From: Candidatus Bathyarchaeota archaeon
GTDB taxonomy: Archaea; Thermoproteota; Bathyarchaeia; Bathyarchaeales; Bathycorpusculaceae
Length of the DNA stretch: 64,000 nucleotides
Assembly (NCBI GenBank): GCA_026014585.1
Contig: JAOZIA010000002.1
Location: 417,677 to 481,676, forward strand
Direction: 5' to 3'
Below the pieces are notes generated by a model. That model saw only the letters and a list, made by a program, of their open reading frames with translations, did no database searches and had not been told where the DNA came from. Of this stretch, positions 1 through 64,000 are shown in pieces (the stretch's first letter is position 1; each line of letters opens with the position of its first letter). The position numbers and the translations under genes were made by a program.

Positions 1-662
1 AAACAGGCTGCTTGCCTTTTTCTTGATAAACAATAATGCGTAGGTCGTAGAACCATTTCTGAATGACTTCCTGCGCAACAACTCCGAGTGGGTTTATGAT
101 TGTTGGTTTGGTTTCGCCAATGTTGGCGATTAGTTGCTCATTGGTTTGAGCAAGCGTTATCATTTTGCCGTGTGTTCCAGCGTCCGCTTTTAGCACGATG
201 CCTTCGCTAAGGGGAATTTGCTGCTCAAAAAGCTCGGCTAGGTCTTTTTCGTTATGGATTTCTTTGCCGTTCTTTAAGGTGTCGTATGCGTCGCAGGGAA
301 CAAAAACGGTTTGGGGAATTGGGACACCTGCCTTCCAGAGGTTGAGCAGGGTGCGTAGTTTGCTGTAGCAGACAAATTCTGATTGGCTGGTGTTTAGGGT
401 TTTTTTGCCCAGTTGCTCCATGAAGTAGCTGGCTTGTAAACGGCGGTTTTTGCTCTGCGCACGGTTTAGCACGACGGCGGGGTTGTTGATTGTTTCTGTG
501 TAGTCTTTGCCTTTGGTTTTTGCACAAAATCCATCTTTTCCGATTGAGAGCGCGATTTTGCGGAAGGGCAGAAAAGTGAGGTCTATGCCCATTTGACGTG
601 CAGTTTGTTTTATGCCGTTTTCGTCGTTTTCGGAGCGCTCGTAGAGTAAGGCAATGCTCATC
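1..662 (-). CDS. lysX: LysW-dependent amino-acid ligase LysX, partial at window edge
   Basis: This ATP-grasp (RimK-family) ligase attaches the alpha-amino group of 2-aminoadipate (or glutamate, in ArgX-type enzymes) to the C-terminal glutamate of the carrier LysW. The frame is open for 220 codons from an ATG at 660-662 and runs off the left edge, so roughly the last 60 residues are missing. Visible family features are the N-terminal SIALLYERSE strand, the LNRAQSKNRR segment, SKLRTLLNLWKAGVPIPQT in the middle domain, and the IVLKADAGTHGKM glycine-rich ATP loop. It lies 72 bases downstream of lysW on the same strand, so the two probably form one operon. The sequence alone does not tell LysX from bifunctional LysX/ArgX. 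Confidence 0.88.
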
Positions 663-734
663 GCTGCAGGCTCCTTGATTAAAAAATATTGTTTAAAAAT
701 TGAGAATTAACCATTTTAGGTGAATAGAATACTC

Positions 735-944
735 TTATTCGCCCCAGTCTTCGCCTTCAATGGTTAGCTCTTGAAGGTCAACGCAGCCGCATTTTACCTG
801 TTTGACTTCAAGTTCGAGTCCGCATCCGGGGCAACTTACGATTTCTCCTTTCTCAGTGTCGGCTGGCACGTCTAGGTCAGCGTCGCAGTCAGGACATTTT
901 GCTTTGAGGCTTGTGTTTGCTTGTTTTATCATTTTATTCGCCAC
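735..944 (-). CDS. lysW: Amino-group carrier protein LysW
   Basis: LysW is a small acidic carrier that holds biosynthetic intermediates of lysine (and sometimes arginine) on its C-terminal glutamate. The 69-residue product has the diagnostic C-terminal EDWGE and a zinc-binding set (CPDCD and CPGCG pairs). The reading begins at GTG 942-944; an ATG four codons further in (930-932) is the more typical LysW start and is equally possible. lysX follows directly. A divergent Lrp-family regulator lies upstream, as with LysM in Sulfolobus, which suggests lysine-responsive control. Confidence 0.93.
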   Translation of the reverse strand: MANKMIKQANTSLKAKCPDCDADLDVPADTEKGEIVSCPGCGLELEVKQVKCGCVDLQELTIEGEDWGE

Positions 945-969
945 TTTTTTTGGAAATGACTTCTGTAAT

Positions 970-990
970 AAAGTTGGCTAACTTTTAAAG
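970..990 (-). promoter_or_regulatory. lysW promoter with palindrome
   Basis: On the minus strand CTTTAAAAG at 982-990 is a TATA-like box; the expected start of transcription is near 960, just ahead of lysW. It overlaps the inverted repeat AAAGTT-GGCT-AACTTT at 970-985. The position between lysW and a divergent Lrp-type gene makes it a candidate operator for that regulator. The assignment is inferred from position and symmetry. Confidence 0.4.
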
Positions 991-1134
991 GTTGTGACTT
1001 ATTTGTTACAGCTTGGTTTTAAAATGTTCTATTTAGGACAAGCCGCCAAGCCACCGAATCCATGTTCAAATAAGCAATTACAGAGCGGATTTCGAACCAA
1101 CCATCCAAGGGCAAGAATAGAAATCGTTAAATTT

Positions 1135-1142
1135 TTTAAATA
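1135..1142 (+). promoter_or_regulatory. TATA box of Lrp-family gene, leaderless start
   Basis: TTTAAATA is centred about 27 bases upstream of the ATG at 1166, the usual archaeal TATA-to-start distance. The transcript would therefore begin at or very near that ATG, which favours it over the GTG at 1154. Confidence 0.5.
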
Positions 1143-1165
1143 TACAACAGTTAGTGGCGAACCTC

Positions 1166-1576
1166 ATGGATGAAGTGGATAAAAAAATAATAAAAATCCT
1201 CAAAGACGATGGAAGAGCAGGGTTTGGAGAAATAGGCAGCAAAGTTGGCTTATCTGAAGGAGCCATCAGAAAAAGAATCAAAACCCTAAACGATGAAGGA
1301 ATTATCCGAAAATTCACTGTGAAAATTGGAGTAACCGAAGGCGCAGAAGCCATAATCCTGCTTGCAACAAACCCAGTTTATCCAACTCATGAAGTTTCAA
1401 AGCTTATTCAAGCTGTTCCTAATGTAGAAACAATTTACGAGGTCACTGGAGAGTATGATATTGTAGCAGTAATTGGAGGCATGAACGTTGCAGAAGTTAA
1501 TGAATGTATCGAGAGAATCCGTCGCGTGGAGGGAATCATGAAAACCAACACTATGATAATACTACGCAGTTGGTAG
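1166..1576 (+). CDS. Lrp/AsnC-family regulator, probably LysM-like
   Basis: This is a 136-residue feast/famine regulator with an N-terminal winged helix-turn-helix (MDEVDKKIIKILKDDGRA to about residue 60) and a C-terminal RAM ligand-binding domain (residues about 65-135, with the VTGEYDIVAVIGG core strand). It binds DNA as dimers or octamers and responds to amino acids. It is divergently transcribed from lysW-lysX, the same arrangement as lysM and lysW in Sulfolobales, so lysine-pathway control is the best guess. A GTG at 1154 would add four residues, but the TATA spacing favours ATG 1166. Confidence 0.85.
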   Translation: MDEVDKKIIKILKDDGRAGFGEIGSKVGLSEGAIRKRIKTLNDEGIIRKFTVKIGVTEGAEAIILLATNPVYPTHEVSKLIQAVPNVETIYEVTGEYDIVAVIGGMNVAEVNECIERIRRVEGIMKTNTMIILRSW

Positions 1577-1682
1577 CTCCGTAAAAAATTAAATATTACA
1601 ATCAATTTTAATTCAAAAAACATCACTTTTTTATCATTTTTGAGTCAGCATAAATTTAATTCTGAGAACAACTAACAAGTTA

Positions 1683-1940
1683 ATGGTGAATTTTTTGAAA
1701 AGATCTGACGCTGTAACAATGCTCAGAGAACTTAATTCTGTTTGCAGGAGCCTAAATGAAGTCGCCATAACATTAATTGCAGACTCAGAAGACGAAACTT
1801 CAAGCTACCAGCTTCGGATAAAAGCAAACCTTGACACCTCAGACAAGCAAGTGCTGAAAGAAATTTTGCAAAAAAGCAATTTATCTTTTAAGGAAGAAGA
1901 AGGAACTCTGACTATTTATAAAGCAAAAAATTTGACTTAG
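1683..1940 (+). CDS. Small conserved-looking hypothetical protein
   Basis: I do not recognise this 85-residue protein. It is soluble, charged and predicted to mix helix and strand (helical N-terminus around residues 8-25, then strands ITLIADSED and SYQLRIKANLD). A TATA-like stretch (CATAAATTTA near 1650) sits about 30 bases before the ATG, so the transcript would be nearly leaderless. It follows the Lrp gene on the same strand after about 105 bases and may have its own promoter. Confidence 0.6.
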   Translation: MVNFLKRSDAVTMLRELNSVCRSLNEVAITLIADSEDETSSYQLRIKANLDTSDKQVLKEILQKSNLSFKEEEGTLTIYKAKNLT

Positions 1941-1979
1941 ATATTTTAAAGTAAGAGGAAAATAAAAGAAAACAGGGTT

Positions 1980-2141
1980 TTACTTTACTATCTCACGTTT
2001 CTTCCAACGGAGATTTTTGCCTTTACATTTTCGACATTTTAGAGCAGATGCCGCATTACGTGCACCGCAGTCTCTGCAGATTTTCATGTACAACCTGTGC
2101 TTTTGAGCTAACGTTTTCTTTATTGGGTCTAATATCGGCAT
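1980..2141 (-). CDS. rpl40e: Ribosomal protein L40e
   Basis: This short gene encodes 53 residues. The product begins MPILDPIKKTLAQKHRLYM, continues with KICRDCGARNA and the second zinc knuckle CRKCK, and ends in a basic NLRWKKREIVK tail. These match archaeal L40e, a zinc-binding protein of the large ribosomal subunit and the archaeal homologue of the ribosomal part of the ubiquitin-L40 fusion. All four zinc cysteines are present (two CxxC pairs) and the length is normal. It stands alone on the minus strand between two plus/minus neighbours. Confidence 0.95.
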   Translation of the reverse strand: MPILDPIKKTLAQKHRLYMKICRDCGARNAASALKCRKCKGKNLRWKKREIVK

Positions 2142-2241
2142 TTTATACTGAACCTTCTATTTTAGCACAGTCTTTCATGGCTACGTGTCAAATATACCTT
2201 TTGCAAGATAAACAAAAAAGACAGTAAAAAACCTGTTTGGG

Positions 2242-2709
2242 CTATTTAATGACTTCAATTGTGACGTATGAGCGGGTGTCTTCAATGCCGTCTATTGCGT
2301 AGAGTTTTTTAAGGATTTCATCAAGATTCTCACGCTCAACCATAATCAATGCGTCAACTTCCCCAGCAACACGAAAAGCTCTAGAAACATTCAAGGCACG
2401 TATTTGCTCATAAACCTGTATGCGTTTTATTGGAGAAATCTTGAGGAAAATAAATGCAGGCGTAGTTGATATGCTCAGGGCAGCCAAGCCTTTGTCGGTT
2501 ACATCAATGAATCCTCTGCCTGTTCGAATGTAGCCGCTGTTTTTGAGTTTGCGCAGGTGCACATTGAGGGCTTGACGGCTGACACCTAGCTGGTCGGAGA
2601 GTTCATCTTGTTTGACTTTAAGTGTGTAGGTGCTTGTGGATTTGCCTTTTTCGTAGAGGGTTTTTAAGAGTTGGATTGAACGTTTAGTTAATGGCTCCAA
2701 AGTGGTCAC
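2242..2709 (-). CDS. Lrp-like transcription regulator (wHTH plus RAM domain)
   Basis: The 155-residue protein has an N-terminal winged helix (residues about 5-75; the recognition region reads QLGVSRQALNVHLRKLKNSG) and a C-terminal Lrp-type RAM domain (about 85-155; VAGEVDALIMVERENLDEIL). The helix-turn-helix is closer to the Crp/MarR style than to classical AsnC, but the effector domain is Lrp-like. It starts at GTG 2707-2709. A 14-base palindrome 31 bases upstream is a plausible autoregulatory site. The ligand is unknown. Confidence 0.8.
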   Translation of the reverse strand: MTTLEPLTKRSIQLLKTLYEKGKSTSTYTLKVKQDELSDQLGVSRQALNVHLRKLKNSGYIRTGRGFIDVTDKGLAALSISTTPAFIFLKISPIKRIQVYEQIRALNVSRAFRVAGEVDALIMVERENLDEILKKLYAIDGIEDTRSYVTIEVIK

Positions 2710-2739
2710 TGATTGATTAGTTTGTTAACTTTAAGGTTT

Positions 2740-2753
2740 ACATAGTGCTATGT
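2740..2753. promoter_or_regulatory. Palindromic operator candidate
   Basis: ACATAGTGCTATGT is an inverted repeat (ACATAG and CTATGT around TG). It lies in the upstream region of the divergent-free Lrp-like gene that begins at 2709. Lrp-type proteins usually bind such dyads near their own promoters, so autoregulation is likely. The binding itself is an inference. Confidence 0.4.
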
Positions 2754-2811
2754 TACTTAAGAATCTGACTGCCAAGCAAGTAATCAATAAACTGTTCCTG
2801 AAGACAAAAAA

Positions 2812-3267
2812 CTATTTTTTAAGTTCAGTTTCCATGAATTTTGCCAACAGCATCCAGGCAGCAGCATCAGCCTTACAAAGATTCTCAGCTACAAGTTTCG
2901 CATCAGCTTGCTCAGCACATTCTAGATAGTTAGCGTTAAAGGTCAGTGTTGAAGCGGTTTTTTCTTGTGGCGTAATCGTGTATAAGAATTGTGAGTGCCT
3001 GTTTGGTCCACTTAGGTGAGTACATGTCCAAGTTAAATCGTCAGGGTAGAGTTGCACGAGTTTTTGTTTTACAACAATGCCTTCGGGTGTTTGGAAAGTA
3101 TCGGTTAAGATTACTGTGTTCTCGGTTATTTGCGTGATTTCCCGCGTGGCATTCTCTACGCCCATTAACCAGTGATCTTGTGGGCTAAAATCTGTACACC
3201 AATCAAAGGCTTCTTTAGCGCTTACAGTAAATCGTTGACTAAAATGATAGTTAACTAAGACAGGCAT
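2812..3267 (-). CDS. SRPBCC (START-like) domain protein
   Basis: The 151-residue protein resembles the polyketide-cyclase/START helix-grip fold: an N-terminal strand (VNYHFSQRFTVSAKEAFDWCTDFSP), a series of amphipathic strands (residues about 40-110), and a long C-terminal helix (about 118-148). Such proteins bind hydrophobic ligands; none can be named here. No catalytic motif is visible. It lies on the same strand as the Lrp-like gene and about 100 bases before it, so the two may be co-transcribed. Confidence 0.65.
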   Translation of the reverse strand: MPVLVNYHFSQRFTVSAKEAFDWCTDFSPQDHWLMGVENATREITQITENTVILTDTFQTPEGIVVKQKLVQLYPDDLTWTCTHLSGPNRHSQFLYTITPQEKTASTLTFNANYLECAEQADAKLVAENLCKADAAAWMLLAKFMETELKK

Positions 3268-3519
3268 ATTTGGGCACCAGCACGTTAAGATGAGAACAAC
3301 AGAGTATTATATTTTTTCAGCAAGACTCAACAAAAGCAGCGTGCATATTTTCTTGCTAACATGACAGTTTATAACCAAGCAACCGCTGTTTCATGCCTTC
3401 AGGAAAACTGCTTCAATCCAACAGACAAATAATTATTGCACTGTTAACAACAGTGACCTTAACGTCGTTGGTAACCACTACTCAAAAAAAAATAAAAAAG
3501 AAAAAAGGGTTTTAAAGAT

Positions 3520-4215
3520 TTAAGTGGATAGCTGTTTTCCGCAGTGTGCGCAGTAGGTGGCATCTGAGGCTACAGGAGCGCCGCAGTGAGGGCAGTATCG
3601 TGCAGTCTGAGTGGTTGTTGCTTGTGCTTGTTGTGCTGTGTACCCGTTTGGCTGGTAGGTACCTGCTGGGGGCTTCATTGAGAAGAACCCAACTACCACA
3701 AATATCCAAGCAACCAGCATTAAGAGCAAACCAAGCCCAAACACTATCGTTAGGATAGCACCTATCCACAGGAAGGTTGCTGCGGTTTCAAATGAATGCT
3801 CACCTGATTTTTGCGCCAGTGTGTTGAGAGCTTTTTTTAGGTTTGAAGCAGCGAGTATGTAGAATATGAAAGCGATAACTATAGCTGCAAGAGTGATTGC
3901 GATTCCGGCGGCAAATCCAACTGCTCCAAATCCTGGAAAGTCTGGGATAAGCGATACTGATGCCAGACCAATCATCATTGCTGGTATTGCTACGGCAGCC
4001 GCAATTATTGCAACTATGTAGTATTTGAGACCTGTGAGTGAGTTCTTGTATATGTCAGTGTCTTGATAGTAGCCTGAGAGCTCCTTAAGACCTCTAAGCA
4101 GCAGAAATACACCGATGATACCTAAAACCCAGCCAACGTAAGGAATTATGGTGAGGGTCATTAGTATTGCGCCTTCACAGGCGAGATTTTTGCTGTATTG
4201 GAAACTTGTTCCCAT
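3520..4215 (-). CDS. DUF996-like membrane protein with C-terminal zinc ribbon
   Basis: I place the start at ATG 4213-4215, which has GGAGG eleven bases upstream; a longer reading to 4263 has no such site. The product (231 residues) has four to five hydrophobic segments (around residues 17-40, 65-85, 95-125, 155-180 of the shorter form), a Gln/Thr-rich linker, and a C-terminal zinc ribbon (YCPHCG and YCAHCG). It looks like the archaeal DUF996 family, whose function is not known. The same zinc-ribbon type recurs in the kinase island at 37-46 kb. Confidence 0.75.
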   Translation of the reverse strand: MGTSFQYSKNLACEGAILMTLTIIPYVGWVLGIIGVFLLLRGLKELSGYYQDTDIYKNSLTGLKYYIVAIIAAAVAIPAMMIGLASVSLIPDFPGFGAVGFAAGIAITLAAIVIAFIFYILAASNLKKALNTLAQKSGEHSFETAATFLWIGAILTIVFGLGLLLMLVAWIFVVVGFFSMKPPAGTYQPNGYTAQQAQATTTQTARYCPHCGAPVASDATYCAHCGKQLST

Positions 4216-4406
4216 CTTGTTTTTTCCTCCATTAATTTGATTTCTGAAAACCATAGAAGGCACAGGGCAGATATAGCCCTAACATTTAGATACGGGACTC
4301 TAAGGGTTAGAGCAACAAAAACAGAGACTTTTAAGGAAAACTTACGCAATAAAAAGCAGTCTACATAGCTGGGTTTATCTTACTCGAACCCAAAAATAGA
4401 GACAGA

Positions 4407-4886
4407 GTGAAACAATTGTCCAAGCCCCGCGGAATAAACGCTGATATCCAGTCACCCCGAACCAAACTACTCTACTTCATCTATTCAGCTTCAAACAGCA
4501 AAATCAAAGCTGAACCTGGAGTAAAATCAAACATTTGCGCGGCGCTGGGCTACAAATCTGATGGCCACTTTCATTATGACTGGAATTATCTCGCTAACGC
4601 GGGTATGATTGAGGAAAAACAAGGCTACTACCAAGTGACGGATGAGGGAAAAAAAGAGTTTGCCATGCACGCAACGGCATCCCAAAGCAACCTCTCCATG
4701 ATAATCATTGGAATTGTCATGATTGTGTTCACGGTTACTTTGCAGTTTGGGTGGGTGCCGCCGTTGAGTGTGGTGTTTTTTGGAGCTGCCCTTATCGCCA
4801 TTGGTACGGTGTTTTTAGTTATTAGTGGGAGAAGCAGACCTAAACTGTCACAGGAAGCCAAAGCATTACTTAAAGAATTAAAATAG
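4407..4886 (+). CDS. Winged-helix protein with two membrane segments
   Basis: The 159-residue protein starts with GTG. Residues about 15-85 look like a winged helix of the kind seen in archaeal membrane-tethered regulators (SNICAALGYKSDGHFHYDWNYL, then a wing and VTDEGKKEF). Two hydrophobic segments follow (about 95-115 and 120-140), and then a short charged tail. DNA binding at the membrane is plausible, but no target is known. It converges with the zinc-finger gene at 4888, with one base between the two stop codons. Confidence 0.65.
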   Translation: MKQLSKPRGINADIQSPRTKLLYFIYSASNSKIKAEPGVKSNICAALGYKSDGHFHYDWNYLANAGMIEEKQGYYQVTDEGKKEFAMHATASQSNLSMIIIGIVMIVFTVTLQFGWVPPLSVVFFGAALIAIGTVFLVISGRSRPKLSQEAKALLKELK

Positions 4887-4887
4887 G

Positions 4888-5256
4888 CTATTCGGATGGT
4901 TCATCTTCGAGGTCCATGGCTTCACGGATTAACTCAACATCCTTAACATTCCACCGTTTATTGGTAGCCTTCAAAACCAACCGTTCCTGCCAGCCACAAT
5001 CAAGGCACTTGTAACTTGGCGGTGTCAAACCCATATTTCCCAATACATCGCCTCCTGTGCTCTCCACTCGCTTAAGCTTGGGGCTTTTGCATTTGGGACA
5101 AACCTGAATGTCAAGGCTAACTCCCTGTGCTTCAAGCTCGTTTAGAACCTCTGTAACTTGTGCAGCGTTTTGGATTGCTGAGTCTTCGGTTATCTGCTCG
5201 ATGGTGGTGAGTTGCCGTTTTCGTTTTTTCTTTTGAATCTGCGACGTTTCGTTCAC
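4888..5256 (-). CDS. Zinc-ribbon hypothetical protein
   Basis: This is a 122-residue soluble protein that starts with GTG. A basic N-terminus (KKKRKRQ) is followed by a helical region and a central ribbon with CPKCKSPKL and, after about 26 residues, CLDCGW. This four-cysteine arrangement is typical of a treble-clef or zinc-ribbon domain in archaeal nucleic-acid-associated proteins. The acidic C-terminus ends EDEPSE. I cannot assign a function. Confidence 0.65.
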   Translation of the reverse strand: MNETSQIQKKKRKRQLTTIEQITEDSAIQNAAQVTEVLNELEAQGVSLDIQVCPKCKSPKLKRVESTGGDVLGNMGLTPPSYKCLDCGWQERLVLKATNKRWNVKDVELIREAMDLEDEPSE

Positions 5257-5293
5257 CTACAGGTGTAAATGTGAAACCTAAAGAAAGGGATTC

Positions 5294-5343
5294 TGGTACA
5301 CGACTTTACCAGTAGTACAGTACCTTACAGAATTCATTAAATA
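5294..5343. promoter_or_regulatory. Divergent promoter region with inverted repeat
   Basis: The interval between two divergent genes holds CTGGTA at 5294-5299 and its reverse complement TACCAG at 5308-5313, plus a TATA-like ATTAAATA near 5336-5343. The TATA-like box lies about 34 bases before the TTG start of the plus-strand gene. The repeat could bind a regulator for either gene. Confidence 0.3.
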
Positions 5344-5373
5344 AGTGCAACACCAAAATTTGCTGGATGCTCC

Positions 5374-6048
5374 TTGAACCAAAAAAACACTGCAGTGATA
5401 ATGTTTGTTATCTTGATGCTTTCAGCTTGCTTTGTAACCGTAGCTTCCGCTGAGCCCAGCAACTTTTTTACTGCACCACAAAACAGTGACAACCTCCACC
5501 AGCTGGGCACAATCCCAATAGCTGTTGTCGCAGGTTTACACAGCAACGCCTCAGATTGCCTCAATCAGCCGACCAGAAACCAAATTTACGTTTTCATCAA
5601 AGATAACCCAGGAGTGCATTTCAGAGGAATCTGTGACGGGCTATGCTTGTCTGTTGGTGTGGTGCAGTATCATTTGGATGTGCTTGGACATGCAGGCTTG
5701 ATTGTAGCGTACGCGGATGGGCAAAACGTGCGCTTCTTTTTACAGGGTGCATTCTCAGAAACAGATATGCAACTGATTTCGCTTATGCGGCATCAAACCA
5801 CAGGACAGATTCTATTGATTTTAGCCCAAAACGAAAATGCTCTGCACCGAGACATCGCAGCCACATTAGGTTTGTCTTCGCAGGCGCTCACTTGGCAAAT
5901 AAACCAGCTCAGAGAGGCGGGTTATGTCTGTGCGGAGAAGACAGGTGTAAACGTTGCCTACAACCTTAAAACCGTGGACATTGGAAGTCTGATTCTTTCA
6001 TTTAGTGAACAATTAAGGTTGGTTGAGTTGCGCGGAGGGAAGTTTTAA
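5374..6048 (+). CDS. Double winged-helix protein with N-terminal signal-like segment
   Basis: The 224-residue protein begins (TTG 5374) with a hydrophobic segment, residues about 8-25, followed by ASAEP, which looks like a signal-peptidase site. Two winged helices follow: about residues 65-125 (the GICDGLCLSVGVVQYHLDVL recognition region) and about 140-200 (IAATLGLSSQALTWQINQL). The folds are those of archaeal ArsR/MarR-like regulators that are often membrane tethered. The signal-like N-terminus conflicts with a DNA-binding role unless it acts as an uncleaved anchor. No target is known. Confidence 0.7.
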   Translation: MNQKNTAVIMFVILMLSACFVTVASAEPSNFFTAPQNSDNLHQLGTIPIAVVAGLHSNASDCLNQPTRNQIYVFIKDNPGVHFRGICDGLCLSVGVVQYHLDVLGHAGLIVAYADGQNVRFFLQGAFSETDMQLISLMRHQTTGQILLILAQNENALHRDIAATLGLSSQALTWQINQLREAGYVCAEKTGVNVAYNLKTVDIGSLILSFSEQLRLVELRGGKF

Positions 6049-6248
6049 ACTTGCGTTTAAACTTTCAGGCTTTTGAAGAGACAGAACTGGTAACCAAGCA
6101 TGCGACAGCATTAGAGACGTAGTTGATAAGCAACATCATACACAGCAAACTGCCCATCTCCCAACCATCCCAAAGCAAACTTGTGCATTAAGCGACCAAG
6201 TTTTTTCATGCAGATTCTCGGGTGGACTTCAAAGAATCTACAATCGGG

Positions 6249-6839
6249 TTAGGGAGTAATGCTGCTTGTGGTTTGTTGGATTATTTGCATCGAGCCTGAA
6301 CTATCTTGAGCAGACAATGATAGCCCCTTATAGAAGTTACCGTTTGCATCTTGGACTTGCTGTTTTAGAGGAGGATTCAAGTTTTCTTTAACGTCTCCAC
6401 CGCCACATGCAAGAATTACCGTGTCAACCCCCCCAAGGTCGCCAATCCTGTTGATGTAGCTTACGACGGCTGTTCCCGCGGTTCCACCATACACTGGAAA
6501 CGCAAACGTGACTAGACTGTATTTGGAGAGGTCGGAAGGTGCTTGAGGGCTAGCTGTGGTGATTTCTACCTTCCAATTGCTTGCGGCTAATCCCTCGGCG
6601 AAAGCATAAGAATAATCTCTTGGAGAACTGCTAAACCCTGGCTGATACACTATTAACGCAGTTTTGGTGCCATCCGCGTTTAAGATTTCGACTTCACTGA
6701 CGATTTCTCTGTTAATCATGCCAGACATCAACATACCCGCAATTGATATGAATACAATGAACACTACAACAAGAGCAATTAGTAGTATTAGGATTACTTG
6801 TTTCCATCGTTTCTGCGGCCAAAGCCTCAATCTACACAC
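6249..6839 (-). CDS. Membrane-anchored flavodoxin-like protein
   Basis: This 196-residue protein starts with GTG, has a single N-terminal membrane helix (residues about 14-37) and then a flavodoxin-like domain. The strand ALIVYQPGFSSSPRDYSYAF places a phosphate-loop-like turn after the first strand, and SLVTFAFPVYGGTAGTAV resembles the flavin-contacting loop of the flavodoxin family. Binding of FMN and electron transfer at the membrane are plausible. The loop lacks the usual T/S-rich TGNTE form, so flavin binding is uncertain. Confidence 0.6.
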   Translation of the reverse strand: MCRLRLWPQKRWKQVILILLIALVVVFIVFISIAGMLMSGMINREIVSEVEILNADGTKTALIVYQPGFSSSPRDYSYAFAEGLAASNWKVEITTASPQAPSDLSKYSLVTFAFPVYGGTAGTAVVSYINRIGDLGGVDTVILACGGGDVKENLNPPLKQQVQDANGNFYKGLSLSAQDSSGSMQIIQQTTSSITP

Positions 6840-6998
6840 CGTTAGTTAGTTTATGCTAGTTTGCTTATGAAACTTGTGGCTGCTAATTGAACTAGATATA
6901 CAAAATCACGGAGGCATGAATGAATCATCTCACCAAACAATCATGGAATATTATATAAACTAAAAAGTTCAAAATAACTCTCTTGAGGCGGGATAAAA

Positions 6999-7691
6999 TT
7001 GAAAGAGGAGAAAGCCATCCCAAAACAAAATAACACGCAGATTAGCGCTACAAGAATAATAGCATCTACTCTTGGAGCTATTGTTGGGCTAGCTGGCATG
7101 GAGCATGGTTTCTTTGAAATACTTCAAGGTAACACAACACCAAGCGACTTAGTTATTGATGCGATTGGTCCCGCGCAAAAATTTTGGATAGGTGCAACAG
7201 AACCGGCCTTTACGGTTATCCCCAATTTTTTTATCTCAGGCCTTCTTGCAGTACTTGTTGGTTTAGTTGTCACTATATGGGCAGTTGCATTTGTTCAAAA
7301 AAGATACGGCCCTTTAGTTTTGTTACTTCTCTGCCTTGTACTTTTTTTGGTTGGAGGTGGCACTCCCCCACTAGTCCTCGGAGTTGTCGCCAGCGCCGTC
7401 GCCACTAGAATAAACAAACCGTTAAACTGGTGGAATGCACATCTAGGCGGTAACTCAGCTAACATTCTTGCAAAGTTATGGCCATGGACTTTAATCCTCT
7501 TTGTTATCATGTTTTGGTTTTCAGTTGCAATAGCAATCTTTGGGTGGCCTCTAACAATGTTTGACGCAGAAGGAACAAATTCCTATACTATTCTTTCCCT
7601 TCTGGGCTATGTTTCTGATATAGTTATGATATTAGTTGTTGTAACAGGGATTGCCTACGACGTTAAGAGAAGACGCGAAATTATAGCTTGA
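6999..7691 (+). CDS. Multi-pass membrane protein of unknown function
   Basis: This 230-residue protein starts with TTG. About six hydrophobic segments are visible (near residues 20-38, 70-95, 105-135, 155-180, 195-220), with few charged residues between them and a basic C-terminus (KRRREIIA). I recognise no family signature. A TATA-like sequence (ATTATATAAAC at about 6950-6960) precedes it, so it probably has its own promoter. Confidence 0.6.
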   Translation: MKEEKAIPKQNNTQISATRIIASTLGAIVGLAGMEHGFFEILQGNTTPSDLVIDAIGPAQKFWIGATEPAFTVIPNFFISGLLAVLVGLVVTIWAVAFVQKRYGPLVLLLLCLVLFLVGGGTPPLVLGVVASAVATRINKPLNWWNAHLGGNSANILAKLWPWTLILFVIMFWFSVAIAIFGWPLTMFDAEGTNSYTILSLLGYVSDIVMILVVVTGIAYDVKRRREIIA

Positions 7692-8045
7692 AAAAAAACG
7701 GCAGTCGATGTTCCATCTATGGCTTCGTTGAAATCAGTAAACCTTCTTTCTTTTTTCTCAAGTTGGTTACCATAAACTCAAGTAACGCAGAAACTATCCC
7801 TGAAGCTTAGCAAACGTCAATAGGGTTTGCCAGAATCAACAGAAACTTTATTCACTTTTCCCCATAAAAATAGGGCAACTTTATTTTTCGTTCTTCGATA
7901 GAAACGCCCATCCGATTTAGTAACCAAGGAATGCCAGTTTAAACGCTCAAGTGAAATCAAATTGTGCGCTCAAATCAAAGTCGATTTTCTCGGTTTTGCA
8001 CTAAAAACGAACATAAAATGAGCTAAACTAATGGTTCTTTGTTGG
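7692..8045. other. Intergenic stretch, nothing assigned
   Basis: I find no convincing gene in this 354-base interval. It has short frames on both strands below about 20 codons, several T-rich runs, and probably the termination region of the membrane-protein gene on one side and of the tRNA gene on the other. Confidence 0.5.
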
Positions 8046-8130
8046 TGCGGAGGGTGGGATTTGAACCCACGAACCTCTGCAGGATAGGAGCCTCAGTCCT
8101 ACGCCGTTGGCCATGCTGGGCGACCTCCGC
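8046..8130 (-). tRNA. tRNA-Leu (GAG anticodon)
   Basis: The minus strand folds into a class II tRNA: acceptor GCGGAGG pairs fully with CCTCCGC, the anticodon stem TAGGA/TCCTA closes the loop CTGAGGC (anticodon GAG), a long variable arm follows, and the T arm carries GGTTCAAATCC. The discriminator is A and CCA is not encoded. The long variable arm, the anticodon and the A discriminator all agree with leucine. Confidence 0.95.
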
Positions 8131-8276
8131 ACAACGTTAGCGCAATATAGAAACACCTAGCCCATTTAAAGGCTTTACCGTTTATGTGGGCATATTCAGA
8201 TTTCTTTATTATCAACTATTGCTGATTGTATCATAAGCGAGCAGCGTTTGCTGTTTTAAGGATGATTGCAGAAAAA

Positions 8277-9206
8277 ATGGATATTGACAGTAACATTTTG
8301 GAAACAATCGGCAAAACCCCCATGGTACGCTTAAACAAGCTAACCCAAAACGTGGGCGCCACCGTGGTTGCCAAGCTGGAAGCAAGAAACCCAGGCGGCA
8401 GTATCAAAGACCGCGTCTGCAAAAGCATGATTGAAGAAGCTGAAAAACAAGGCATAATCAAGCCGGGTGCAACAATAATTGAGCCCACAAGCGGCAACAC
8501 AGGCATTGGTCTTGCCATGGTAGCTGCAGTGAAAGGTTACAAGCTGATTTTGACCATGCCTGAAAATATGAGCATAGAACGCCGCACACTGCTCAAAGCC
8601 TACGGAGCCCAAATCGTCCTGACACCTGGAATAAACGGCATGGGCGGCGCTATCAAGAAAGCTGAAGAATTAGCTGCCAGCACACCAGACAGTTTTATGC
8701 CCCAGCAATTCAAGAATCCAGCAAACCCTAAAGCGCATGTAGAGACAACTGGTCCAGAAATCTGGGATGCAACCGAAGGTAAAATTGACATTATAGTTGC
8801 GGGCGTGGGCACAGGTGGAACAATAACAGGCATCGCAGAATACATCAAGCCACTTAAACCCAGCTTCAAAACGGTAGCGGTGGAACCAGCATCCTCGGCA
8901 GTGCTAAGCGGCGGCAAAAAAGGACCGCATAAAATTCAGGGCATAGGTGCTGGCTTTAAACCTGATGTGCTTAGGATGGATTTGGTTGATGAGGTTTTTC
9001 AGGTTACTGATGAGGATGCTATCCAGACTGCAAGGCAATTGACGCTGAAAGAGGGGATATTGGCAGGGATTTCTTCAGGTGCAGCAGTGTATGCGGCTCT
9101 GCAAATTGCTAAACGTCAAGAAAACAGCGGCAAACTTGTTGTGGTGATTTTACCAGACACTGGGGAACGTTATTTAAGCACTGTTTTGTTTCAAGAGTCA
9201 ACATAA
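8277..9206 (+). CDS. cysK: Cysteine synthase (O-acetylserine sulfhydrylase)
   Basis: This PLP enzyme makes cysteine from O-acetylserine and sulfide. From ATG 8277 it has 309 residues, the normal length. The PLP lysine is in NPGGSIKDR (about K44), the substrate loop is [10 protein letters not shown] (about 73-82), and the phosphate-binding loop is [10 protein letters not shown] (about 180). Two earlier in-frame starts (TTG 8226, ATG 8262) would add residues that the family lacks; the AAGGATG just upstream fits ATG 8277. Serine acetyltransferase follows after 63 bases, forming a two-gene cysteine operon. Confidence 0.94.
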
Positions 9207-9269
9207 TTTCTCGGTTATTACGCTTTTTTTATATTCTGCTTTCTCTAATACTTTGAGAAAGGGAAGCTT

Positions 9270-10319
9270 ATGTCAAAGAAAACCTCAGAGTGCTCAAAAG
9301 AATGCGAAAAATGCCTCGATAAAAACTTGGAGGCGGCAGGTTGGAATCCAGAGAAAATCTTGAGTGCTCTAATGGAAAACTTGGAAACTGTTGAGGATAA
9401 CTGGGTAGAAACAGGGTTACCTAAACTTGTCGATGAAATGATGGCAAATTATGAAACTTTTGGCGGTATGGATCACCTAGCAGGAAAAGAGCTTCCCTCA
9501 AAAAAGGTAGTCATCGAAATTTTAGAAGACCTATTCACAGTGCTCTTTCCGGGCTATTTGGGTAAAACTGAAATCAGCAAAGCCAACGTAAGATACCATC
9601 TTGGGAACACGCTCAATTCAGTTTACATAAGATTAACTGATGAGGTGGAAAAGAGCCTCAAGTGCATCTGCAGGAAAATCAGCGATTGCCCCAAAGACCT
9701 CTGCCAAAAACGTTCTCAAGTAGTAGTTAAAGAATTGCTTGAGAAACTTCCCGAAATACGCGCGGTACTACGCGGCGATATTGAGGCGGCTTATGCAGGT
9801 GACCCTGCAGCACTGAGCACAGAAGAAGTCATTCTAAGTTACCCCTGTGTACTTGCAATAACTACATACCGAATCGCACATGAGCTTTACTTGCGCTGTG
9901 TACCTGTAATTCCCCGAATCATGAGCGAACACGTTCATTCCCTAACAGGTATAGATATTCACCCAGGCGCAAAAATCGGCAAAAACTTCTTCATTGACCA
10001 CGGCACAGGCGTGGTGATTGGAGAAACCACCGAAATCGGCAACAACGTCAAGCTCTATCAAGGCGTAACACTTGGAGCCTTAAGCTTCCTCAAGGATGAG
10101 AAGGGACAAATAATCAAGGGCAGGAAACGTCATCCAACAATAGGTAATAATGTGGTGATTTATTCTGGAGCAACTCTGCTTGGGGCACAGGCAATCATCG
10201 GCGACAACGTGGTTATCGGCGGAAACGTGTGGATAACTTCACCTGTCGCGTCAGACACCCGAATCACCATTGCGCCGCCTGAATTGAAGTTCAAAAAAGA
10301 AAACAACCACAAAAAATAG
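9270..10319 (+). CDS. cysE: Serine O-acetyltransferase, long form
   Basis: The enzyme acetylates serine with acetyl-CoA to feed cysteine synthase. The 349 residues consist of a long helical N-terminal region (about 1-190, with Cys-rich start CSKECEKCLDK), then the SAT helical domain and a left-handed beta-helix of hexapeptide repeats (about 230-330). Catalytic-type residues sit in GIDIHPGAKIG and FFIDHGTGVVIGETTEIG. The extended N-terminus resembles the EpsC-type long SATs. A Shine-Dalgarno-like GAAAGGGAAG precedes the ATG. The C-terminus lacks the final Ile that anchors CysE in the cysteine synthase complex of bacteria. Confidence 0.92.
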   Translation: MSKKTSECSKECEKCLDKNLEAAGWNPEKILSALMENLETVEDNWVETGLPKLVDEMMANYETFGGMDHLAGKELPSKKVVIEILEDLFTVLFPGYLGKTEISKANVRYHLGNTLNSVYIRLTDEVEKSLKCICRKISDCPKDLCQKRSQVVVKELLEKLPEIRAVLRGDIEAAYAGDPAALSTEEVILSYPCVLAITTYRIAHELYLRCVPVIPRIMSEHVHSLTGIDIHPGAKIGKNFFIDHGTGVVIGETTEIGNNVKLYQGVTLGALSFLKDEKGQIIKGRKRHPTIGNNVVIYSGATLLGAQAIIGDNVVIGGNVWITSPVASDTRITIAPPELKFKKENNHKK

Positions 10320-10493
10320 ACCTACTTTTTCCTGTTTTCCCTTGATAGACGCAGATTACATGGTTCTGCTTGTGGGGTTAGTTTTGTTTTATTGAGTGAC
10401 GAACAAGAAGGTTTATATGGTTTTTTTGGGAAATGAATCTTAAATGTGTCAAAAACGTCTATGAATTGATTTTTGATTAGAGGGTGTATTGAT

Positions 10494-10781
10494 TTGGCTC
10501 AATCAAAACCTTGTTCTCCAACATGTCGTTCCTTTAAATGCGCTAAAAACTCTGCATTCTACCGACGAGATTCAGTTTGGTGTAGATGGACCGAAGAAGC
10601 CTGCAACGTTGCAAACTGCACATACTCAATGTGCATGAAACGCCGGTTGCTTCCAGGAGGCATCTGCGGCGAAACTGTCAGACGACAAACAACTGAGAAA
10701 ATGCCCGAAGACGACTTTGATGATCCAGTGAAGATTAAAGGAAAGGCACTGCGTAAACTCGGAGACAAAGAAATCTACTAA
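10494..10781 (+). CDS. Cysteine-rich small protein
   Basis: About 95 residues long, starting at TTG 10494 because the GAGGGTG seven bases upstream is a good ribosome-binding site; an earlier in-frame TTG at 10473 has none. Nine cysteines lie in the first 60 residues (CSPTC, KC, WC, AC, NC, MC, GICG), suggesting two or more metal sites or an iron-sulfur cluster. The C-terminal third is acidic and then basic. A TATA-like TTTATAT sits near 10412. I do not recognise the family. Confidence 0.6.
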   Translation: MAQSKPCSPTCRSFKCAKNSAFYRRDSVWCRWTEEACNVANCTYSMCMKRRLLPGGICGETVRRQTTEKMPEDDFDDPVKIKGKALRKLGDKEIY

Positions 10782-10832
10782 ACTAAAAAAAGAAAAATTC
10801 TATTGCTCAGTTCTTAACTGGGCTTTCCATTT

Positions 10833-10994
10833 TTATCTTGTTTGAACCCGTTTAACAACTGGCGGTTTAACTTTCTTTAAAATTCTGTAACCGCAAATTA
10901 TGCATTTAGTTTCGCCGCCACGGAGCTCCAACTCTTCAGAAGGAACCCGGGAGCCACATCGGATGCATTCGTAAACAATTCCGCTCTTTTCCAT
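10833..10994 (-). CDS. rpoP: DNA-directed RNA polymerase subunit P (Rpb12 homologue)
   Basis: The 53-residue protein has the RpoP layout: YECIRCGSRV, then about 17 residues, CIICGYRIL, then the basic KKVKPPVVKRV tail. Two CxxC pairs hold one zinc. The protein is part of the archaeal RNA polymerase core, bridging the large subunits and RpoD. Length and motif order match the family. It is on the minus strand, and a methyltransferase gene diverges from it. Confidence 0.93.
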   Translation of the reverse strand: MEKSGIVYECIRCGSRVPSEELELRGGETKCIICGYRILKKVKPPVVKRVQTR

Positions 10995-11073
10995 AAGAAA
11001 CGCCTTTGCCTACAAAGAAAAGTATTTGGCTTTTAAAGCTTTCCAATAGTTTAGCTTGGACGGATAGCCTAAT

Positions 11074-11931
11074 TTGAGAATACGCCTGCAAGAGCGAGCC
11101 AACCGCACACTTGGGCAAGGAGCACCCAGCAAAATCTACAACTCCTATGACGTAGTAGGCAATATAGCAATCATCAAAGTTCCCAACAACAACCGAGAAG
11201 CTGCAGATAAAGCTGCACGAGCAATAATGAACCTGTACCGTAACGTTAAGTCGGTGTTTTTGCAGACAAGCCAAGTCGGCGGCGATTTTCGGATTCGCAA
11301 ACTTGAATGCTTAGCTGGTGACGGCTGCACAGTTACAGTTCATCGGGAGGCAGGCTGCATCTTTAAGGTTGATGTTGAAAAATGTTATTTTTCGCCGCGT
11401 CTTCAGTTTGAACGGGGTAGAATCGCAGGCTTAGTTGGCAACGGCGAAGTAGTGGTTAACATGTTCGCGGGGGCAGGCTGTTTCTCGATAGAAATTGCCA
11501 AAGTCCAACCAAGTGTCAAAGTGTACTCGATTGATGTTAACCCTATCGCTTTTGAGTTTATGCAAGAAAATGTTAAGCTGAACAGAGTTTCGGGTAGGGT
11601 GATTTCGCTTCTAGGGGATGCTAAAGAGGCGGTTATTGGCTTGCAAGGTGTAGCAGACAGGGTTTTGATGCCACTTCCTGAACTGGCACTTGAATATTTG
11701 CCATACGCTGTTAAAACGCTTAAACCGTCAGGCGGCTGGATTCACTTCCACGATTTTGAGCACGCAGAAAACCGCAATGAAGCCATAGAAAAAACCAAGC
11801 AGAAAATTAGTGATGTTTTGGAGGGTCTTGATTACAGCGTTAGTTATGCCAGAATCATCAGGAGTACTGGACCTAACTGGTATCAAACCGTTTTAGACAT
11901 TCATCTTAGCGGTAGAAAAGCCAAGTTTTAA
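11074..11931 (+). CDS. Trm5/Taw2-family tRNA methyltransferase-fold protein
   Basis: This 285-residue class I SAM enzyme of the Trm5/TYW2 family acts at guanosine 37 of tRNA (m1G37 methylation, or aminocarboxypropyl transfer in wyosine synthesis). The N-terminal D2-like region (about 25-110) includes GNIAIIKVPNNN. The Rossmann core has VVNMFAGAGCFSIEIAK (about 128-144) for SAM and VYSIDVNPIAFEFMQEN for the acidic ribose-binding residue. Where Trm5 proteins have N-x-P after the fourth strand, this one reads MPLP in DRVLMPLPELA. Taw1 lies 7 kb away. Which of the two reactions it performs is not clear. Confidence 0.82.
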   Translation: MRIRLQERANRTLGQGAPSKIYNSYDVVGNIAIIKVPNNNREAADKAARAIMNLYRNVKSVFLQTSQVGGDFRIRKLECLAGDGCTVTVHREAGCIFKVDVEKCYFSPRLQFERGRIAGLVGNGEVVVNMFAGAGCFSIEIAKVQPSVKVYSIDVNPIAFEFMQENVKLNRVSGRVISLLGDAKEAVIGLQGVADRVLMPLPELALEYLPYAVKTLKPSGGWIHFHDFEHAENRNEAIEKTKQKISDVLEGLDYSVSYARIIRSTGPNWYQTVLDIHLSGRKAKF

Positions 11932-11970
11932 TAGCAAAACCAAGTAATTATACAGCGGAAGTTTACAGGT

Positions 11971-12240
11971 ATGAAGCGTAAATTAATGGAAATCTTGGCT
12001 TGCCCAATTGACAAGCATCACCCGCTGGAATTGCACGTTTTTGAAGAAAAAGATGAAGTTGTTGAAGGCGTAATTGTTTGCCCCAAATGCCTACGTTGGT
12101 ACCCAATCCGCGATGAAATTCCAGAAATGCTTCCCGATGAGCTACGCAAAGACACCGAGGATTTGCCGTTCCTTAAAAAATGGAAAGAAAAAGCACCAGA
12201 AAAAATTGTGACTGAAGGAAAACCCTTCAACCTAAAATAA
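11971..12240 (+). CDS. Trm112-like zinc-ribbon protein
   Basis: The 89-residue protein begins MKRKLMEILACPIDKHHPLEL and has a second cysteine pair VCPKCLRWYPIRDEIPEMLP. This is the Trm112 family, a small activating partner of several SAM methyltransferases. The C-terminal extension is highly charged. It lies only 39 bases after the Trm5/Taw2-like gene, so a partnership with that or another methyltransferase is reasonable to suspect. It converges with the oxidoreductase gene at 12232 and overlaps it by nine bases. Confidence 0.85.
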   Translation: MKRKLMEILACPIDKHHPLELHVFEEKDEVVEGVIVCPKCLRWYPIRDEIPEMLPDELRKDTEDLPFLKKWKEKAPEKIVTEGKPFNLK

Positions 12241-13188
12241 ACTTTTTATTTCTACTGCCTTATTTTTTGCAGATGACTCTATCGCTGCTTCGGCAACCTG
12301 TAAAGCTTTCAGTCCATCTAAACCCGTGATTAAGGGAGTTTTCTTTTCAGTTATGCATTCAACGAAATGCTGCAGTTCACATTTTAAGGGTTCCTGGAAG
12401 GGGTAACGGGGCTGAACGGTTTCGTCTTTTTTCTCAATCCACAGGTCCTGCGTGATGTAGTCAAGACGCATTATGGCTTCGCTGCCTGTTGCAATTAATG
12501 TTCGGGTTTTGTATGGTGTGAGTCAGTTAGATTCGATAAAGGCGCTTTTGCCATCTTTATAAGTCAGCATTATCTGTGCGTAATCCTCGAATTTTTGGAT
12601 TTTTCGACTACCCATCTTCGCGTAAACTGAAACGGGGTCATCGTTTGAAATGAAATGCATAACGTCAATATCATGAATCGCGGTATCTTTAACCACACCC
12701 ACATCGCCGATGCGTTCAGGCCACTGAGAAACCCGCTTTGCAGTAGCACAAACAAGGTCACCGATTTGTTTTGATTCAACTGCTTTACGGATTGCTTGCA
12801 ACCCAGGAATAAACCGCATCAGAAAACCGACGGTTAGGTGGACATTGTTTTGTTTGGCGGTTTCTACAAGCTGCAAGGCTTGCGTAGTATTGGTTGCCAT
12901 GGGTTTCTCTACAAGAACATGTTTTCCAGCGTGCAACGCAGCTAATGCTTCAGTGGCAAGAATTGTTGACCACGTGCAGATGCTGAGCGCCTCGATTTTT
13001 TCGTTTTTAAGCATTTCTTGGCTGCTGGTGTAGGCTTCTACGCCATACTGGTTTGCGATAGCTTTTGCCCGTTCAGCGTTAATGTCGCAGATAGCAATTA
13101 GTTCGGTTGATGGCAGTTCTTTGTAGATTCTTGCGTGGTTTTTTCCCCAAAATCCTGTTCCGATTACGGCAACGCCTAGTTTCTTCAA
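12232..13188 (-). pseudogene. Gfo/Idh/MocA oxidoreductase interrupted by one in-frame TGA
   Basis: The frame codes for a full-length (about 318 residue) NAD-dependent sugar oxidoreductase. The Rossmann start is VAVIGTGFWGKNHARIYKEL (about 5-24), the EKPMATN motif with the key lysine lies near residue 94, and the C-terminal domain continues to the end. A single TGA at 12523-12525 splits it after about residue 221; the frame continues without shift, reading LTPYKTRTLIATGSEAIMRLDYI after it. In homologues the stop position is usually tryptophan (ESNWLTPYK), so a one-base TGG to TGA change explains it. It begins at TTG 13186-13188, overlapping the stop of the preceding dehydrogenase gene (TTGA). 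Nonsense mutation, sequencing error or readthrough are all possible. Confidence 0.8.
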
Positions 13189-14513
13189 TTTTTCTTCAAA
13201 CCTCTACCTAAACCCCTGTAGATGAAGCCTGCAGCTTCCACCTTTACAGGCTCCACAACACCAATTAAATCTACTAACGCACAGGGCGATTTCATCAAAG
13301 TATGAATCTTCTTCAGATTTAAGCGTTTAAACTGTTCTGTTCTACTAAAGATGACAATGCAGTCAACGCCCTCGAAGGCTTCATTTGAGGTTTTCTTTAA
13401 AATGCTTGAGGTTTCTGAAACATCAGTTCTGCTAAGCAAGGGGTCATAAACTCTTGTTTTGGCACCTTTCTGTACTAAAAGCTTGGCAAACTGCTCAGTA
13501 GATGAGTCGGGGTTTACTGCCCCAAAAACGGCTACTCTGGCGCGCCTAAGTGTTTTGTCACAAGCCACAAGAGCTTCCTGCGTTAAGGCTACTCCATGCT
13601 TAAGCATTGCCTCATTAATTTGTCTAGCCAGCGTGGGCAACCGTAGTGTAGTGTTTAGGTTTTCTGAGCTCTCAAGCATCAGGAAAATTTGGTCACTGTT
13701 TTTTTCTTCGCTTACTGCAGGATAAAAACTGGTGCTGGGTAGGTTGAGCAGTTTTAGGATTTCAAAATAGTCTACTCCAGCTTTCTCACAGTAAACAGCC
13801 AACTCATTTGCCAACGCTAACTGTAAATCATCTTTTACTGCCTCAAACAGTTGTGTTAACTCTGCAACTCTAACATTATCAATGGACACAACATTTGGGG
13901 ATAATACAGACAAAACGGTGCAGGCACAATTGAGGCTGACTGGGTCTTGAGCGGCAACGTTAAATGCTAAATGATGATTGGGTTTGTTAGGGTAGGGTGC
14001 GTATGCTAAACCGAAATCTTTACCAGCACTTAAACCCGAAGTGTTCTCCAAAGTTTCCTTGATTATGCCCTCTAAGAGTCCAAACCCAGAGATTTCCCCA
14101 TAAATAACCAGTGAACCCTCAGGCAGTACCGAACCAATCTGCTTGCAGACGTTAACGATTTCTTGAGAACGGGAATTTTTTTTGTCATCAATTTTTAGTG
14201 GAACCGCCAGCACAACAATGTCGCTTTTAGCAACGACGTCTTTTATCTCGTTTGAAGCCTTCAGGTTTCCTTTGGTGATGTGTTTTTTGAGGTTTTTCTC
14301 CACTTCAGGCTCAACAAAAACAGATTTACCCTTAGCCAGCCGCTTCACTAAGCTTTGGTCAGCATCACTGCAGACAACATTGAAGCCTGCCCCAGCAAAC
14401 TGGTCCGCGTAGAGAACACCTCTTTGCCCACAACCTACAACAGCAATGGTGTAGTTTGAGTGGTTCTCGAAAGTGAGAAGATCTTGGGGGGTGAGGGCTA
14501 GTGCTGAGGGCAT
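13185..14513 (-). CDS. UDP-sugar dehydrogenase-like protein lacking the catalytic cysteine
   Basis: The 442-residue protein has the three-part layout of nucleotide-sugar 6-dehydrogenases: N-terminal NAD domain (YTIAVVGCGQRGVLYADQF, about 21-39), central helical linker (EAVKDDLQLALANELAVYCEKAGVD, about 225-250) and C-terminal nucleotide-binding domain (ARVAVFGAVNPDSSTEQFAKLL, about 327-348). The catalytic segment, normally GGxCxPKD or GGHCIPVDP, reads STSFYPAVSEEKN here and has no cysteine. Without it the usual double oxidation to the uronic acid should not proceed. The gene sits between phosphoglucosamine mutase and the Gfo/Idh gene, pointing to sugar-nucleotide metabolism. Confidence 0.8.
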   Translation of the reverse strand: MPSALALTPQDLLTFENHSNYTIAVVGCGQRGVLYADQFAGAGFNVVCSDADQSLVKRLAKGKSVFVEPEVEKNLKKHITKGNLKASNEIKDVVAKSDIVVLAVPLKIDDKKNSRSQEIVNVCKQIGSVLPEGSLVIYGEISGFGLLEGIIKETLENTSGLSAGKDFGLAYAPYPNKPNHHLAFNVAAQDPVSLNCACTVLSVLSPNVVSIDNVRVAELTQLFEAVKDDLQLALANELAVYCEKAGVDYFEILKLLNLPSTSFYPAVSEEKNSDQIFLMLESSENLNTTLRLPTLARQINEAMLKHGVALTQEALVACDKTLRRARVAVFGAVNPDSSTEQFAKLLVQKGAKTRVYDPLLSRTDVSETSSILKKTSNEAFEGVDCIVIFSRTEQFKRLNLKKIHTLMKSPCALVDLIGVVEPVKVEAAGFIYRGLGRGLKKN

Positions 14514-14546
14514 TACATGATTACTCCGTGGAGAGACAGTTTGGGC

Positions 14547-15914
14547 TTAAACTGTTTGTAGGATGTTTTTAAGCCGTAAAGTGTAGTCCTCTACTAGCTT
14601 TAATGCTTTGTCTTGGCTTTTAGCTTCAGCGTAGAGTCGGAAGACTGGTTCGGTTCCGCTTGGACGAATCAAAATCGCGCTGGCATCATCAAACCAGATT
14701 TTCACGCCATCAATCGTGCTAACTTTAAGATTTTTTACCTGCTCATAAATTGCCTGTTGCACCAAGGCTTTTTTGTCGTCTGGGCAATCGATTTTGCCTT
14801 TTTCAATAAAGTATTGAGGCTGCTCAGCAACCAACTGTGAAAGCGATTGACCCGTCTGAGTCATAATATCAAGAAGCAACGCAGTAGTCATTGCACCATC
14901 CCTCACGGCCTGGTGTGGTCTGTAGAAGATTCCGCCGTTTTCTTCCCCGCCAAGTTCTGCGTCTATTTCCTTCATTTTCTGTGAGACGGTTACGCTGCCA
15001 ACTTTGGTCCATGCGATTTTGCCGTTGTATGCTTCGGCAGTGTCTTTGATTAGCGTAGATGAACTAACGGGGGTAACAATTGTGGCTCCTGGGTTTTTGA
15101 GGAAATACTGTTTAATCACGATTGCAAAGGTTTTATCGCCCCAGTAAATCGTGCCGTTCTCGTCGCAGAAGATGCTGCGGTCGGCATCTCCGTCAAAGGC
15201 AACGCCCATGTCTGCGCCGACGGCTTTGACAACAAGGGGCATGTCTTTGAGGTTTTCAGGTCGGGGTTCAGGCATGCGTCCGGGGAAGGTTCCGTCAATG
15301 TTAGCGTTTATTGTGGTTACTTTGCAGCCTAGTTCACGCAGCAAAACTGGAGTTGCTATTCCGCCTACACTGTTTGCAGCATCTACGACAACATGAAATT
15401 TTTTCTTTGAGATAGCTTCAACATTAACGTGCTTTTTCATTGCTGCAACATACTCATCATTAATACCTGATGACTCTTGAACCGTGCCCAGTTTGTCCCA
15501 GTCGGCATAAACGATTTTGTTATCAAAATAAATTTTTTCGATTTCTGCTTCCTGCTCATGACTAGTTTCTATGCCGTCGCTCCAGATGACTTTGATGCCG
15601 TTGTATTCTGGAGGGTTATGTGATGCGGTTATTATTACTCCGCCATCCATTTTGTGGTTTTTTACGGAAAACTGTAGGGCGGGTGTGGATGCCATTCCTG
15701 CTATGAACACGTTGCATCCTGTTGCGGTTAAGCCTGACATTACTGCTTTGGCAAACATTGGTCCGCTGGTTCGTGCGTCATATCCGATGATGAGGTTTTT
15801 TCTTCCAAAAAATGTGCCTATTGCGGCGCCAAGTTTGATTGCCATTTCAACGGTTAACTCTTTGTTTACGAGTCCTCTGACCCCGTTTGTCCCGAAAAGC
15901 TTGTTTGCACTCAT
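14547..15914 (-). CDS. glmM: Phosphoglucosamine mutase / phosphomannomutase
   Basis: This alpha-D-phosphohexomutase interconverts the 6- and 1-phosphates of glucosamine or another hexose. The 455 residues hold the four-domain set: FGTNGVRG at the start, the phosphoserine loop TASHNPPEYNG (about 94-104), the metal loop DGDADRS (about 241-247), the sugar loop GEENGG (about 325) and the phosphate-binding RPSGTEPVFRLYAEA (about 415-430). AAGGTAAT lies ahead of the ATG. It is the first gene of the sugar block and likely feeds UDP-GlcNAc synthesis, but mannose specificity is not excluded. Confidence 0.92.
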   Translation of the reverse strand: MSANKLFGTNGVRGLVNKELTVEMAIKLGAAIGTFFGRKNLIIGYDARTSGPMFAKAVMSGLTATGCNVFIAGMASTPALQFSVKNHKMDGGVIITASHNPPEYNGIKVIWSDGIETSHEQEAEIEKIYFDNKIVYADWDKLGTVQESSGINDEYVAAMKKHVNVEAISKKKFHVVVDAANSVGGIATPVLLRELGCKVTTINANIDGTFPGRMPEPRPENLKDMPLVVKAVGADMGVAFDGDADRSIFCDENGTIYWGDKTFAIVIKQYFLKNPGATIVTPVSSSTLIKDTAEAYNGKIAWTKVGSVTVSQKMKEIDAELGGEENGGIFYRPHQAVRDGAMTTALLLDIMTQTGQSLSQLVAEQPQYFIEKGKIDCPDDKKALVQQAIYEQVKNLKVSTIDGVKIWFDDASAILIRPSGTEPVFRLYAEAKSQDKALKLVEDYTLRLKNILQTV

Positions 15915-16055
15915 AACAATTACCTTGAATAGTTAAGAGAAAGGTGAAGGGGTTTTTAAAACGTTTCAGTCGCTTTCAGAACAGGCACATGGTTAACCGC
16001 TTATACGCCTAATTTATCAACAAGCAAAAAATAAGAGGTGAGAGTACAGAGTTTC

Positions 16056-17606
16056 TTATTCCCACTCGATTGTTGCAGGCGGCTTATGGGTTATATCATA
16101 AACTACACGGGTAACCTGCGGGATTTCGTTGGTTATCCTTGTTGAAATAGCCTCCAGCACAGGGTAGGGAATCTTAGCAAAGCTTGCCGTCATAGCCTCT
16201 CTGCTCTCTGCGGTACGTACTGCAACCACGTAACCATACGCCCTCGCATCGCCTTTAACGCCTGTGGCTTTGGTGTCGGTTAAAACTGCAAAGTACTGCC
16301 ACAAGTTCTCTGCTAAACCGTTACGTTCAATTTCTTGCCGCACAATTTTGTTGGCTAACTGAGTGATTTTGACTTTTTCAGGCGTCAACTCCCCGATTAT
16401 GCGTACTGCTAAACCAGGACCTGGAAAGGGTTGCCTGCCAACGATTTCTGGCGGTAACTCTAGCATTTTGGCGACTTTTCTGACCTCGTCTTTGTAGAGG
16501 TCACGCAGGGGTTCGAGGATTTTTTTGAACTTCATTTTTTCAGGAAGCCCTGCAACGTTGTGGTGGGATTTTATTTTGTTGCTGTTTTTACGAAAACCTG
16601 ATTCAATTCTGTCAGGATAAATGGTTCCCTGAATAAGGTACTGTGCATCTGATTTCACCGCGATTTCCTCAAAGACACGGATGAATTCTTCGCCGATGAT
16701 TTTGCGTTTCTGTTCAGGCTCAACAATGCCTTGCAGGCGTTTCATGAAGCGGTCTTGAGCGTCTGCGATGATGAAGTTAATGTTGAATTTTGAGAATGCC
16801 TGTCGGATTTCCTCTGGCTCATCGGCACGCATGAAGCCATGGTCGACAAACACTGCAGTTAACTTGTCGCCTAATGCTGTTGCTGCCAGTGCCGTGGCGA
16901 CGCTACTGTCGATTCCGCCGCTTAAGCCGATGATTGCTGTGTCGTTTCCGACTTCAGTTTTGAGTTCTTGCACCATTTTTGTAATTAAATCTTCCATTTG
17001 CCAGTTAGCTTGGCATTTGCACACTTCAAAGATGAAGTTTTTAAGCATTAATTCACCTTTTTCAGTGTGGATTACTTCAGGGTGCCATTGTAAACCGTAT
17101 ATTGGCTTGTTTTTATGTCGGAAAGCTGCTACTGGACAGCTGTTTGTGTGGGCAAGGGGTTCAAATTCCGACGGTAAATTGTAGACTGTGTCGCCGTGGC
17201 TCATCCAAACCTGCTCTTTTGAGCTCAAACCCGACAGCACACCGACAGGTTTGTCGACGTTAATGTGTGCGATACCGTATTCTTTGCAGGTTGCTGGCTC
17301 AACTTTGCCCTTTGACAGTTGTGCAAGCAACTGGTGCCCGTAACATAAACCAAGAATTGGCAAATCCAAATCTAAAATGCGGGGGTCAATTTTTGGAGCA
17401 TTCTCGTCATAGACGCTGGAGGGTCCACCTGAGAAGATTAAGCCGCAAATGTTGAATTTTTGGGTGAGCGCTTGGATTTCTTGAGGGGTTATGTCGTGTG
17501 GAACGATTTCTGAGTAGACGCCTTGTTCGCGTATTCGTCTGCCGATTAGGTGGCAGTATTGTCCTCCGAAATCCAGAACAAGTATGGTGTTGTATTTTGT
17601 TTGCAT
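16056..17606 (-). CDS. guaA: GMP synthase (glutamine-hydrolysing)
   Basis: The enzyme aminates XMP to GMP with glutamine and ATP. The 516-residue protein is the one-chain form: class I amidotransferase domain (about 1-195, with catalytic cysteine in LGLCYGHQLL and His/Glu in LQWHPEV), ATP pyrophosphatase domain (GLSGGIDSSVATAL, about 225), and C-terminal dimerisation domain (QPFPGPGLAVRI, ending KPPATIEWE). Many archaea split these into GuaAa and GuaAb, so the fused form is worth noting. It is followed by no close partner; the adjacent Lrp gene is divergent. Confidence 0.95.
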   Translation of the reverse strand: MQTKYNTILVLDFGGQYCHLIGRRIREQGVYSEIVPHDITPQEIQALTQKFNICGLIFSGGPSSVYDENAPKIDPRILDLDLPILGLCYGHQLLAQLSKGKVEPATCKEYGIAHINVDKPVGVLSGLSSKEQVWMSHGDTVYNLPSEFEPLAHTNSCPVAAFRHKNKPIYGLQWHPEVIHTEKGELMLKNFIFEVCKCQANWQMEDLITKMVQELKTEVGNDTAIIGLSGGIDSSVATALAATALGDKLTAVFVDHGFMRADEPEEIRQAFSKFNINFIIADAQDRFMKRLQGIVEPEQKRKIIGEEFIRVFEEIAVKSDAQYLIQGTIYPDRIESGFRKNSNKIKSHHNVAGLPEKMKFKKILEPLRDLYKDEVRKVAKMLELPPEIVGRQPFPGPGLAVRIIGELTPEKVKITQLANKIVRQEIERNGLAENLWQYFAVLTDTKATGVKGDARAYGYVVAVRTAESREAMTASFAKIPYPVLEAISTRITNEIPQVTRVVYDITHKPPATIEWE

Positions 17607-17742
17607 CGGGCTTCAGGCTATTTGTGGGTTTTGCTCGTAATTTAAGATTGCTGTCTCAAATTATTTTTTCTGCCACATGGTTTTAGGCATTTTTAATCAT
17701 TTGACTGGCACATAATAAACTGAATCTTTATTAAGATAATTG

Positions 17743-17757
17743 ATTGTTTATAACAAT
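17743..17757. promoter_or_regulatory. Palindromic operator at Lrp-family gene
   Basis: ATTGTT-TAT-AACAAT is a perfect inverted repeat with a three-base spacer, and its centre contains the TATA-like TTTATAA. It lies about 52 bases upstream of the Lrp-family start at 17809. An operator overlapping the TATA box would let a bound regulator block TBP, so negative autoregulation is the natural reading. The guaA start is 137 bases away on the other side. Confidence 0.5.
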
Positions 17758-17808
17758 AAACGTTTCAAAAAGATACGGTTAACTGAAAGAATGTACAGAG
17801 GCATATAA

Positions 17809-18255
17809 ATGGAGTTAAACGAAACAGACATTAAAATCCTCAAAGGTCTCCTAGAAGACGCCCGATTCTCAAGCAGACAAATAGCCAAAAACGTAGGAGT
17901 ATCCGTAGGCACCGTTCTATCAAGAATTAAAAAAATGGAAGACGAAGGACTAATCAAAGGTTACGCAGCAATTCTTGACCACGAAAAACTAGGCTTCCAA
18001 CTAACAGTCGTAACCGAAATCACCGTTTCAAAAGGCAGACTAGTCGAAATGGAAATGGAAATCGCAAAAATCCCAAACGTCTGCGGAGTCTACGATGTAA
18101 CAGGTTCAACTGATGCAGTAATCATCGGCAAATTCAAAAACCGCGAAGACCTTGGAGCATTCACAAAGCACATTTTGGCACTACCTTATATTGAAAGAAC
18201 TAACACGCATGTAGTTCTAACAACAGTTAAGGAAAACTTCCAAAACCTGCTATAA
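17809..18255 (+). CDS. Lrp/AsnC-family transcription regulator
   Basis: This 148-residue classical feast/famine regulator has an N-terminal helix-turn-helix (residues about 2-60, with QIAKNVGVSVGTVLSRIKKME) and a C-terminal RAM effector domain (about 65-145, with VTGSTDAVIIGKFKNREDL). AGAGGCAT precedes the ATG. It is clearly a paralogue of the regulator at 1166 but with a different effector-site sequence. A perfect palindrome sits in its promoter. The effector is unknown. Confidence 0.88.
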   Translation: MELNETDIKILKGLLEDARFSSRQIAKNVGVSVGTVLSRIKKMEDEGLIKGYAAILDHEKLGFQLTVVTEITVSKGRLVEMEMEIAKIPNVCGVYDVTGSTDAVIIGKFKNREDLGAFTKHILALPYIERTNTHVVLTTVKENFQNLL

Positions 18256-18373
18256 GCACCCTTTCATCTCAATTATTCTTCTGCGCATATGGATTAGAGT
18301 AAACTTTGGTTTTTAGCGCAATATTAAAAGGCAGCCAGCAGTAAAAATAGTAAAACTTTGGACTGGGCAAATC

Positions 18374-19333
18374 GTGGAAGAAACAATCCCAAACCAGCTT
18401 GTTACAGCATTAAAAAAACAGAAATATCACATAGTCGGTAGCCACTCTGCAGTAAAACGCTGCAAATGGCTCTACGAATCCATAGTTAACGGCAGAAATT
18501 GCTACAAGGAAAAGTTTTACGGAATCAAGAGCCATCGGTGCATGCAGATGACGCCGTCACTGTATTGTTGCACTCAGCAGTGCATGTTTTGTTGGCGCGC
18601 CCAAAACGGGGACTTACAGGTTAAATGGGATGAACTTACAATACCCCATCAAGACAGCGTGCAACAAATCATTGAAGGCAGCCTAAAAGCACAACAGAAA
18701 ATACTCAGTGGCTATAAGGGCAACCTGAAAACGAATTGGAAGAAATTTGTTGAAGCTCAAGAGCCCAAGCATGTAGCAATCAGCCTGACGGGTGAGCCCA
18801 CGTTATATGAGCCGCTGGGGGAGCTGATTGCGGGCTTTTTTAAGCGGGGATTGACAACGTTTTTGGTTTCCAACGGAACCTTGCCTAATAGGCTTTTGAA
18901 GCTAACCAAAGAGCCCAGTCAGTTGTATGTTTCGCTTTGTGCCCCAAATGAACAGGTGTATAAGCAGCTTTGTCGCCCAATGGTTCCAGAGGCTTGGGAG
19001 AAGCTGAATGAGACGTTGGAGTCGTTGCAGAGTTTTCGGTGTCCTACTGTTACGCGTATGACTCTGGTTAAGAACCGCAATATGAACAGGGTTGATGAAT
19101 ATGCCAAGTTAATAGCGAAGGCGAATCCGACGTATATTGAGGCTAAGGCGTATATGCATATTGGGTTTTCGAGTTTGCGGTTGGGTTTTGACAGCATGCC
19201 CACTCATGGTGAGGTGAGGGCGTTTGCGACGGATTTGGCAGAGAAAACAGGGTATAGAGTTATTGATGAGTCACCGGATAGCCGAGTTGTACTGCTAAGT
19301 CAACTGAAAAAATCAAATGCAGTTGAACCATAG
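18374..19333 (+). CDS. taw1: tRNA 4-demethylwyosine synthase, Taw1/TYW1
   Basis: This radical SAM enzyme condenses N1-methylguanosine 37 of tRNA-Phe with pyruvate to give the tricyclic 4-demethylwyosine. The 319 residues have the family start GSHSAVKRCKWL, the radical SAM cluster in CCTQQCMFCWR (CX3CX2C; about residues 70-77), and further conserved cysteines around residues 36-56 expected for the second cluster. LTGEPTLY is the SAM-binding GGEP-like motif. Length is normal for archaeal Taw1. It starts with GTG. The Trm5/Taw2-family protein at 11074 may work in the same pathway. Confidence 0.94.
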   Translation: MEETIPNQLVTALKKQKYHIVGSHSAVKRCKWLYESIVNGRNCYKEKFYGIKSHRCMQMTPSLYCCTQQCMFCWRAQNGDLQVKWDELTIPHQDSVQQIIEGSLKAQQKILSGYKGNLKTNWKKFVEAQEPKHVAISLTGEPTLYEPLGELIAGFFKRGLTTFLVSNGTLPNRLLKLTKEPSQLYVSLCAPNEQVYKQLCRPMVPEAWEKLNETLESLQSFRCPTVTRMTLVKNRNMNRVDEYAKLIAKANPTYIEAKAYMHIGFSSLRLGFDSMPTHGEVRAFATDLAEKTGYRVIDESPDSRVVLLSQLKKSNAVEP

Positions 19334-19458
19334 CAAACAATTCAATTCTACCACAAAATTTCATTTAAATGACAACTTACACTACATTTTAAGGATAACC
19401 TTAAATACGAAAACCCGAACGTTGTTTTGCTTTAAGCAAGTTAGCAGAGGAGAATTTA

Positions 19459-19641
19459 GTGGTAAGCGAGGGGAAAGGTCGCTTGTTCAGAAGAAAAGAC
19501 GGCAAGTACCTAGTCTACATACCAAAAGACCTAGCTGAAGACAGCATGTTTCCCTTCAAAGGAGCAGACTCAATTTTTGTGAAAGTCAGCTTCAAGGTAG
19601 GAGACCGCCAGCTATTAGTGGAACAATGGTCTGAAAGATAA
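19459..19641 (+). CDS. Small AbrB-like hypothetical protein
   Basis: This 60-residue protein starts with GTG and has a clear ribosome-binding site (AGAGGAG ten bases upstream) and a TATA-like CTTAAATAC about 60 bases before. The sequence RLFRRKDGKYLVYIPKDLAED looks like the swapped-hairpin AbrB fold of archaeal antitoxin or regulator proteins, but it is short and the match is weak. It is followed by the translin-like gene after about 65 bases. Confidence 0.6.
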   Translation: MVSEGKGRLFRRKDGKYLVYIPKDLAEDSMFPFKGADSIFVKVSFKVGDRQLLVEQWSER

Positions 19642-19707
19642 AACGTGACCTTTCTAAGTAGGAATAGAATAAATAAGCAGTTGATTTTATAAAAACAGGT
19701 GAAGAAC

Positions 19708-20334
19708 TTGCCCACACTAAACACTGTTTTGAGAGACATAAAAGAAGACTTAAAACAAAAAGACAAAATCCGAAAAGAAACCCAAGAAAACATGAGGCAA
19801 GCAACCAGCCTTTCAAAACAAGCCATACTGCTCATCCACAGAAGAAAAATGGATGAAGCAAAAAAAATGTTAACAACCGCCAAAAACCAAATCAGCAACC
19901 TACAAACCCAAGCCACCCAGTATCCCGCCATAATCTACAGTGGAATGTTTAGCGACGCCCTGCAAGAATACGCGGAAGCAAACATATTCTACACACTAAT
20001 AACTGAGTCACGTTTTGTTGAGCCAGAAGAAATCAGCGTTCCCCCTGTCGAGTATGTTTTGGGCTTAGCCGATGTGGTTGGCGAGTATAGGCGGTATGCT
20101 TTAGATGCTCTGCGTGAGGGTAACGTGAAACGGGGCGAGGAATGTCTTGAATTGATGGATGAAGTCTTTATGGAACTAATGGCGCTGGATGAGGCGTACA
20201 TGTTGGTTCCGGGGCTACGTAGAAAGCAAGATGTTGCCCGAAAAATCATCGAGACCACCCGCGGCGACATAACCTTAGAAATCCGCAGAGAATCACTTGA
20301 GGAACAGTTAAAACGGTTTGAACCAGCAAAGTAA
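19708..20334 (+). CDS. Translin-family RNA-binding protein
   Basis: The 208-residue protein is all helical, like archaeal translins, which assemble into octameric rings that bind single-stranded RNA or DNA. Conserved parts are the helix EYAEANIFYTLITES, the loop PVEYVLGLADVVGEYRRYALDALREG, and the acidic helix GEECLELMDEVFMEL. The start TTG 19708 is placed by AGGTGA five bases upstream; a GTG at 19699 overlaps that same site. No partner trax-like gene is nearby. It follows a small AbrB-like gene. Confidence 0.8.
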   Translation: MPTLNTVLRDIKEDLKQKDKIRKETQENMRQATSLSKQAILLIHRRKMDEAKKMLTTAKNQISNLQTQATQYPAIIYSGMFSDALQEYAEANIFYTLITESRFVEPEEISVPPVEYVLGLADVVGEYRRYALDALREGNVKRGEECLELMDEVFMELMALDEAYMLVPGLRRKQDVARKIIETTRGDITLEIRRESLEEQLKRFEPAK

Positions 20335-20373
20335 AATATCAAAACACACAGTTTAACGTTGAGCGTGAACTAC

Positions 20374-20706
20374 ATGGCTGAAGAAATAACATTTGCCGAC
20401 TTCGAAAAACTTGATTTGCGAGTAGGTAAAATAATTGAGGCAACACCTGTTCCAGACAGCAAAAAACTCATCAAAATCATCGCTGACTTCGGAACCGAAA
20501 AACGCCAAGCAGTCGCGGGACTCCTAAAATATTACCAGCCCGAAGACCTTGTGGGCAAAAAAGTTGTTTTTCTCATAAACCTGCAGAAGCGGATGTTGGC
20601 GGGGCTGGAATCTCAATGTATGGTGCTAGCTGCGGAGGATGATGAGGGGAACGTGTCGGTTCTTATGCCTGAGAAAGATGTGGCGGAAGGCAGCAAAATC
20701 GGTTAA
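20374..20706 (+). CDS. tRNA-binding domain protein (MetG C-terminal type)
   Basis: The 110-residue protein is a free-standing OB-fold tRNA-binding domain, like the dimerisation domain at the C-terminus of methionyl-tRNA synthetase and of Arc1p/EMAP II. The family core is visible: FEKLDLRVGKIIEATPVP, RQAVAGLLKYY, GKKVVFLINLQKRMLAGLESQCMVLAA. I choose ATG 20374 over TTG 20359. In archaea such proteins can act in trans with MetG, which is not in this window. Confidence 0.9.
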   Translation: MAEEITFADFEKLDLRVGKIIEATPVPDSKKLIKIIADFGTEKRQAVAGLLKYYQPEDLVGKKVVFLINLQKRMLAGLESQCMVLAAEDDEGNVSVLMPEKDVAEGSKIG

Positions 20707-20807
20707 ACCTAAACCTGCCAAAACTTGATTTTTGCGTTATACAGGTACGAAAAGATAATTAGCTATTAAGCAACGTATCTGTATCATTATTTGTGGATTG
20801 TGACTTT

Positions 20808-21806
20808 ATGGCTGCAAACCAAGAAGCATTGATGTGGGTTGAAAAGTACCGCCCCAAAAAACTTGACGAAGTCGTTGACCTAAAAGACATCGTAGAAAGC
20901 CTCAAAGCATTCATGAAAAACCCCAAAACCATGCCACACCTCATGTTCGCAGGCATCCCAGGCACAGGCAAAACCACCCTTGCCCTTTGCATCGCCCACG
21001 AACTCTACGGACAGCAAAACTGGAGAAACTTCACCTTAGAGCTTAACGCTTCTGACGAGAGAGGCATCGACACTGTCCGCGACCGCGTCAAAGACTTTTC
21101 ACGTTACAGCCGATCCAGCTTTGGCGAAATCCCATTTTCACTTGTCATTTTGGATGAAAGCGACCAGATGACTGGCGCCGCACAAACCGCGCTAAGGCGC
21201 ATCATGGAGACTAGCAGCCGAACCAGCCGATTCATTCTAATCTGTAACCAATCCAGCAAAATCATTGAGCCCATCCAGAGCCGATGTGCAATCTTTCGCT
21301 TCTCCAAACTGGACCGCAAAGCCATGATTGACCACTTGCTATGGATATCAAGCAAAGAAAACGTGACTTTATCTCCTGAAGCAGCTGAGCGAATTGTTGA
21401 TTACTCTGAGGGTGATTTGCGTCATGCGATTAACACGTTGCAGACTACGGCGGTTTACCGTGAGGACAAAGTCGTGGATGAGAAAACAGTTTTGCAGGTT
21501 GTCGGCGAAGCTAGCCCCAAACAGGTGCAGATGATGATTAACAAGGCTTTGAATGGTGATTTTATGGAAGCTCGAAAAATGATGTATGATTTGATTGGCA
21601 GTTTTGGGTTTTCAGGTGCAGAAATCATCAAGCAGGTTCAGCGGGAACTAATGAAAATGTCCTACATTACCCCTGAGCAGAAAGCTGAATTAACCAATCT
21701 GATTGCGGAGTACGATTACCGCCTAACACAGGGCGCAAACAGCGACATCCAACTCAGCGCGCTGCTAGCTCAATTTGCTAAGTTTGGAAAATCATTAGGC
21801 GAATAA
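20808..21806 (+). CDS. rfcS: Replication factor C small subunit
   Basis: RFC small forms the clamp-loader complex that opens and loads PCNA at primer junctions. The 332 residues include the AAA+ core: Walker A GIPGTGKTT (about 49-57), Walker B LVILDESDQMT, the sensor/arginine-finger region SRCAIFRF, and the C-terminal collar domain. WVEKYRPKKLDEVV at the start is the RFC box. The SRC arginine finger needed to act on a neighbour's ATP is present. It is followed after one base by rfcL, so the two subunits are co-translated at a fixed ratio. Confidence 0.96.
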   Translation: MAANQEALMWVEKYRPKKLDEVVDLKDIVESLKAFMKNPKTMPHLMFAGIPGTGKTTLALCIAHELYGQQNWRNFTLELNASDERGIDTVRDRVKDFSRYSRSSFGEIPFSLVILDESDQMTGAAQTALRRIMETSSRTSRFILICNQSSKIIEPIQSRCAIFRFSKLDRKAMIDHLLWISSKENVTLSPEAAERIVDYSEGDLRHAINTLQTTAVYREDKVVDEKTVLQVVGEASPKQVQMMINKALNGDFMEARKMMYDLIGSFGFSGAEIIKQVQRELMKMSYITPEQKAELTNLIAEYDYRLTQGANSDIQLSALLAQFAKFGKSLGE

Positions 21807-21807
21807 T

Positions 21808-23037
21808 TTGAAAAATGAGCTTTGGGTTGAAAAGTACAGACCGCAAAAAATAGCGGATGCCATAGGTAACGAAGAAGCCAAATCCACCTTTATTGAATGG
21901 TTCAAAGGCAAAAAACGCACCGCCAAAAAAGCCGTTTTACTCTACGGTCCACCAGGTGTTGGCAAAACAACCCTTGTAAACGCTGCTTCTAAAGAGTTTA
22001 ATTTTCGTGTTATCGAAATGAACGCTTCTGATACACGAACTGAGAAGGCCATAAACAAAATCGCGGGACCAGCAACAGCCTTTGTCGCACTGGACACTTT
22101 TTCGTCTGGGAGCCAAGGAAACATCCTGTTCATGGATGAAGTGGATGGCATCGCAGGCAACGAAGACCGCGGCGGAGTAAGCGCAATTGTAAAAATTGTG
22201 GAAAAATCCCGCATCCCTGTTATCATGGCAGCCAACGACCCCGACCTAAGCAAGCTACGCCCTCTCAAGAAAGTGTGCCTGCTAATCAGGTTCCAACAGG
22301 TTCGCATACCCCTAATCATCTTGGCGCTTCAGAGAATTTGCAAAGCTGAAGGCATAAAGGCAGAGTTTGAGGCGTTGGAGCGGATTGCGGAAAATAGCCG
22401 TGGCGATGTACGCTCAGCCATTAATGACCTTCAGGGGTTAAGTGAAGAAAACAAGGTGCTAACCGCTAAGGACACGATGATGCTTAGCTACCGCAACAAA
22501 GACATCAGCATGGACGAAACGCTTGCAAGCTTTTTTTCAGCTAAATCTTTAACCGATGCTAACATTTTGCTTAGCCGCTCAAATGTGGATTTTGATGAGC
22601 TTTTAATGTCAGTTAGCGACAATTTGCCCCGAAGATACGCCGATTGCAACGAGTTGGCAGAAGCGTATGACCTTGTTTCTAAAGCTGACATGTTTAGAGG
22701 CAGAATTGGTACGGAGAACTGGCACCTGCTCAAATACTTCTACAGTACAATGGCACAGGCAGCCGCAGTTGCCCCAACATCCTACAAGCCCTTCCAAATC
22801 AAAACGCCACCCGAAAAAATCATCACACTCTTCTGGACAAAAAGCAAACGCACCACACTGGACAAAATATGCGCAAAAATCGCAGCCCAATGCCACATCT
22901 CCAAAGCAACCGCAAAAAAAGACGTGGTTCTTTTCCTCAAAATTATGCTGCAAAAACCAAGTTCAGAAGGGATTGTTTTGGGTTTGGGTCTTTTGCCTGA
23001 AGAGGTTGATTTTCTGCTTAAAATGGACAGGTTCTGA
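21808..23037 (+). CDS. rfcL: Replication factor C large subunit
   Basis: The 409-residue AAA+ protein is the large clamp-loader subunit. It has the RFC box LWVEKYRPQKIADAIGN, Walker A GPPGVGKTT (about 46-54), Walker B FMDEVDGIAG, and a C-terminal collar domain. The SRC motif is absent, as expected for the large subunit: the matching region reads CLLIRFQQ. It starts with TTG one base after the rfcS stop. It is a little shorter than many archaeal RfcL proteins and lacks a C-terminal PIP-type acidic-basic tail. Confidence 0.94.
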   Translation: MKNELWVEKYRPQKIADAIGNEEAKSTFIEWFKGKKRTAKKAVLLYGPPGVGKTTLVNAASKEFNFRVIEMNASDTRTEKAINKIAGPATAFVALDTFSSGSQGNILFMDEVDGIAGNEDRGGVSAIVKIVEKSRIPVIMAANDPDLSKLRPLKKVCLLIRFQQVRIPLIILALQRICKAEGIKAEFEALERIAENSRGDVRSAINDLQGLSEENKVLTAKDTMMLSYRNKDISMDETLASFFSAKSLTDANILLSRSNVDFDELLMSVSDNLPRRYADCNELAEAYDLVSKADMFRGRIGTENWHLLKYFYSTMAQAAAVAPTSYKPFQIKTPPEKIITLFWTKSKRTTLDKICAKIAAQCHISKATAKKDVVLFLKIMLQKPSSEGIVLGLGLLPEEVDFLLKMDRF

Positions 23038-23042
23038 ATTGT

Positions 23043-23354
23043 ATGGTTATTGTTTTGGATAAAAAAGGGTTTAAGCTTCCACGGTTTGATAAAGAAAAAT
23101 TTGTTTCGTTGTTGAGGTTGGGTGTGGATTATAATCGTGACTTGGGCTTGTTTAGTGTCAAGAATTTTAATAATATTGACAAGATTACGGCTGCGGTTTC
23201 GGAGATTTTGAAGTCTGAGGTTGTGTTTATGCAGACCTGTATGGTTTGCGGGAAGAGTTTTGGATGTGAGAAATGTAAGTATAAGGAGAATTGTGCTACG
23301 AAGAATTTGCCGTTTACTTGTGTTTGTCCTGAGTGTTTAATGCAGAATTTTTAG
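23043..23354 (+). CDS. Zinc-binding hypothetical protein downstream of rfcL
   Basis: This 103-residue protein begins six bases after the rfcL stop and is surely in the same operon. The N-terminal half is mixed helix and strand. The C-terminal half has seven to eight cysteines: CMVCG, CEKCKYKENC, then CVCPEC. The spacing suggests two zinc sites or a treble clef. I do not recognise the family. Its position suggests a link to replication or repair, but the sequence itself shows no such role. Confidence 0.65.
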   Translation: MVIVLDKKGFKLPRFDKEKFVSLLRLGVDYNRDLGLFSVKNFNNIDKITAAVSEILKSEVVFMQTCMVCGKSFGCEKCKYKENCATKNLPFTCVCPECLMQNF

Positions 23355-23537
23355 ACGTTTGTCTAGGGTTTTTCTCACTTCATTTGTCTTTTTAGTCACG
23401 TATATGATTGTACAACTGTTACATTTATTTCGCATGAATACTGATTTTTTCACATATATGCTATTGATAAGGGCTAAATACTGAACAATTGCACAAGTGT
23501 GGTAACACATCATAGTGGAACTTGGAGAAATGAACAA

Positions 23538-25148
23538 ATGAACGAAAGAGTACATAAAAACAGTTCATTTTTGAACGGTAAATCAACCTGTGGAACAAAC
23601 ACACGACTAAAAGACACCAACACACTCAGCGGCATGTGCCCAATATGCATCCGCGACTGCCCAGTTCTCTGCGAAATCAGCCTCTCAGCCTTCCGAGGAC
23701 GCGAAGCACTCTACCCAGAACCCTCACAATTCGGAACAAGCACAGCAGGCGCACTCAAAAACTTTGGCTTAGACTGGTCACACCTAAGCATCCAAGCAGG
23801 CTTACTTGAAGCGCAAGGAATAGAAGAAACATCGGAAGCAGCCATATTCCCAAACGCAAACGTTGAAACCGTAGTTGGCGGAATGTCCCTGAAACTCCCC
23901 GTCTTAACAGGCGCATTTGGCTCAACCGAAGTCGCACGAGCAAACTGGGATGGACTGGCCATTGGTGCTGCTTTAGCAGGTGTTTCTGTTACCATTGGCG
24001 AAAACATTGCCGGCATGGATGTCCAATCAGAATTAACTAACGGAAAAGTCACTCATTCCCCCGAGCTTAAGCGAAGAGTTGAATCCTTCCGCAAGTTCTG
24101 GGATGGAAAATACGGTGACGTAATTATCCAAACAAACGTTGAAGACCAAAGATTAGGCATTGACACATATGCACTTTCAAAACTTGAAGTCAACATTATC
24201 GAACGCAAATGGGGACAAGGTGCAAAAGCCATCGGTGGAGAAGTACGCCTCAAAAATATCGAAAAAGCCATCCTGCTTAAAAAACGAGGCTACATTGTCA
24301 TTCCAGACCCAGAAGACCCAGTGGTTCAGCAAGCATTTCGAGAAGGCGTCTTTAACACGTTTGAACGCCACAGCAGAGTAGACATACCCAAAGAACAAAA
24401 CTTCTTAGAAGACATAGAATGGCTCAGAAGGCAAGGCGCCAAAAGAGTCTTCCTCAAAACAGGCGCATACCGACCCACAGCAGTAGCCTACACAATGAAA
24501 TGGGCATCTGAAGCAAAAATTGATGCGCTCAGCTTTGATGGCGCAGGCGGCGGAACAGGAATGAGCCCAGTGCCAATGATGGATGAAATGAGCATTCCAA
24601 CATTATATCTGCAAGCACTCGTTATGCAGTGTGCTCAGATTCTAAAGAGCAAAGGCAAGTACGTTCCAGACCTTGTTATGGCAGGCGGATTCATCGAAGA
24701 AAGCAGCATCTTCAAAACCATCGCAATGAGCAACTTCGGAGACGGACCAATGGTAAAAGCGGTCTTGATGGGACGCAGCCCAATCACGGCGGCGATGAAA
24801 GCAAGCTACTTCAAACAACTCGCAGCAGAAGGCAAACTGCCAAGAAGCTTCACTGACAAGTTCGGCTCAACCCCAGAGAAATTCTTCATCGCCCTACCCG
24901 AACTAAAAGCAAAATATGGACTACGATTCAGTGAAATTCCACTGGAAAGCGTCGGCGTATACACCTATCTGATGGACAGAGTAGGAGTTGGCTTAAAGCA
25001 GCTACTGGCAGGCAACCGTAAATGGAACCTGAATCTGCTTGCACGCGGTGACCTCATGAGTCTTAGCGAACTTGCCACAAAAGTCACAGGCATTCCATTG
25101 GCGCATGAAGTTGAAAACGACGCAGTCAAAAAAATTCTTGACTACTAA
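23538..25148 (+). CDS. FMN-binding glutamate synthase family protein
   Basis: The 536-residue protein matches the central and FMN domain of the glutamate synthase large subunit, as found in archaea as a stand-alone protein. The FMN barrel includes KLPVLTGAFGSTEVARANW, the active-site strands DALSFDGAGGGTG, VMAGGFIEESSIFKTIAMSNFGDG, and VLMGRSP. The N-terminal cysteine cluster CPICIRDCPVLCEI is unusual for GltB. The start is ATG 23538, which has GGAGAA upstream. Whether it makes glutamate is not certain; the amidotransferase part is not in this window. Confidence 0.85.
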   Translation: MNERVHKNSSFLNGKSTCGTNTRLKDTNTLSGMCPICIRDCPVLCEISLSAFRGREALYPEPSQFGTSTAGALKNFGLDWSHLSIQAGLLEAQGIEETSEAAIFPNANVETVVGGMSLKLPVLTGAFGSTEVARANWDGLAIGAALAGVSVTIGENIAGMDVQSELTNGKVTHSPELKRRVESFRKFWDGKYGDVIIQTNVEDQRLGIDTYALSKLEVNIIERKWGQGAKAIGGEVRLKNIEKAILLKKRGYIVIPDPEDPVVQQAFREGVFNTFERHSRVDIPKEQNFLEDIEWLRRQGAKRVFLKTGAYRPTAVAYTMKWASEAKIDALSFDGAGGGTGMSPVPMMDEMSIPTLYLQALVMQCAQILKSKGKYVPDLVMAGGFIEESSIFKTIAMSNFGDGPMVKAVLMGRSPITAAMKASYFKQLAAEGKLPRSFTDKFGSTPEKFFIALPELKAKYGLRFSEIPLESVGVYTYLMDRVGVGLKQLLAGNRKWNLNLLARGDLMSLSELATKVTGIPLAHEVENDAVKKILDY

Positions 25149-25220
25149 ACTCATCCTCTTCTTATTTTTCTTTTTTTAAGCTGTCAACATTTCTATTTGT
25201 TGCGCTATGTTAAGTGGGTG

Positions 25221-28200
25221 TTAGGTGTATTCTGCTATGTACAAGTTTCCTGAATAGGTCTGGTCTTCTATAAAAACAGAGGCAGGGTTACCCGTCCAGC
25301 TCTCCAACAGCATACCAAAATCCGTTGTCAAAGAGAACCTAATAAAATAATGCCAGCTTCCACTAACATAAATAGCGTCTGGAACCTCCAAACTGTGATA
25401 ACCCTCAGTAACCCGATGATTGCCCACTGTGGTGCCTACATAGTTGCCGTCAATAGTTAAATCTACAGTAACAGGCTGATAAAAACCATACATAGCCGTC
25501 AAGTAAAAATCAACCATCGCCCAATCATAAGCAAACATAGCCACCACCGTATGATTAGCATCCATAGTCACAGTCAAAGTACTGTTCAACCCTGCAGGAT
25601 TACCATCCACAGTCCAGCCGATAAACGTGCATCCGCCGTTTGCAGAAGCATAAACTGTTGCCACATCATCCTCAAGATAAAGATAACTAGAAGAGTACGC
25701 AGACCCAGGGCCCTGAGTTTGCACGGTTAAATGACAGGTAGGCAACTGTGAGACATCTAAAAAGTGGGCAGTTACCGTATAGTTAGCATCCATAATTAAC
25801 TGCAACGTGCTATTGCTGCCTGCAATAGTTTGGTTTACTGTCCAATAATCAAAAAGGTAATCCTCATCTGGATAAGCAGTAACAGTAGCCAATGAACCAT
25901 TAACATAGGTGGAGCCATCAGCAGAAGCATACCCGCCCTCGCCATACTGAACCGTCAAAGTATAGCAAGGCGCAAATACCGCATGTAACTCGCAGCTTTC
26001 AGAGGCAACAAACTCCAAAGTTGATTCGGAACTGTAGTATTGGTCGTTTAGAGTCCAGTAATCAAAAGCCCAACCTTGATTGGGTGTTGCAGATATTTCC
26101 ACAGGCAACCCACTGCAAACGGTCAATCCAGACGGCGACACCCCACCGCCCTCACCAGCAGTAACGTTTACGCCAAACCCATACAAAACACTAATCTGCT
26201 GCGTAGAATAACGCGCATCAACAATGAAGGGAACCGACGTATAATAATTACCGCTAACTAGGACATCACAAAAATACATATCCTCAGCCTCAAGATACTC
26301 AGGCACATAAACCTCATAGACAGCCGCCGGCAAAAAATTCTGATAAATCGGCACAACATCCCAACCGCTATAGTAAATGTAGCCGCCGATATAGAAGGGA
26401 ACTGACAAAAACATTTCCATCTCATATTCCTGATCCCAATAACTAGCAACAATAGTAACAGTAGGATCACCTTGAGGCAAGGATGGAGGTGCACCATGCA
26501 TACGTTCTATTAAGTAAATATTTGGATTGCCAAAAATATTCATAGAACCCTCATGCCAACCTGGAGTGTTAGGAATGCCAGGAGAATAAACAGGCCAATA
26601 AGTTGAAAAATCAGTTAACGGTGAATTAGCGTATGAAACCCCAAAAACATCCCAAGAAGCTTCATCTAAAGAATCATAAACAGTATACTCATACATGAGC
26701 GCATAATAATAAAAATGAGTAATGAACTCTTTGCCAAGCCCTGTCGAAGAGTTAAAACTTCTTGCCGACAAAGCAGGAGAAGCCTCATTAAAGCCCAGAT
26801 AGCAAGTACTACTGCTACTATACAAGCGCGTTCCAAACCAGCCGCGCGCTAACCCCTCAGACCTGCCAGTTGCGCTAAAGCATGTCCAGCTCCAAGCAAA
26901 AAAGGTCTTACCATAAGTTAAAGGCTCAATATCTTCCCAACGGACATTATTTTCCCCCGTTGAATTATCAAACCAGTAATTGCCAGTGCCATTCATATGC
27001 CCAATATAGAGCGCACAAAAAGTATCATAATTCTGCCTCATATAAGTAATATCACTCAACATAACAGACTTAGTAAAATTAGTAGATGGCACATCTGGAT
27101 TTTGCGTTGAATCAAGTTCCTTTTTAGTTGAAGTAGAATCATATTCAGGGCTATTAACAAAATAATTATACACTGCATTTGTCACCTCATTTACTGCCCC
27201 AGGCTCATCAAAATACGTTCCATCAGACCAATCATTAAATTGTTGGTATCTTGAACCGAAAACCAATGACCCCGCCGACTGATTGGGCAAATACGCCTCC
27301 GCTGAAGGAACAAAAACCAAAACCAAACTAGACACCATCAAAACGCACAGCAAACCAGTCAACGGCTTAAACCGCCACCTAGGCAATCTAGCAACCCCAA
27401 CTAAACCTGCCAAGCGAGAACGCAAACAAATGCCCAAAACACAAAAGGAGGCAACCAAAACCACAGAAACCAGTGTGAAATCGGCATGTACCATCTGCAA
27501 ACCAGCATCAGATACAATCTCAGTTGGCTCAACCACCACAGGTGCCTCAGAAAAATCATCAGAAACACCCGCCTCCTGCCCAATAACCATAGGAACAATC
27601 TCTTTTATTTCGCCCATATCAGCCCAAAGCCGAACGTAAACGCCTGAAACCCCACCGGGATACACCCGATCAAAGCCAATAGGAACAAACCATGCAGGAT
27701 AAAGTGTAAAGGGGTCACCGCCACGCGCTAAATCAGTTTCTTGATAGTTAAGGTAGCACAGTGAAGCATTGCCCACCGAGGCAACTTTAAAACCAGAAAC
27801 CGTAACATTACCGCCCAACGGCGAAGCATAAGAAAAATTCGCAGTAGTCGCAAGCGCCAAATCTACAGCTTGCTCACTTGAAACCTTAGGCTCGCCCATA
27901 ACGGTGTAGAATTGCCAGTTATCCACAAAACTCTTCAAAGAGCCATCCTCATACGTTAAAGCCACATTCTTAACAGGAGCCTCAACACCCGATGCATCAA
28001 CGTATGTCCAAACAAACTCAGTACGCAACAAATTAATATCAACATCCAACCTCAAATCACTCTGCGTCTTAGAAGCATTATCGACAGGCATATCATCCAG
28101 CATTGAATTTAGAGACCCATAAAAAGAATCATTACTGTAGACCTGGTATCTTGACAGGAACCCTTTAGCATCCTCAACAACACTAGCCGCTTTAAAACTG

Positions 28201-28535
28201 TTAAGGGCAACCTCGCCTGTTTTATGACTGACAAAAAGCATCTGCAAACGATCTCCAACAAAAGAATACCTAACCCTAAAACTGCTGTCCGCAGACACCA
28301 AAGTAGCCTCACTTGTTTGCTTATCAAGAGACAAATACGACTCTGCCTGCACAGGCTTAAACGACGGCGCATAAGCAGCCAAGTTAACATCTGCAACATC
28401 ACCAAGCAACTGAAATGCTTTTTCTTGGACACTTGGAGAATCTGCCGCTGCAAAAGAGCACGGATAAATAGCAATCAATAGGGTAACTGATATAATTAAT
28501 GTTAAAAGAGTTTTCTGATTAAATGTTTTAACCAA
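25221..28535 (-). CDS. Very large exported protein: putative caspase-like domain plus InlB-type repeats
   Basis: The 1104-residue protein starts at TTG with GGCGGGG upstream. It has an N-terminal signal segment (about 9-31) and a beta-rich region to about 340. A membrane segment lies near 350-372, and a second hydrophobic stretch ending SAEA (about 393-412) looks like an internal signal peptide. From 415 a domain contains YIGHMNG (His about 513) and WTCFSATG (Cys about 551), the order and spacing of a clan CD cysteine peptidase. The C-terminal half holds at least three InlB/Big_2-like repeats ending in WTVNQ, WTVDGN and WTLND motifs. It appears to be a fusion of two surface proteins. It faces the Kelch genes. 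Confidence 0.75.
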   Translation of the reverse strand: MVKTFNQKTLLTLIISVTLLIAIYPCSFAAADSPSVQEKAFQLLGDVADVNLAAYAPSFKPVQAESYLSLDKQTSEATLVSADSSFRVRYSFVGDRLQMLFVSHKTGEVALNSFKAASVVEDAKGFLSRYQVYSNDSFYGSLNSMLDDMPVDNASKTQSDLRLDVDINLLRTEFVWTYVDASGVEAPVKNVALTYEDGSLKSFVDNWQFYTVMGEPKVSSEQAVDLALATTANFSYASPLGGNVTVSGFKVASVGNASLCYLNYQETDLARGGDPFTLYPAWFVPIGFDRVYPGGVSGVYVRLWADMGEIKEIVPMVIGQEAGVSDDFSEAPVVVEPTEIVSDAGLQMVHADFTLVSVVLVASFCVLGICLRSRLAGLVGVARLPRWRFKPLTGLLCVLMVSSLVLVFVPSAEAYLPNQSAGSLVFGSRYQQFNDWSDGTYFDEPGAVNEVTNAVYNYFVNSPEYDSTSTKKELDSTQNPDVPSTNFTKSVMLSDITYMRQNYDTFCALYIGHMNGTGNYWFDNSTGENNVRWEDIEPLTYGKTFFAWSWTCFSATGRSEGLARGWFGTRLYSSSSTCYLGFNEASPALSARSFNSSTGLGKEFITHFYYYALMYEYTVYDSLDEASWDVFGVSYANSPLTDFSTYWPVYSPGIPNTPGWHEGSMNIFGNPNIYLIERMHGAPPSLPQGDPTVTIVASYWDQEYEMEMFLSVPFYIGGYIYYSGWDVVPIYQNFLPAAVYEVYVPEYLEAEDMYFCDVLVSGNYYTSVPFIVDARYSTQQISVLYGFGVNVTAGEGGGVSPSGLTVCSGLPVEISATPNQGWAFDYWTLNDQYYSSESTLEFVASESCELHAVFAPCYTLTVQYGEGGYASADGSTYVNGSLATVTAYPDEDYLFDYWTVNQTIAGSNSTLQLIMDANYTVTAHFLDVSQLPTCHLTVQTQGPGSAYSSSYLYLEDDVATVYASANGGCTFIGWTVDGNPAGLNSTLTVTMDANHTVVAMFAYDWAMVDFYLTAMYGFYQPVTVDLTIDGNYVGTTVGNHRVTEGYHSLEVPDAIYVSGSWHYFIRFSLTTDFGMLLESWTGNPASVFIEDQTYSGNLYIAEYT

Positions 28536-28663
28536 TACTTTTCCCCGCCTTAATTAGCTATGTGCTGGCTAACCATCCTTTTCAGGCGTTTGTCTTTTAA
28601 GGTTTTGCCAAAAAACGGAAAACTTGAAAAAGCAAAAAAACCCCACATTACCTGCAATATTGA

Positions 28664-28692
28664 CAAATCTTATAAGACAAAAGTTTGCCATA
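28664..28692 (+). repeat. Duplicated promoter copy 1, upstream of first Kelch gene
   Basis: The segment CAAATCTTATAAGACAAAAG to 28692 recurs at 29907-29935 with one mismatch in 29 bases. It contains TCTTATAAGA, a TATA-like box, about 40-45 bases before the GTG start. The duplication therefore took in the promoter and not only the gene. Confidence 0.7.
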
Positions 28693-28713
28693 TCCTTTTC
28701 AGGGGTTTGTTAG

Positions 28714-29811
28714 GTGGCAAACAGGGCGTGGTTAGTGTTATGCTGCACTCTACTAGCAGCAACTCTATGCATAGCTGAGACGCCAAATAGTTTTGCAACT
28801 GAAGAGTTAACAGAGAACACATGGACGGTTCTGCCCGAGCAACCCTACACGCTATTTGCTGCAGTTGCAGTTGTTGATGGAAAAATTTATGCTACTGGTT
28901 TTGATAGCACGGGCAAAAACTTTGTAATCGTGTATGACCCACAAACAAGCACATGGAACACAAAGTACCCATCAGTTGACAAGCCCTGGGACGGAGCAAT
29001 CCAGCCGGCAGTCTTTGCCACCGCAGTATTCAAAGATAAGATTTACTGCTTTGGAGCGGGAGTTTACAGAGAAGGCATCATAAACAACAAAGTATACGAT
29101 ACCAACACCAACCACTGGTCAAACATAACACCAGACCCACACTCAAGATATGCTCCGTCTGCATGTGCTGTTAACGATATAATTTATGTTATGGGAGGCG
29201 GCGGAGACGGGCCAGGAACAACTTTGGTAGAAGCCTACAACCCAGCAACAGACACATGGACCACCAAACAACCCATGAACAAACCTGCAGGTCGCCCCAG
29301 CGCAGTAGCCGTTGAGAATAAAATCTATGTTTTCGGAGGAGACTACATACAAGTCTACGACACCTTAACTGATAGGTGGAGAACAATTACCGAGTATAAG
29401 TTAGACACACGATACGTTTGTGGCCAAGGCGCAACATCAGGCAAGTATGCACCCCAAAAAATATACCTGTTTGGAACCGAAAAAGTACTAGTTTTTAATC
29501 CGCAAACAGAAACAGTTGAAACTAAATTCACATACCCGTTTTTCTCAACTATCGGCTACTACCAAAGTTTTAACACCGCAGTGATAGCGGATATTTTCTA
29601 CTTGATTGGCGGAGGAGGAAGCGGTCACATGATTGATTATATGTATGTTCCGTTAGGCTACAGTGCAACCAGCCCAAATGATGGTGCAGGTGGCGGTTTG
29701 TCTTTGGTTTTCACAGTGGCAGGCATAATAGTAGCCGCAGTAGTGATTGCTGCTGTAGGGGTTTTAATGTTTTACCGCAAACCTAAACAAAACAAATCTC
29801 AGCTACTTTAG
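28714..29811 (+). CDS. Exported Kelch-repeat protein, copy 1
   Basis: This 365-residue protein starts with GTG, has a signal peptide (about 1-28, ending SFATEE), then about five to six Kelch repeats forming a beta-propeller (repeat signatures VVDGKIYATG, VNDIIYVMGGGG, VENKIYVFGGD, with TW or RW positions TNTNHW, ATDTW, LTDRW), and a C-terminal transmembrane segment (about 328-352) with a basic tail. It is probably surface-anchored by that helix. The neighbouring gene at 29956 is a paralogue. Confidence 0.85.
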   Translation: MANRAWLVLCCTLLAATLCIAETPNSFATEELTENTWTVLPEQPYTLFAAVAVVDGKIYATGFDSTGKNFVIVYDPQTSTWNTKYPSVDKPWDGAIQPAVFATAVFKDKIYCFGAGVYREGIINNKVYDTNTNHWSNITPDPHSRYAPSACAVNDIIYVMGGGGDGPGTTLVEAYNPATDTWTTKQPMNKPAGRPSAVAVENKIYVFGGDYIQVYDTLTDRWRTITEYKLDTRYVCGQGATSGKYAPQKIYLFGTEKVLVFNPQTETVETKFTYPFFSTIGYYQSFNTAVIADIFYLIGGGGSGHMIDYMYVPLGYSATSPNDGAGGGLSLVFTVAGIIVAAVVIAAVGVLMFYRKPKQNKSQLL

Positions 29812-29906
29812 ATTCAGTTTTTCATTTAGAGTTTATTATATACACCAAAAATAGTTTTTTAAATGCAGTTACCAGCTATCAATAAAACATTTCAAGACAC
29901 CATCAA

Positions 29907-29935
29907 CAAATCTTATAAGACAAAAGCTTGCCATA
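29907..29935 (+). repeat. Duplicated promoter copy 2, upstream of second Kelch gene
   Basis: This is the second copy of the 28664-28692 segment, differing by one base. Its TATA-like TCTTATAAGA lies about 44 bases before the GTG start at 29956, about the same distance as in copy 1. Both genes may therefore be controlled by the same factor. Confidence 0.7.
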
Positions 29936-29955
29936 CCTTCTTAGAGGATAGAGAA

Positions 29956-31095
29956 GTGGCAAATAGGGCTTGGCTTGTGCTTTACTGCTTTCTTCTGTTA
30001 GCCATTCTTTGCATAGCTGAATCTCCACAGGTCCTTGCTGCAGAAGAATTGGAGGCGAATTCTTGGACGACTTTGCCTGAGCAGGAGATAGAAACCTTGT
30101 GTAGTGTTGTTGCTGTGGATGATAAAATTTATTGTCTGAGCTTTGTGTTGAAAGACACATGGATAAGTACTGTTTACGTATATGACCCACAGGCTAACAG
30201 TTGGGAAACCAAAACGGCAACCTCTGACAAACCTTGGGGAGATGGTGAAATCCAGCCTGCACAATTTACCACAGGTGTAGTTGGTGACAGCATCTACTTT
30301 TTTGGACATGGAGTTTACATGGAAGGCATGCTAAACAATAAAGTATACGACACCAGCGCTAATCATTGGTCAAGCATAACACCTGACCCACACTCAAGAA
30401 TTGACCCAGCTGCATGCGTAGTTAATGGTAAAATTTACTTGATAGGCGGGTCAACTTCAAGCTTGATTGAAACCTACGACCCCGCAACAGACACATGGGA
30501 AACTAAGCAATCACTAAACAAGCCAGTACTAGACCCAATGGCAATTGCTATTGGTGATAAGATTTACGTTTTTGGAGCAGGATACATACAATTCTATGAC
30601 CCCCAAACAGATCAGTGGAGAACAATTGGCGAGCTTCAGCTTAATTATTATTGTAGGTGTGCTGCAGCCACAACTGGCAAATATGCGCCACAAAAAATCT
30701 ATTTCTTCTCACCAAAGGTTATACAAATATTTGACCCCCAAACAGAAACACTTGACAACATGCCCTATCCAAACCACACAATCCCCGAATACATAACCAA
30801 GCAGTACCCTAACGCTATTTTTGGAAATACTCTCGACAGTTTTCAAGTTGCAGTAGTTAATGATGTTTTTTACCTGATTGGTGGAAGTGTAGCTGGCAGA
30901 AATCAGTATGGGTCTTCAATCGAGAGCTTTAAGGTTGATTATCGTTATGTTCCTTTGGGTTACAGTGTATCTTCCTCGAGTGATGGCGATGTGAATTCTT
31001 GGTTGTTTTCTGTGGCGGGTGTGGTTGTTGCTGTGGCGGTTCTGGCGGGAGCAGCGGTTGTTGTTATACGTTTCAAACATTCCAAACCTCCTTAA
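29956..31095 (+). CDS. Exported Kelch-repeat protein, copy 2
   Basis: This 379-residue paralogue of the preceding protein starts at GTG 29956, which lies in the same promoter context. The signal peptide (MANRAWLVLYCFLLLAILCIAE) is nearly the same as in copy 1. The Kelch propeller repeats are VVAVDDKIY, VVNGKIYLIGG, AIGDKIYVFGAG with TW signatures (ATDTW, QTDQW), followed by a C-terminal membrane segment (about 350-370) and basic residues. Both proteins share YVPLGYS just before the anchor. The divergence between copies shows this is not a very recent duplication. Confidence 0.85.
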   Translation: MANRAWLVLYCFLLLAILCIAESPQVLAAEELEANSWTTLPEQEIETLCSVVAVDDKIYCLSFVLKDTWISTVYVYDPQANSWETKTATSDKPWGDGEIQPAQFTTGVVGDSIYFFGHGVYMEGMLNNKVYDTSANHWSSITPDPHSRIDPAACVVNGKIYLIGGSTSSLIETYDPATDTWETKQSLNKPVLDPMAIAIGDKIYVFGAGYIQFYDPQTDQWRTIGELQLNYYCRCAAATTGKYAPQKIYFFSPKVIQIFDPQTETLDNMPYPNHTIPEYITKQYPNAIFGNTLDSFQVAVVNDVFYLIGGSVAGRNQYGSSIESFKVDYRYVPLGYSVSSSSDGDVNSWLFSVAGVVVAVAVLAGAAVVVIRFKHSKPP

Positions 31096-31120
31096 ACCGT
31101 CAACATTCCTATTAGCCACC

Positions 31121-31227
31121 TATTTGGAGCCTATTAGAAATACTATGCAGAAACGATAGAGGGGTAGGGGTAGCTGCGTTTCTATTTGGAGCCTAATAGC
31201 CAAACTATGCACAAAAGATAGAGAGAG
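31121..31227. repeat. Two direct repeats of about 45 bases with 62-base period
   Basis: Copy one begins at 31121 and copy two at 31183, both starting TATTTGGAGCCTA. They share most of about 44 positions, including ACTATGCA and GATAGAG. They lie in the gap between the second Kelch gene and glutamate dehydrogenase. Two imperfect copies are too few and too unlike for a CRISPR array; regulatory or leftover tandem duplication are possible readings. Confidence 0.6.
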
Positions 31228-31383
31228 GTCTAAGAAGTCCCTAAGAGGCAGGTCACTATGACGAAATTTCAACCAATTAAATATTGAAAAAATGTTTTTT
31301 GAATACAGAAGCATCAACCAGACAAAGAGCAACTCTTAACTTGTCCTGCACTGTTAACATTTTCTTGTTAGGGGGACACTTTT

Positions 31384-32634
31384 ATGGCGCAAGAACAAGG
31401 CAGCTTAAATGTTGCACAAGAACAGCTCAGGCTGGCAGCAGAAAAACTCCAACTCGACAGCGGCATCCACCAGATGCTAAGCCAGCCTAAACGTTCCATT
31501 ACAGTTAGCATAAATATTCACCGTGACGACGGTGCAATAGGTGTTTTTCAAGGAGTCCGCGTGCAGCATTGGGATGCGTATGGTCCATTCAAGGGCGGCA
31601 TCCGCTACTACCCCGACGTTACGTTGGATGAGGTTACTGCTTTAGCGATGCTGATGACTTGGAAATGCGCTATTGTAGATGTTCCCTTTGGAGGCGCAAA
31701 AGGCGGTGTATGCGTGGACACCAAAAAACTAAGCAATCCCGAACAAGAACGCATAACACGACGCTACGTCAGCTTAATTTACGATTATCTTGGTCCACAA
31801 CGAGACATTCCAGCTCCTGATATGTACACGGACGCGCAGACTATGGCTTGGATAATGGACACGTACAGTCAACTCAAAGGTTACAGCGTACCCGAAAGCG
31901 TCACAGGAAAACCTGTTGAAATTGGGGGTTCATGGGGCAGAGTAGAAGCAACAGGCAGAGGCGTAATCCACTGCATAAAACAAGCAGCCCAAAACAACAG
32001 TCTAAAACTCAAAGGCGCCAGCGTTGCCATTCAGGGCTTTGGAAACGTGGGATATCACGCTGCGGTAGCGGCAAGGGAAATTGGCTGCAAAGTAGTGGCG
32101 GTAAGCGATTCCTCAGGCGCTATTTATTGTCCGGACGGATTAAATCCACATGGCATTTTGGAGTATAAAGAAAAAACGGGTTCTGTGCAAGGCTACCCGG
32201 GCAGCAGAAACATCAGTAACCAAGAATTACTTGAACTAAAATGTGACGTTCTCATACCCGCAGCCTTGGCTGGGCAAATCACGGGTAAAAACGCGGACAA
32301 AATCAAAGCAGAGATGGTTGCGGAAGCCGCTAATGGACCAACCACGCCAGAAGCAGATAAAATCCTCGACGAGAAAGGTGTCTATCTGATTCCTGACATT
32401 CTCGCCAACAGTGGCGGCGTAACCGTGAGCTATTTTGAGTGGGTGCAAAACCTCACGCGGGAGCAGTGGACGCTTGAGATGGTGAATCGTAAGCTTGAGG
32501 AGAAAATGAGCAAGGCGTTTAATGATGTGGAAGCAGTTGTGACGCGGCAGGAAAGCGACATGAGAACGGGTGCTTTGATGTTGGGTGTGGGTAGAGTGGC
32601 AAATGCCATAAAAACGCGGGGACTATGGCCATAA
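31384..32634 (+). CDS. gdhA: Glutamate dehydrogenase
   Basis: The enzyme interconverts glutamate and 2-oxoglutarate plus ammonia with NAD(P). The 416 residues show the family order: GPFKGGIRYYPDV with the substrate lysine, TWKCAIVDVPFGGAKGG with the catalytic lysine, the nucleotide motif IQGFGNVGYHAA (about 215-226), and ANGPTTPEA / PDILANSGGVTVSYFEW. Shine-Dalgarno-like AGGGGGA sits ten bases upstream. Length and motifs are normal. The upstream 280 bases contain the paired direct repeats at 31121-31227. Confidence 0.96.
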   Translation: MAQEQGSLNVAQEQLRLAAEKLQLDSGIHQMLSQPKRSITVSINIHRDDGAIGVFQGVRVQHWDAYGPFKGGIRYYPDVTLDEVTALAMLMTWKCAIVDVPFGGAKGGVCVDTKKLSNPEQERITRRYVSLIYDYLGPQRDIPAPDMYTDAQTMAWIMDTYSQLKGYSVPESVTGKPVEIGGSWGRVEATGRGVIHCIKQAAQNNSLKLKGASVAIQGFGNVGYHAAVAAREIGCKVVAVSDSSGAIYCPDGLNPHGILEYKEKTGSVQGYPGSRNISNQELLELKCDVLIPAALAGQITGKNADKIKAEMVAEAANGPTTPEADKILDEKGVYLIPDILANSGGVTVSYFEWVQNLTREQWTLEMVNRKLEEKMSKAFNDVEAVVTRQESDMRTGALMLGVGRVANAIKTRGLWP

Positions 32635-32699
32635 CAACTTTTCTTTCTGTTACATTTAATTCCAAAAAAGACACAGGTATTTTTTTAAGCTTGAAAATG

Positions 32700-32711
32700 A
32701 GATAATTATCT
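32700..32711. promoter_or_regulatory. 12-base palindrome at the start of the DUF116 gene
   Basis: AGATAATTATCT is a perfect palindrome ending one base before the ATG at 32713. A T-rich TATA-like run (TTTTTTAAGC, about 32681-32690) lies 23-30 bases before it, so the palindrome would cover the transcription start of a leaderless message. It is a good candidate operator. Confidence 0.35.
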
Positions 32712-32712
32712 T

Positions 32713-33327
32713 ATGCCCTATAAGTTCACATTTGACTTGTCCAAGGTTCCACGATTTTTCTTTACTGAACTCGCAACAGTTAGTTATCAGAAGGGCATGC
32801 ATAAATCCTTAATCACAACGCTGATGGACATAAACAAAAAATTCAAAATCCAAGAAGCCACAGGACTCAACCTAAACGATTCACTGGTACTCATACAAGA
32901 CATACTGGATTTACAAGCAATCAACATGATTGAACGCAAAAAGTTTCTAAAAACCAAAAAAAGAGCCCTGTTCCTTCCACACTGCAGCAGAAAATATAGG
33001 GATGGACGATGCAAAGCAGAATTTAACTCCGAAGTTCCATCCTACACCTGTGCACATTGCTCCCCAGACTGCCTAGTTTATCAGGCAGAGCAATATGCCA
33101 AACAGAAAGGCTATGACGTGTATGTCTTACCCGGTGGTTCCTGTATTCCCAAGATTTTGGCAAAAACACATTATGAGGGGCTTGTGGGTGTTGCTTGCGG
33201 GGAAGAAACCCGATTGTTAGGTCCAATGCTTGAAGCAATGAATGTTGCTGGGCAAGCTATTCCGTTGATTAAAAACGGTTGCGCCAACACGGTTTTCAGC
33301 ATGGAAACCCTTACAAAAACCCTCTAG
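32713..33327 (+). CDS. DUF116 family protein
   Basis: The 204-residue protein belongs to the uncharacterised archaeal/bacterial DUF116 family. The typical core is visible: LFLPHCSRKYRDGRCKAEF, then a four-cysteine cluster in YTCAHCSPDCLVY (with earlier C in the CSRKYRDGRC segment), VLPGGSCIPKIL, and VGVACGEETRLLGPML. The cysteine set suggests an iron-sulfur or zinc site. It has no membrane segment. The gene is followed by the archaeosortase gene after 31 bases and may be in one transcript with it. Confidence 0.85.
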   Translation: MPYKFTFDLSKVPRFFFTELATVSYQKGMHKSLITTLMDINKKFKIQEATGLNLNDSLVLIQDILDLQAINMIERKKFLKTKKRALFLPHCSRKYRDGRCKAEFNSEVPSYTCAHCSPDCLVYQAEQYAKQKGYDVYVLPGGSCIPKILAKTHYEGLVGVACGEETRLLGPMLEAMNVAGQAIPLIKNGCANTVFSMETLTKTL

Positions 33328-33358
33328 ATTTAATTCAGCTTTAGCCAATAAGTATACA

Positions 33359-34384
33359 ATGAACAGTCAAGAATCCAAACCCCAAATTTTCAAATTAAAA
33401 ATTAATCACGAAACCAAAATTCGGCTGCTACCCCTGATTGCCTTTGTAGCTGCGTTTGTTTTGCTGGGTCTTCTTGAACCAAACTCTTTTGGAGCGTTGT
33501 GGAAGGGTAGAACTTTTGAGTTATTCTTCATCTGGCTCATTGGATTGGAGTTGATGTTAGGCTGGGACACATTGCCAACAAATAGGCTGGACAAAAAAGT
33601 CTGGGTAAGAAGGATTCTTTTTGGTATTTCCTTGTTGCTTCCCATCTTGTATGTTGTCTTGTCGTTTTATGGTGGACTAAACAATGCAATAACTACTCTT
33701 TCTGTTCAAAATGGGGTAGCTTGGGCTTCATCGATGCCGCTTTCAACAGAATACCTAGTTTTCGGGTTATTTTTCTGTATAATGATTTTTCTGGCTTACG
33801 GGAAGAAGGGTTTAGCAGCATTTGCCATTCCAGTGTTTTTTGCAGTCTTAATCGGGGCAATCTACACTATCGATAATGTTTTTCCGTATGGACAGTTTAC
33901 GCCTTTTCAAATCTTTGTTCCAACAACCGCAGCAGTAGCCCAATCAGTCCTTGCCGTAATGGGGTACCACACAAGCCTGGACACTTCGCAGACACCAACG
34001 CTCCAAGTTTGGGGCACATCAGGAACCACACAGTTTCAAATTGCTTGGCCATGCGCTGGAATTGAAAGCCTGCTTATTTTCACGGTGATTGCTTTGCTGT
34101 TTTTGAAGCGGATACCACTTTCTTGGAAGGCTAAAGCAGGGTTTTTTGCTTTGGGAGCGGCTGTGACGTATTTGATTAATATTTTTAGGATTGTGTGGAT
34201 TTTTTTGTTGGGGATGAATTTTGGTGAGACCTCGGCGCAGGTGCAGGAGTTCCATTTCTACTTTGGCCCCATGTATTCGATGACGTGGATTATTGTTTAC
34301 CCGCTGATTCTGATTTTGGGGTTGATGCTTTGGCAAAAACACAAAGCACCTAAACAGACACAAAAAACAATGAAAAAAACGTAA
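33359..34384 (+). CDS. Archaeosortase/exosortase-family protein
   Basis: This multi-pass membrane cysteine transpeptidase (341 residues, about eight membrane segments) cleaves C-terminal anchors of exported proteins. The catalytic triad-like residues are all visible: Cys in WPCAGIESLL (about 230), Arg in LINIFRIVWIF (about 275) and His in EFHFYFGPMYSMTW (about 295). The N-terminal third is an extra membrane region. Its substrates should carry a short motif followed by a C-terminal helix and basic tail. The two Kelch proteins nearby have this layout, but I cannot confirm that they are substrates. Confidence 0.85.
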   Translation: MNSQESKPQIFKLKINHETKIRLLPLIAFVAAFVLLGLLEPNSFGALWKGRTFELFFIWLIGLELMLGWDTLPTNRLDKKVWVRRILFGISLLLPILYVVLSFYGGLNNAITTLSVQNGVAWASSMPLSTEYLVFGLFFCIMIFLAYGKKGLAAFAIPVFFAVLIGAIYTIDNVFPYGQFTPFQIFVPTTAAVAQSVLAVMGYHTSLDTSQTPTLQVWGTSGTTQFQIAWPCAGIESLLIFTVIALLFLKRIPLSWKAKAGFFALGAAVTYLINIFRIVWIFLLGMNFGETSAQVQEFHFYFGPMYSMTWIIVYPLILILGLMLWQKHKAPKQTQKTMKKT

Positions 34385-34439
34385 AGGCACCTCTTTAAAT
34401 GAAAACTCTTTTAGCTACCACAGCAACTTTTAACGGTGA

Positions 34440-34567
34440 GCCGGGGTGGCGGAGTGGTTATCGCGCCAGCCTCGAGATCTAAAAAATGGGCAGCCAGACC
34501 AAAAGGTAAGGCAAGATAGCTGGTGGGCTTTGTGCTCGCAGGGGTTCGAATCCCTTCCCCGGCGCCA
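34440..34567 (+). tRNA. tRNA-Ser (CGA anticodon) with intron
   Basis: The acceptor stem GCCGGGG pairs with CCCCGGC. The D arm, anticodon stem (CCAGC/GCTGG), a long variable arm (GGGC/GCTC) and the T arm with GGTTCGAATCC are all present, and the gene encodes its own CCA (34565-34567). Discriminator G, the long variable arm and anticodon CGA agree on serine. About 41 bases (34477-34517 by stem pairing) interrupt the anticodon loop between positions 37 and 38, the standard archaeal intron site. ATCT and AGAT at the intron ends can pair. The exact splice points are not fixed by sequence alone. Confidence 0.92.
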
Positions 34568-34642
34568 AACTTATGCCCCGAATAAAGCCAAGATACTTGT
34601 TGAAATAACCCAAGAGACAAAAAGAAACTTACCTTAACAGGT

Positions 34643-35728
34643 TTACATTAGAAGTTTTAGGTAAAATTTCGGATTTGAACAGATTTCTTCTCTGACTGCT
34701 TTAAGGATAACCCCCTTTGAAGCAAGAGAGGCTTCTCGGAAACAATTAATAAAACAGGACATGTCCCTTCCACATGTTGTATCTGGACAACAGTTTTTGA
34801 GATTTTGACAATCTCTTAGGTTGAATATTTTTTGGCGCATATAACAGGGAAAAACGTCTAGGTTACAATCAATCACCAGTGAAGTTCTTCCTGCTGTGCA
34901 GGGGTAACGCATGGGCAACCCGTCATGTGCACTGACCACATCTCTTAGATAACCAGAAACCGTTGCCACATCGGAACCAAGCAGTTTCATTTCTAAGACT
35001 TTGGCAACCATGTTTCTAAGGTTCTTTTGTGTTTGAAAGTGCGAGCAAGACAAGTTGCCCCCAACGGTGAATGTTCCATCATTTAAGGAAAAGTAAGGAT
35101 ATGACATAGCAAATGAAATACCTAATTGATCGTTGACGTAATGGATGGTTTGTTCAACATCTTTCACTGTCCAAGTGGGATTAAGAAAAGTGATGGCGTA
35201 TAACCTTAATCCGCATTTTTTCGCAACTCGTATGGTTTCCTTAGCCGTTTTTGATATCCCGGCAACATGTTTTGCTTGATCCCAGAGTCGTTCATCATAG
35301 TGATCAACAGAAACTGATAAAATATCCAAGTTCTTGCTGATATCTATCAAAGTGTTCGGACTAATCGTGCCGTTAGATGTTATGGAAGTTATCATGCCCT
35401 TCTTTTTTGCATACGCCAATACCTCAGCCAAATGAGGATACAACCCAGTTTCGCCCCCTGTGAAGTAAATAAATGAAAAACTATTTTTCGCAAGCACATC
35501 AACCGCAAATGTTGCATCATCAAGTGATAGGTCAATGGGTTTTGAAGCCCAAATGTTGCATCTATCCAAGCACATTGCATTGCACCTAGTTGTAACTTGA
35601 AGGAAGGCAAATTTTAGCTCTCCAAAATTTCTAAGAAAATGAGAAAAAGCGTTTGCCGCTACTGTTGCTTTCAAAAGCCTCACCGTACAATCATGGTTCT
35701 TGGATTTATTCAAAAATATGTCGAACAC
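34643..35728 (-). CDS. Radical SAM protein with non-canonical CX3CX3C motif
   Basis: The 361-residue protein has the radical SAM start (LKFAFLQVTTRCNAM, about 37-51), the SAM-binding YFTGGETGLYPHL (about 92-104) and the barrel strands TSITSNGTISP and LSVSVDHYDE. The cluster cysteines read C-NAM-C-LDR-C, three residues in both gaps, in place of the canonical CX3CX2C. The C-terminal third holds about ten cysteines (for example YPCTAG, FPCYM, DCQNLKNCC, TTCGRDMSCFINC), like a SPASM/Twitch region with extra clusters. The substrate is unknown. A second radical SAM gene lies 330 bases upstream on the same strand. Confidence 0.85.
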   Translation of the reverse strand: MFDIFLNKSKNHDCTVRLLKATVAANAFSHFLRNFGELKFAFLQVTTRCNAMCLDRCNIWASKPIDLSLDDATFAVDVLAKNSFSFIYFTGGETGLYPHLAEVLAYAKKKGMITSITSNGTISPNTLIDISKNLDILSVSVDHYDERLWDQAKHVAGISKTAKETIRVAKKCGLRLYAITFLNPTWTVKDVEQTIHYVNDQLGISFAMSYPYFSLNDGTFTVGGNLSCSHFQTQKNLRNMVAKVLEMKLLGSDVATVSGYLRDVVSAHDGLPMRYPCTAGRTSLVIDCNLDVFPCYMRQKIFNLRDCQNLKNCCPDTTCGRDMSCFINCFREASLASKGVILKAVREEICSNPKFYLKLLM

Positions 35729-36056
35729 AGCACTGGCGTTATCCAGTTGAATGTGTTCGCTTAATGATACAGCCTAAATCTGCTAATAAATATTTTTCAA
35801 TGTGTCAACCTCGAAAAAGCGATAACCTAATTTCTACGCAAGTTAACGTTACTCTATTAATGCCATTAGGTCTTGCCCACTCCATCTTTCTAAGTAATAG
35901 CACGGGTTTCGCCTGTCCAACGTGGACATAAAAAGAGTTGTGGAGAAAACGAGATTTCTGGCGACACCATCATTCTAAAAAGTTTTAATCTCTTCCCCAA
36001 CACCAAAAAACATACAAGACTAACTCTCGATGATGTTACTGATTTCAGTGATTTGC
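35729..36056. other. Intergenic stretch, nothing assigned
   Basis: This 328-base gap separates two minus-strand radical SAM genes. I see no clear gene, tRNA or strong repeat in it. It presumably holds a promoter for the downstream radical SAM gene. Confidence 0.45.
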
Positions 36057-36959
36057 TTATGGGTATACTGATATCTTCACCATTTTTCTTAATTCTCTAA
36101 GCATTTTTAGGGGTGTTTGAAAAGACCCAGCTAAACAGCCACAGCTGGTGCAATCTGCATTTGAAAAACATCTTCTTTTGTTCCAGGAAACATCCAAATG
36201 AAGGGCACCATCCCTCCAGGGGCAATCACGTGTGTGGTCTGGATATTCATACCATTTTATCATTGCTTTTGTCATCAAGAAACGCTTAGGGTATAATGCC
36301 TTTGCTTTCTTTAATTCTTCAACTATTGGGGTTCTTTCGTTTTCCTTGACTACCATAGATGAAGAAAAATCCAGTCCACCAGCACATATGTTACACACTA
36401 CCCCATCAAATCCATTTTCATCTGCAATTTTTATGACACCGTCAAGTTCCTTGTAGTTATCTTTGGTAAGGGTCATATTGATGATAACGCGTTTATCTCC
36501 TGAATAATTTTTTATTACCCTTGAAAAAACGCCCTCGCCTCTAATGGCATCATTTGTTTTTGATAATCCATCTATCGAAACAAACAATCTGTGCTTAAAC
36601 TCGTCTGGTATTCTGATTGTTCCGTTTGTTATAACATACACTAATGGAAATAGTTTATCTGCAAGCATTAAAACGTCTGGTCTTAGCGCAGGCTCGCCGC
36701 CCACCAGTAAAACAGCTCTTATGCCTGACTTATACAGGTTTTCAAATCTTTTTTCCCAAACAGAAATCGGGAGATCTTGTGTTTTAAGGTCCTTTCTATC
36801 TTGAAAATGATAACAGTGTTTACACCTGAGGTTGCAATTATCCGTGATATCGATTTCCGCGAAATATTTTGTTTTGAATACACTTCTCTTTAGTTCAAGC
36901 CATAACAGGTACAAAAGTGTCTGAGCATAGTTTTTCATAAAAACGTACAAGTTGGGCAA
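36057..36959 (-). CDS. Radical SAM protein with SPASM-like C-terminus
   Basis: This 300-residue radical SAM protein has the canonical CX3CX2C site in ITDNCNLRCKHCYHF (about 37-51), SAM-binding LVGGEPALRPD (about 85-95), and barrel strands VYVITNGTIRIP and LFVSIDGLSKTND. Four to five cysteines in the C-terminal part (CPWRDG, RRCFSNADCTSCGC) suggest an auxiliary cluster. It has no signal peptide. The substrate is unknown; the neighbour at 34643 is a paralogue at the fold level only. Peptide or tRNA modification are possible. Confidence 0.85.
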   Translation of the reverse strand: MPNLYVFMKNYAQTLLYLLWLELKRSVFKTKYFAEIDITDNCNLRCKHCYHFQDRKDLKTQDLPISVWEKRFENLYKSGIRAVLLVGGEPALRPDVLMLADKLFPLVYVITNGTIRIPDEFKHRLFVSIDGLSKTNDAIRGEGVFSRVIKNYSGDKRVIINMTLTKDNYKELDGVIKIADENGFDGVVCNICAGGLDFSSSMVVKENERTPIVEELKKAKALYPKRFLMTKAMIKWYEYPDHTRDCPWRDGALHLDVSWNKRRCFSNADCTSCGCLAGSFQTPLKMLRELRKMVKISVYP

Positions 36960-37161
36960 CAGTTAAAGTCTTCTTACTTTTAGTCTATAAATCATCATGA
37001 AACTAGAAAGAAAACATATAACACCATCCTAAGTTCAAACCTGATATGTTACGGGAACCAGAAAACTAACGAAAACAGGTTTAAGGGCGATTTTATGTTT
37101 GGTTTGTTTTCCCATAAGGCTTAAATTGTTTTTACGCCGAGTTAGACTTCGCTGTGAGTCT

Positions 37162-37749
37162 ATGGTGTTTTGCCCTTCGTGTGGAAAAGCCAATCCTGAC
37201 GATGCAGTTTACTGCAATTACTGCAGCAAACCAATTCCTAGACTAAATAACAGATACCCTGCTTCACCACCAAAAGCCCCCATTATAACACCACTGCAGA
37301 TAACCTCAAACAGACCCCGTATAGCTAGGAAAGTGGAAACGGTCTTGATTTTTTTAATCATTATTCTCATAGTAGCGTTTATATTATTGGGCAGTGAAGC
37401 TGGACATGAAACGCTTATTTTCGCCAACATTTACACTGACACATATAATTCTTATGGGACTGAAATATACAGGATAAATATTGACATCAAAAACATTGAC
37501 TCGACCCCTAAATTAATAGATTCGATTTATCTTAACGGAAACCCCTATGATAGTTACAGTTTACCATCTACTCCAGAACAATATGGGCTACTGAAACAAA
37601 TAGTTCAGCCAGATCAACACGTCTACGGACAAATTCACTTACCAACCACGTCATATGGAACAGGTGACTGGAACAGAGGAGATTACGTAAAAGTCAGCAT
37701 TAAGGCATCTACCGGTGGAGATTGCACTACCTCCGTGCATCTAGCATAA
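37162..37749 (+). CDS. Zinc-ribbon membrane protein with exterior beta domain
   Basis: I place the start at ATG 37162, since the longer frame (to 37099) has an arginine-rich lead without a ribosome-binding site. The 195-residue protein begins with a zinc ribbon (CPSCGKANPDDAVYCNYCSK), a Pro-rich linker, one membrane segment (about 60-80), and a C-terminal beta-sandwich (about 90-195). The ribbon is likely inside the cell and the beta domain outside. This is the first of the zinc-ribbon membrane proteins leading into the kinase island. Confidence 0.65.
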   Translation: MVFCPSCGKANPDDAVYCNYCSKPIPRLNNRYPASPPKAPIITPLQITSNRPRIARKVETVLIFLIIILIVAFILLGSEAGHETLIFANIYTDTYNSYGTEIYRINIDIKNIDSTPKLIDSIYLNGNPYDSYSLPSTPEQYGLLKQIVQPDQHVYGQIHLPTTSYGTGDWNRGDYVKVSIKASTGGDCTTSVHLA

Positions 37750-37764
37750 CTGAAAATATGTGGA

Positions 37765-38628
37765 TTAGTAGATTTTTGTGTCATCTTCTTCTTTTAGAGA
37801 CGCCCCACATCTGCCGCAGAACCGATTTTTTACAGGGCTTATTTTGCCACATCTGAAACACCGTACGGTACCTGGCGTCAGCATTGGTTGCTTTTGTTGT
37901 ACTAAGTAGTGACCGCATTTGCCACAGTAAACTAAACCGGGCACTATTTCAAACCCGCAATTTGGGCATCTAACCATGGCGGGTGACTTCGCGTAGGGCA
38001 TCAGTTTTCTGCGGGATTGCACAGAGTTTCCGTAATCTGCAAGTAAAGCACCTGACTCGACAAGGGCACCACATGCACAAATCGGCATGCCCAGCAGGGC
38101 TAAATTGTAACCTATATTGTTTATTATTGAATGCTTGTCAACGTTGTCTGCTGTTATTAAGCCAACAGAGAGTAAAACTGCTCCAACAGCAACAACCCAA
38201 GCATATCTTGTTAAGAGGTTTCGACGTTTTATCCAAAACATTGCGGCTGCATCTAGGTAACCGTTTAAGCAGTCAACAATTGTTCCTGTTACTCCAAAAA
38301 TGGAAACCATAATTCCGAGTAGGTATATTCCAAAACCTATATTGTTTTGAAATGTGGATTTATCTAAACTTCTGGTAATAATTGAACCTATAAAAAACAG
38401 GCTTATTCCTGCTGCTGCTATTGTTGTCCTTATGAAAAGTGATTTTTTATAGTTTATGTTGCAAATAATGGTTGATGTGATTATCCCGAAAATACCGAAA
38501 ACGATGATTACTACTCCTACAAGAATGACACCTAAACATGCATAATATTCAATCGAATATTTTGTCCATGAACCCAAAAGAGAGGAACCAATAATAGATA
38601 GGATCAGCCCTCCAGCTATCTCATACAC
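37765..38628 (-). CDS. Multi-pass membrane protein with two zinc ribbons
   Basis: The 287-residue protein has six membrane segments (near residues 5-22, 28-55, 65-85, 95-120, 140-165, 170-195) and a C-terminal tail with two zinc ribbons (RCPNCG/YCGKCG and RCFRCG/FCGRCG). It starts with GTG. The ribbons are the same type as in the vWA and FHA proteins that follow. No enzyme motif is visible, so a sensing or scaffold role in the phosphorylation island is only a guess. Confidence 0.65.
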   Translation of the reverse strand: MYEIAGGLILSIIGSSLLGSWTKYSIEYYACLGVILVGVVIIVFGIFGIITSTIICNINYKKSLFIRTTIAAAGISLFFIGSIITRSLDKSTFQNNIGFGIYLLGIMVSIFGVTGTIVDCLNGYLDAAAMFWIKRRNLLTRYAWVVAVGAVLLSVGLITADNVDKHSIINNIGYNLALLGMPICACGALVESGALLADYGNSVQSRRKLMPYAKSPAMVRCPNCGFEIVPGLVYCGKCGHYLVQQKQPMLTPGTVRCFRCGKISPVKNRFCGRCGASLKEEDDTKIY

Positions 38629-38806
38629 ATCATTGTTAACAGCTTTTGGATGGTTTAAGCCAGTTCACCCTCTACAGCCTTGAGAGCAAAATTTTGCTTT
38701 TTGCTCAATTGTGTTAAGATGTTTTATTGACCTTTTTGCTTCTTAAGCTTTTATTATAAAAGGGGCAGATGTTCAAAAAAACAAGCCGTAACTTGTTCGG
38801 GTAAAA

Positions 38807-39754
38807 TTAAAGTTGTTTTCCGCATTTCCTACAGAATTTCGCTGTTCCCCTGTTATCTGCACCGCAACTCTTGCATCTAATAATGGCAGGCTGTGCTGGG
38901 GCTGGTTTGACTACGGGTGCGGGAGCGACTGCTGGCACGACAGGCGTGTTTTGTTGAGTTGGGATTTGTTTTGGTGGTTGTGTTTTTATGGTTTTTAGTT
39001 CTTTTTTGGCACGAACAAACATGACACTGACAAGGCTGCAAGCTGCAATTAGCACTATCGCGACAACCCATAGGAGCCAGTTAGTTGAGTATGGGTTTAC
39101 TACAGACATGTCTAGTGTTACGTCTGAGGAAGAAGTAGCATAACTAGCTTGATTAGCTGGAATTAGGGTTATTGTTTCAGTTGCACCTTGAGCTAACAGA
39201 CCAATTGATAACGTGTAAGTTATATTGGTTAAACTTAGGCTAACCAGATCTCCTTCTTTAGAGGTGCTGGGTGCTGTTAAAGTAAGTCCGGGGCTTGTTG
39301 TATTCACCCATGTCAAGCTTGCTTTGTTGGTTGTACCGTTACTGGCAACTATCCCACTTATATATGCTTCAAAATTCAGAAGCACACTCATATTTTCGCC
39401 AGTTGAGGATATGTAACTAAGACCAGTTAGTGTGGCGTTTCCTTTACTAATGGGATTAATACTTCCAGAGAAGCTATCACTTGAAATGCCCGTTATGTTT
39501 TCCAAGTTCAATACCAAGTTTAGGTTGCTATTGATCAAGGTGCAGGAAACATTTGCTTTTTCTCCAGGGCTGATTGTTCCCGTGGTCATGTTTATTGTTG
39601 AACTGAAACTGCCTGAAATCCAATCGTTACTTACTGAGAAAGAACATGTTTTTGTTTGGGTTTTTGCTTGAACGACAGTGATACCGATTGCTGTAAGCAG
39701 AAATATACATAGAAGAGTTACTACCACTTTACTGGCAAATCGTCTGTGGGACAT
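38807..39754 (-). CDS. Exported membrane-anchored protein with C-terminal zinc ribbon
   Basis: The 315-residue protein has an N-terminal signal peptide (about 8-31), an exterior beta-rich, Ser/Thr/Asn-rich domain (about 32-225), a membrane helix (about 228-250), a Pro-rich linker, and an interior zinc ribbon (RCKSCG/FCRKCG). The order exterior domain, helix, linker, ribbon suggests it passes an outside signal to an inside partner. AGGAT precedes the ATG. No receptor family is recognised. Confidence 0.7.
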   Translation of the reverse strand: MSHRRFASKVVVTLLCIFLLTAIGITVVQAKTQTKTCSFSVSNDWISGSFSSTINMTTGTISPGEKANVSCTLINSNLNLVLNLENITGISSDSFSGSINPISKGNATLTGLSYISSTGENMSVLLNFEAYISGIVASNGTTNKASLTWVNTTSPGLTLTAPSTSKEGDLVSLSLTNITYTLSIGLLAQGATETITLIPANQASYATSSSDVTLDMSVVNPYSTNWLLWVVAIVLIAACSLVSVMFVRAKKELKTIKTQPPKQIPTQQNTPVVPAVAPAPVVKPAPAQPAIIRCKSCGADNRGTAKFCRKCGKQL

Positions 39755-39877
39755 ATTATCCTATAATATCTCGTTGCCTTTTTAAGGTTTGTCGATTAAA
39801 GGGAGTTTAGATTTTTCTTAAAATACAAAAAATATCAAAATAAATGTCGAGATAAAACAGCAAAAAAGAAGCAACTA

Positions 39878-40624
39878 TTAAACTATTGACCAAGCAATAG
39901 CCAAAGAAAGGGCAAGCCCAGACTTTTTTGAGTTCACTAACGTTGCAATTTCATCACAGGCAACCTGAGGATTATTGAACTTGGCGACTTTAGCCACTAT
40001 TTCTTTCTGCCCAATTACGTGGGGTAAATCAAGATTGCTTAGGCAAATATAATCTCCTTTTGCCATTGATATGCTGATGTAGGGGTCTGTCTTGGTTCCT
40101 TTAAACGTTTGAATTGTCTCATTCTCTTTTACCAGCAAAAGTCTTGGACCATCAATACATAAGGCTGTGACGACCCCGTTGTCTATTATGCTAACCAGCA
40201 GTCCTGTTTCTTCTTTTTCTTGGGCGTTAGAGAATGCAAAAGGGTATTGTTGGTCTAAATGCTCTTTTAACTCAGTTAAACACTGCTTGTAGTTTGTGTT
40301 TTGTTTATCCCACGTAACATGAGACAAGAGCATACTTAGCAGGTTGCGTCCATCTATGACTTTTGCTAACCCCTTCACAATAACACACAGTATTCGTCTG
40401 TGGTTTTCCTGATTAAACAGTGAAGTTACATCCAGCAGTGTGAAACTGTCTTTATTTTCTACTTCTTGACTTGCTAAACTGGAATAGCCAAAAGCGAGTT
40501 CTTGAAAAGGTGTTGACTGAGTACTCTTTGAAGTGGTTACTTTTGTGATGGGGCTTCCGCATGATTCGCAAAATGCAGCTTTTTCATTATTTGGTTTTCC
40601 ACAGATTTCGCAGTAGTTACTCAT
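39878..40624 (-). CDS. Zinc ribbon plus degenerate PP2C-like domain
   Basis: This 248-residue protein has an N-terminal zinc ribbon (YCEICG/FCESCG) and a C-terminal domain (about 40-248) that follows the PP2C fold in outline: VENKDSFTLLDV lines up with the first PP2C motif, LCIDGPRLLLVKEN with the GDSR strand, and DYICLSNLDLPH with the later DG strand. The metal-binding aspartates (DG of DGMGGH, the late DN) are absent, so catalysis is unlikely. It may bind phosphoprotein or regulate the active phosphatase encoded at 41118. The fold match is by pattern only. Confidence 0.6.
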   Translation of the reverse strand: MSNYCEICGKPNNEKAAFCESCGSPITKVTTSKSTQSTPFQELAFGYSSLASQEVENKDSFTLLDVTSLFNQENHRRILCVIVKGLAKVIDGRNLLSMLLSHVTWDKQNTNYKQCLTELKEHLDQQYPFAFSNAQEKEETGLLVSIIDNGVVTALCIDGPRLLLVKENETIQTFKGTKTDPYISISMAKGDYICLSNLDLPHVIGQKEIVAKVAKFNNPQVACDEIATLVNSKKSGLALSLAIAWSIV

Positions 40625-40758
40625 TTTTCTTCGCCAGAACCATTTTTTATATTGCTATTAACCCTTTTTAAATTGAGCGGGTAATCCCCTGTTCCCTTGA
40701 TTACCGCAAACCAATTAAATACCTACTTGACATATCCATTATTCATCAAATTCCAGAG

Positions 40759-41139
40759 ATGAGTACAAGGTTGAACATGCAAATTTCAGACCTCGTTATT
40801 CAATGGAAAGCGGCGGCTGCTTCGTATTTACCTGAGGCACTAAATATAGCAGCAATAGTTTTGATAATCGTAACCGCTGTTCTTCTAAGCATTTTCATGG
40901 TTCTTCTTCTTAAAACCAAAAAGAAAATAAAACTTGCAAAATCCAATCAAAAAACTGCAGAAGTGCTCTGCTGGAAATGCAAACAGAAAAACACTTCAGC
41001 CGCAAAATTCTGCCGAGCATGTGGAGCAAAATTACTCAGCACTGCATCTGCACCCAGCAGTGTTGCTTGCCCAAAATGTGGCGCGTCTAATTCATCCACA
41101 GCGAGGTTCTGTCGTAAATGTGGAAAACCATTAAAGTAG
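40759..41139 (+). CDS. Membrane protein with two C-terminal zinc ribbons
   Basis: The 126-residue protein has one hydrophobic segment (about 28-52), a Lys-rich stretch, and two zinc ribbons (CWKCK/FCRACG and CPKCG/FCRKCG). The stop codon at 41137-41139 overlaps the next gene, which starts at 41118, by 22 bases in a different frame, implying translational coupling with the phosphatase. TATA-like ATTAAATAC is at 40711-40719. Confidence 0.7.
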   Translation: MSTRLNMQISDLVIQWKAAAASYLPEALNIAAIVLIIVTAVLLSIFMVLLLKTKKKIKLAKSNQKTAEVLCWKCKQKNTSAAKFCRACGAKLLSTASAPSSVACPKCGASNSSTARFCRKCGKPLK

Positions 41140-42140
41140 CTTACACAAAAAAGCTTTCAATCTTAATTACTGTTCTGGCAGTAGTTGGAGTTACAGCTTT
41201 TTGGCTTTTTGTGCCACACGGCGGAGTGTACAACCTTCTGGACATTCTCTCATCAACAATAATTGTGGGTTTCTCAATTCTCTTATCCATAAGCATAAGC
41301 AGTTACGCTGAGGAAAGAAAAAAGATTCTGAAGCTTAGAAAAGCAACAAAAAAAAGTTTTCTTTCAACAAACGAAATCAGTTGCATTTCAGATATAGGAA
41401 AAGTAAGAGAACTCGACGAGGACAGCGTTTTTGCCTCAAGAGTGTTCTCCACAATAGGTGGTGTGACAAGCCAAAAAATTTTGATGATAGTAGCTGACGG
41501 CATGGGCGGTCACAGTAAAGGTGAAGTCGCCAGTGCATTAGGAGTTGCCACAGTTGTCAATCAGTTAATCCCCCAGCTCATGTCACCTAAAGAAGTTGAC
41601 TACAAAACTGCTTTATCTTCAAGCTTAAAAGAAGCAAACAGTGCCATCCTTAACTATGCAATGGATCATCCTGAATGTGAGGGCATGGGCACAACCATGA
41701 CTGCATCAATTCTGGACCAGAACAAAATCTACATTGGACATGTTGGAGACACAAGAGCATACAAAGTCACTGACGAAACAATAGTCCAGCTAACAAAAGA
41801 CCACTCGTTAGTGCAGGAACTGGTTGATAAGGGTCAATTAACTGAAGAGGCAGCAAGATATCATCCGCAGAAAAACGTTATAACAAGAGTTGTAGGCGTT
41901 TACGCAGACGTTAATGTTGACACGTACGAATATCCGTGGGGTAATAATGAGCAACTGCTAATTTGCTGTGACGGCTTAGTTAACCATGTTAAAGACAAAG
42001 AAATCCAAGAAATCACCCTGTCATCGCCAAACACTCAAGAAGCATGCAAAAACCTCATAAACTTGGCAAATGACCGCGGCGGCAAAGATAATATCTCAAT
42101 AGTTTTAACACCGCCACTTGAACGCATCTTTAAAAATTAA
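41118..42140 (+). CDS. Membrane-anchored PP2C-type Ser/Thr phosphatase
   Basis: The 340-residue protein has two membrane helices (about 12-32 and 40-60) and a cytoplasmic PP2C domain. All the key motifs are present: RELDEDSVFAS, VADGMGGHSKGEVAS (metal aspartate about 128), GMGTTMTASIL, YIGHVGDTRAYKV, LICCDGL, and GGKDNISIVL near the end (metal Asp and Asn). It should remove phosphate from Ser/Thr substrates of the nearby kinases using Mn or Mg. It overlaps the preceding zinc-ribbon gene. The N-terminal start at ATG 41118 could also be a slightly later one. Confidence 0.92.
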   Translation: MWKTIKVAYTKKLSILITVLAVVGVTAFWLFVPHGGVYNLLDILSSTIIVGFSILLSISISSYAEERKKILKLRKATKKSFLSTNEISCISDIGKVRELDEDSVFASRVFSTIGGVTSQKILMIVADGMGGHSKGEVASALGVATVVNQLIPQLMSPKEVDYKTALSSSLKEANSAILNYAMDHPECEGMGTTMTASILDQNKIYIGHVGDTRAYKVTDETIVQLTKDHSLVQELVDKGQLTEEAARYHPQKNVITRVVGVYADVNVDTYEYPWGNNEQLLICCDGLVNHVKDKEIQEITLSSPNTQEACKNLINLANDRGGKDNISIVLTPPLERIFKN

Positions 42141-42162
42141 AGGTATTGAAATGTTTTTTCAG

Positions 42163-42639
42163 TTAGTATCCGCGTTGGAAGAGGTTGAAGAACCATTGTT
42201 TTATCGAGTTGATTTTTGCTGCAAATAGTAAACTGTAGTAAACCAAGTATGCACCAGCAAGAAAACTCATCACCATTACCATTATACTAACGGATGACAT
42301 TTCGGCGCCTGCTTGAGCAATTTTTAGTCCTCCCAGTAAGAAGCAGAAGACACCTGCAAAAAGCCAAAAAGACCAGTGCATTAACATTTTTTCATAGAAA
42401 TAGATGGTTTCTCTTCCAATCAAAATGCTGTTTTTAATGGTTCCAATAGCAAAAAACACAGGAACCCCCGCGGCAGTCATTGTTGCAATAGTAACCAAAA
42501 CCCTGTTTGTTAAATCACCAGCGATTAACACAAATAAACCATCATCAAACCCTGCCATGTAAATTAGGTATACACCGCAGAGAAACAGGGGAAAATTATT
42601 CCAGAACTCATGTTTCATAGACCATCTAAACTTTTGCAT
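42163..42639 (-). CDS. Four-helix membrane protein
   Basis: The 158-residue protein starts at ATG 42637-42639, which has GGAGGAT eight bases upstream; the longer reading to 42684 overlaps the next gene. It has about four membrane segments (near 12-35, 50-72, 85-105, 115-138) and a Gln/Phe-rich C-terminus. No domain is recognised. It follows the vWA gene on the same strand, with the start codon beside that gene's stop, so they are co-transcribed. Confidence 0.7.
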   Translation of the reverse strand: MQKFRWSMKHEFWNNFPLFLCGVYLIYMAGFDDGLFVLIAGDLTNRVLVTIATMTAAGVPVFFAIGTIKNSILIGRETIYFYEKMLMHWSFWLFAGVFCFLLGGLKIAQAGAEMSSVSIMVMVMSFLAGAYLVYYSLLFAAKINSIKQWFFNLFQRGY

Positions 42640-42641
42640 AA

Positions 42642-43664
42642 TTAATCCTCCTCCGTTTCTAGCCGTAACCTGCATTTCCCACAAAACTTTGCCCCGGGTC
42701 TAACAGGTTCACCGCATCTTGGACAAGTTGCATGTGAAAGGTACAGCGGCGAACGACATGATCCGCAGAATTTTGCATCTGCCCTGTTCATGTGTTCACA
42801 GTTGGGGCATCTTATTCCTTGCACGGTAGGTGGTCTTTTGAGGATTGTCGTTTGGACTGCACGTGTAAGGATGGTTGCGCCTTTTTCAAGTTCAGGAAGG
42901 AACAAAATCAAAGGAATCGCTATCATCATCAGTATACGTGAACCATAATGTAAAGTGGGCGAAATCACTGATGTTGCTATCTGCTTGAAGTTTTGAACAA
43001 GCTGCGACCCCGAAGCAGCAAAGAAATAAAAGTTTGCAACCGCGTCTGGATCACTGGGGTTTCCGCGGATAGCAATTTGCTGGCAAGTGATTATGTCCGC
43101 ATCAGCTCCAAACGCTACAGAATAAACAGTAATACCGTTGTTTGCGGCATCATCTGCTGCATCTACTGGCGTGGACCTTCTATCGGAGTTAGTGCAGCCG
43201 TCGGTCATTGAAACAATAAAATAAGCAGTGCCTGAGTCTTTCGAATTTTTAATTTGATCCACAGCTTCCTGCAAGCCATCCCCAAGCGCGGTCCCACCTA
43301 TATAGCTGAGTTGATTAATTGCAGTATTTAATTTGGCGGCATCTGATGTTAAGGGACAATTAATATACACATTATCGGAAAATGAGATTAAAGCTACTTG
43401 TATGTTAGGTTTGGTTCCCACCTGAGCATCCTGCACAAAGTTTAATGCGGCTTCTTTTGCTGCATCAATTTTTGTTTGAGTCCCCGTTCCTGAAGAACTT
43501 GACATGCTTCCAGAAACATCCAAAACCAAGTAAACCGCGTATTTACCTTCTGATCCAGAGACTGATAGATAACTGGCAATACCTGCTGTAACAAGAATAG
43601 CTATTGCAATGATAATTTGCAGTTTACGCTTGTCTTTTTGCTTCGTTTTTACACCAGCAGTTCC
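42642..43664 (-). CDS. Membrane vWA-domain protein with two zinc ribbons; start unresolved
   Basis: The vWA domain (MIDAS residues in VLDVSGSMSSS, GGTALGDG and MTDGCTN) is followed by a hydrophobic segment (SRILMMIAIPLILFL) and two C-terminal zinc ribbons (RCPNCE/FCGSCR and TCPRCG/FCGKCR). The open frame runs back to a stop at 43665-43667 and clearly encodes an N-terminal membrane anchor (QIIIAIAILVTAG), but it has no ATG, GTG or TTG before the TTG at 43529 inside the vWA domain. A TTG in the next frame (43673-43675, reading MANKELLV) suggests a one-base deletion or a frameshift; a non-AUG start is the alternative. Confidence 0.8.
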   Translation of the reverse strand, partial: GTAGVKTKQKDKRKLQIIIAIAILVTAGIASYLSVSGSEGKYAVYLVLDVSGSMSSSSGTGTQTKIDAAKEAALNFVQDAQVGTKPNIQVALISFSDNVYINCPLTSDAAKLNTAINQLSYIGGTALGDGLQEAVDQIKNSKDSGTAYFIVSMTDGCTNSDRRSTPVDAADDAANNGITVYSVAFGADADIITCQQIAIRGNPSDPDAVANFYFFAASGSQLVQNFKQIATSVISPTLHYGSRILMMIAIPLILFLPELEKGATILTRAVQTTILKRPPTVQGIRCPNCEHMNRADAKFCGSCRSPLYLSHATCPRCGEPVRPGAKFCGKCRLRLETEED

Positions 43665-43764
43665 TTATTTGCCAATAAGTCACTTTAAGGTTTGTGGTAC
43701 TACCTCTGAATCAATTAGCCCACAAAGAAAAAGCCCTCTTTTTTGCGGCAGAAGTAGCGTAAGA

Positions 43765-43773
43765 CTATAAAAT
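43765..43773 (+). promoter_or_regulatory. TATA box of the vWA/FHA/kinase operon
   Basis: CTATAAAAT is centred about 25 bases before the expected transcription start near 43794. From there the mini-ORF at 43803-43868, the vWA gene and the FHA and kinase genes follow on the same strand. Confidence 0.5.
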
Positions 43774-43805
43774 GATTCCGAAAAAATCTGCTAACAAAAG
43801 AAATG

Positions 43806-43868
43806 ATGGACGAAGGTGAATCAAAAATTTTAAAAAAAGTTTTTTCCGCAAGAATTAAAAAGGCATAG
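43806..43868 (+). CDS. Leader mini-ORF upstream of vWA gene
   Basis: A 20-residue frame (MDEGESKILKKVFSARIKKA; a second ATG at 43803 adds one residue) starts about ten bases after the predicted transcription start. It ends with TAG at 43866-43868, at the foot of the hairpin that hides the ribosome-binding site of the next gene. It may act as a leader peptide coupling translation. It could also be a chance frame. Confidence 0.35.
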   Translation: MDEGESKILKKVFSARIKKA

Positions 43869-43885
43869 CTTCCATATTAGGAAGC
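43868..43885 (+). promoter_or_regulatory. Hairpin sequestering the ribosome-binding site
   Basis: GCTTCC (43868-43873) and GGAAGC (43880-43885) are exact complements around ATATTA. The Shine-Dalgarno-like AGGAAG of the vWA gene (GTG at 43888) is in the right arm, and the stop codon of the mini-ORF touches the left arm. The arrangement would hide the site unless a ribosome reads through the leader. Confidence 0.4.
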
Positions 43886-43887
43886 CA

Positions 43888-45180
43888 GTGAGCGACTTGA
43901 ATTCAGGCATAGACCTTAAATGTATTGTAAATCGTGAGCATTTACAGTCAGATTCTAAAGCTCTTGTATATCTTGCAATGGACATATCTCCCCCCGAAGT
44001 TTCCCCTAATACCCCAAACGATTTACAGCCAGTCAACCTCTGCATTGCGCTAGACCGCAGTGGTTCAATGAAAGATGAAAACAAAATTGAACAAGCAAAA
44101 ATAGCGACAATGCAGCTAATCCAAGAATTAAAACCCTCAGATTTTGTTTCGCTAGTCACTTTTTCAAATCGTGAAAAAGTTGAAGTTAGTTCACGTTCAG
44201 CCGCAGACATCTATGCCTTCAGCAATGCTATAAATCAAATAAACGCACGCGGCGCAACAGACATTTATTCTGCATTACAAGCTGCCCTCAACGAGGTGGC
44301 TCAGCAACGGGCGGTTTTTCCAGGACAACCTGTGAATCGTATCATCCTGCTAACAGATGGGCAACCGACTTCGGGGAAAGATAAAATTGAAGAATTTGTT
44401 ACTCTATGCGAGTTAATACGCAAAAATGATATTTCCGTGACTACATTGGGTTTAGGGAGCGACTACAATGAACAGTTGCTAACCACCATAGCATCAACAA
44501 CAGGCGGATTATGGTACCACGTCACTGACCCAAACAATCTGCCAATGCTTTTCAATGAAGAACTAGTCGAAATGAAAACTGTTGTTATGCAAAAGCCTGA
44601 ACTTCAAATTCAACCCATGTCAGGAGCAGAAATTGAAGATATCCACAAGGTTCGACCAGTATTAGACCTTGTTCAGAATCCTGAAATACGACAGGGAAAA
44701 TACATTTTGCCCCTCAATGACATAGTCGGCGGGCAACCTCAAAACGTTGTCGTTAAAGTGATGTTGCCTCCAAGACAGGATGGAAAATACCGAATTGCAC
44801 AAGCAACACTCACAGGCGGCGGAAAAACAATAACCCGCGATGTAGTGGTAACCTACACAAACGACCCCTCGTTATATCAAAAAGAAACAGACCCATATCC
44901 ACGCATTCTTCTCATGACTTCAGATGGCACTATAATGCTACGGCAAGGCGTGGCCTCTGGAGATGAGACAGTGATTAACCAAGCCCAAACAATACTCAAA
45001 AAAACAATGAATGACCCGAACGCAGTAACAGTTGTTAGAAACAACGAACTCACCATGGACATGGTTAATAGATTTAACAATTCCTACGAGAAAACCGTGA
45101 TAAAGAAAGGCAATCTCTCTGACGAAGAGAAAAAGAAGGTTATCTCTGAAACAACAATATTGAAAAAGAAGAGTAATTAA
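43888..45180 (+). CDS. von Willebrand A domain protein
   Basis: The 430-residue protein starts with GTG. The vWA domain (about 40-230) has the MIDAS set LDRSGSMKDEN, the threonine of RGATDIYS and LTDGQPTSGKDK. A beta-rich domain (about 235-340) and a helical charged C-terminus follow. It has no membrane segment or zinc ribbon, unlike its neighbour on the minus strand. vWA proteins next to kinases, FHA and PP2C proteins occur in several bacterial phosphorylation modules. It is first in the plus-strand operon. Confidence 0.88.
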   Translation: MSDLNSGIDLKCIVNREHLQSDSKALVYLAMDISPPEVSPNTPNDLQPVNLCIALDRSGSMKDENKIEQAKIATMQLIQELKPSDFVSLVTFSNREKVEVSSRSAADIYAFSNAINQINARGATDIYSALQAALNEVAQQRAVFPGQPVNRIILLTDGQPTSGKDKIEEFVTLCELIRKNDISVTTLGLGSDYNEQLLTTIASTTGGLWYHVTDPNNLPMLFNEELVEMKTVVMQKPELQIQPMSGAEIEDIHKVRPVLDLVQNPEIRQGKYILPLNDIVGGQPQNVVVKVMLPPRQDGKYRIAQATLTGGGKTITRDVVVTYTNDPSLYQKETDPYPRILLMTSDGTIMLRQGVASGDETVINQAQTILKKTMNDPNAVTVVRNNELTMDMVNRFNNSYEKTVIKKGNLSDEEKKKVISETTILKKKSN

Positions 45181-45192
45181 AGGTGAAAAAAT

Positions 45193-45735
45193 ATGAACTG
45201 CCCAAAATGTGGAAATGACAACCCCTCAGACAATAAATTCTGCGACAATTGTGGAAGCGAACTAGTATCAACCGTAGCAGCACCAACACCTGTATCTACA
45301 GGTGGAATTGAATGCTCAGCTTGTAAAGCAGCAAACCCAATAGGGTCAGCCTTCTGCGAAAGCTGCGGCGCAAGCCTAGAAAGCGCTTCAGCACCAATAG
45401 CAGCACCTGTTGCACCACAACCAACTTTTGCACCACCTCAAGCACAATTTGCGTTAGTCTGCCCAGATGGAACAGAAATATCGATATCCTCAAGCAAGAC
45501 CATTGGACGGCTTGATTTAGCAAAATATGCCGCGCCAAACGAGACCATGTGGATTTCAAGACAACACTTTGACATATTGGAGGAAAATGGGGCACCCTTC
45601 ATCATTGACGAAAAGAGTGCTAACGGAACAAAACTTAACGGAAAAGAAATCAAACAGCAGGGAAAGCAACAGTTAAAGAGCGATGACGAAATTATCGTCG
45701 GCGATGCAGTAAAATTAGTGTTCAAAATAAAATAG
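45193..45735 (+). CDS. Double zinc-ribbon FHA-domain protein
   Basis: The 180-residue protein has two N-terminal zinc ribbons (CPKCG/FCDNCG and CSACK/FCESCG), an Ala/Pro linker, and an FHA domain (about 100-180). The FHA core is visible: KTIGRLDL, the phosphothreonine-binding WISRQHFDI, and KSANGTKLNG. It should read phosphothreonine on partners of the kinases. AAAGGTGA lies upstream of the ATG. It sits 12 bases after the vWA gene and 32 bases before the kinase. Confidence 0.9.
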   Translation: MNCPKCGNDNPSDNKFCDNCGSELVSTVAAPTPVSTGGIECSACKAANPIGSAFCESCGASLESASAPIAAPVAPQPTFAPPQAQFALVCPDGTEISISSSKTIGRLDLAKYAAPNETMWISRQHFDILEENGAPFIIDEKSANGTKLNGKEIKQQGKQQLKSDDEIIVGDAVKLVFKIK

Positions 45736-45767
45736 CAGTCGCTTTAAGTCGGAAGGGGTAAGCTCTG

Positions 45768-46883
45768 ATTAAAGGCACGACAATCCAAGGCTCTAGAGGT
45801 TACTATGTCATTGATAACTTTCTACTCCAAGGTGGCATGGGCAAACTCTACTGTGGACGGTCATCAACAGGAAGCAAAGTTGTAATCAAAGAACCCATTC
45901 GAAAAGGCGACGCTGACGATGCAATCCGCATTGAAAAACTAAAAGTTGAAGGAGAAAGTCTCTCCAAGGTATCCCACAAAAACATAGTTCGATTTGTCGA
46001 TTGCAGAGAAGAGCCCAACAATTACTACCTAATCATAGATTTTATTCCTGGAAAAACAATGAAAGATGCTTACTGGAGAAACCCCACGAACGAAAATGAA
46101 GCTAAACAACATGCAGTCACTATCCTTCAAGCCTTAGGCTACCTACACAACATGAACATTATCCACAGAGACGTAAAACCACAAAACGTGCTGCTACCAA
46201 ACGACAAACCTGTCATGATTGACTTTGGAGGCGCAAAATACGGGTACATGCAACTCCCCTTAACCTTTGGCGACACTGTGGTTGGCACCCCCGGATGGAC
46301 TGCGCCTGAACAAATGCATGGGATAACCGCACCCAGATGCGACCTTTACGGTGTAGGTGCCATCATGTTTTTCCTCTTAACAGGTTGCCCCCCACAAAAC
46401 TACACTAAAGCTGATGGCTCTGTTGAGTCCCCACGAAAAATAAACCCGAGGATTTCGCTGGAAACAGAAAGAATCGTGCTTAAAGCATTAAGTTTTGACC
46501 CCTCCAAACGTTACCAGATTGCAGAGGATATGATACGGGAAATCCAAGGCCAATGTGTCTCCCAGGGCAGTGCTCACGTTTTCTGCAGAGGAACAAAATA
46601 TGAGCTCTCAAGAAGACTTGGTATTGGGCGTTCGACTTCTTGTGAAATCGCCATTAGTGACACCATGGGTTTTGTTTCAAAACGTCATGCAGAAGTTTTC
46701 CCTGACCAAGGAAGATACTGGATTGAAGACACACAAAGCACAAACGGCACCTTCTTGTACCGTAACGGTGTTTTCCAAAGAATCCAAAGAAGCGAACTTC
46801 ATGACGGCGATTTGATAGCGTTGTGCTATAAAAAAGATAAAGGACCCTACATAACCCTAACGTTCAAGAAAGGCATCAATTGA
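45768..46883 (+). CDS. Ser/Thr kinase with C-terminal FHA domain; non-AUG start
   Basis: The eukaryotic-type kinase (about 1-260) has a glycine-rich loop beginning LLQGGMGKLY, the Lys of VVIKEP, catalytic IIHRDVKPQNVLL, DFGGAK and GTPGWTAPEQ. A C-terminal FHA domain (about 285-371, LGIGRSTSCEIAIS, SKRHAEVFP, STNGTFLY) follows. The N-terminal part of the kinase lies upstream of the first ATG (45837). The frame there contains only CTG (45765) and ATT (45768) before the stop at 45759, with GGAAGGGG at 45751-45758. I give ATT as the start because its spacing to GGGGTAA is best. No membrane segment is present. Confidence 0.88.
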   Translation: MKGTTIQGSRGYYVIDNFLLQGGMGKLYCGRSSTGSKVVIKEPIRKGDADDAIRIEKLKVEGESLSKVSHKNIVRFVDCREEPNNYYLIIDFIPGKTMKDAYWRNPTNENEAKQHAVTILQALGYLHNMNIIHRDVKPQNVLLPNDKPVMIDFGGAKYGYMQLPLTFGDTVVGTPGWTAPEQMHGITAPRCDLYGVGAIMFFLLTGCPPQNYTKADGSVESPRKINPRISLETERIVLKALSFDPSKRYQIAEDMIREIQGQCVSQGSAHVFCRGTKYELSRRLGIGRSTSCEIAISDTMGFVSKRHAEVFPDQGRYWIEDTQSTNGTFLYRNGVFQRIQRSELHDGDLIALCYKKDKGPYITLTFKKGIN

Positions 46884-46899
46884 GCTGGGAGAAACCGCT

Positions 46900-47988
46900 T
46901 TGCATGAAAGTCATGGAAACGGAAGCATCCTTGTAAACCGGTTTGAAATATTAAGTTTGTTTAAAACAACAGAGCTTGGTCAAACCTACCTAGCTTTGGA
47001 CAGGGTGACTCAGAAGAGAGTGGTTGTTAAATGCGTCAAATGCACTGCTAGTAATGAACGAAACAGTAAAATTAAGCTTGAACGACTTATGGTTGAAGCA
47101 AAGGTTTTACAGTCTCTTAACCATCCATCCATAGTGAAGTATGTTCACTCTTGGGGTGACAGATTCGACTTCTACTTAGTCACAGAATATGTCGACACAA
47201 AAAACATGAAAGAAACTTTTTTTCACAAACCCCAAAAACGAGCAACTGTAATCGAGTATATTCTTCAACTGCTCGAAGTCACAGAATATCTGCATTACAA
47301 AGGCGTAGTCCACCGAGACATTAAACCCTCAAACATACTGCTAAGCGACAACATAGTGCTGATAGATTTTGATGCATCTGAATCCTGCTACCTAAATTTT
47401 GACCACAAAAACGTAGTCATCGGCACGCCCGGATACCAATGCCCTGAATCATTCCAAGGCGTAATATCCCCACAAAGCGACATATTTTCAATCGGCGGAA
47501 CTATTCTTTTCCTGCTTACAGGTGAAAATCCCTCAGGTAGCCTGACACGGTTCCGAAATCTCCCCGTTGAACAAGACCTGCTTGAGATAGCTTTTAAAGC
47601 CTTAAACCCCGATCCCGCTTTGAGGTTTAGGACAGTTTTTGAGATGAAACAGAAGCTGCTCAGTTTAACCAGTCCCCAAGCAAAGCTTGTGATGGGCGAT
47701 GTACAGTGTCTACTCATGAAAAATCTTGTTCTTATAGGAAGAAGTGTTGACGCTGACTTTAAAATCTTGGATCCCTCAAAGTTTGTGTCACCTATTCATG
47801 CAGAGGTTGTTTTTGAAAACAAAAATTTTTTCATTTCAAACAAAAGCATAAACGGCACCTTCATTTACAGGCGTGATGAGTACCGAAAAATCGATAAATG
47901 GGCACTTCGTGACGGCGACGTAATTGTGTTATGTTACAAGCCCCAGAAGGGACCACACAAAATGGTGAAGTTCAGGCAAATTTCTTAA
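46900..47988 (+). CDS. Ser/Thr kinase with C-terminal FHA domain, DFG changed to DFD
   Basis: This is a 362-residue paralogue of the previous kinase, starting at TTG 16 bases downstream of the previous stop codon. The kinase lysine is in VVVKCV, the catalytic loop VVHRDIKPSNILL is intact, but the DFG motif reads DFD (LIDFDASES). The activation segment ends in GTPGYQCPESF. The C-terminal FHA domain (about 280-360) has LIGRSVDADF, SPIHAEVVF and SINGTFIY. The DFD change leaves the metal aspartate in place but alters the hinge glycine. The two kinases plus the FHA protein suggest a phosphorylation relay. Confidence 0.87.
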   Translation: MHESHGNGSILVNRFEILSLFKTTELGQTYLALDRVTQKRVVVKCVKCTASNERNSKIKLERLMVEAKVLQSLNHPSIVKYVHSWGDRFDFYLVTEYVDTKNMKETFFHKPQKRATVIEYILQLLEVTEYLHYKGVVHRDIKPSNILLSDNIVLIDFDASESCYLNFDHKNVVIGTPGYQCPESFQGVISPQSDIFSIGGTILFLLTGENPSGSLTRFRNLPVEQDLLEIAFKALNPDPALRFRTVFEMKQKLLSLTSPQAKLVMGDVQCLLMKNLVLIGRSVDADFKILDPSKFVSPIHAEVVFENKNFFISNKSINGTFIYRRDEYRKIDKWALRDGDVIVLCYKPQKGPHKMVKFRQIS

Positions 47989-47991
47989 ACA

Positions 47992-49053
47992 TTAACCTAT
48001 CACATTGTCAATGTACGGTATTTTCTTTACCAAATAGACTATCACCGAAGTTAACGTAAGCGTTACTAAAACAAGCAGGGGTATAGCTAAAACCGCGTTC
48101 ATAGTGAAAACACTTATCCTAAAACCTAAGTAACCTAACTCAAACGTTTCAAGAACAATAACGTGCAACAGATAAATTGCTAAAGTGTTTTCGCTAATCC
48201 AACGAATTAAACGGTTAACGTAAACATTTTTGCTTTGGATTTTTTTCGGTGAAACATTGAACAACAATAAAAACAGTGCTGTTGAAGAGATGATAATGTT
48301 AAAATTTAAAGGGTTATAGAAAAAGTTGAAGAAATTTCCGCCTGCATAAGTGGTTAAAGAGTAGGTGCCAACTATTGCGCAGATAACTCCCAAAATTACG
48401 CCAAGTAGCAGTATGCGTGTCCGTTTGACTTCAACCTCTTTAAGGAAGCTTCCCAACAGATAGTAACCTACCCAACCTGCAAAAACAAACATCACTGGGG
48501 TTAAGTCAAAAGAAATGAATATTGTTAAAGACGGAATAATTGTGCCAATAAACGTTAACGCCAACAAGTACTTGAATTGATTGCGATTCATGTTTTTTAT
48601 TAATACTCGTAAAATAGGCGTTGCAAGATACAAGCCCACAAGCAAATACAAAAACCACAAATGATAATACGAACCAGCAAAAATCCCGTGCATAATTTCA
48701 TTTGTTGAAGGAACTGTTCCAGCGACCTTAATACCCCAAACAAAATAGATTATGGTCCAGAAAACCAAAGCTAAACCTATGCGGTTGAACCTTTTCTTAA
48801 AGAAAAACCGTATCGGTTCATCAGCTTTGCTTTTGTCAAGCAGTAACGCACCGCTTAACATGACAAGTAATGGGATGCCCATGGCTCCAAAGGATGCATA
48901 AAAATTGCTGGTCCACCAGTTTGACATGACATCCGAAGTGACTGCTGCGGGTATAATGTATGGGAAGGCTGTGGCGTTAAGAAAAATCACAAGTATTATA
49001 GCTACAACTCTGATTATGTCGACTGAAGTAACATCGTGGGTTATCTCTTCCAA
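47992..49053 (-). CDS. Acyltransferase-3-family membrane protein
   Basis: The 353-residue protein has about ten membrane segments and the acyltransferase family 3 layout, which O-acetylates surface sugars. The N-terminal motif, normally RxxAixxVvxxH, reads RVVAIILVIFLNAT, with Asn in place of the catalytic-type His. SYYHLWFLYLLVGLYLATPIL and ISENTLAIYLLHVIVLE are the other family marks. It starts with TTG. The missing His suggests altered or no catalysis. It is the minus-strand end of the kinase island. Confidence 0.8.
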   Translation of the reverse strand: MEEITHDVTSVDIIRVVAIILVIFLNATAFPYIIPAAVTSDVMSNWWTSNFYASFGAMGIPLLVMLSGALLLDKSKADEPIRFFFKKRFNRIGLALVFWTIIYFVWGIKVAGTVPSTNEIMHGIFAGSYYHLWFLYLLVGLYLATPILRVLIKNMNRNQFKYLLALTFIGTIIPSLTIFISFDLTPVMFVFAGWVGYYLLGSFLKEVEVKRTRILLLGVILGVICAIVGTYSLTTYAGGNFFNFFYNPLNFNIIISSTALFLLLFNVSPKKIQSKNVYVNRLIRWISENTLAIYLLHVIVLETFELGYLGFRISVFTMNAVLAIPLLVLVTLTLTSVIVYLVKKIPYIDNVIG

Positions 49054-49185
49054 TTTTTTCCTCTAACATTTGTTTGTATCGATTTGCTTTTAAAGTTGGC
49101 GATAAAACTACAGGCTACTCAGTGTTTACTTGGTCCTTAAAGGTCAAGGAAGCTTTTTATTTTAATGAATTCTTCATAAAACTTT

Positions 49186-49620
49186 ATGGCATCTGTTAAA
49201 GACATAATGACCAAAGACGTGGTTAAAATTTCACCTGACAAAACAGTTCTTGAAGCAGCAGAAATTATGGATTCAAAAACGTTAGGTTGCTTAATAATCA
49301 CCCAAAACGATGAACCAGTTGGAATAGTTACGGAAAGGGACATCGTGCGTAGAATCGTCGCCAAAAAACTGCCATACACGGTACAGGTTTCAGAAATAAT
49401 GAGTAAAAACCTTGTCGTTGCCGAACAAGACTCTTCACTAAAAGAAGCAGCACGGCTTATGTCAAGTCATAAAATCAGGCGATTACCCGTGGTTAAAGAA
49501 GGCAAACTAGTTGGCATCGTTGTTGCTTCAGATTTTGTACGTAACGCGGGAAAGAAAAGCACCACCGAAGAAATCCTTGAGGCAATGGGGCGCTACTCAT
49601 CAAATACAAGCCCAATATAA
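49186..49620 (+). CDS. Two-CBS-domain protein
   Basis: The 144-residue protein is a tandem CBS pair (about 7-60 and 70-125; VKDIMTKDVVKISPDKTVLEAAEIM, GIVTERDIVRRI, VSEIMSKNLVVAEQD, GIVVASDFVR). Such pairs bind adenosine nucleotides and usually regulate a partner. The start ATG lies in a leaderless context after a T-rich stretch. The next gene is nucleoside deoxyribosyltransferase, nine bases downstream. Confidence 0.92.
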   Translation: MASVKDIMTKDVVKISPDKTVLEAAEIMDSKTLGCLIITQNDEPVGIVTERDIVRRIVAKKLPYTVQVSEIMSKNLVVAEQDSSLKEAARLMSSHKIRRLPVVKEGKLVGIVVASDFVRNAGKKSTTEEILEAMGRYSSNTSPI

Positions 49621-49629
49621 GCCCTTGAC

Positions 49630-50208
49630 GTGATTGCTTTGCCGCCAATACGTGTTTATCTTGCTGGACCCGAAGTTTTCCTAACCAACGCCAAAGAAGC
49701 GGGCGAGCAGAAAAAGGCGTTATGCCGCAAATACGGGTTTGAAGGCGCTTACCCATTGGATGGCGAAGTAGACCCAGCGGGTAAAACAGCCAGAGAATTA
49801 GGCTTATATATTAGTCAAGTAAATGAGCAACTAATCAAAAGTTGCCAAATCCTAATTGCGAATCTTACGCCGTTTAGGGGGATTAGTGCGGATGTTGGCA
49901 CTGTTTTTGAGTTGGGGTTTGCTCACGGGTTAGGCTTGAAGGTTTATGCCTACACCAATGTTACCCTGCCGTTCACTGAACGCGCAGTAAACGCCCTCAA
50001 ACAGGTTCACCGTAGCGAAGATGGTAAACTGCGGGACTCTTTGGGCATGTTTATTGAGGACGTTGAATTAACGGATAATTTGATGATTGACGGTTGCATA
50101 AACGCTAACAGTAAACACCTTATTGTTGAACAGGCACCTGACGGGGAATTGTTTACATATCTTGGTGGTTTTGAAAAATGTTTAGTTGCTGCCCGGAAAA
50201 GGGTTTAG
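49630..50208 (+). CDS. Nucleoside 2-deoxyribosyltransferase family protein
   Basis: The 192-residue protein has the family start PPIRVYLAGPEVFL, the substrate region GISADVGTVFELGFAHGLGLKVYAYT with the catalytic-type glutamate, and C-terminal YLGGFEKCL. Such enzymes move deoxyribose between bases, or hydrolyse N-glycosidic bonds of nucleotides. It starts with GTG. It overlaps no gene but follows the CBS protein by nine bases, so the CBS protein may sense nucleotides in the same operon. Confidence 0.85.
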   Translation: MIALPPIRVYLAGPEVFLTNAKEAGEQKKALCRKYGFEGAYPLDGEVDPAGKTARELGLYISQVNEQLIKSCQILIANLTPFRGISADVGTVFELGFAHGLGLKVYAYTNVTLPFTERAVNALKQVHRSEDGKLRDSLGMFIEDVELTDNLMIDGCINANSKHLIVEQAPDGELFTYLGGFEKCLVAARKRV

Positions 50209-50294
50209 CTAAATAATGTAAAGGTATTTTTGCATGCTTTTTCTCTTTTTGGGTTCCTGCGGGTTTTTTAGTCAGAATGCGAAATTAACTTGGG

Positions 50295-50756
50295 TTGCTA
50301 TCTGTGAACGCTGGAAAACCTGAAACTGCAAACTGTGAAAAAAAACATACCAGTATCGTTAGGGCACTGTGTCTCTCGTTGGGCATAGTTTGTATTGTTT
50401 TAGGCACCATAGGAATAGCGTTGCCAATTTTGCCGACCACACCGTTTCTTTTGGCTGCGTCTGCTTGTTTTTGCAAAAGCTCCGAACGCATGAACAATTG
50501 GCTGCTTAACAACAAATGGTTTGGTTCCTACATCCGAAACTACAAAGAAGGACATGGAATTCCAATGAAAACAAAAATTATCGCGTTAGCCGTGCTATGG
50601 ATAACCATAGGTGTGTCAACTGTTTTCTTTTTAGGTCACATGCTGCCAGATTTTCTAGTGCTGCCAATGCAGTTAGTCATGGGAGCCGTGGCGGTTGGCG
50701 TAACCATTCATATTGCCAGGTTACCCACTTCAGAAAAAACAAAACCTAAAAAATAA
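50295..50756 (+). CDS. DUF454 (YbaN-like) membrane protein
   Basis: The 153-residue protein contains the DUF454 signature (GIVCIVLGTIGIALPILPTTPFLLAASACFCKSSERMNNWLL) and three or four membrane segments (about 28-45, 48-65, 100-118, 120-138). The family is widespread and of unknown function. It starts at TTG 50295, or at GTG 50304; neither has a clear ribosome-binding site. Its stop lies eight bases from the convergent stop of isocitrate dehydrogenase. Confidence 0.85.
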   Translation: MLSVNAGKPETANCEKKHTSIVRALCLSLGIVCIVLGTIGIALPILPTTPFLLAASACFCKSSERMNNWLLNNKWFGSYIRNYKEGHGIPMKTKIIALAVLWITIGVSTVFFLGHMLPDFLVLPMQLVMGAVAVGVTIHIARLPTSEKTKPKK

Positions 50757-50764
50757 AATGAAGA

Positions 50765-51982
50765 TTATTCAAAGTTCTTTTTGAGGTTCTTTGCAAGCTC
50801 AGCGATAAACTCTTCAGTGTCAACCTGCCGGTTTTTGGAGTCAGGGGTTGCAACCCGCAGTAAATCGCCAGTCATAACACCGCTCTCAACAGTTACAATT
50901 GCTGCCTGCTCCAACTTATTAGCAAAATCAACCACTTCAGGTGTACCGTCCAGTTCACCGCGTTTCTTTAAGCCACCTGTCCAAGCAAAAATCAGCGCCA
51001 TACTGTTACTTGAGGTCTTCTCGCCTTTCAGATACTTATAGTAGTGACGCTGAACAGTTCCGTGAGATGCCTCAAACTCATAATATCCTTCAGGACTGAC
51101 CAGCACTGAAGTCATCATTGCTAAGCTGCCATAGGCTGAGCCCAGCATGTCACTCATTACGTCACCGTCATAATTTTTGCATGCCCAAAGCAAGCCGCCT
51201 TCAGTTTTCATTATTCGGGCAACGGTGTCATCGATTAGTGTGAAGTTGTAGATTAAGCCTGCAGCCTCGAATTTTTCTTTCCAGTTAACCTGATACTCTG
51301 CCTCGAAGACTTTTTTGAATTCTCCATCGTAAGTTTTAGATATAGTGTCTTTAGCGCCAAACCACACATCCAACTTCTGGTCATATGCGTAGGTGAAACA
51401 TGCTTTAGCGAAACTTGCTATTGACTTGTCGGTGTTGTGGATGCCTTGAATGATTCCGGAACCCTTGAAGTCATGGATTGTTCCACGCCAAAGTTCCTTG
51501 CCGGCGCTGTTTGTGAAAACCATCTCGGCTTTTCCAGCTTCGGGCACGCGGTATTCAAGGTTTTTGTATATGTCGCCGTAGGCGTGTCTGCCGATGTGGA
51601 TGGGTTTTTTCCAGGCTCTGACTGCGGGCGGCACGTTTTTGACTATGATTGGTGCTCGAAAAACGGTTCCGTCTAAGGCTGCTCTTATGGTTCCGTTTGG
51701 GCTATTCCATTCCTTTTTGAGGTTGTATTCTTTGATACGTTCCTTGTTGGGGGTGATGGTTGCGCATTTTACGCCGACGCCATATTTTTTGATGGCTTCT
51801 GCCGCGTCAAGGGTGACTTGGTCGTTGGTGTCGTCCCTGTTTTTCAGGTGCAAGTCATAGTAGTCAAGTTTCATGTCCAGATAGGGCAGTAGAAGCTGGT
51901 CTTTGACCATTTTCCACATTACCCGTGTCATTTCGTCGCCGTCAAGCTCAACAATGGGGGTTTTAACAATTATTTTATTCAT
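50765..51982 (-). CDS. icd: NADP-dependent isocitrate dehydrogenase
   Basis: The enzyme oxidises isocitrate to 2-oxoglutarate with NADP. From ATG 51980-51982 (with GGAGGAAAA upstream) it has 405 residues, the length of eukaryotic-type NADP-IDH, and begins [14 protein letters not shown]. Other marks are [16 protein letters not shown], the metal loop [11 protein letters not shown] and the cofactor region [17 protein letters not shown] longer reading to 52078 would overlap aconitase. The start codon is one base away from the aconitase stop, so the two are co-transcribed. Confidence 0.93.
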
Positions 51983-51983
51983 T

Positions 51984-53930
51984 CTATTTTCCTCCACTTG
52001 CCTTAACCGTGTAAGGCAGTAATCCGCCTTCGAAGAGGATACTTTTTTGTCTCTGCGAAAGGTTGTATATAAGCTCAATTTCCAAATTTTTGGTTTTATC
52101 CACCAGAATTACTGCTTCATTATTCTGCAGTTTCTCTTTGAGGTTTGGAACCTCTATTTCGTCACCCTGAGATATCTTGTCATAGTCTGCCATGTCCTTG
52201 AAACTGAAGGGGATGATGCCAAAGTTGACCAAGTTTGCGGCGTGAATGCGTTCAATCGATTTAGCAATGACTGCTTTTACATCCAGATACATTGGACAAA
52301 GCGCTGCATGCTCTCTTGAGCTACCCTGTCCATAAGACTCACCCGCAACAACCACTGTAGCTAAGCCTTTTGCTTTGGCGTCAAGAGCCCGAGCAGGGAA
52401 GGCTTTGTCAACTGGTTCAAACACGTACTTTGAGTACTCGGGAACATTACTACGGTATTTGAGGCGAGCACCTGCGGGCATTATGTGGTCGGTTGTGATT
52501 TTATCGCCAACTTTGATGTCCACTACACCTTTAAGTTCAGGAGCCATCGGGGTGTTGACTGGTGGAGCACCAATATTGGGACCTCTTGCTATTGTTACTG
52601 TGCTGTCAGCGTTTTTGGGGAAAATAAACATGGAATCATCAATGAAGAATTGGCTGGGCATGTCAACTTTGGGGTATAGCATGCTAAATGTTCGGGGGTC
52701 AGTGACTTTGCCTGTGACTGCGGAAACCGCTGCTACTTCGGGGCTAACCAAGTAAACTTGAGCGTCTGCGGTGCCGCTTCTGCCCTCAAAGTTTCGGTTA
52801 CTGGTTCTTAGCGAAACGCCAGCGGACTTGGGGCTTTGACTGTTACCAATGCAAAATCCACATGCCGATTCTAGCAATCGGGCACCTGAATCCAGCAAAT
52901 CACTAATGTAGCCATCTCTGGTTGCCATCTGAAGCACCTGTCTTGAGCCGGGAGCAACACCGAAAGAGACGTCAGGGTGTACTTTTTTGCCTTTCATTAT
53001 TTTTGCTGCAGTTGCTATTTCCTTATAGGAGGAGTTGGTACAGGAGCCCAGCATGACTTGGTCGACTTTGAGGTCTTTTAATTGGCTGATTTTTATGATG
53101 TTACCTGGGCTATGGGGTGCCGCGGCTAAGGGTTCAATTTTGCTAAGGTCAAGCTCAACCACTCTGTCGTATTCTGCGTCATCATCTGCTTTGAGTTCAA
53201 CCCAGTCGGCTTCTCTGCCCTGTGCTTTTAGGAACTTTAGGGTTTGCTCATCAGAGGGAAAAATACTTGTGGTTACACCCATTTCCGCACCCATATTTGT
53301 GATTGTGGCTCTTTCGGGCACACTAAGATTTTGAACGCCTGGACCAGCATACTCCATGACTACACCCACGTTTCCTTTTACGGAGAAAATCTCCAGCATT
53401 TTAAGGACAACATCTTTAGCGCTGACCCATGACTGCAGGTTGCCTGTGAGGTTGATTTTGTAAACTTTTGGGCATACAAGATAGAATTCGCCGCCGCCCA
53501 TTGCAACAGCAACATCTAAGCCTCCTGCTCCAATAGCTATCATGCCTATACCGCCGCCTGTAGGTGTGTGGCTGTCGCTGCCCAGCAAAGTTTTGCCAGG
53601 TTTACCAAATCGTTCAAGATGGACTTGGTGACAGATTCCGTTTCCTGCTTTGGAGTAGATTATGCCATATTTTGCGGCGACTGTTTGCAGGTACTTGTGG
53701 TCGTCCGCGTTTTCAAAGCCGACTTGGATGGTATTGTGGTCGACGTAGCTTACGGAAAGCTCGGTTTTTACCTGTTTTAGTCCCATTGCTTCAAACTGTA
53801 GATATGCCATGGTTCCTGTGGCGTCTTGGGTGAGGGTTTGGTCGATTCGTATGCCGATTTCTCGCCCCGCTACGTATTCGCCTACGACTAAGTGATTTTC
53901 AATTATTTTTTGAGTGAGGGATTTGCCCAA
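51984..53930 (-). CDS. Aconitate hydratase
   Basis: The [4Fe-4S] enzyme interconverts citrate and isocitrate. From TTG 53928-53930 (AAGGAGA seven bases upstream) the 648 residues begin [14 protein letters not shown] as in the family. The cluster cysteines are in GSCTNSS and ACGFCIGN (about 345 and 400). The C-terminal swivel domain has [15 protein letters not shown]. The one-chain form with a large first part resembles the mitochondrial-type archaeal aconitases. It precedes isocitrate dehydrogenase and gives a partial TCA arm to 2-oxoglutarate, the substrate of the glutamate dehydrogenase at 31 kb. Confidence 0.93.
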
Positions 53931-54100
53931 TGATTGTCTCTCCTTACAAGCTCGCGTTTCTATGAGGGTATATGTCAATTAAGCGTTACAGAAATGCTTT
54001 TTTATATTCTTTAAGCAATCTGCACTCTGTTTTGGTTGTATGAGCGATTAGGTATCAAATATAATAAGGAAACAGGTATTGGTAAGCTGATGGGTCAATT

Positions 54101-55045
54101 ATGCGTTGGTCTTCCCAGAAAAAACGAAACGTCCTCATTTTAGGCATAATAGTGCTTATTGCCTTGAACCTTTACACTTTCGTGGTTGCTTACCCTGAAA
54201 CCTACACGCCCTCCTCAGGAATCTCCAACGGACCAATACTGGCAAAAGATTTCTCAGCATACTACATCGGGTCCTGGAAACTTTGGAATGACCCCGCGCA
54301 AATATACAACATGAACTCTTCAGCGCCACAGCAACCCGCCATTTTGCCGTATCCTCAAGGCTACAAGTACCTGCCATCATTTCTTGTTTTGACTTCTCCG
54401 TTGCTTTTGCTGGATTATCAGGATGCGCTTTTGGCTTTTGATATTGTGCAGTTTCTGTTTTTGCCCTTCATTGCCTTCTTCATTTACAAACTCATGAACA
54501 ACAAGCCACTTGCCTTAACCTTCATAGTGTTGCTTGTCGCGTTGCTTTTGCCGTTTCCCACCGAGAACTGGGGAGCCTCACCGAGTTATTATTGGCAGTG
54601 GGGTGAGGGTCAAGCCAAAGTTGCAGTTCTTTTTTTGTTAACACTTAGTTTCTATCTTGGGAGTAAAGGAAAAACTGTTTTGTCAGGTATTGTTTTTGCT
54701 TTGGGATTTTTTGACCCAAGATTTGGACTATTAGCTATTCCTCTATTCTTGTTGTTTAATCGTGCAAACCTTAAAACTGCAATCGTGTCTACTGTTGCCG
54801 CTTTGGCTGTTTCTAATATGATGCTACTTTATCCTCCAATGGGATACGGCTTCTTAAGCATGGTTTTCTTCAGGGGAGTTCCAACACCAGTTTACTATTA
54901 CGCCTACATTCCCCTGCTCACTTTGCTGGCGCTAATGCTGATTAACCTTAAGGAGTTGGTTGCATTGTTTGATTACAAAGAAATCTTTGCCAAATTCACA
55001 GGAAAGCAAAAACAAGAAGCAAAGAAATCATTGGTGAAAAATTAA
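54101..55045 (+). CDS. GT87-like membrane glycosyltransferase
   Basis: This 314-residue protein has eight or nine membrane segments and the N-terminal loop signature ILAKDFSAYYIGSWKLWNDPAQIYN, with the DF..YY motif seen in GT-C family 87 (polyprenol-phosphate-mannose-type) enzymes. It is shorter than typical GT87 proteins (about 400), and a C-terminal basic tail follows. It likely transfers a sugar from a lipid donor at the membrane. No partner gene is adjacent. Confidence 0.7.
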   Translation: MRWSSQKKRNVLILGIIVLIALNLYTFVVAYPETYTPSSGISNGPILAKDFSAYYIGSWKLWNDPAQIYNMNSSAPQQPAILPYPQGYKYLPSFLVLTSPLLLLDYQDALLAFDIVQFLFLPFIAFFIYKLMNNKPLALTFIVLLVALLLPFPTENWGASPSYYWQWGEGQAKVAVLFLLTLSFYLGSKGKTVLSGIVFALGFFDPRFGLLAIPLFLLFNRANLKTAIVSTVAALAVSNMMLLYPPMGYGFLSMVFFRGVPTPVYYYAYIPLLTLLALMLINLKELVALFDYKEIFAKFTGKQKQEAKKSLVKN

Positions 55046-55096
55046 AATGTAGCTTTTGGAAAGGTTTGAGCGTAAGAAAAAGTAACAGGTGAGTTT

Positions 55097-55408
55097 TTAG
55101 CCCATCATTATGTTGTGGCTATGGCCTTCGCCTTCGTTTTCTTCACTGATATGGTGCATGACATGGAGGCCTAAGCCAGTTGCGGCGCCTGCAGCTAATC
55201 CGATGAGCAGATTGTTAAGCCAAGCGTATTGCCCAACTAATCCGATTACTACTAAGATGTCAAAGCCTAACGCGACTGCTAAATAGCCAGCGCACCACAT
55301 TTTAACGCTCATTCCACGGGGCTTGTTTATACCTATTCCGCCAAGCACACCCATCATTATCAAAAAACCAACTAATGCATAAATCCAATCGTAACTCAAA
55401 TTTTCCAC
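55097..55408 (-). CDS. Small three-helix membrane protein
   Basis: This 103-residue protein has three membrane segments (about 8-24, 38-60, 63-83) and a His-rich acidic tail (HVMHHISEENEGEGHSHN) that could bind metal. It starts with GTG. I do not recognise the family. It is on the minus strand between the GT87-like gene and the radical SAM fusion. Confidence 0.55.
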   Translation of the reverse strand: MENLSYDWIYALVGFLIMMGVLGGIGINKPRGMSVKMWCAGYLAVALGFDILVVIGLVGQYAWLNNLLIGLAAGAATGLGLHVMHHISEENEGEGHSHNIMMG

Positions 55409-55558
55409 CTATTTAGTTGGCTATGTTCTTTTGTGGTCTTAAATAGTTATCTAATCGGCGCCTGCTTTTACCTTCAACACGTACTTTTGCAAGTATTGTA
55501 CCGTTACCTTTTTTACATTCACAACCCAAAACTTTTCAATTTAAGTGGTGGCTACATA

Positions 55559-57634
55559 TTGAACTTTGACCAAACACACTGTCACAAGTGGGCGCTACTT
55601 CTTCTTGAGCGACAAAAAAAGCTGACACAAGCAACAGAAGCAATCAACAATCAAAACTTTGATGTTGCCCAGAAATTATTTAACGAAATCTTCACTGGAG
55701 CATACGTTGGAAGAAATGTTGACCCGGGCATGGCAGGTTCGCTTCTTTATCACATGGCTATGATTACCAAGATGGAATCTGAAACCCACGTGCTTCTAGA
55801 AGAGTTAAAGGTGAATCCGCCTGAAGTTTCTGAAAAACTAAACGAGTTCTACGACGCCTTTGTTTCAGATGCCACAGAACTCATTCAACCGTTAGGCATC
55901 AGCGTTAACGCACAAGAAGCAGCCGCCAAACCAAAATTGACCACTGAACAAAAAATTGCGCTCTTTTCGGATTTATCGGCAGATAATAAAAAAGTCAAAG
56001 CCATGCTAAAAACCAAAGACCTCAAAGCCACCAGCACTTTTAGTCAAATGTTTAAGGCTTGGGCAAGTCAAATTGTTCAGATGCGGCTTATTCAAGAATA
56101 CGAAACCATCAAGGGCTTGCTGACTCTATCTGAACTCTCCAAATCACTGGGTTTCTCAACAGTTGAAGCGGCTATGGAACGTGTGCAGGACAAATTTGGG
56201 CAGGAAACAGTCAATATTGCTCTTGATGTTACGCTTAAGGTAGGGCTACGACGAGAAAAATTGCAGTCAGTCATGCTTAGCGACCACTATATTAAATTCA
56301 AAATGGATGCAGGCAAACTGGATGGTGACATGACCTTTATGAACTGTCCCATTTACGGAAGCCACAAGTACGGACAAGAAAAATATAACATAAAACCTGA
56401 GGTGTCCGCTCTTTTCTGTAAGCACTTCTGCTTTGCCCACGCAAAAGCTATGCTAAACACTGTGCTCCCATTCCCGTTTACGCTTTGGCAACCTAAAACA
56501 ATGGCTAATGAAGGCAGCTGCGAGTTTTACCTCAAACTTGCCCATTCACCAACGGCGCAGCCAAATGAGCGATTTGTACCTTTAATCTTGTCTTGGAATG
56601 TTACCCGAGAGTGTAACATGAAATGCAGCCACTGCTACATCAACGCAACCGACAAAAAACTCCAAAATGAACTCACCACAGAAGAAGCAAAAAATCTCAT
56701 CGAACAAATCGCAGAAGTCAGCCACCCACTGTTAATACTAAGCGGCGGCGAACCAATGTTACGAGCAGACATTTACGAGCTTATTCGGTATGGAGCTTCT
56801 AAGGGGTTGAAGATGGGTCTGGGCAGCAACGGTATGTTAATTGATGATGCGGCAGCAGATAAGCTTAAGGAAGCAGGTATCGCAACGGTGTCCATTAGTA
56901 TAGACTCAAACATTCCAGAGCAACATGATGAGTTTCGTGGCGTTCAGGGTTCATGGCAAAAAGCAGTTGATGCAATTGTTGCGCTCAGAAAACGGGGCGT
57001 ACTTGTTCAGGTTAATACGACACTAACGCAGGAGAACTACAACCAAATCGATGATATCATGACTTTGTCAGAAAACTTGGGTGTAGAGAATTTTCATTTG
57101 TTCTTCCTTGTACCAACTGGTAGAGCAACAAAAATGTCAGATATCTCACCTGAAAAATATGAGCAAATGATAACTGAAACCTTTGCCAAAACGGCAAAAC
57201 ACAAGCTAAACGTTAAGCCATCGTGTGCTCCTCAGTTCATGCGAATTTCCAAAGATATGGGCTTGGACATGCGTCAATGGATTCGGGGCTGCGTTGCAGG
57301 AATGTATTACATTAGAATTTACCCCAACGGCGAAGTAACACCCTGTCCATACATGCCAGTAAAACTGGGTAACATCCGCGAAAAAAGTTTCAAAGACATC
57401 TGGTTCGGCTCGGAGATGCTCAAGGCTCTGCGGAACCCAGATTGCCTAAAAGGGAAATGTGGTGTGTGTGAGTTTAAGGAGATCTGTGGTGGCTGCAGAG
57501 CACGTGCCTATGGGCTTTCAAGCGATTTTATTGATTACTGCGGCGACTTACATGAACCAACAGAATTAGCAGGCGACTATTTAGCTGAAGATCCATGGTG
57601 TGTTTACCAACCGAAAGCACAAAGGAAACCTTAG
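55559..57634 (+). CDS. Fusion: ATC-hydrolase-like region plus radical SAM (Ahb/NirJ type)
   Basis: The start TTG 55559 has GGTGG upstream; a longer frame to 55433 has no site. The 691-residue product has a helical N-terminal region (about 1-200), a cysteine-bearing segment (about 245-340; MNCPIYGSHKYG, ALFCKHFCFAH) like L-2-amino-thiazoline-carboxylate hydrolase, and a radical SAM domain from about 345 with CNMKCSHCY (CX3CX2C), LILSGGEPMLR and a C-terminal SPASM-type cysteine set ending AEDPWCVYQP. The C-terminus closely resembles AhbC/AhbD/NirJ of siroheme-derived heme synthesis. The fusion is unusual, and the substrate is not clear. Confidence 0.85.
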   Translation: MNFDQTHCHKWALLLLERQKKLTQATEAINNQNFDVAQKLFNEIFTGAYVGRNVDPGMAGSLLYHMAMITKMESETHVLLEELKVNPPEVSEKLNEFYDAFVSDATELIQPLGISVNAQEAAAKPKLTTEQKIALFSDLSADNKKVKAMLKTKDLKATSTFSQMFKAWASQIVQMRLIQEYETIKGLLTLSELSKSLGFSTVEAAMERVQDKFGQETVNIALDVTLKVGLRREKLQSVMLSDHYIKFKMDAGKLDGDMTFMNCPIYGSHKYGQEKYNIKPEVSALFCKHFCFAHAKAMLNTVLPFPFTLWQPKTMANEGSCEFYLKLAHSPTAQPNERFVPLILSWNVTRECNMKCSHCYINATDKKLQNELTTEEAKNLIEQIAEVSHPLLILSGGEPMLRADIYELIRYGASKGLKMGLGSNGMLIDDAAADKLKEAGIATVSISIDSNIPEQHDEFRGVQGSWQKAVDAIVALRKRGVLVQVNTTLTQENYNQIDDIMTLSENLGVENFHLFFLVPTGRATKMSDISPEKYEQMITETFAKTAKHKLNVKPSCAPQFMRISKDMGLDMRQWIRGCVAGMYYIRIYPNGEVTPCPYMPVKLGNIREKSFKDIWFGSEMLKALRNPDCLKGKCGVCEFKEICGGCRARAYGLSSDFIDYCGDLHEPTELAGDYLAEDPWCVYQPKAQRKP

Positions 57635-57707
57635 CTGACACTGGAAATTTGAGACAGAAACTATTTAAGCAAAAGCTTTCTTTGACAAAAGTTCAGTGTT
57701 AACAAAA

Positions 57708-57878
57708 ATGGCTTTGGCAGCCCGTAAACCGCATCAGGCTGGACCGCCAAAACAGGAAACCGAGGCGAAAACACATGAGAAGAGTCCACCTTTACCCTTA
57801 TTCAAGAAATGTTTTAGCGGTGTCCTTAAATGGTTTGTTAAAATGCCAAGCTACAAAAACTCCGTGGAACCACATTAA
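57708..57878 (+). CDS. Small basic protein, uncertain
   Basis: This 56-residue frame follows a TATA-like CTATTTAAGC (57661-57670) at a reasonable distance. It is Lys/Pro-rich with a hydrophobic C-terminal helix (FKKCFSGVLKWFVKMPS). No ribosome-binding site is obvious, and I recognise no family. It may be real because it fills the space before MgtE, but this is weak support. Confidence 0.4.
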   Translation: MALAARKPHQAGPPKQETEAKTHEKSPPLPLFKKCFSGVLKWFVKMPSYKNSVEPH

Positions 57879-57917
57879 ACCCCTCTTTGGTTTGCCTTTT
57901 GTTTAGGAGGGGAAAAT

Positions 57918-59117
57918 ATGGCACATGTAGGGCTTTCAAAGAACTTTCTAGGAATGGTTAAGGAAACTTCAACAGCATACCTTTTTGACATGGGCGGTGT
58001 GCTTGCAGGATTTTTAATTGCCTATGGAATAGGTATCTTTGACAAAGCCCCGTGGGCAATAGCAATCTACCCAGCGATACTCAGCTCCAAAGGGATAATC
58101 AATGGTTTATTTAGCAGTCGCCTAAGCGCAGCCCTGCACCTTGGAACAGTAAAACCCCAGTTTCTTAAAAACCAAAAAGGACTATACAAAATTCTTGAAG
58201 CCATAATAGTTTTAACTCTAATTTTAAGCGCGGCAGTCAGTTTGTTTGCACTCATTTTTGGCACCATGTTTTGGGGGATTACTCTTGCTGATTTTTTTAG
58301 CATTTTATTGGTCATAATTGCAACTATGACGTTGGGGCTTCTCATTACTTTGGTTACCATGCAGGTAACTTTTGTATCTTTCAAAAGAGGCTTAGACCCA
58401 GACACAACCACTTATCCGTTAATGTCAACAATATCAAATATTCTAATCACACTTTGCTTTATCGGCGTGTTGAACCTGTTCTTTTTCGGAACCATGGGAC
58501 AATGGATTATCGCAGCTATTTGCTTAATCCACGTGTTTTTAGCGGTAGTATTTATTCCCCATAACCTAAGGGTTTCCGAATTTACACGGACAATCAAAGA
58601 GTCCATCTTACCACTGGTGCTGGTAGCTTTCCTTGTCAACATCACAGGCACAGTTCTCAAAACAGTAAACAGTATTGCCGCAAACCCAAAACCACTTTTA
58701 ACTCTTTACCCACCCATGATAGACATTGTTGGCGACGTTGGGCTAATTGTAGGTTCAACAGCAACAACAAAACTTGCGTTAGGCTTACTTAGACCATCTT
58801 TTTCATCAATCAAGAATCATCTGAGAAACATTTCCAGTGCATGGCTTGCTTCGATTGTAATGTTTGTCATCTTGGCAGCTTTAGCACTTGTTTTCAATGG
58901 ACTGTTTTCAGTTGCAAGTTTTTCAAATCTTGCCTTAGTTTTGATAGTTACTAACGCAGTATCTGTTTTAGCAATTGTTATGGTAACTTTCTTTGTTTCC
59001 CTGATTACTTTCAGAAAAGGCTTGGATCCTGACTCTTTCGTTCTTCCTTTGCTCACTGCCCTCGCAGACAGCATAGCGACCGCGGCACTTCTCTTAGCAT
59101 TGTTTATTTTGGTGTGA
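57918..59117 (+). CDS. MgtE/SLC41-like divalent cation transporter
   Basis: The 399-residue membrane protein contains two copies of the MgtE membrane domain (about 10-200 and 215-399). Matching pieces are AIYPAILSSKGIINGLFSSR with YPPMIDIVGDVGLIVGSTAT, and FKRGLDPDTTTYPLMSTISN with FRKGLDPDSFVLPLLTALAD. Such duplicated forms are SLC41-like and probably move Mg. The cytoplasmic N and CBS domains of bacterial MgtE are absent. AGGAGGGG precedes the ATG. The next gene may supply the regulatory part. Confidence 0.9.
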   Translation: MAHVGLSKNFLGMVKETSTAYLFDMGGVLAGFLIAYGIGIFDKAPWAIAIYPAILSSKGIINGLFSSRLSAALHLGTVKPQFLKNQKGLYKILEAIIVLTLILSAAVSLFALIFGTMFWGITLADFFSILLVIIATMTLGLLITLVTMQVTFVSFKRGLDPDTTTYPLMSTISNILITLCFIGVLNLFFFGTMGQWIIAAICLIHVFLAVVFIPHNLRVSEFTRTIKESILPLVLVAFLVNITGTVLKTVNSIAANPKPLLTLYPPMIDIVGDVGLIVGSTATTKLALGLLRPSFSSIKNHLRNISSAWLASIVMFVILAALALVFNGLFSVASFSNLALVLIVTNAVSVLAIVMVTFFVSLITFRKGLDPDSFVLPLLTALADSIATAALLLALFILV

Positions 59118-59174
59118 TTTATGGAAAAATGAAATATTCTAGAAGCTCATCTGAGTATTTGGAGCGATAATTAA

Positions 59175-60377
59175 TTGCCCCGATTTGAAAAAATAGAATA
59201 CCAACCAATTCCCGTTCGAGACCTTCTGCTTGAAATGAAGAATCTCTCCGAACTCATGATTGACTTAGCTTACTCCTCAGCACTCTACAATGACCATGAC
59301 TTAGCGGAGGATGTTTTAGCTCTTGAACGCAGGGTCGACAACCTTTCCTATCTACTTGAAATTGAAATTATGATCGCAGCAAGAGACGCCCAAGATGCTC
59401 AAGATTTAATCGGCGTGTCTGCTGTGGCAAGTGCAACGGATAAAATTTCTGACGCCGCCGCAGACATAGCAGGCATTATAACTCACAATATCGGTATTCA
59501 CCCTATAGTGGGAGAAATTTTTGAAAAAGTTGAAGAACGCCTCATAAAAGTAACTGTCAAGCCAAACTCTGAAATCGTGAACAAAAAAGTAGAAGAGCTG
59601 GATTTAGCGGCAAGAATGGGTGTTGACATTATTGCAATACGTCGAAATAATGATTGGATACTTAATCCCAAAGAGGAAGAAACAATCCGTCAAGGCGACA
59701 TATTAATTACTCGAGGAGCCCCCAAGGGTGTTTTACATTTCAAAGATTTAGCTGAAGGTAGACTTGCCCAGCTTGATATGCACCAGCAGGAACATTTCAA
59801 GGAAATCGTTTCTAAATTTGTCGAGTTAAAAAACACCTCCGAAGTGATGATGGACCTAGCCTATACATCACTGCTACTCAACAGTAAAGAATTAGCAGAA
59901 GAAGTAGAAAGACTTGAAGAACACATGGATAGTTTACATACAGACTTTGAATTACACGCGTTAACAAGTGATTTCAAAAAAGAAGAAGCCGCAGGCTTTT
60001 TGGGGTTAATTCGTTTAGGGGTTGCAACTGAAAAAATTGCTGATGCCGCCGCTGAAATGGCTGAAGTAGTATTACGAGGCGTGGAACTTCATCCGGTTCT
60101 TAAACTTGCAATTGAAGATGCTGAAGAAACTGTTGTTCAAGTCTGCGTAACAGAAGACTCCACATTGGTAAACAAGACTCTAAAAGAGGCAAGGATACAT
60201 GAAGAAACAGGCATGGAAGTACTGGTCATCAAACGAGACGAAAAAAGCATGCGCCCCCGAATGGACTCGACAATACATGCAGGTGACATACTTGTTGCTT
60301 CTGGCTATGCTGAAGGAGCCGAAGATTTCAAAAAACTAGCGTCCCCAAGCCAAAACTGCGATGTTGAAGAGGATTAA
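59175..60377 (+). CDS. Duplicated PhoU/TrkA-C regulatory protein
   Basis: The 400-residue protein contains two tandem units. Each has a PhoU-like helical part (ELMIDLAYSSALYNDHDLAEDV and EVMMDLAYTSLLLNSKELAEEV) and a TrkA-C-like beta domain (VKPNSEIVNKKVEELDLAARMGVDIIAI and VTEDSTLVNKTLKEARIHEETGMEVLVI). TrkA-C binds small ligands and controls ion channels. It starts with TTG and has GGAG upstream. It follows the MgtE-like gene, a pairing common in archaea (COG3273 type), and likely regulates that transporter. Confidence 0.88.
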   Translation: MPRFEKIEYQPIPVRDLLLEMKNLSELMIDLAYSSALYNDHDLAEDVLALERRVDNLSYLLEIEIMIAARDAQDAQDLIGVSAVASATDKISDAAADIAGIITHNIGIHPIVGEIFEKVEERLIKVTVKPNSEIVNKKVEELDLAARMGVDIIAIRRNNDWILNPKEEETIRQGDILITRGAPKGVLHFKDLAEGRLAQLDMHQQEHFKEIVSKFVELKNTSEVMMDLAYTSLLLNSKELAEEVERLEEHMDSLHTDFELHALTSDFKKEEAAGFLGLIRLGVATEKIADAAAEMAEVVLRGVELHPVLKLAIEDAEETVVQVCVTEDSTLVNKTLKEARIHEETGMEVLVIKRDEKSMRPRMDSTIHAGDILVASGYAEGAEDFKKLASPSQNCDVEED

Positions 60378-60439
60378 TCTCCCTGAAATTCATTACCTCT
60401 ATAAACCTCAAGATTATTTGATACTTGGGAGGCTAATCA

Positions 60440-60769
60440 TTGCTGAAGGAAAAGATTGCCGCTGGAAAAATCCATATATGCCAAAATCTCGCTTGCAGAA
60501 AAGTTTTCTCAGAACCCATCAAAGTTGAGAAACTAAAAGCCCCAAAAAAAGAACCGTACCTAGCCTGCCCCTTTTGCCTAACCGAAATAAACACCGAAGA
60601 AAAAACTGAAGCAACGCTAAATGAAAACATTATAGAAAAGCCAGAAAACTGTCCGCATTTTATGGGCTTTCTAAGTGAAAAGCCACACGAAGAGGGGTTC
60701 CCAGAGGAATGCTTAACGTGTAAGGTAATAGTTAGATGCATGTTTGCGGCGCCCAAAAATTCAAACTAA
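60440..60769 (+). CDS. Zinc-binding hypothetical protein
   Basis: This 109-residue protein starts at TTG and has GGGAGG ten bases upstream, a strong site. The eight cysteines are spread through CQNLAC, CPFC, CPHFMGF and CLTCKVIVRC, suggesting two metal sites. The middle is Glu/Lys-rich. I do not recognise the family. It lies between the PhoU/TrkA-C gene and pyrE. Confidence 0.6.
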   Translation: MLKEKIAAGKIHICQNLACRKVFSEPIKVEKLKAPKKEPYLACPFCLTEINTEEKTEATLNENIIEKPENCPHFMGFLSEKPHEEGFPEECLTCKVIVRCMFAAPKNSN

Positions 60770-60837
60770 CCATGTTTTGCAGTGTTTGTTGGTAAAGGGT
60801 TAAATTGCCAATTTAGCATTTTCACATAGGAATCACT

Positions 60838-61461
60838 ATGACTACTGATAAAAACAAAGTTGCAAATGCCCTGTACGAGTCAGGATGCGTAAAATTTGGC
60901 GCCTTCAAAATCAAGTCAGGCGCAATCAGCCCATACTACATTGACATGGCACGTCTACTATCCAACCCAAAACAGTTATGCATAATAGCAGAAGTTGCCG
61001 CCAAATCCATCCGGCAGATTATGGCATCTGAACAAATCAACAAGTTAGCCTCCATCGAGCTTAAAGGCGCTTTGATTGCTCCAAGCATTGCCTGCAAGCT
61101 GGATTTGCCCTGTGTTATTGTGCGTAAAGAAGACAAAGCTTATGGTGTTACGGGCAGAATTGCAGGCGCTGATGTTGTTGCAGATGATAATCTCTTGTTT
61201 TTTGATGATGTTGTTAGCGAGGGATTATCCAAGATTGAAGGCGTAAAACCACTCACAGAACTTGGTGGGAAAGTGAAGCATTTGATGGTTGTAGTAAATC
61301 GCGAGCAGGGCGGAAAAGAAAAACTTGAAGCCGCAGGTTTTCAGGTTCATGCATTGACAAAAATATCCCAAGTAGTTGAGGCATTACAAGAATCAGGTAA
61401 AATTACTAGTCACCAAGCCCAGATAGTGCTCAGCTACATCAAAAATCCTAACAGCGGGTAG
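60838..61461 (+). CDS. pyrE: Orotate phosphoribosyltransferase
   Basis: The enzyme joins orotate and PRPP to make OMP in pyrimidine synthesis. The 207 residues show the family N-terminus FGAFKIKSGAISPYYIDMARL and RKEDKAYGV, and the PRPP loop LLFFDDVVSEGLSK, in which DDVV is followed by SE rather than the usual TTG(T) sequence. ATG start and length are normal. No other pyr gene is nearby. Confidence 0.85.
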   Translation: MTTDKNKVANALYESGCVKFGAFKIKSGAISPYYIDMARLLSNPKQLCIIAEVAAKSIRQIMASEQINKLASIELKGALIAPSIACKLDLPCVIVRKEDKAYGVTGRIAGADVVADDNLLFFDDVVSEGLSKIEGVKPLTELGGKVKHLMVVVNREQGGKEKLEAAGFQVHALTKISQVVEALQESGKITSHQAQIVLSYIKNPNSG

Positions 61462-61462
61462 C

Positions 61463-61576
61463 TTATAATACTGTTTTTTCTCCACTGTACCATTTAACGA
61501 TTTCTTCTATTACCCTGCGGGGGTATCCAATTTCAAAGAGGGCACACCTCAAATCGTCAAATGTCTCTATTTCCAT
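61463..61576 (-). CDS. Small 37-residue protein
   Basis: This short frame starts at ATG 61574-61576 and ends two bases after the convergent pyrE stop. The minus-strand TATA-like sequence at 61617-61626 is centred about 45 bases upstream, giving a short leader. The product is an amphipathic, Tyr/Trp-containing protein (GYPRRVIEEIVKWYSGEK). The regular codon use and promoter fit a real gene, but no family is recognised. Confidence 0.4.
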   Translation of the reverse strand: MEIETFDDLRCALFEIGYPRRVIEEIVKWYSGEKTVL

Positions 61577-61797
61577 TTGATACACACGCTGTCCCTATTA
61601 TCATGTATCGTGACTCTTTATATATGCTTTCAGTTCGTCTCTGGAATATATCGAAAACAAAACTATATGGTGTTAAAGTAGCTGTTAACGTCAAGCCAAT
61701 CAAAGCGGTCATCCTTCAAAATGTTCTTTGCAAACTTGAGCAGTTTCACTCGAACATCCACACTTGAAGTGGGATACAAAATTGGGGATGCAACAAC

Positions 61798-62787
61798 TCA
61801 AGCGCGCCAAGCAAAGAAAGGAGCAATAACCTCCAGAATCTCTGTATCACCTGTTTTATGCAGATAATTTTGCCAAAACATCCAAAACAACCGCTCAAAA
61901 ACACCGTTCAACTCACCATGCTTCTGCAATGAATAAAACAGATAATTAATACTCAGCGCCGCCAAGTCATCTGCTGGTTCACCCCATTCGCCTCTGCTTC
62001 TGTTAAGCACTGTGAAATCAGTACCTTCTCGGAAGAGAATGTTCCAAGGGTGAAAATCCCCGTGAATCTGGCAGAGTCTGTGCGTTTTAGTTTTTAGTTC
62101 CCAGCGCCAATTCACACAGTCTTTTTCAATATCCATAAAATATGATTTGTTAACGTAAGCGAATTCTCGTGGGTAACTGTCTAAAAGCCCCATTATGCAT
62201 TCACCGTGACCGACTAAATCCCTTATACGCCGAACATACAAACTGGGCGAGTTAAAGCGTGTTTTGTGGATCTCAACCAGATAATCAGACAAAGCAAGGC
62301 AACGCATCTCATCAAACTCGCTCAGCAAGCCAGCCTTTATACGGTCCAAATCAGAACTGTACAGTTTGCCCTCAACAAAATCTGTTAAAATAAAAAACTC
62401 GTTGCCCTTACCAACAGATTTGAGTTGCCCGCCACTCTCAAAAGCGCCAACATCAACAGAGTGCACATGTCTGGGAAGCTTGTTAAAGGCTGAGTTTTGC
62501 CAAATCAGAATCTGAGCGCGGTCAGAAAAATTGTTGTGACCAAACTGGTCAGTTGGACGGATAGTCTGCAAAATTACGCGCCTAATCTTTTCTTTTGCTT
62601 TGAACTCGATTACGTATGGGTAACCATATGCGACTCCCTTTAGTTCTGTCAATGTACCAGAGGCATCTCCGAGTTTCCAAACTTTCAAAATTTCCACATG
62701 TTCACTCAGTAATGAGTTTAGGTATTGCTGGATAGCCTTTGTTGGCAACATCAAAAAAGCATCAGTGGTACCCATTGGCATAATCAC
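61798..62787 (-). CDS. APH-fold phosphotransferase family protein
   Basis: The 329-residue protein has the aminoglycoside/choline kinase fold: catalytic loop CQIHGDFHPWNILF (about 236-249) and the C-terminal EPADDLAALSINY helix. The metal-binding motif (usually hDh) reads VLNRSRGEW, with Asn where Asp is expected. The substrate is unknown; small-molecule phosphorylation is the usual role. The N-terminal lobe is typical (residues 25-150). It is divergent from another kinase-fold gene at 62891. Confidence 0.75.
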   Translation of the reverse strand: MIMPMGTTDAFLMLPTKAIQQYLNSLLSEHVEILKVWKLGDASGTLTELKGVAYGYPYVIEFKAKEKIRRVILQTIRPTDQFGHNNFSDRAQILIWQNSAFNKLPRHVHSVDVGAFESGGQLKSVGKGNEFFILTDFVEGKLYSSDLDRIKAGLLSEFDEMRCLALSDYLVEIHKTRFNSPSLYVRRIRDLVGHGECIMGLLDSYPREFAYVNKSYFMDIEKDCVNWRWELKTKTHRLCQIHGDFHPWNILFREGTDFTVLNRSRGEWGEPADDLAALSINYLFYSLQKHGELNGVFERLFWMFWQNYLHKTGDTEILEVIAPFFAWRA

Positions 62788-62890
62788 CTTATTTGAAAAA
62801 TAACTGTTTTGGGATTTAAACCTTAACGATACCTTTACATTTATTGCCTACAATCACACAACATTTCCCAAGAAAAAGGAAGAAAAACTG

Positions 62891-63898
62891 ATGCAGAACC
62901 AAAACCAAGTAGTCCAAGCCCTACTAAAACCAGAAACCTACCTCCAAAAAACAGGCAAAATCCAACTCATCCAAACCCACATCTCCTATGTTTTCCTAAC
63001 TGAAAATTACGTTTACAAAGTAAAAAAAGCAGTAAACTTTGGTTTCCTTGATTTCTCCACGCTTGACAAAAGATTATGGTTCTGCCAAAAAGAGTTGGAG
63101 CTTAACAGGCGGCTTTGCCCAGAAATTTATCTTGAAGTTGTCCCCATCACAAAAGCAGAAAACATACATATAGGCGGCACGGGCGAAATAGTTGAGTACG
63201 CGCTGAAAATGAAAAGATTGCCTCAGGAAAGAATCATGACCCTCCTGCTAAAGGAAGGAAAAGTGGGTAAAGAAACAGTGGATGAAATTGCCAAAATAGT
63301 TGCCGAGTTCCACAGCAAAGCCCAAACAAGCAATGAAATCAATGAGTTTGGCTCTCTTAAAATAGTGAAGACCAACTGGGATGAGAATTTTGCCCAAACC
63401 ACCAAATACATCAACCAAACCATCCCCCAAAACGATTACCAGTTCACCCAAACAAAAATCAACAATTTCATGAAGAAAAACGGGCAGTTATTTGAGCAAC
63501 GCATAACCGAAGGGCGTATTCGCGATTGCCACGGTGACCTGCATTCAGGAAACATTTTTTTAACAGATAAAATCTGCATTTTTGACGCCATCGAGTTTAA
63601 CGACCGCTTCCGCTACAGTGACGTCGCGTCTGATGTGGCTTTCTTGGCAATGGACCTTGACTACCAAAACAGAAGTGACTTAGCTGACTACTTTGTTAAG
63701 CAGTATATAGCTAACGCGGGAGATGCACAGTTGACCCAGATGCTACCCTTCTACAAGTGTTACCGTGCATACGTTCGGGGAAAAGTTGTCAGTTTCAGGC
63801 TGGATGACTCAAACATCAGCCAAACCGAGAAAAACGTTGCAATCAAGGAAGCCAAAGCCTACTTTAAGCTATCAGCAGAATACGCAAAAGAGCTATAA
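62891..63898 (+). CDS. COG2187-like kinase-fold protein
   Basis: The 335-residue protein matches the phosphotransferase-like domain that in bacteria is often fused to a P-loop kinase. Visible marks are the N-terminal ISYVFLTENYVYKVKKAVN (Lys of the ATP site), catalytic RIRDCHGDLHSGNIFL (about 213-228), and metal-binding IFDAIEFNDRFRYSDVASDVAFL. A and DxD-like residues are intact. The C-terminal P-loop domain of bacterial homologues is absent. The start has AAGGAAGAAAA upstream. Confidence 0.85.
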   Translation: MQNQNQVVQALLKPETYLQKTGKIQLIQTHISYVFLTENYVYKVKKAVNFGFLDFSTLDKRLWFCQKELELNRRLCPEIYLEVVPITKAENIHIGGTGEIVEYALKMKRLPQERIMTLLLKEGKVGKETVDEIAKIVAEFHSKAQTSNEINEFGSLKIVKTNWDENFAQTTKYINQTIPQNDYQFTQTKINNFMKKNGQLFEQRITEGRIRDCHGDLHSGNIFLTDKICIFDAIEFNDRFRYSDVASDVAFLAMDLDYQNRSDLADYFVKQYIANAGDAQLTQMLPFYKCYRAYVRGKVVSFRLDDSNISQTEKNVAIKEAKAYFKLSAEYAKEL

Positions 63899-63908
63899 TG
63901 GGCTATTC

Positions 63909-64000
63909 CTACGCAAACTGGTCTTCTACCCAGTCGGGAACCACAACTGTGCCCATTATTACTGGTTTTTGGTGGCAGTCACTACCTCCAGTCATCATCA
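63909..64000 (-). CDS. PHP-domain protein C-terminus, partial at window edge
   Basis: The last 30 codons of a minus-strand gene enter from the right edge. The sequence TGGSDCHQKPVIMGTVVVP contains the metal-binding DxH-type motif at the end of PHP-domain phosphoesterases (histidinol-phosphatase-like). The stop TAG is at 63909-63911. The rest of the gene is outside the window. The fragment is too short for a substrate. Confidence 0.7.
   Translation of the reverse strand, partial: MMTGGSDCHQKPVIMGTVVVPDWVEDQFA

What the first reader, a model, noticed from the sequence alone, without database searches (positions are those of the whole stretch)
37162..47988. A Ser/Thr phosphorylation island with writers, readers, erasers and shared zinc ribbons
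Within 11 kb there are two kinase-FHA proteins, a zinc-ribbon-FHA protein, two vWA proteins, one active-looking membrane PP2C, a PP2C-like protein without metal residues, and five zinc-ribbon or plain membrane proteins. The motifs (HRDxKPxN, DFG/DFD, FHA GRS/H/NGT, MIDAS DxSGSM, PP2C DGMGGH and DN) are seen directly. Kinase-vWA-PP2C-FHA neighbourhoods are known for bacterial signalling and secretion modules; no secretion genes are here. I infer a self-contained archaeal signalling system in which outside-facing proteins report through zinc ribbons to kinases and phosphothreonine readers.
Basis: partly seen in the sequence, partly recalled or inferred. Interest (0 to 1): 0.85.

Follow-up and report, generated by a model that had tools for sequence, protein, structure and literature searches.

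The report
Archaeal kinase-FHA-vWA-PP2C phosphosignalling gene island
This stretch of an uncultured archaeon's chromosome holds what looks like a complete protein-phosphorylation switch (kinases, phosphatase, phospho-threonine readers and a scaffold resembling the Sulfolobus ArnA-ArnB motility switch) in a genome where no archaellin gene was found, and related sets of genes recur in distant archaea.

Summary
In detail: twelve ORFs between 37162 and 47988 carry the stated domains. The island has the genome's only three FHA domains, its only Pkinase matches besides one weak RIO/Bud32-like hit, and 7 of its 15 best zinc-ribbon ORFs. The cytosolic vWA (43888-45180) and zinc-ribbon-FHA (45193-45735) form an ArnB/ArnA-type pair: profile match to Sulfolobus ArnB/ArnE E=3.6e-34, spanning vWA, beta-sandwich and part of the helical tail. 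No archaellin was found in the genome. The kinase-FHA pair occurs in 2 of 257 class genomes, the PP2C in the same two; the congener keeps vWA-zrFHA-kinA-kinB and PP2C-like/PP2C on two contigs. In another phylum, six Methanofastidiosia genomes carry parts or all of a related cluster (zrFHA, membrane PP2C, kinA-FHA, membrane FHA, kinB-FHA). Some Thermoproteia carry compact FHA/vWA/kinase-FHA/PP2C clusters. kinB lacks the glycine loop and DFG glycine in all eight examples; the PP2C-like protein has Lys at a metal position in both orthologues. Best reading: an Arn-type phosphothreonine switch with its own writers and eraser, controlling something other than motility. New variant of a known kind. 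Biochemistry, output and the zinc ribbons' role are inferred.

The parts
37162..37749 (+). zinc ribbon + one hydrophobic segment + C-terminal domain (accessory, not conserved next to the core in the congener)
   Evidence: PF13240 E 1.4e-6; TM by hydropathy
37765..38628 (-). multi-pass membrane protein with C-terminal double zinc ribbon (accessory)
   Evidence: PF12773 E 1.9e-9; hydropathy
38807..39754 (-). signal-like N-terminus, presumed outside region, TM, C-terminal zinc ribbon (accessory)
   Evidence: PF24463/PF13240; hydropathy
39878..40624 (-). zinc ribbon + probable degenerate PP2C (pseudophosphatase candidate); Lys where DGMGGH has its metal Asp
   Evidence: orthologue in G017 beside PP2C (28% id); hhalign to PP2C P 3.2e-4, prob 39%; HMM E 0.019 (G017) and 0.32 (window) among 3051 ORFs
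40759..41139 (+). one-TM protein with double zinc ribbon, overlaps the start of the PP2C gene
   Evidence: PF13240 E 6.2e-14; hydropathy
41118..42140 (+). PP2C Ser/Thr phosphatase with N-terminal hydrophobic segments, main metal motifs present
   Evidence: PF00481 E 1.3e-14; NF033484 Stp1 E 4.1e-79 above cut-off; alignment A4
42163..42684 (-). multi-pass membrane protein without ribbon; likely true start ATG near 42639 after GGAGGA
   Evidence: no Pfam hit; start region; hydropathy
42642..43529 (-). vWA (DVSGS MIDAS) + TM + double zinc ribbon; ORF continues upstream to about 43652 with a further TM but no standard start
   Evidence: PF00092 E 6.3e-21, PF12773 E 7.7e-12; upstream frame
43888..45180 (+). 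ArnB/ArnE-type vWA scaffold: beta strands-vWA-beta sandwich-helical tail ending SETTILKKKSN
   Evidence: PDB 5a8j (ArnE/vWA2) E 3.5e-19, 8s05 (ArnB) E 2.4e-18; profile vs ArnB/ArnE E 3.6e-34 over 327 columns; tail alignment
45193..45735 (+). ArnA-type double zinc ribbon-linker-FHA
   Evidence: PF12773 E 4.9e-15, PF00498 E 2.8e-11; 56% id to G017; vs ArnA
45765..46883 (+). kinA: Hanks kinase with intact catalytic motifs + C-terminal FHA; CTG start proposed
   Evidence: PF00069 E 1.5e-36, PF00498 E 4.3e-15; motifs; start
46900..47988 (+). kinB: kinase with degenerate glycine loop and DFD, + C-terminal FHA
   Evidence: PF00069 E 7.5e-37, PF00498 E 6.3e-11; motifs

Best explanation
The island encodes an Arn-type phosphothreonine switch with its own enzymes. 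kinB and the PP2C-like protein most likely act as regulators or binding platforms. The output is probably not archaellum control here, since no archaellin gene was found.
For: ArnB/ArnE match: PDB 5a8j E 3.5e-19 and 8s05_A E 2.4e-18 (a fetched Sulfolobales-type locus L200 identifies 8s05_A as ArnB and 5a8i/8s05_C as ArnA), profile E 3.6e-34, 99.9% over 327 columns. A vWA-FHA pair is present at all ten Thermoproteota ArnB-like loci read in full, with kinase-FHA and PP2C added in L193, L194 and L196. Congener G017 keeps vWA-zrFHA-kinA-kinB on one contig and PP2C-like/PP2C on another. kinA-FHA and PP2C found in the same 2 of 257 class genomes. Six Methanofastidiosia genomes hold zrFHA, TM-PP2C, kinA-FHA, TM-FHA, kinB-FHA in a consistent order as far as contigs reach; kinA of both groups form a supported clade, 98/89. 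kinA motifs intact, kinB DF[D/N/E] in all eight. Congener G016 has zinc ribbon, FHA and kinase in one ORF (L203). The genome's only FHA domains and only full Hanks kinases lie here. Mechanism of ArnAB: PMC12852372, PMC7472852, PMC6509490, PMC10470591.
Against: All functional steps are inferred. Pfam ArnB_C does not match the window vWA, though it matches ArnB. Pairwise similarity of the zrFHA to ArnA is limited to short ribbon and FHA stretches (E 2e-5). The two Methanofastidiosia genomes tested gave no hit to the window vWA (without a positive control), so the ArnB part may not be obligatory. Left-edge ribbon genes are not beside PP2C-like in G017. Archaellin absence rests on one Pfam search of a 95.6% complete genome.
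Confidence: 0.72

Rival explanations
1. A membrane-stress or envelope sensing system in the style of bacterial PknB/PstP/Fha, where the membrane ribbon proteins and the membrane vWA are the inputs and the ArnA/ArnB-like pair is only an adaptor.
For: Several membrane proteins and a PP2C with hydrophobic N-terminus in the island; membrane PP2C, membrane FHA and a ribbon-bearing membrane protein with a PQQ-like region in Methanofastidiosia.
Against: The kinases look soluble, without PASTA or TM; no wall-synthesis or division genes recognised nearby.
Confidence: 0.3
2. A defence or stress island (TerY-P-like vWA/PP2C/kinase triad, or a kinase-based anti-phage system).
For: Sporadic presence (2 of 257 class genomes); vWA+PP2C+kinase co-occurrence; kinases hit PADLOC PD-T4-6 models.
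Against: The PADLOC hits span the kinase domain only and match many PD-T4-6 models, as generic kinases would; PP2C only weak, vWA and FHA none. No Ter genes or nucleases recognised among the window ORFs listed.
Confidence: 0.08
3. Remnant of a type VI or type VII secretion phospho-regulation cassette (PpkA-PppA-Fha).
For: Kinase, PP2C, FHA combination; weak TagH FHA model hits (E 1e-6 to 1e-10, all far below the curated cut-off).
Against: No secretion component recognised among the window ORFs listed; the closest scaffold with a solved structure is ArnB/ArnE.
Confidence: 0.03
4. Chance neighbours: generic signalling genes accumulated in one region.
For: Mixed strands; ribbons are common in this genome (28 matches).
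Against: Ribbon enrichment P about 7e-14; identical presence pattern of kinA and PP2C; conserved order in the congener; comparable cluster in another phylum.
Confidence: 0.03

Closest known systems
ArnA-ArnB(-ArnE) archaellum regulatory module of Sulfolobus (with kinases ArnC/ArnD and phosphatase PP2A)
   Same: Adjacent zinc-ribbon-FHA and vWA/beta-sandwich/helical-tail proteins; profile match to ArnB/ArnE E 3.6e-34; C-terminal S-E-x-T tail pattern.
Compact Thermoproteia kinase-FHA/PP2C/TM-FHA/vWA/FHA clusters seen here (L193, L194, L196)
   Same: Same protein types side by side; kinase with C-terminal FHA and similar GPY tail in L193.
   Different: One kinase only; vWA fused to FHA in L193 and L196; few ribbons.
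Methanofastidiosia cluster (L072, L073, L171-L175)
   Same: kinA-FHA orthologue, kinB-FHA with DFE, zrFHA, membrane PP2C, ribbon membrane protein.
   Different: No ArnB-like vWA detected; has membrane FHA and ribbon-TPR; kinA FHA degenerate.
Cyanobacterial 4-Cys-prefix kinases and PRK14559 zinc-ribbon PP2C (NCBIfam models)
   Same: Zinc ribbons attached to Ser/Thr kinase or PP2C signalling proteins; the zrFHA ribbon matches NF045510 above its cut-off (28 vs 24 bits).
   Different: Ribbon fused directly to kinase or phosphatase; no Arn-type pair tested there.
TerY-P triad (from memory)
   Same: vWA, PP2C and kinase together, metal-binding Cys domain on the vWA protein.
   Different: No Ter proteins recognised here; not tested by profile.

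Membership tests
ArnA-ArnB module | vWA inserted in a beta sandwich followed by a C-terminal helical domain | tested here: met
   Profile-profile 99.9%, E 3.6e-34, 327 columns covering vWA, sandwich and part of the helices; no structure model obtained
ArnA-ArnB module | Pfam ArnB_C (PF18677) domain | tested here: not met
   ArnB in L200 hits it (E 4.2e-24); the window vWA does not at E<=0.1
ArnA-ArnB module | Thr-bearing phosphorylated tail | tested here: inconclusive
   Tail SETTILKKK aligns with SEVTKKLRS / SEVTKTMRT of ArnB/ArnE; phosphorylation untested
ArnA-ArnB module | Adjacent N-terminal zinc ribbon + C-terminal FHA partner with R, S, N reader residues | tested here: met
   GR, SRQH, NGT present
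ArnA-ArnB module | Controls the archaellum | tested here: not met
   No archaellin (PF01917) found in the own genome (95.6% complete assembly)
Hanks-type Ser/Thr kinase | Gly loop, Lys, Glu, HRDxKPxN, DFG, APE in kinA | tested here: met
Hanks-type Ser/Thr kinase | The same full motif set in kinB | tested here: not met
   Gly loop and DFG glycine lost; Lys, Glu, HRD, Asn, DF Asp kept
PP2C (Stp1 type), 41118-42140 | Curated Stp1 model and metal Asp motifs | tested here: met
   NF033484 265 bits vs 230
PP2C, for 39878-40624 | Homology and metal Asp residues | tested here: inconclusive
   Homology weak; the Asp of DGMGGH is Lys in both orthologues
TerY-P triad | TerY vWA with Ter neighbours | not tested
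   No TerY or Ter model was run
T6SS PPP cassette | Neighbouring T6SS genes | tested here: inconclusive
   None recognised in the ORFs listed from the 64 kb window; rest of genome not scanned

The most novel reading that the evidence does not exclude
A general archaeal phosphosignalling system, recurring in Thermoproteota and Methanofastidiosia, of which the Sulfolobus ArnA-ArnB pair is a reduced, motility-recruited member. It pairs an active kinase with a conserved non-canonical kinase and, here, a dead phosphatase, and uses zinc ribbons as a shared docking code by which membrane proteins plug into the vWA scaffold.
Probability: 0.3. Interest if true: 0.78.

Novelty: new variant of a known kind. 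Interest (0 to 1): 0.6.

Why it matters
ArnA-ArnB is a well studied archaeal phospho-switch, known as a regulator of motility and of the DNA damage response, with kinases and phosphatase encoded elsewhere. This island puts writers, reader, scaffold and eraser in one place in a genome without a detected archaellin, gives a minimal set to reconstitute, suggests the switch is not tied to motility, and points to a kinase (kinB) whose nucleotide site is altered in a similar way in two archaeal phyla.

Tried and rejected
AlphaFold2 of the PP2C-like protein from a single sequence gave pLDDT 38, unusable; no fold search was made. kinB of the two phyla as one clade: not recovered, but not rejected (AU p 0.18, long branches), so shared origin of kinB is open. 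PADLOC kinase hits judged generic. Plasmid collection: vWA hits cover at most 79% of the query at about 25-35% identity, zrFHA only ribbon hits. First 'of' attempt with a locus id failed; repeated with a G handle. The Kennelly 2014 and Esser 2016 reviews are not held, so whether the Thermoproteia operons were already described could not be checked; I have an unverified memory of a kinase/PP2C/FHA operon in Thermoproteus tenax. TerY paper searches returned nothing.
Full report
Observation. The listed proteins and motifs are present at the stated coordinates. The region is unusual against its own genome: three FHA domains in all, all here; Pkinase hits only here apart from one weak RIO/Bud32-like match on another contig; 7 of the 15 zinc-ribbon ORFs with E<=1e-4 lie among these 12 genes, P about 7e-14 for an assumed 2300 genes. 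Gene-model corrections: kinA probably begins at CTG 45765 rather than ATG 45837, because the GGMG loop lies upstream of that ATG, an AAGGGG stands before the CTG, and the congener has TTG at about the matching place; the ribbon-vWA ORF runs upstream through a hydrophobic segment without ATG/GTG/TTG; the small membrane protein probably starts at ATG 42639 after GGAGGA.

Identity of the core. The vWA protein at 43888 matches PDB 5a8j (ArnE/vWA2) at 3.5e-19 and 8s05 chain A at 2.4e-18. A Sulfolobales-type locus fetched here, L200, carries ArnA (206 aa, 5a8i, 1.9e-133), ArnB (380 aa, 8s05_A, 1e-240) and a second vWA protein of the ArnE kind. A profile of the window vWA with Thermoproteia relatives matches ArnB/ArnE at E 3.6e-34 through the vWA, the beta sandwich and part of the helical region, and the window's SETTILKKK end aligns with SEVTKKLRS and SEVTKTMRT. 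The next gene is ribbon-linker-FHA as in ArnA; the pairwise similarity is short. The Pfam ArnB_C model does not match, so I file it as ArnB-type, not as ArnB.

Enzymes. kinA keeps every catalytic motif; kinB keeps Lys, Glu, HRD, Asn and the DF Asp but has no glycine loop and reads DFD; the congener has DFN and six Methanofastidiosia have DFE. PP2C 41118-42140 is a canonical Stp1-type enzyme by curated cut-off. The 39878-40624 protein is a probable degenerate PP2C: an orthologue lies next to PP2C in the congener, both carry Lys at the DGMGGH Asp, but sequence support is weak.

Distribution. In the 257 class genomes searched, kinase-FHA hits over the whole query occur only in the window's genome and in congener G017; five other genomes match in the kinase domain alone. 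PP2C occurs in the same two. G017 has vWA-zrFHA-kinA-kinB on contig C234 and PP2C-like/PP2C on C158; different genes lie beyond PP2C-like and kinB there, so the place or the borders differ. In a scan of bacterial and archaeal genomes with two short peptide patterns, the only other full-length kinA relatives among the loci kept were two Methanofastidiosia contigs; a class-level search and contig reading there gave six genomes with parts or all of a cluster: ribbon membrane protein, zrFHA, membrane PP2C, kinA-FHA, membrane FHA, ribbon-TPR, kinB-FHA. The scan used narrow patterns and may miss others. The kinase tree joins kinA of both groups (98/89); kinB is unresolved. In Thermoproteota, all ten ArnB-like loci read in full have an FHA gene next to the vWA gene, and three (L193, L194, L196) add a kinase-FHA and a PP2C.

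Mechanism. Sulfolobus work (PMC12852372, PMC7472852, PMC6509490) shows that ArnA's zinc finger holds unphosphorylated ArnB at the sandwich and helical domains, that ArnC phosphorylates threonines of the ArnB C-terminal domain, that ArnA's FHA then binds tightly, and that PP2A reverses it. The reported role of the ArnA ribbon as a docking element gives a plausible reason for many ribbon proteins around a vWA scaffold; nothing here tests it. No archaellin was found in the genome, so the output is probably not motility.

Novelty. ArnA-ArnB, Hanks kinases, FHA proteins and PP2C are known. New here, as far as the held papers show, is the full set next to an Arn-type pair in this class, the related cluster in Methanofastidiosia, and the conserved altered kinase. 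Key reviews were not held, so this claim is provisional. Interest 0.6.

Noticed in passing
window 45765-45767: kinA seems to start at CTG, with AAGGGG upstream; the congener has TTG at nearly the same place.
   Followed up: yes
window 43530-43652 (-): The ribbon-vWA gene has an in-frame upstream extension with a TM segment but no ATG/GTG/TTG; CTG 43622, another non-standard start, or a sequence error are possible.
   Followed up: partly
L203 (congener G016) 3447-4943, 14329-18396, 18410-19207: Different kinase/FHA cluster in a congener: one ORF with zinc ribbon, FHA and kinase, plus a 1355-aa kinase and a separate FHA protein.
   Followed up: partly
window 31384-32634 and 50765-53978: Glutamate dehydrogenase on one side, isocitrate dehydrogenase and an aconitase-like gene on the other; the FHA protein GarA/OdhI controls related steps in actinobacteria (from memory). 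Probably coincidence.
   Followed up: no
window 28714-31095: Two neighbouring, similar Kelch-repeat proteins with signal-like N-termini and a C-terminal hydrophobic segment.
   Followed up: no
window 33359-34384: Exosortase-family (archaeosortase-like) protein after a DUF116 protein, near two radical SAM genes.
   Followed up: no
window 3520-4263 (-): DUF996 membrane protein with a C-terminal zinc ribbon, outside the island: ribbon-tailed membrane proteins are not confined to it.
   Followed up: no
window 25221-28535 (-): 1104-aa protein with three InlB B-repeat-like domains, in a stretch of marked GC skew.
   Followed up: no
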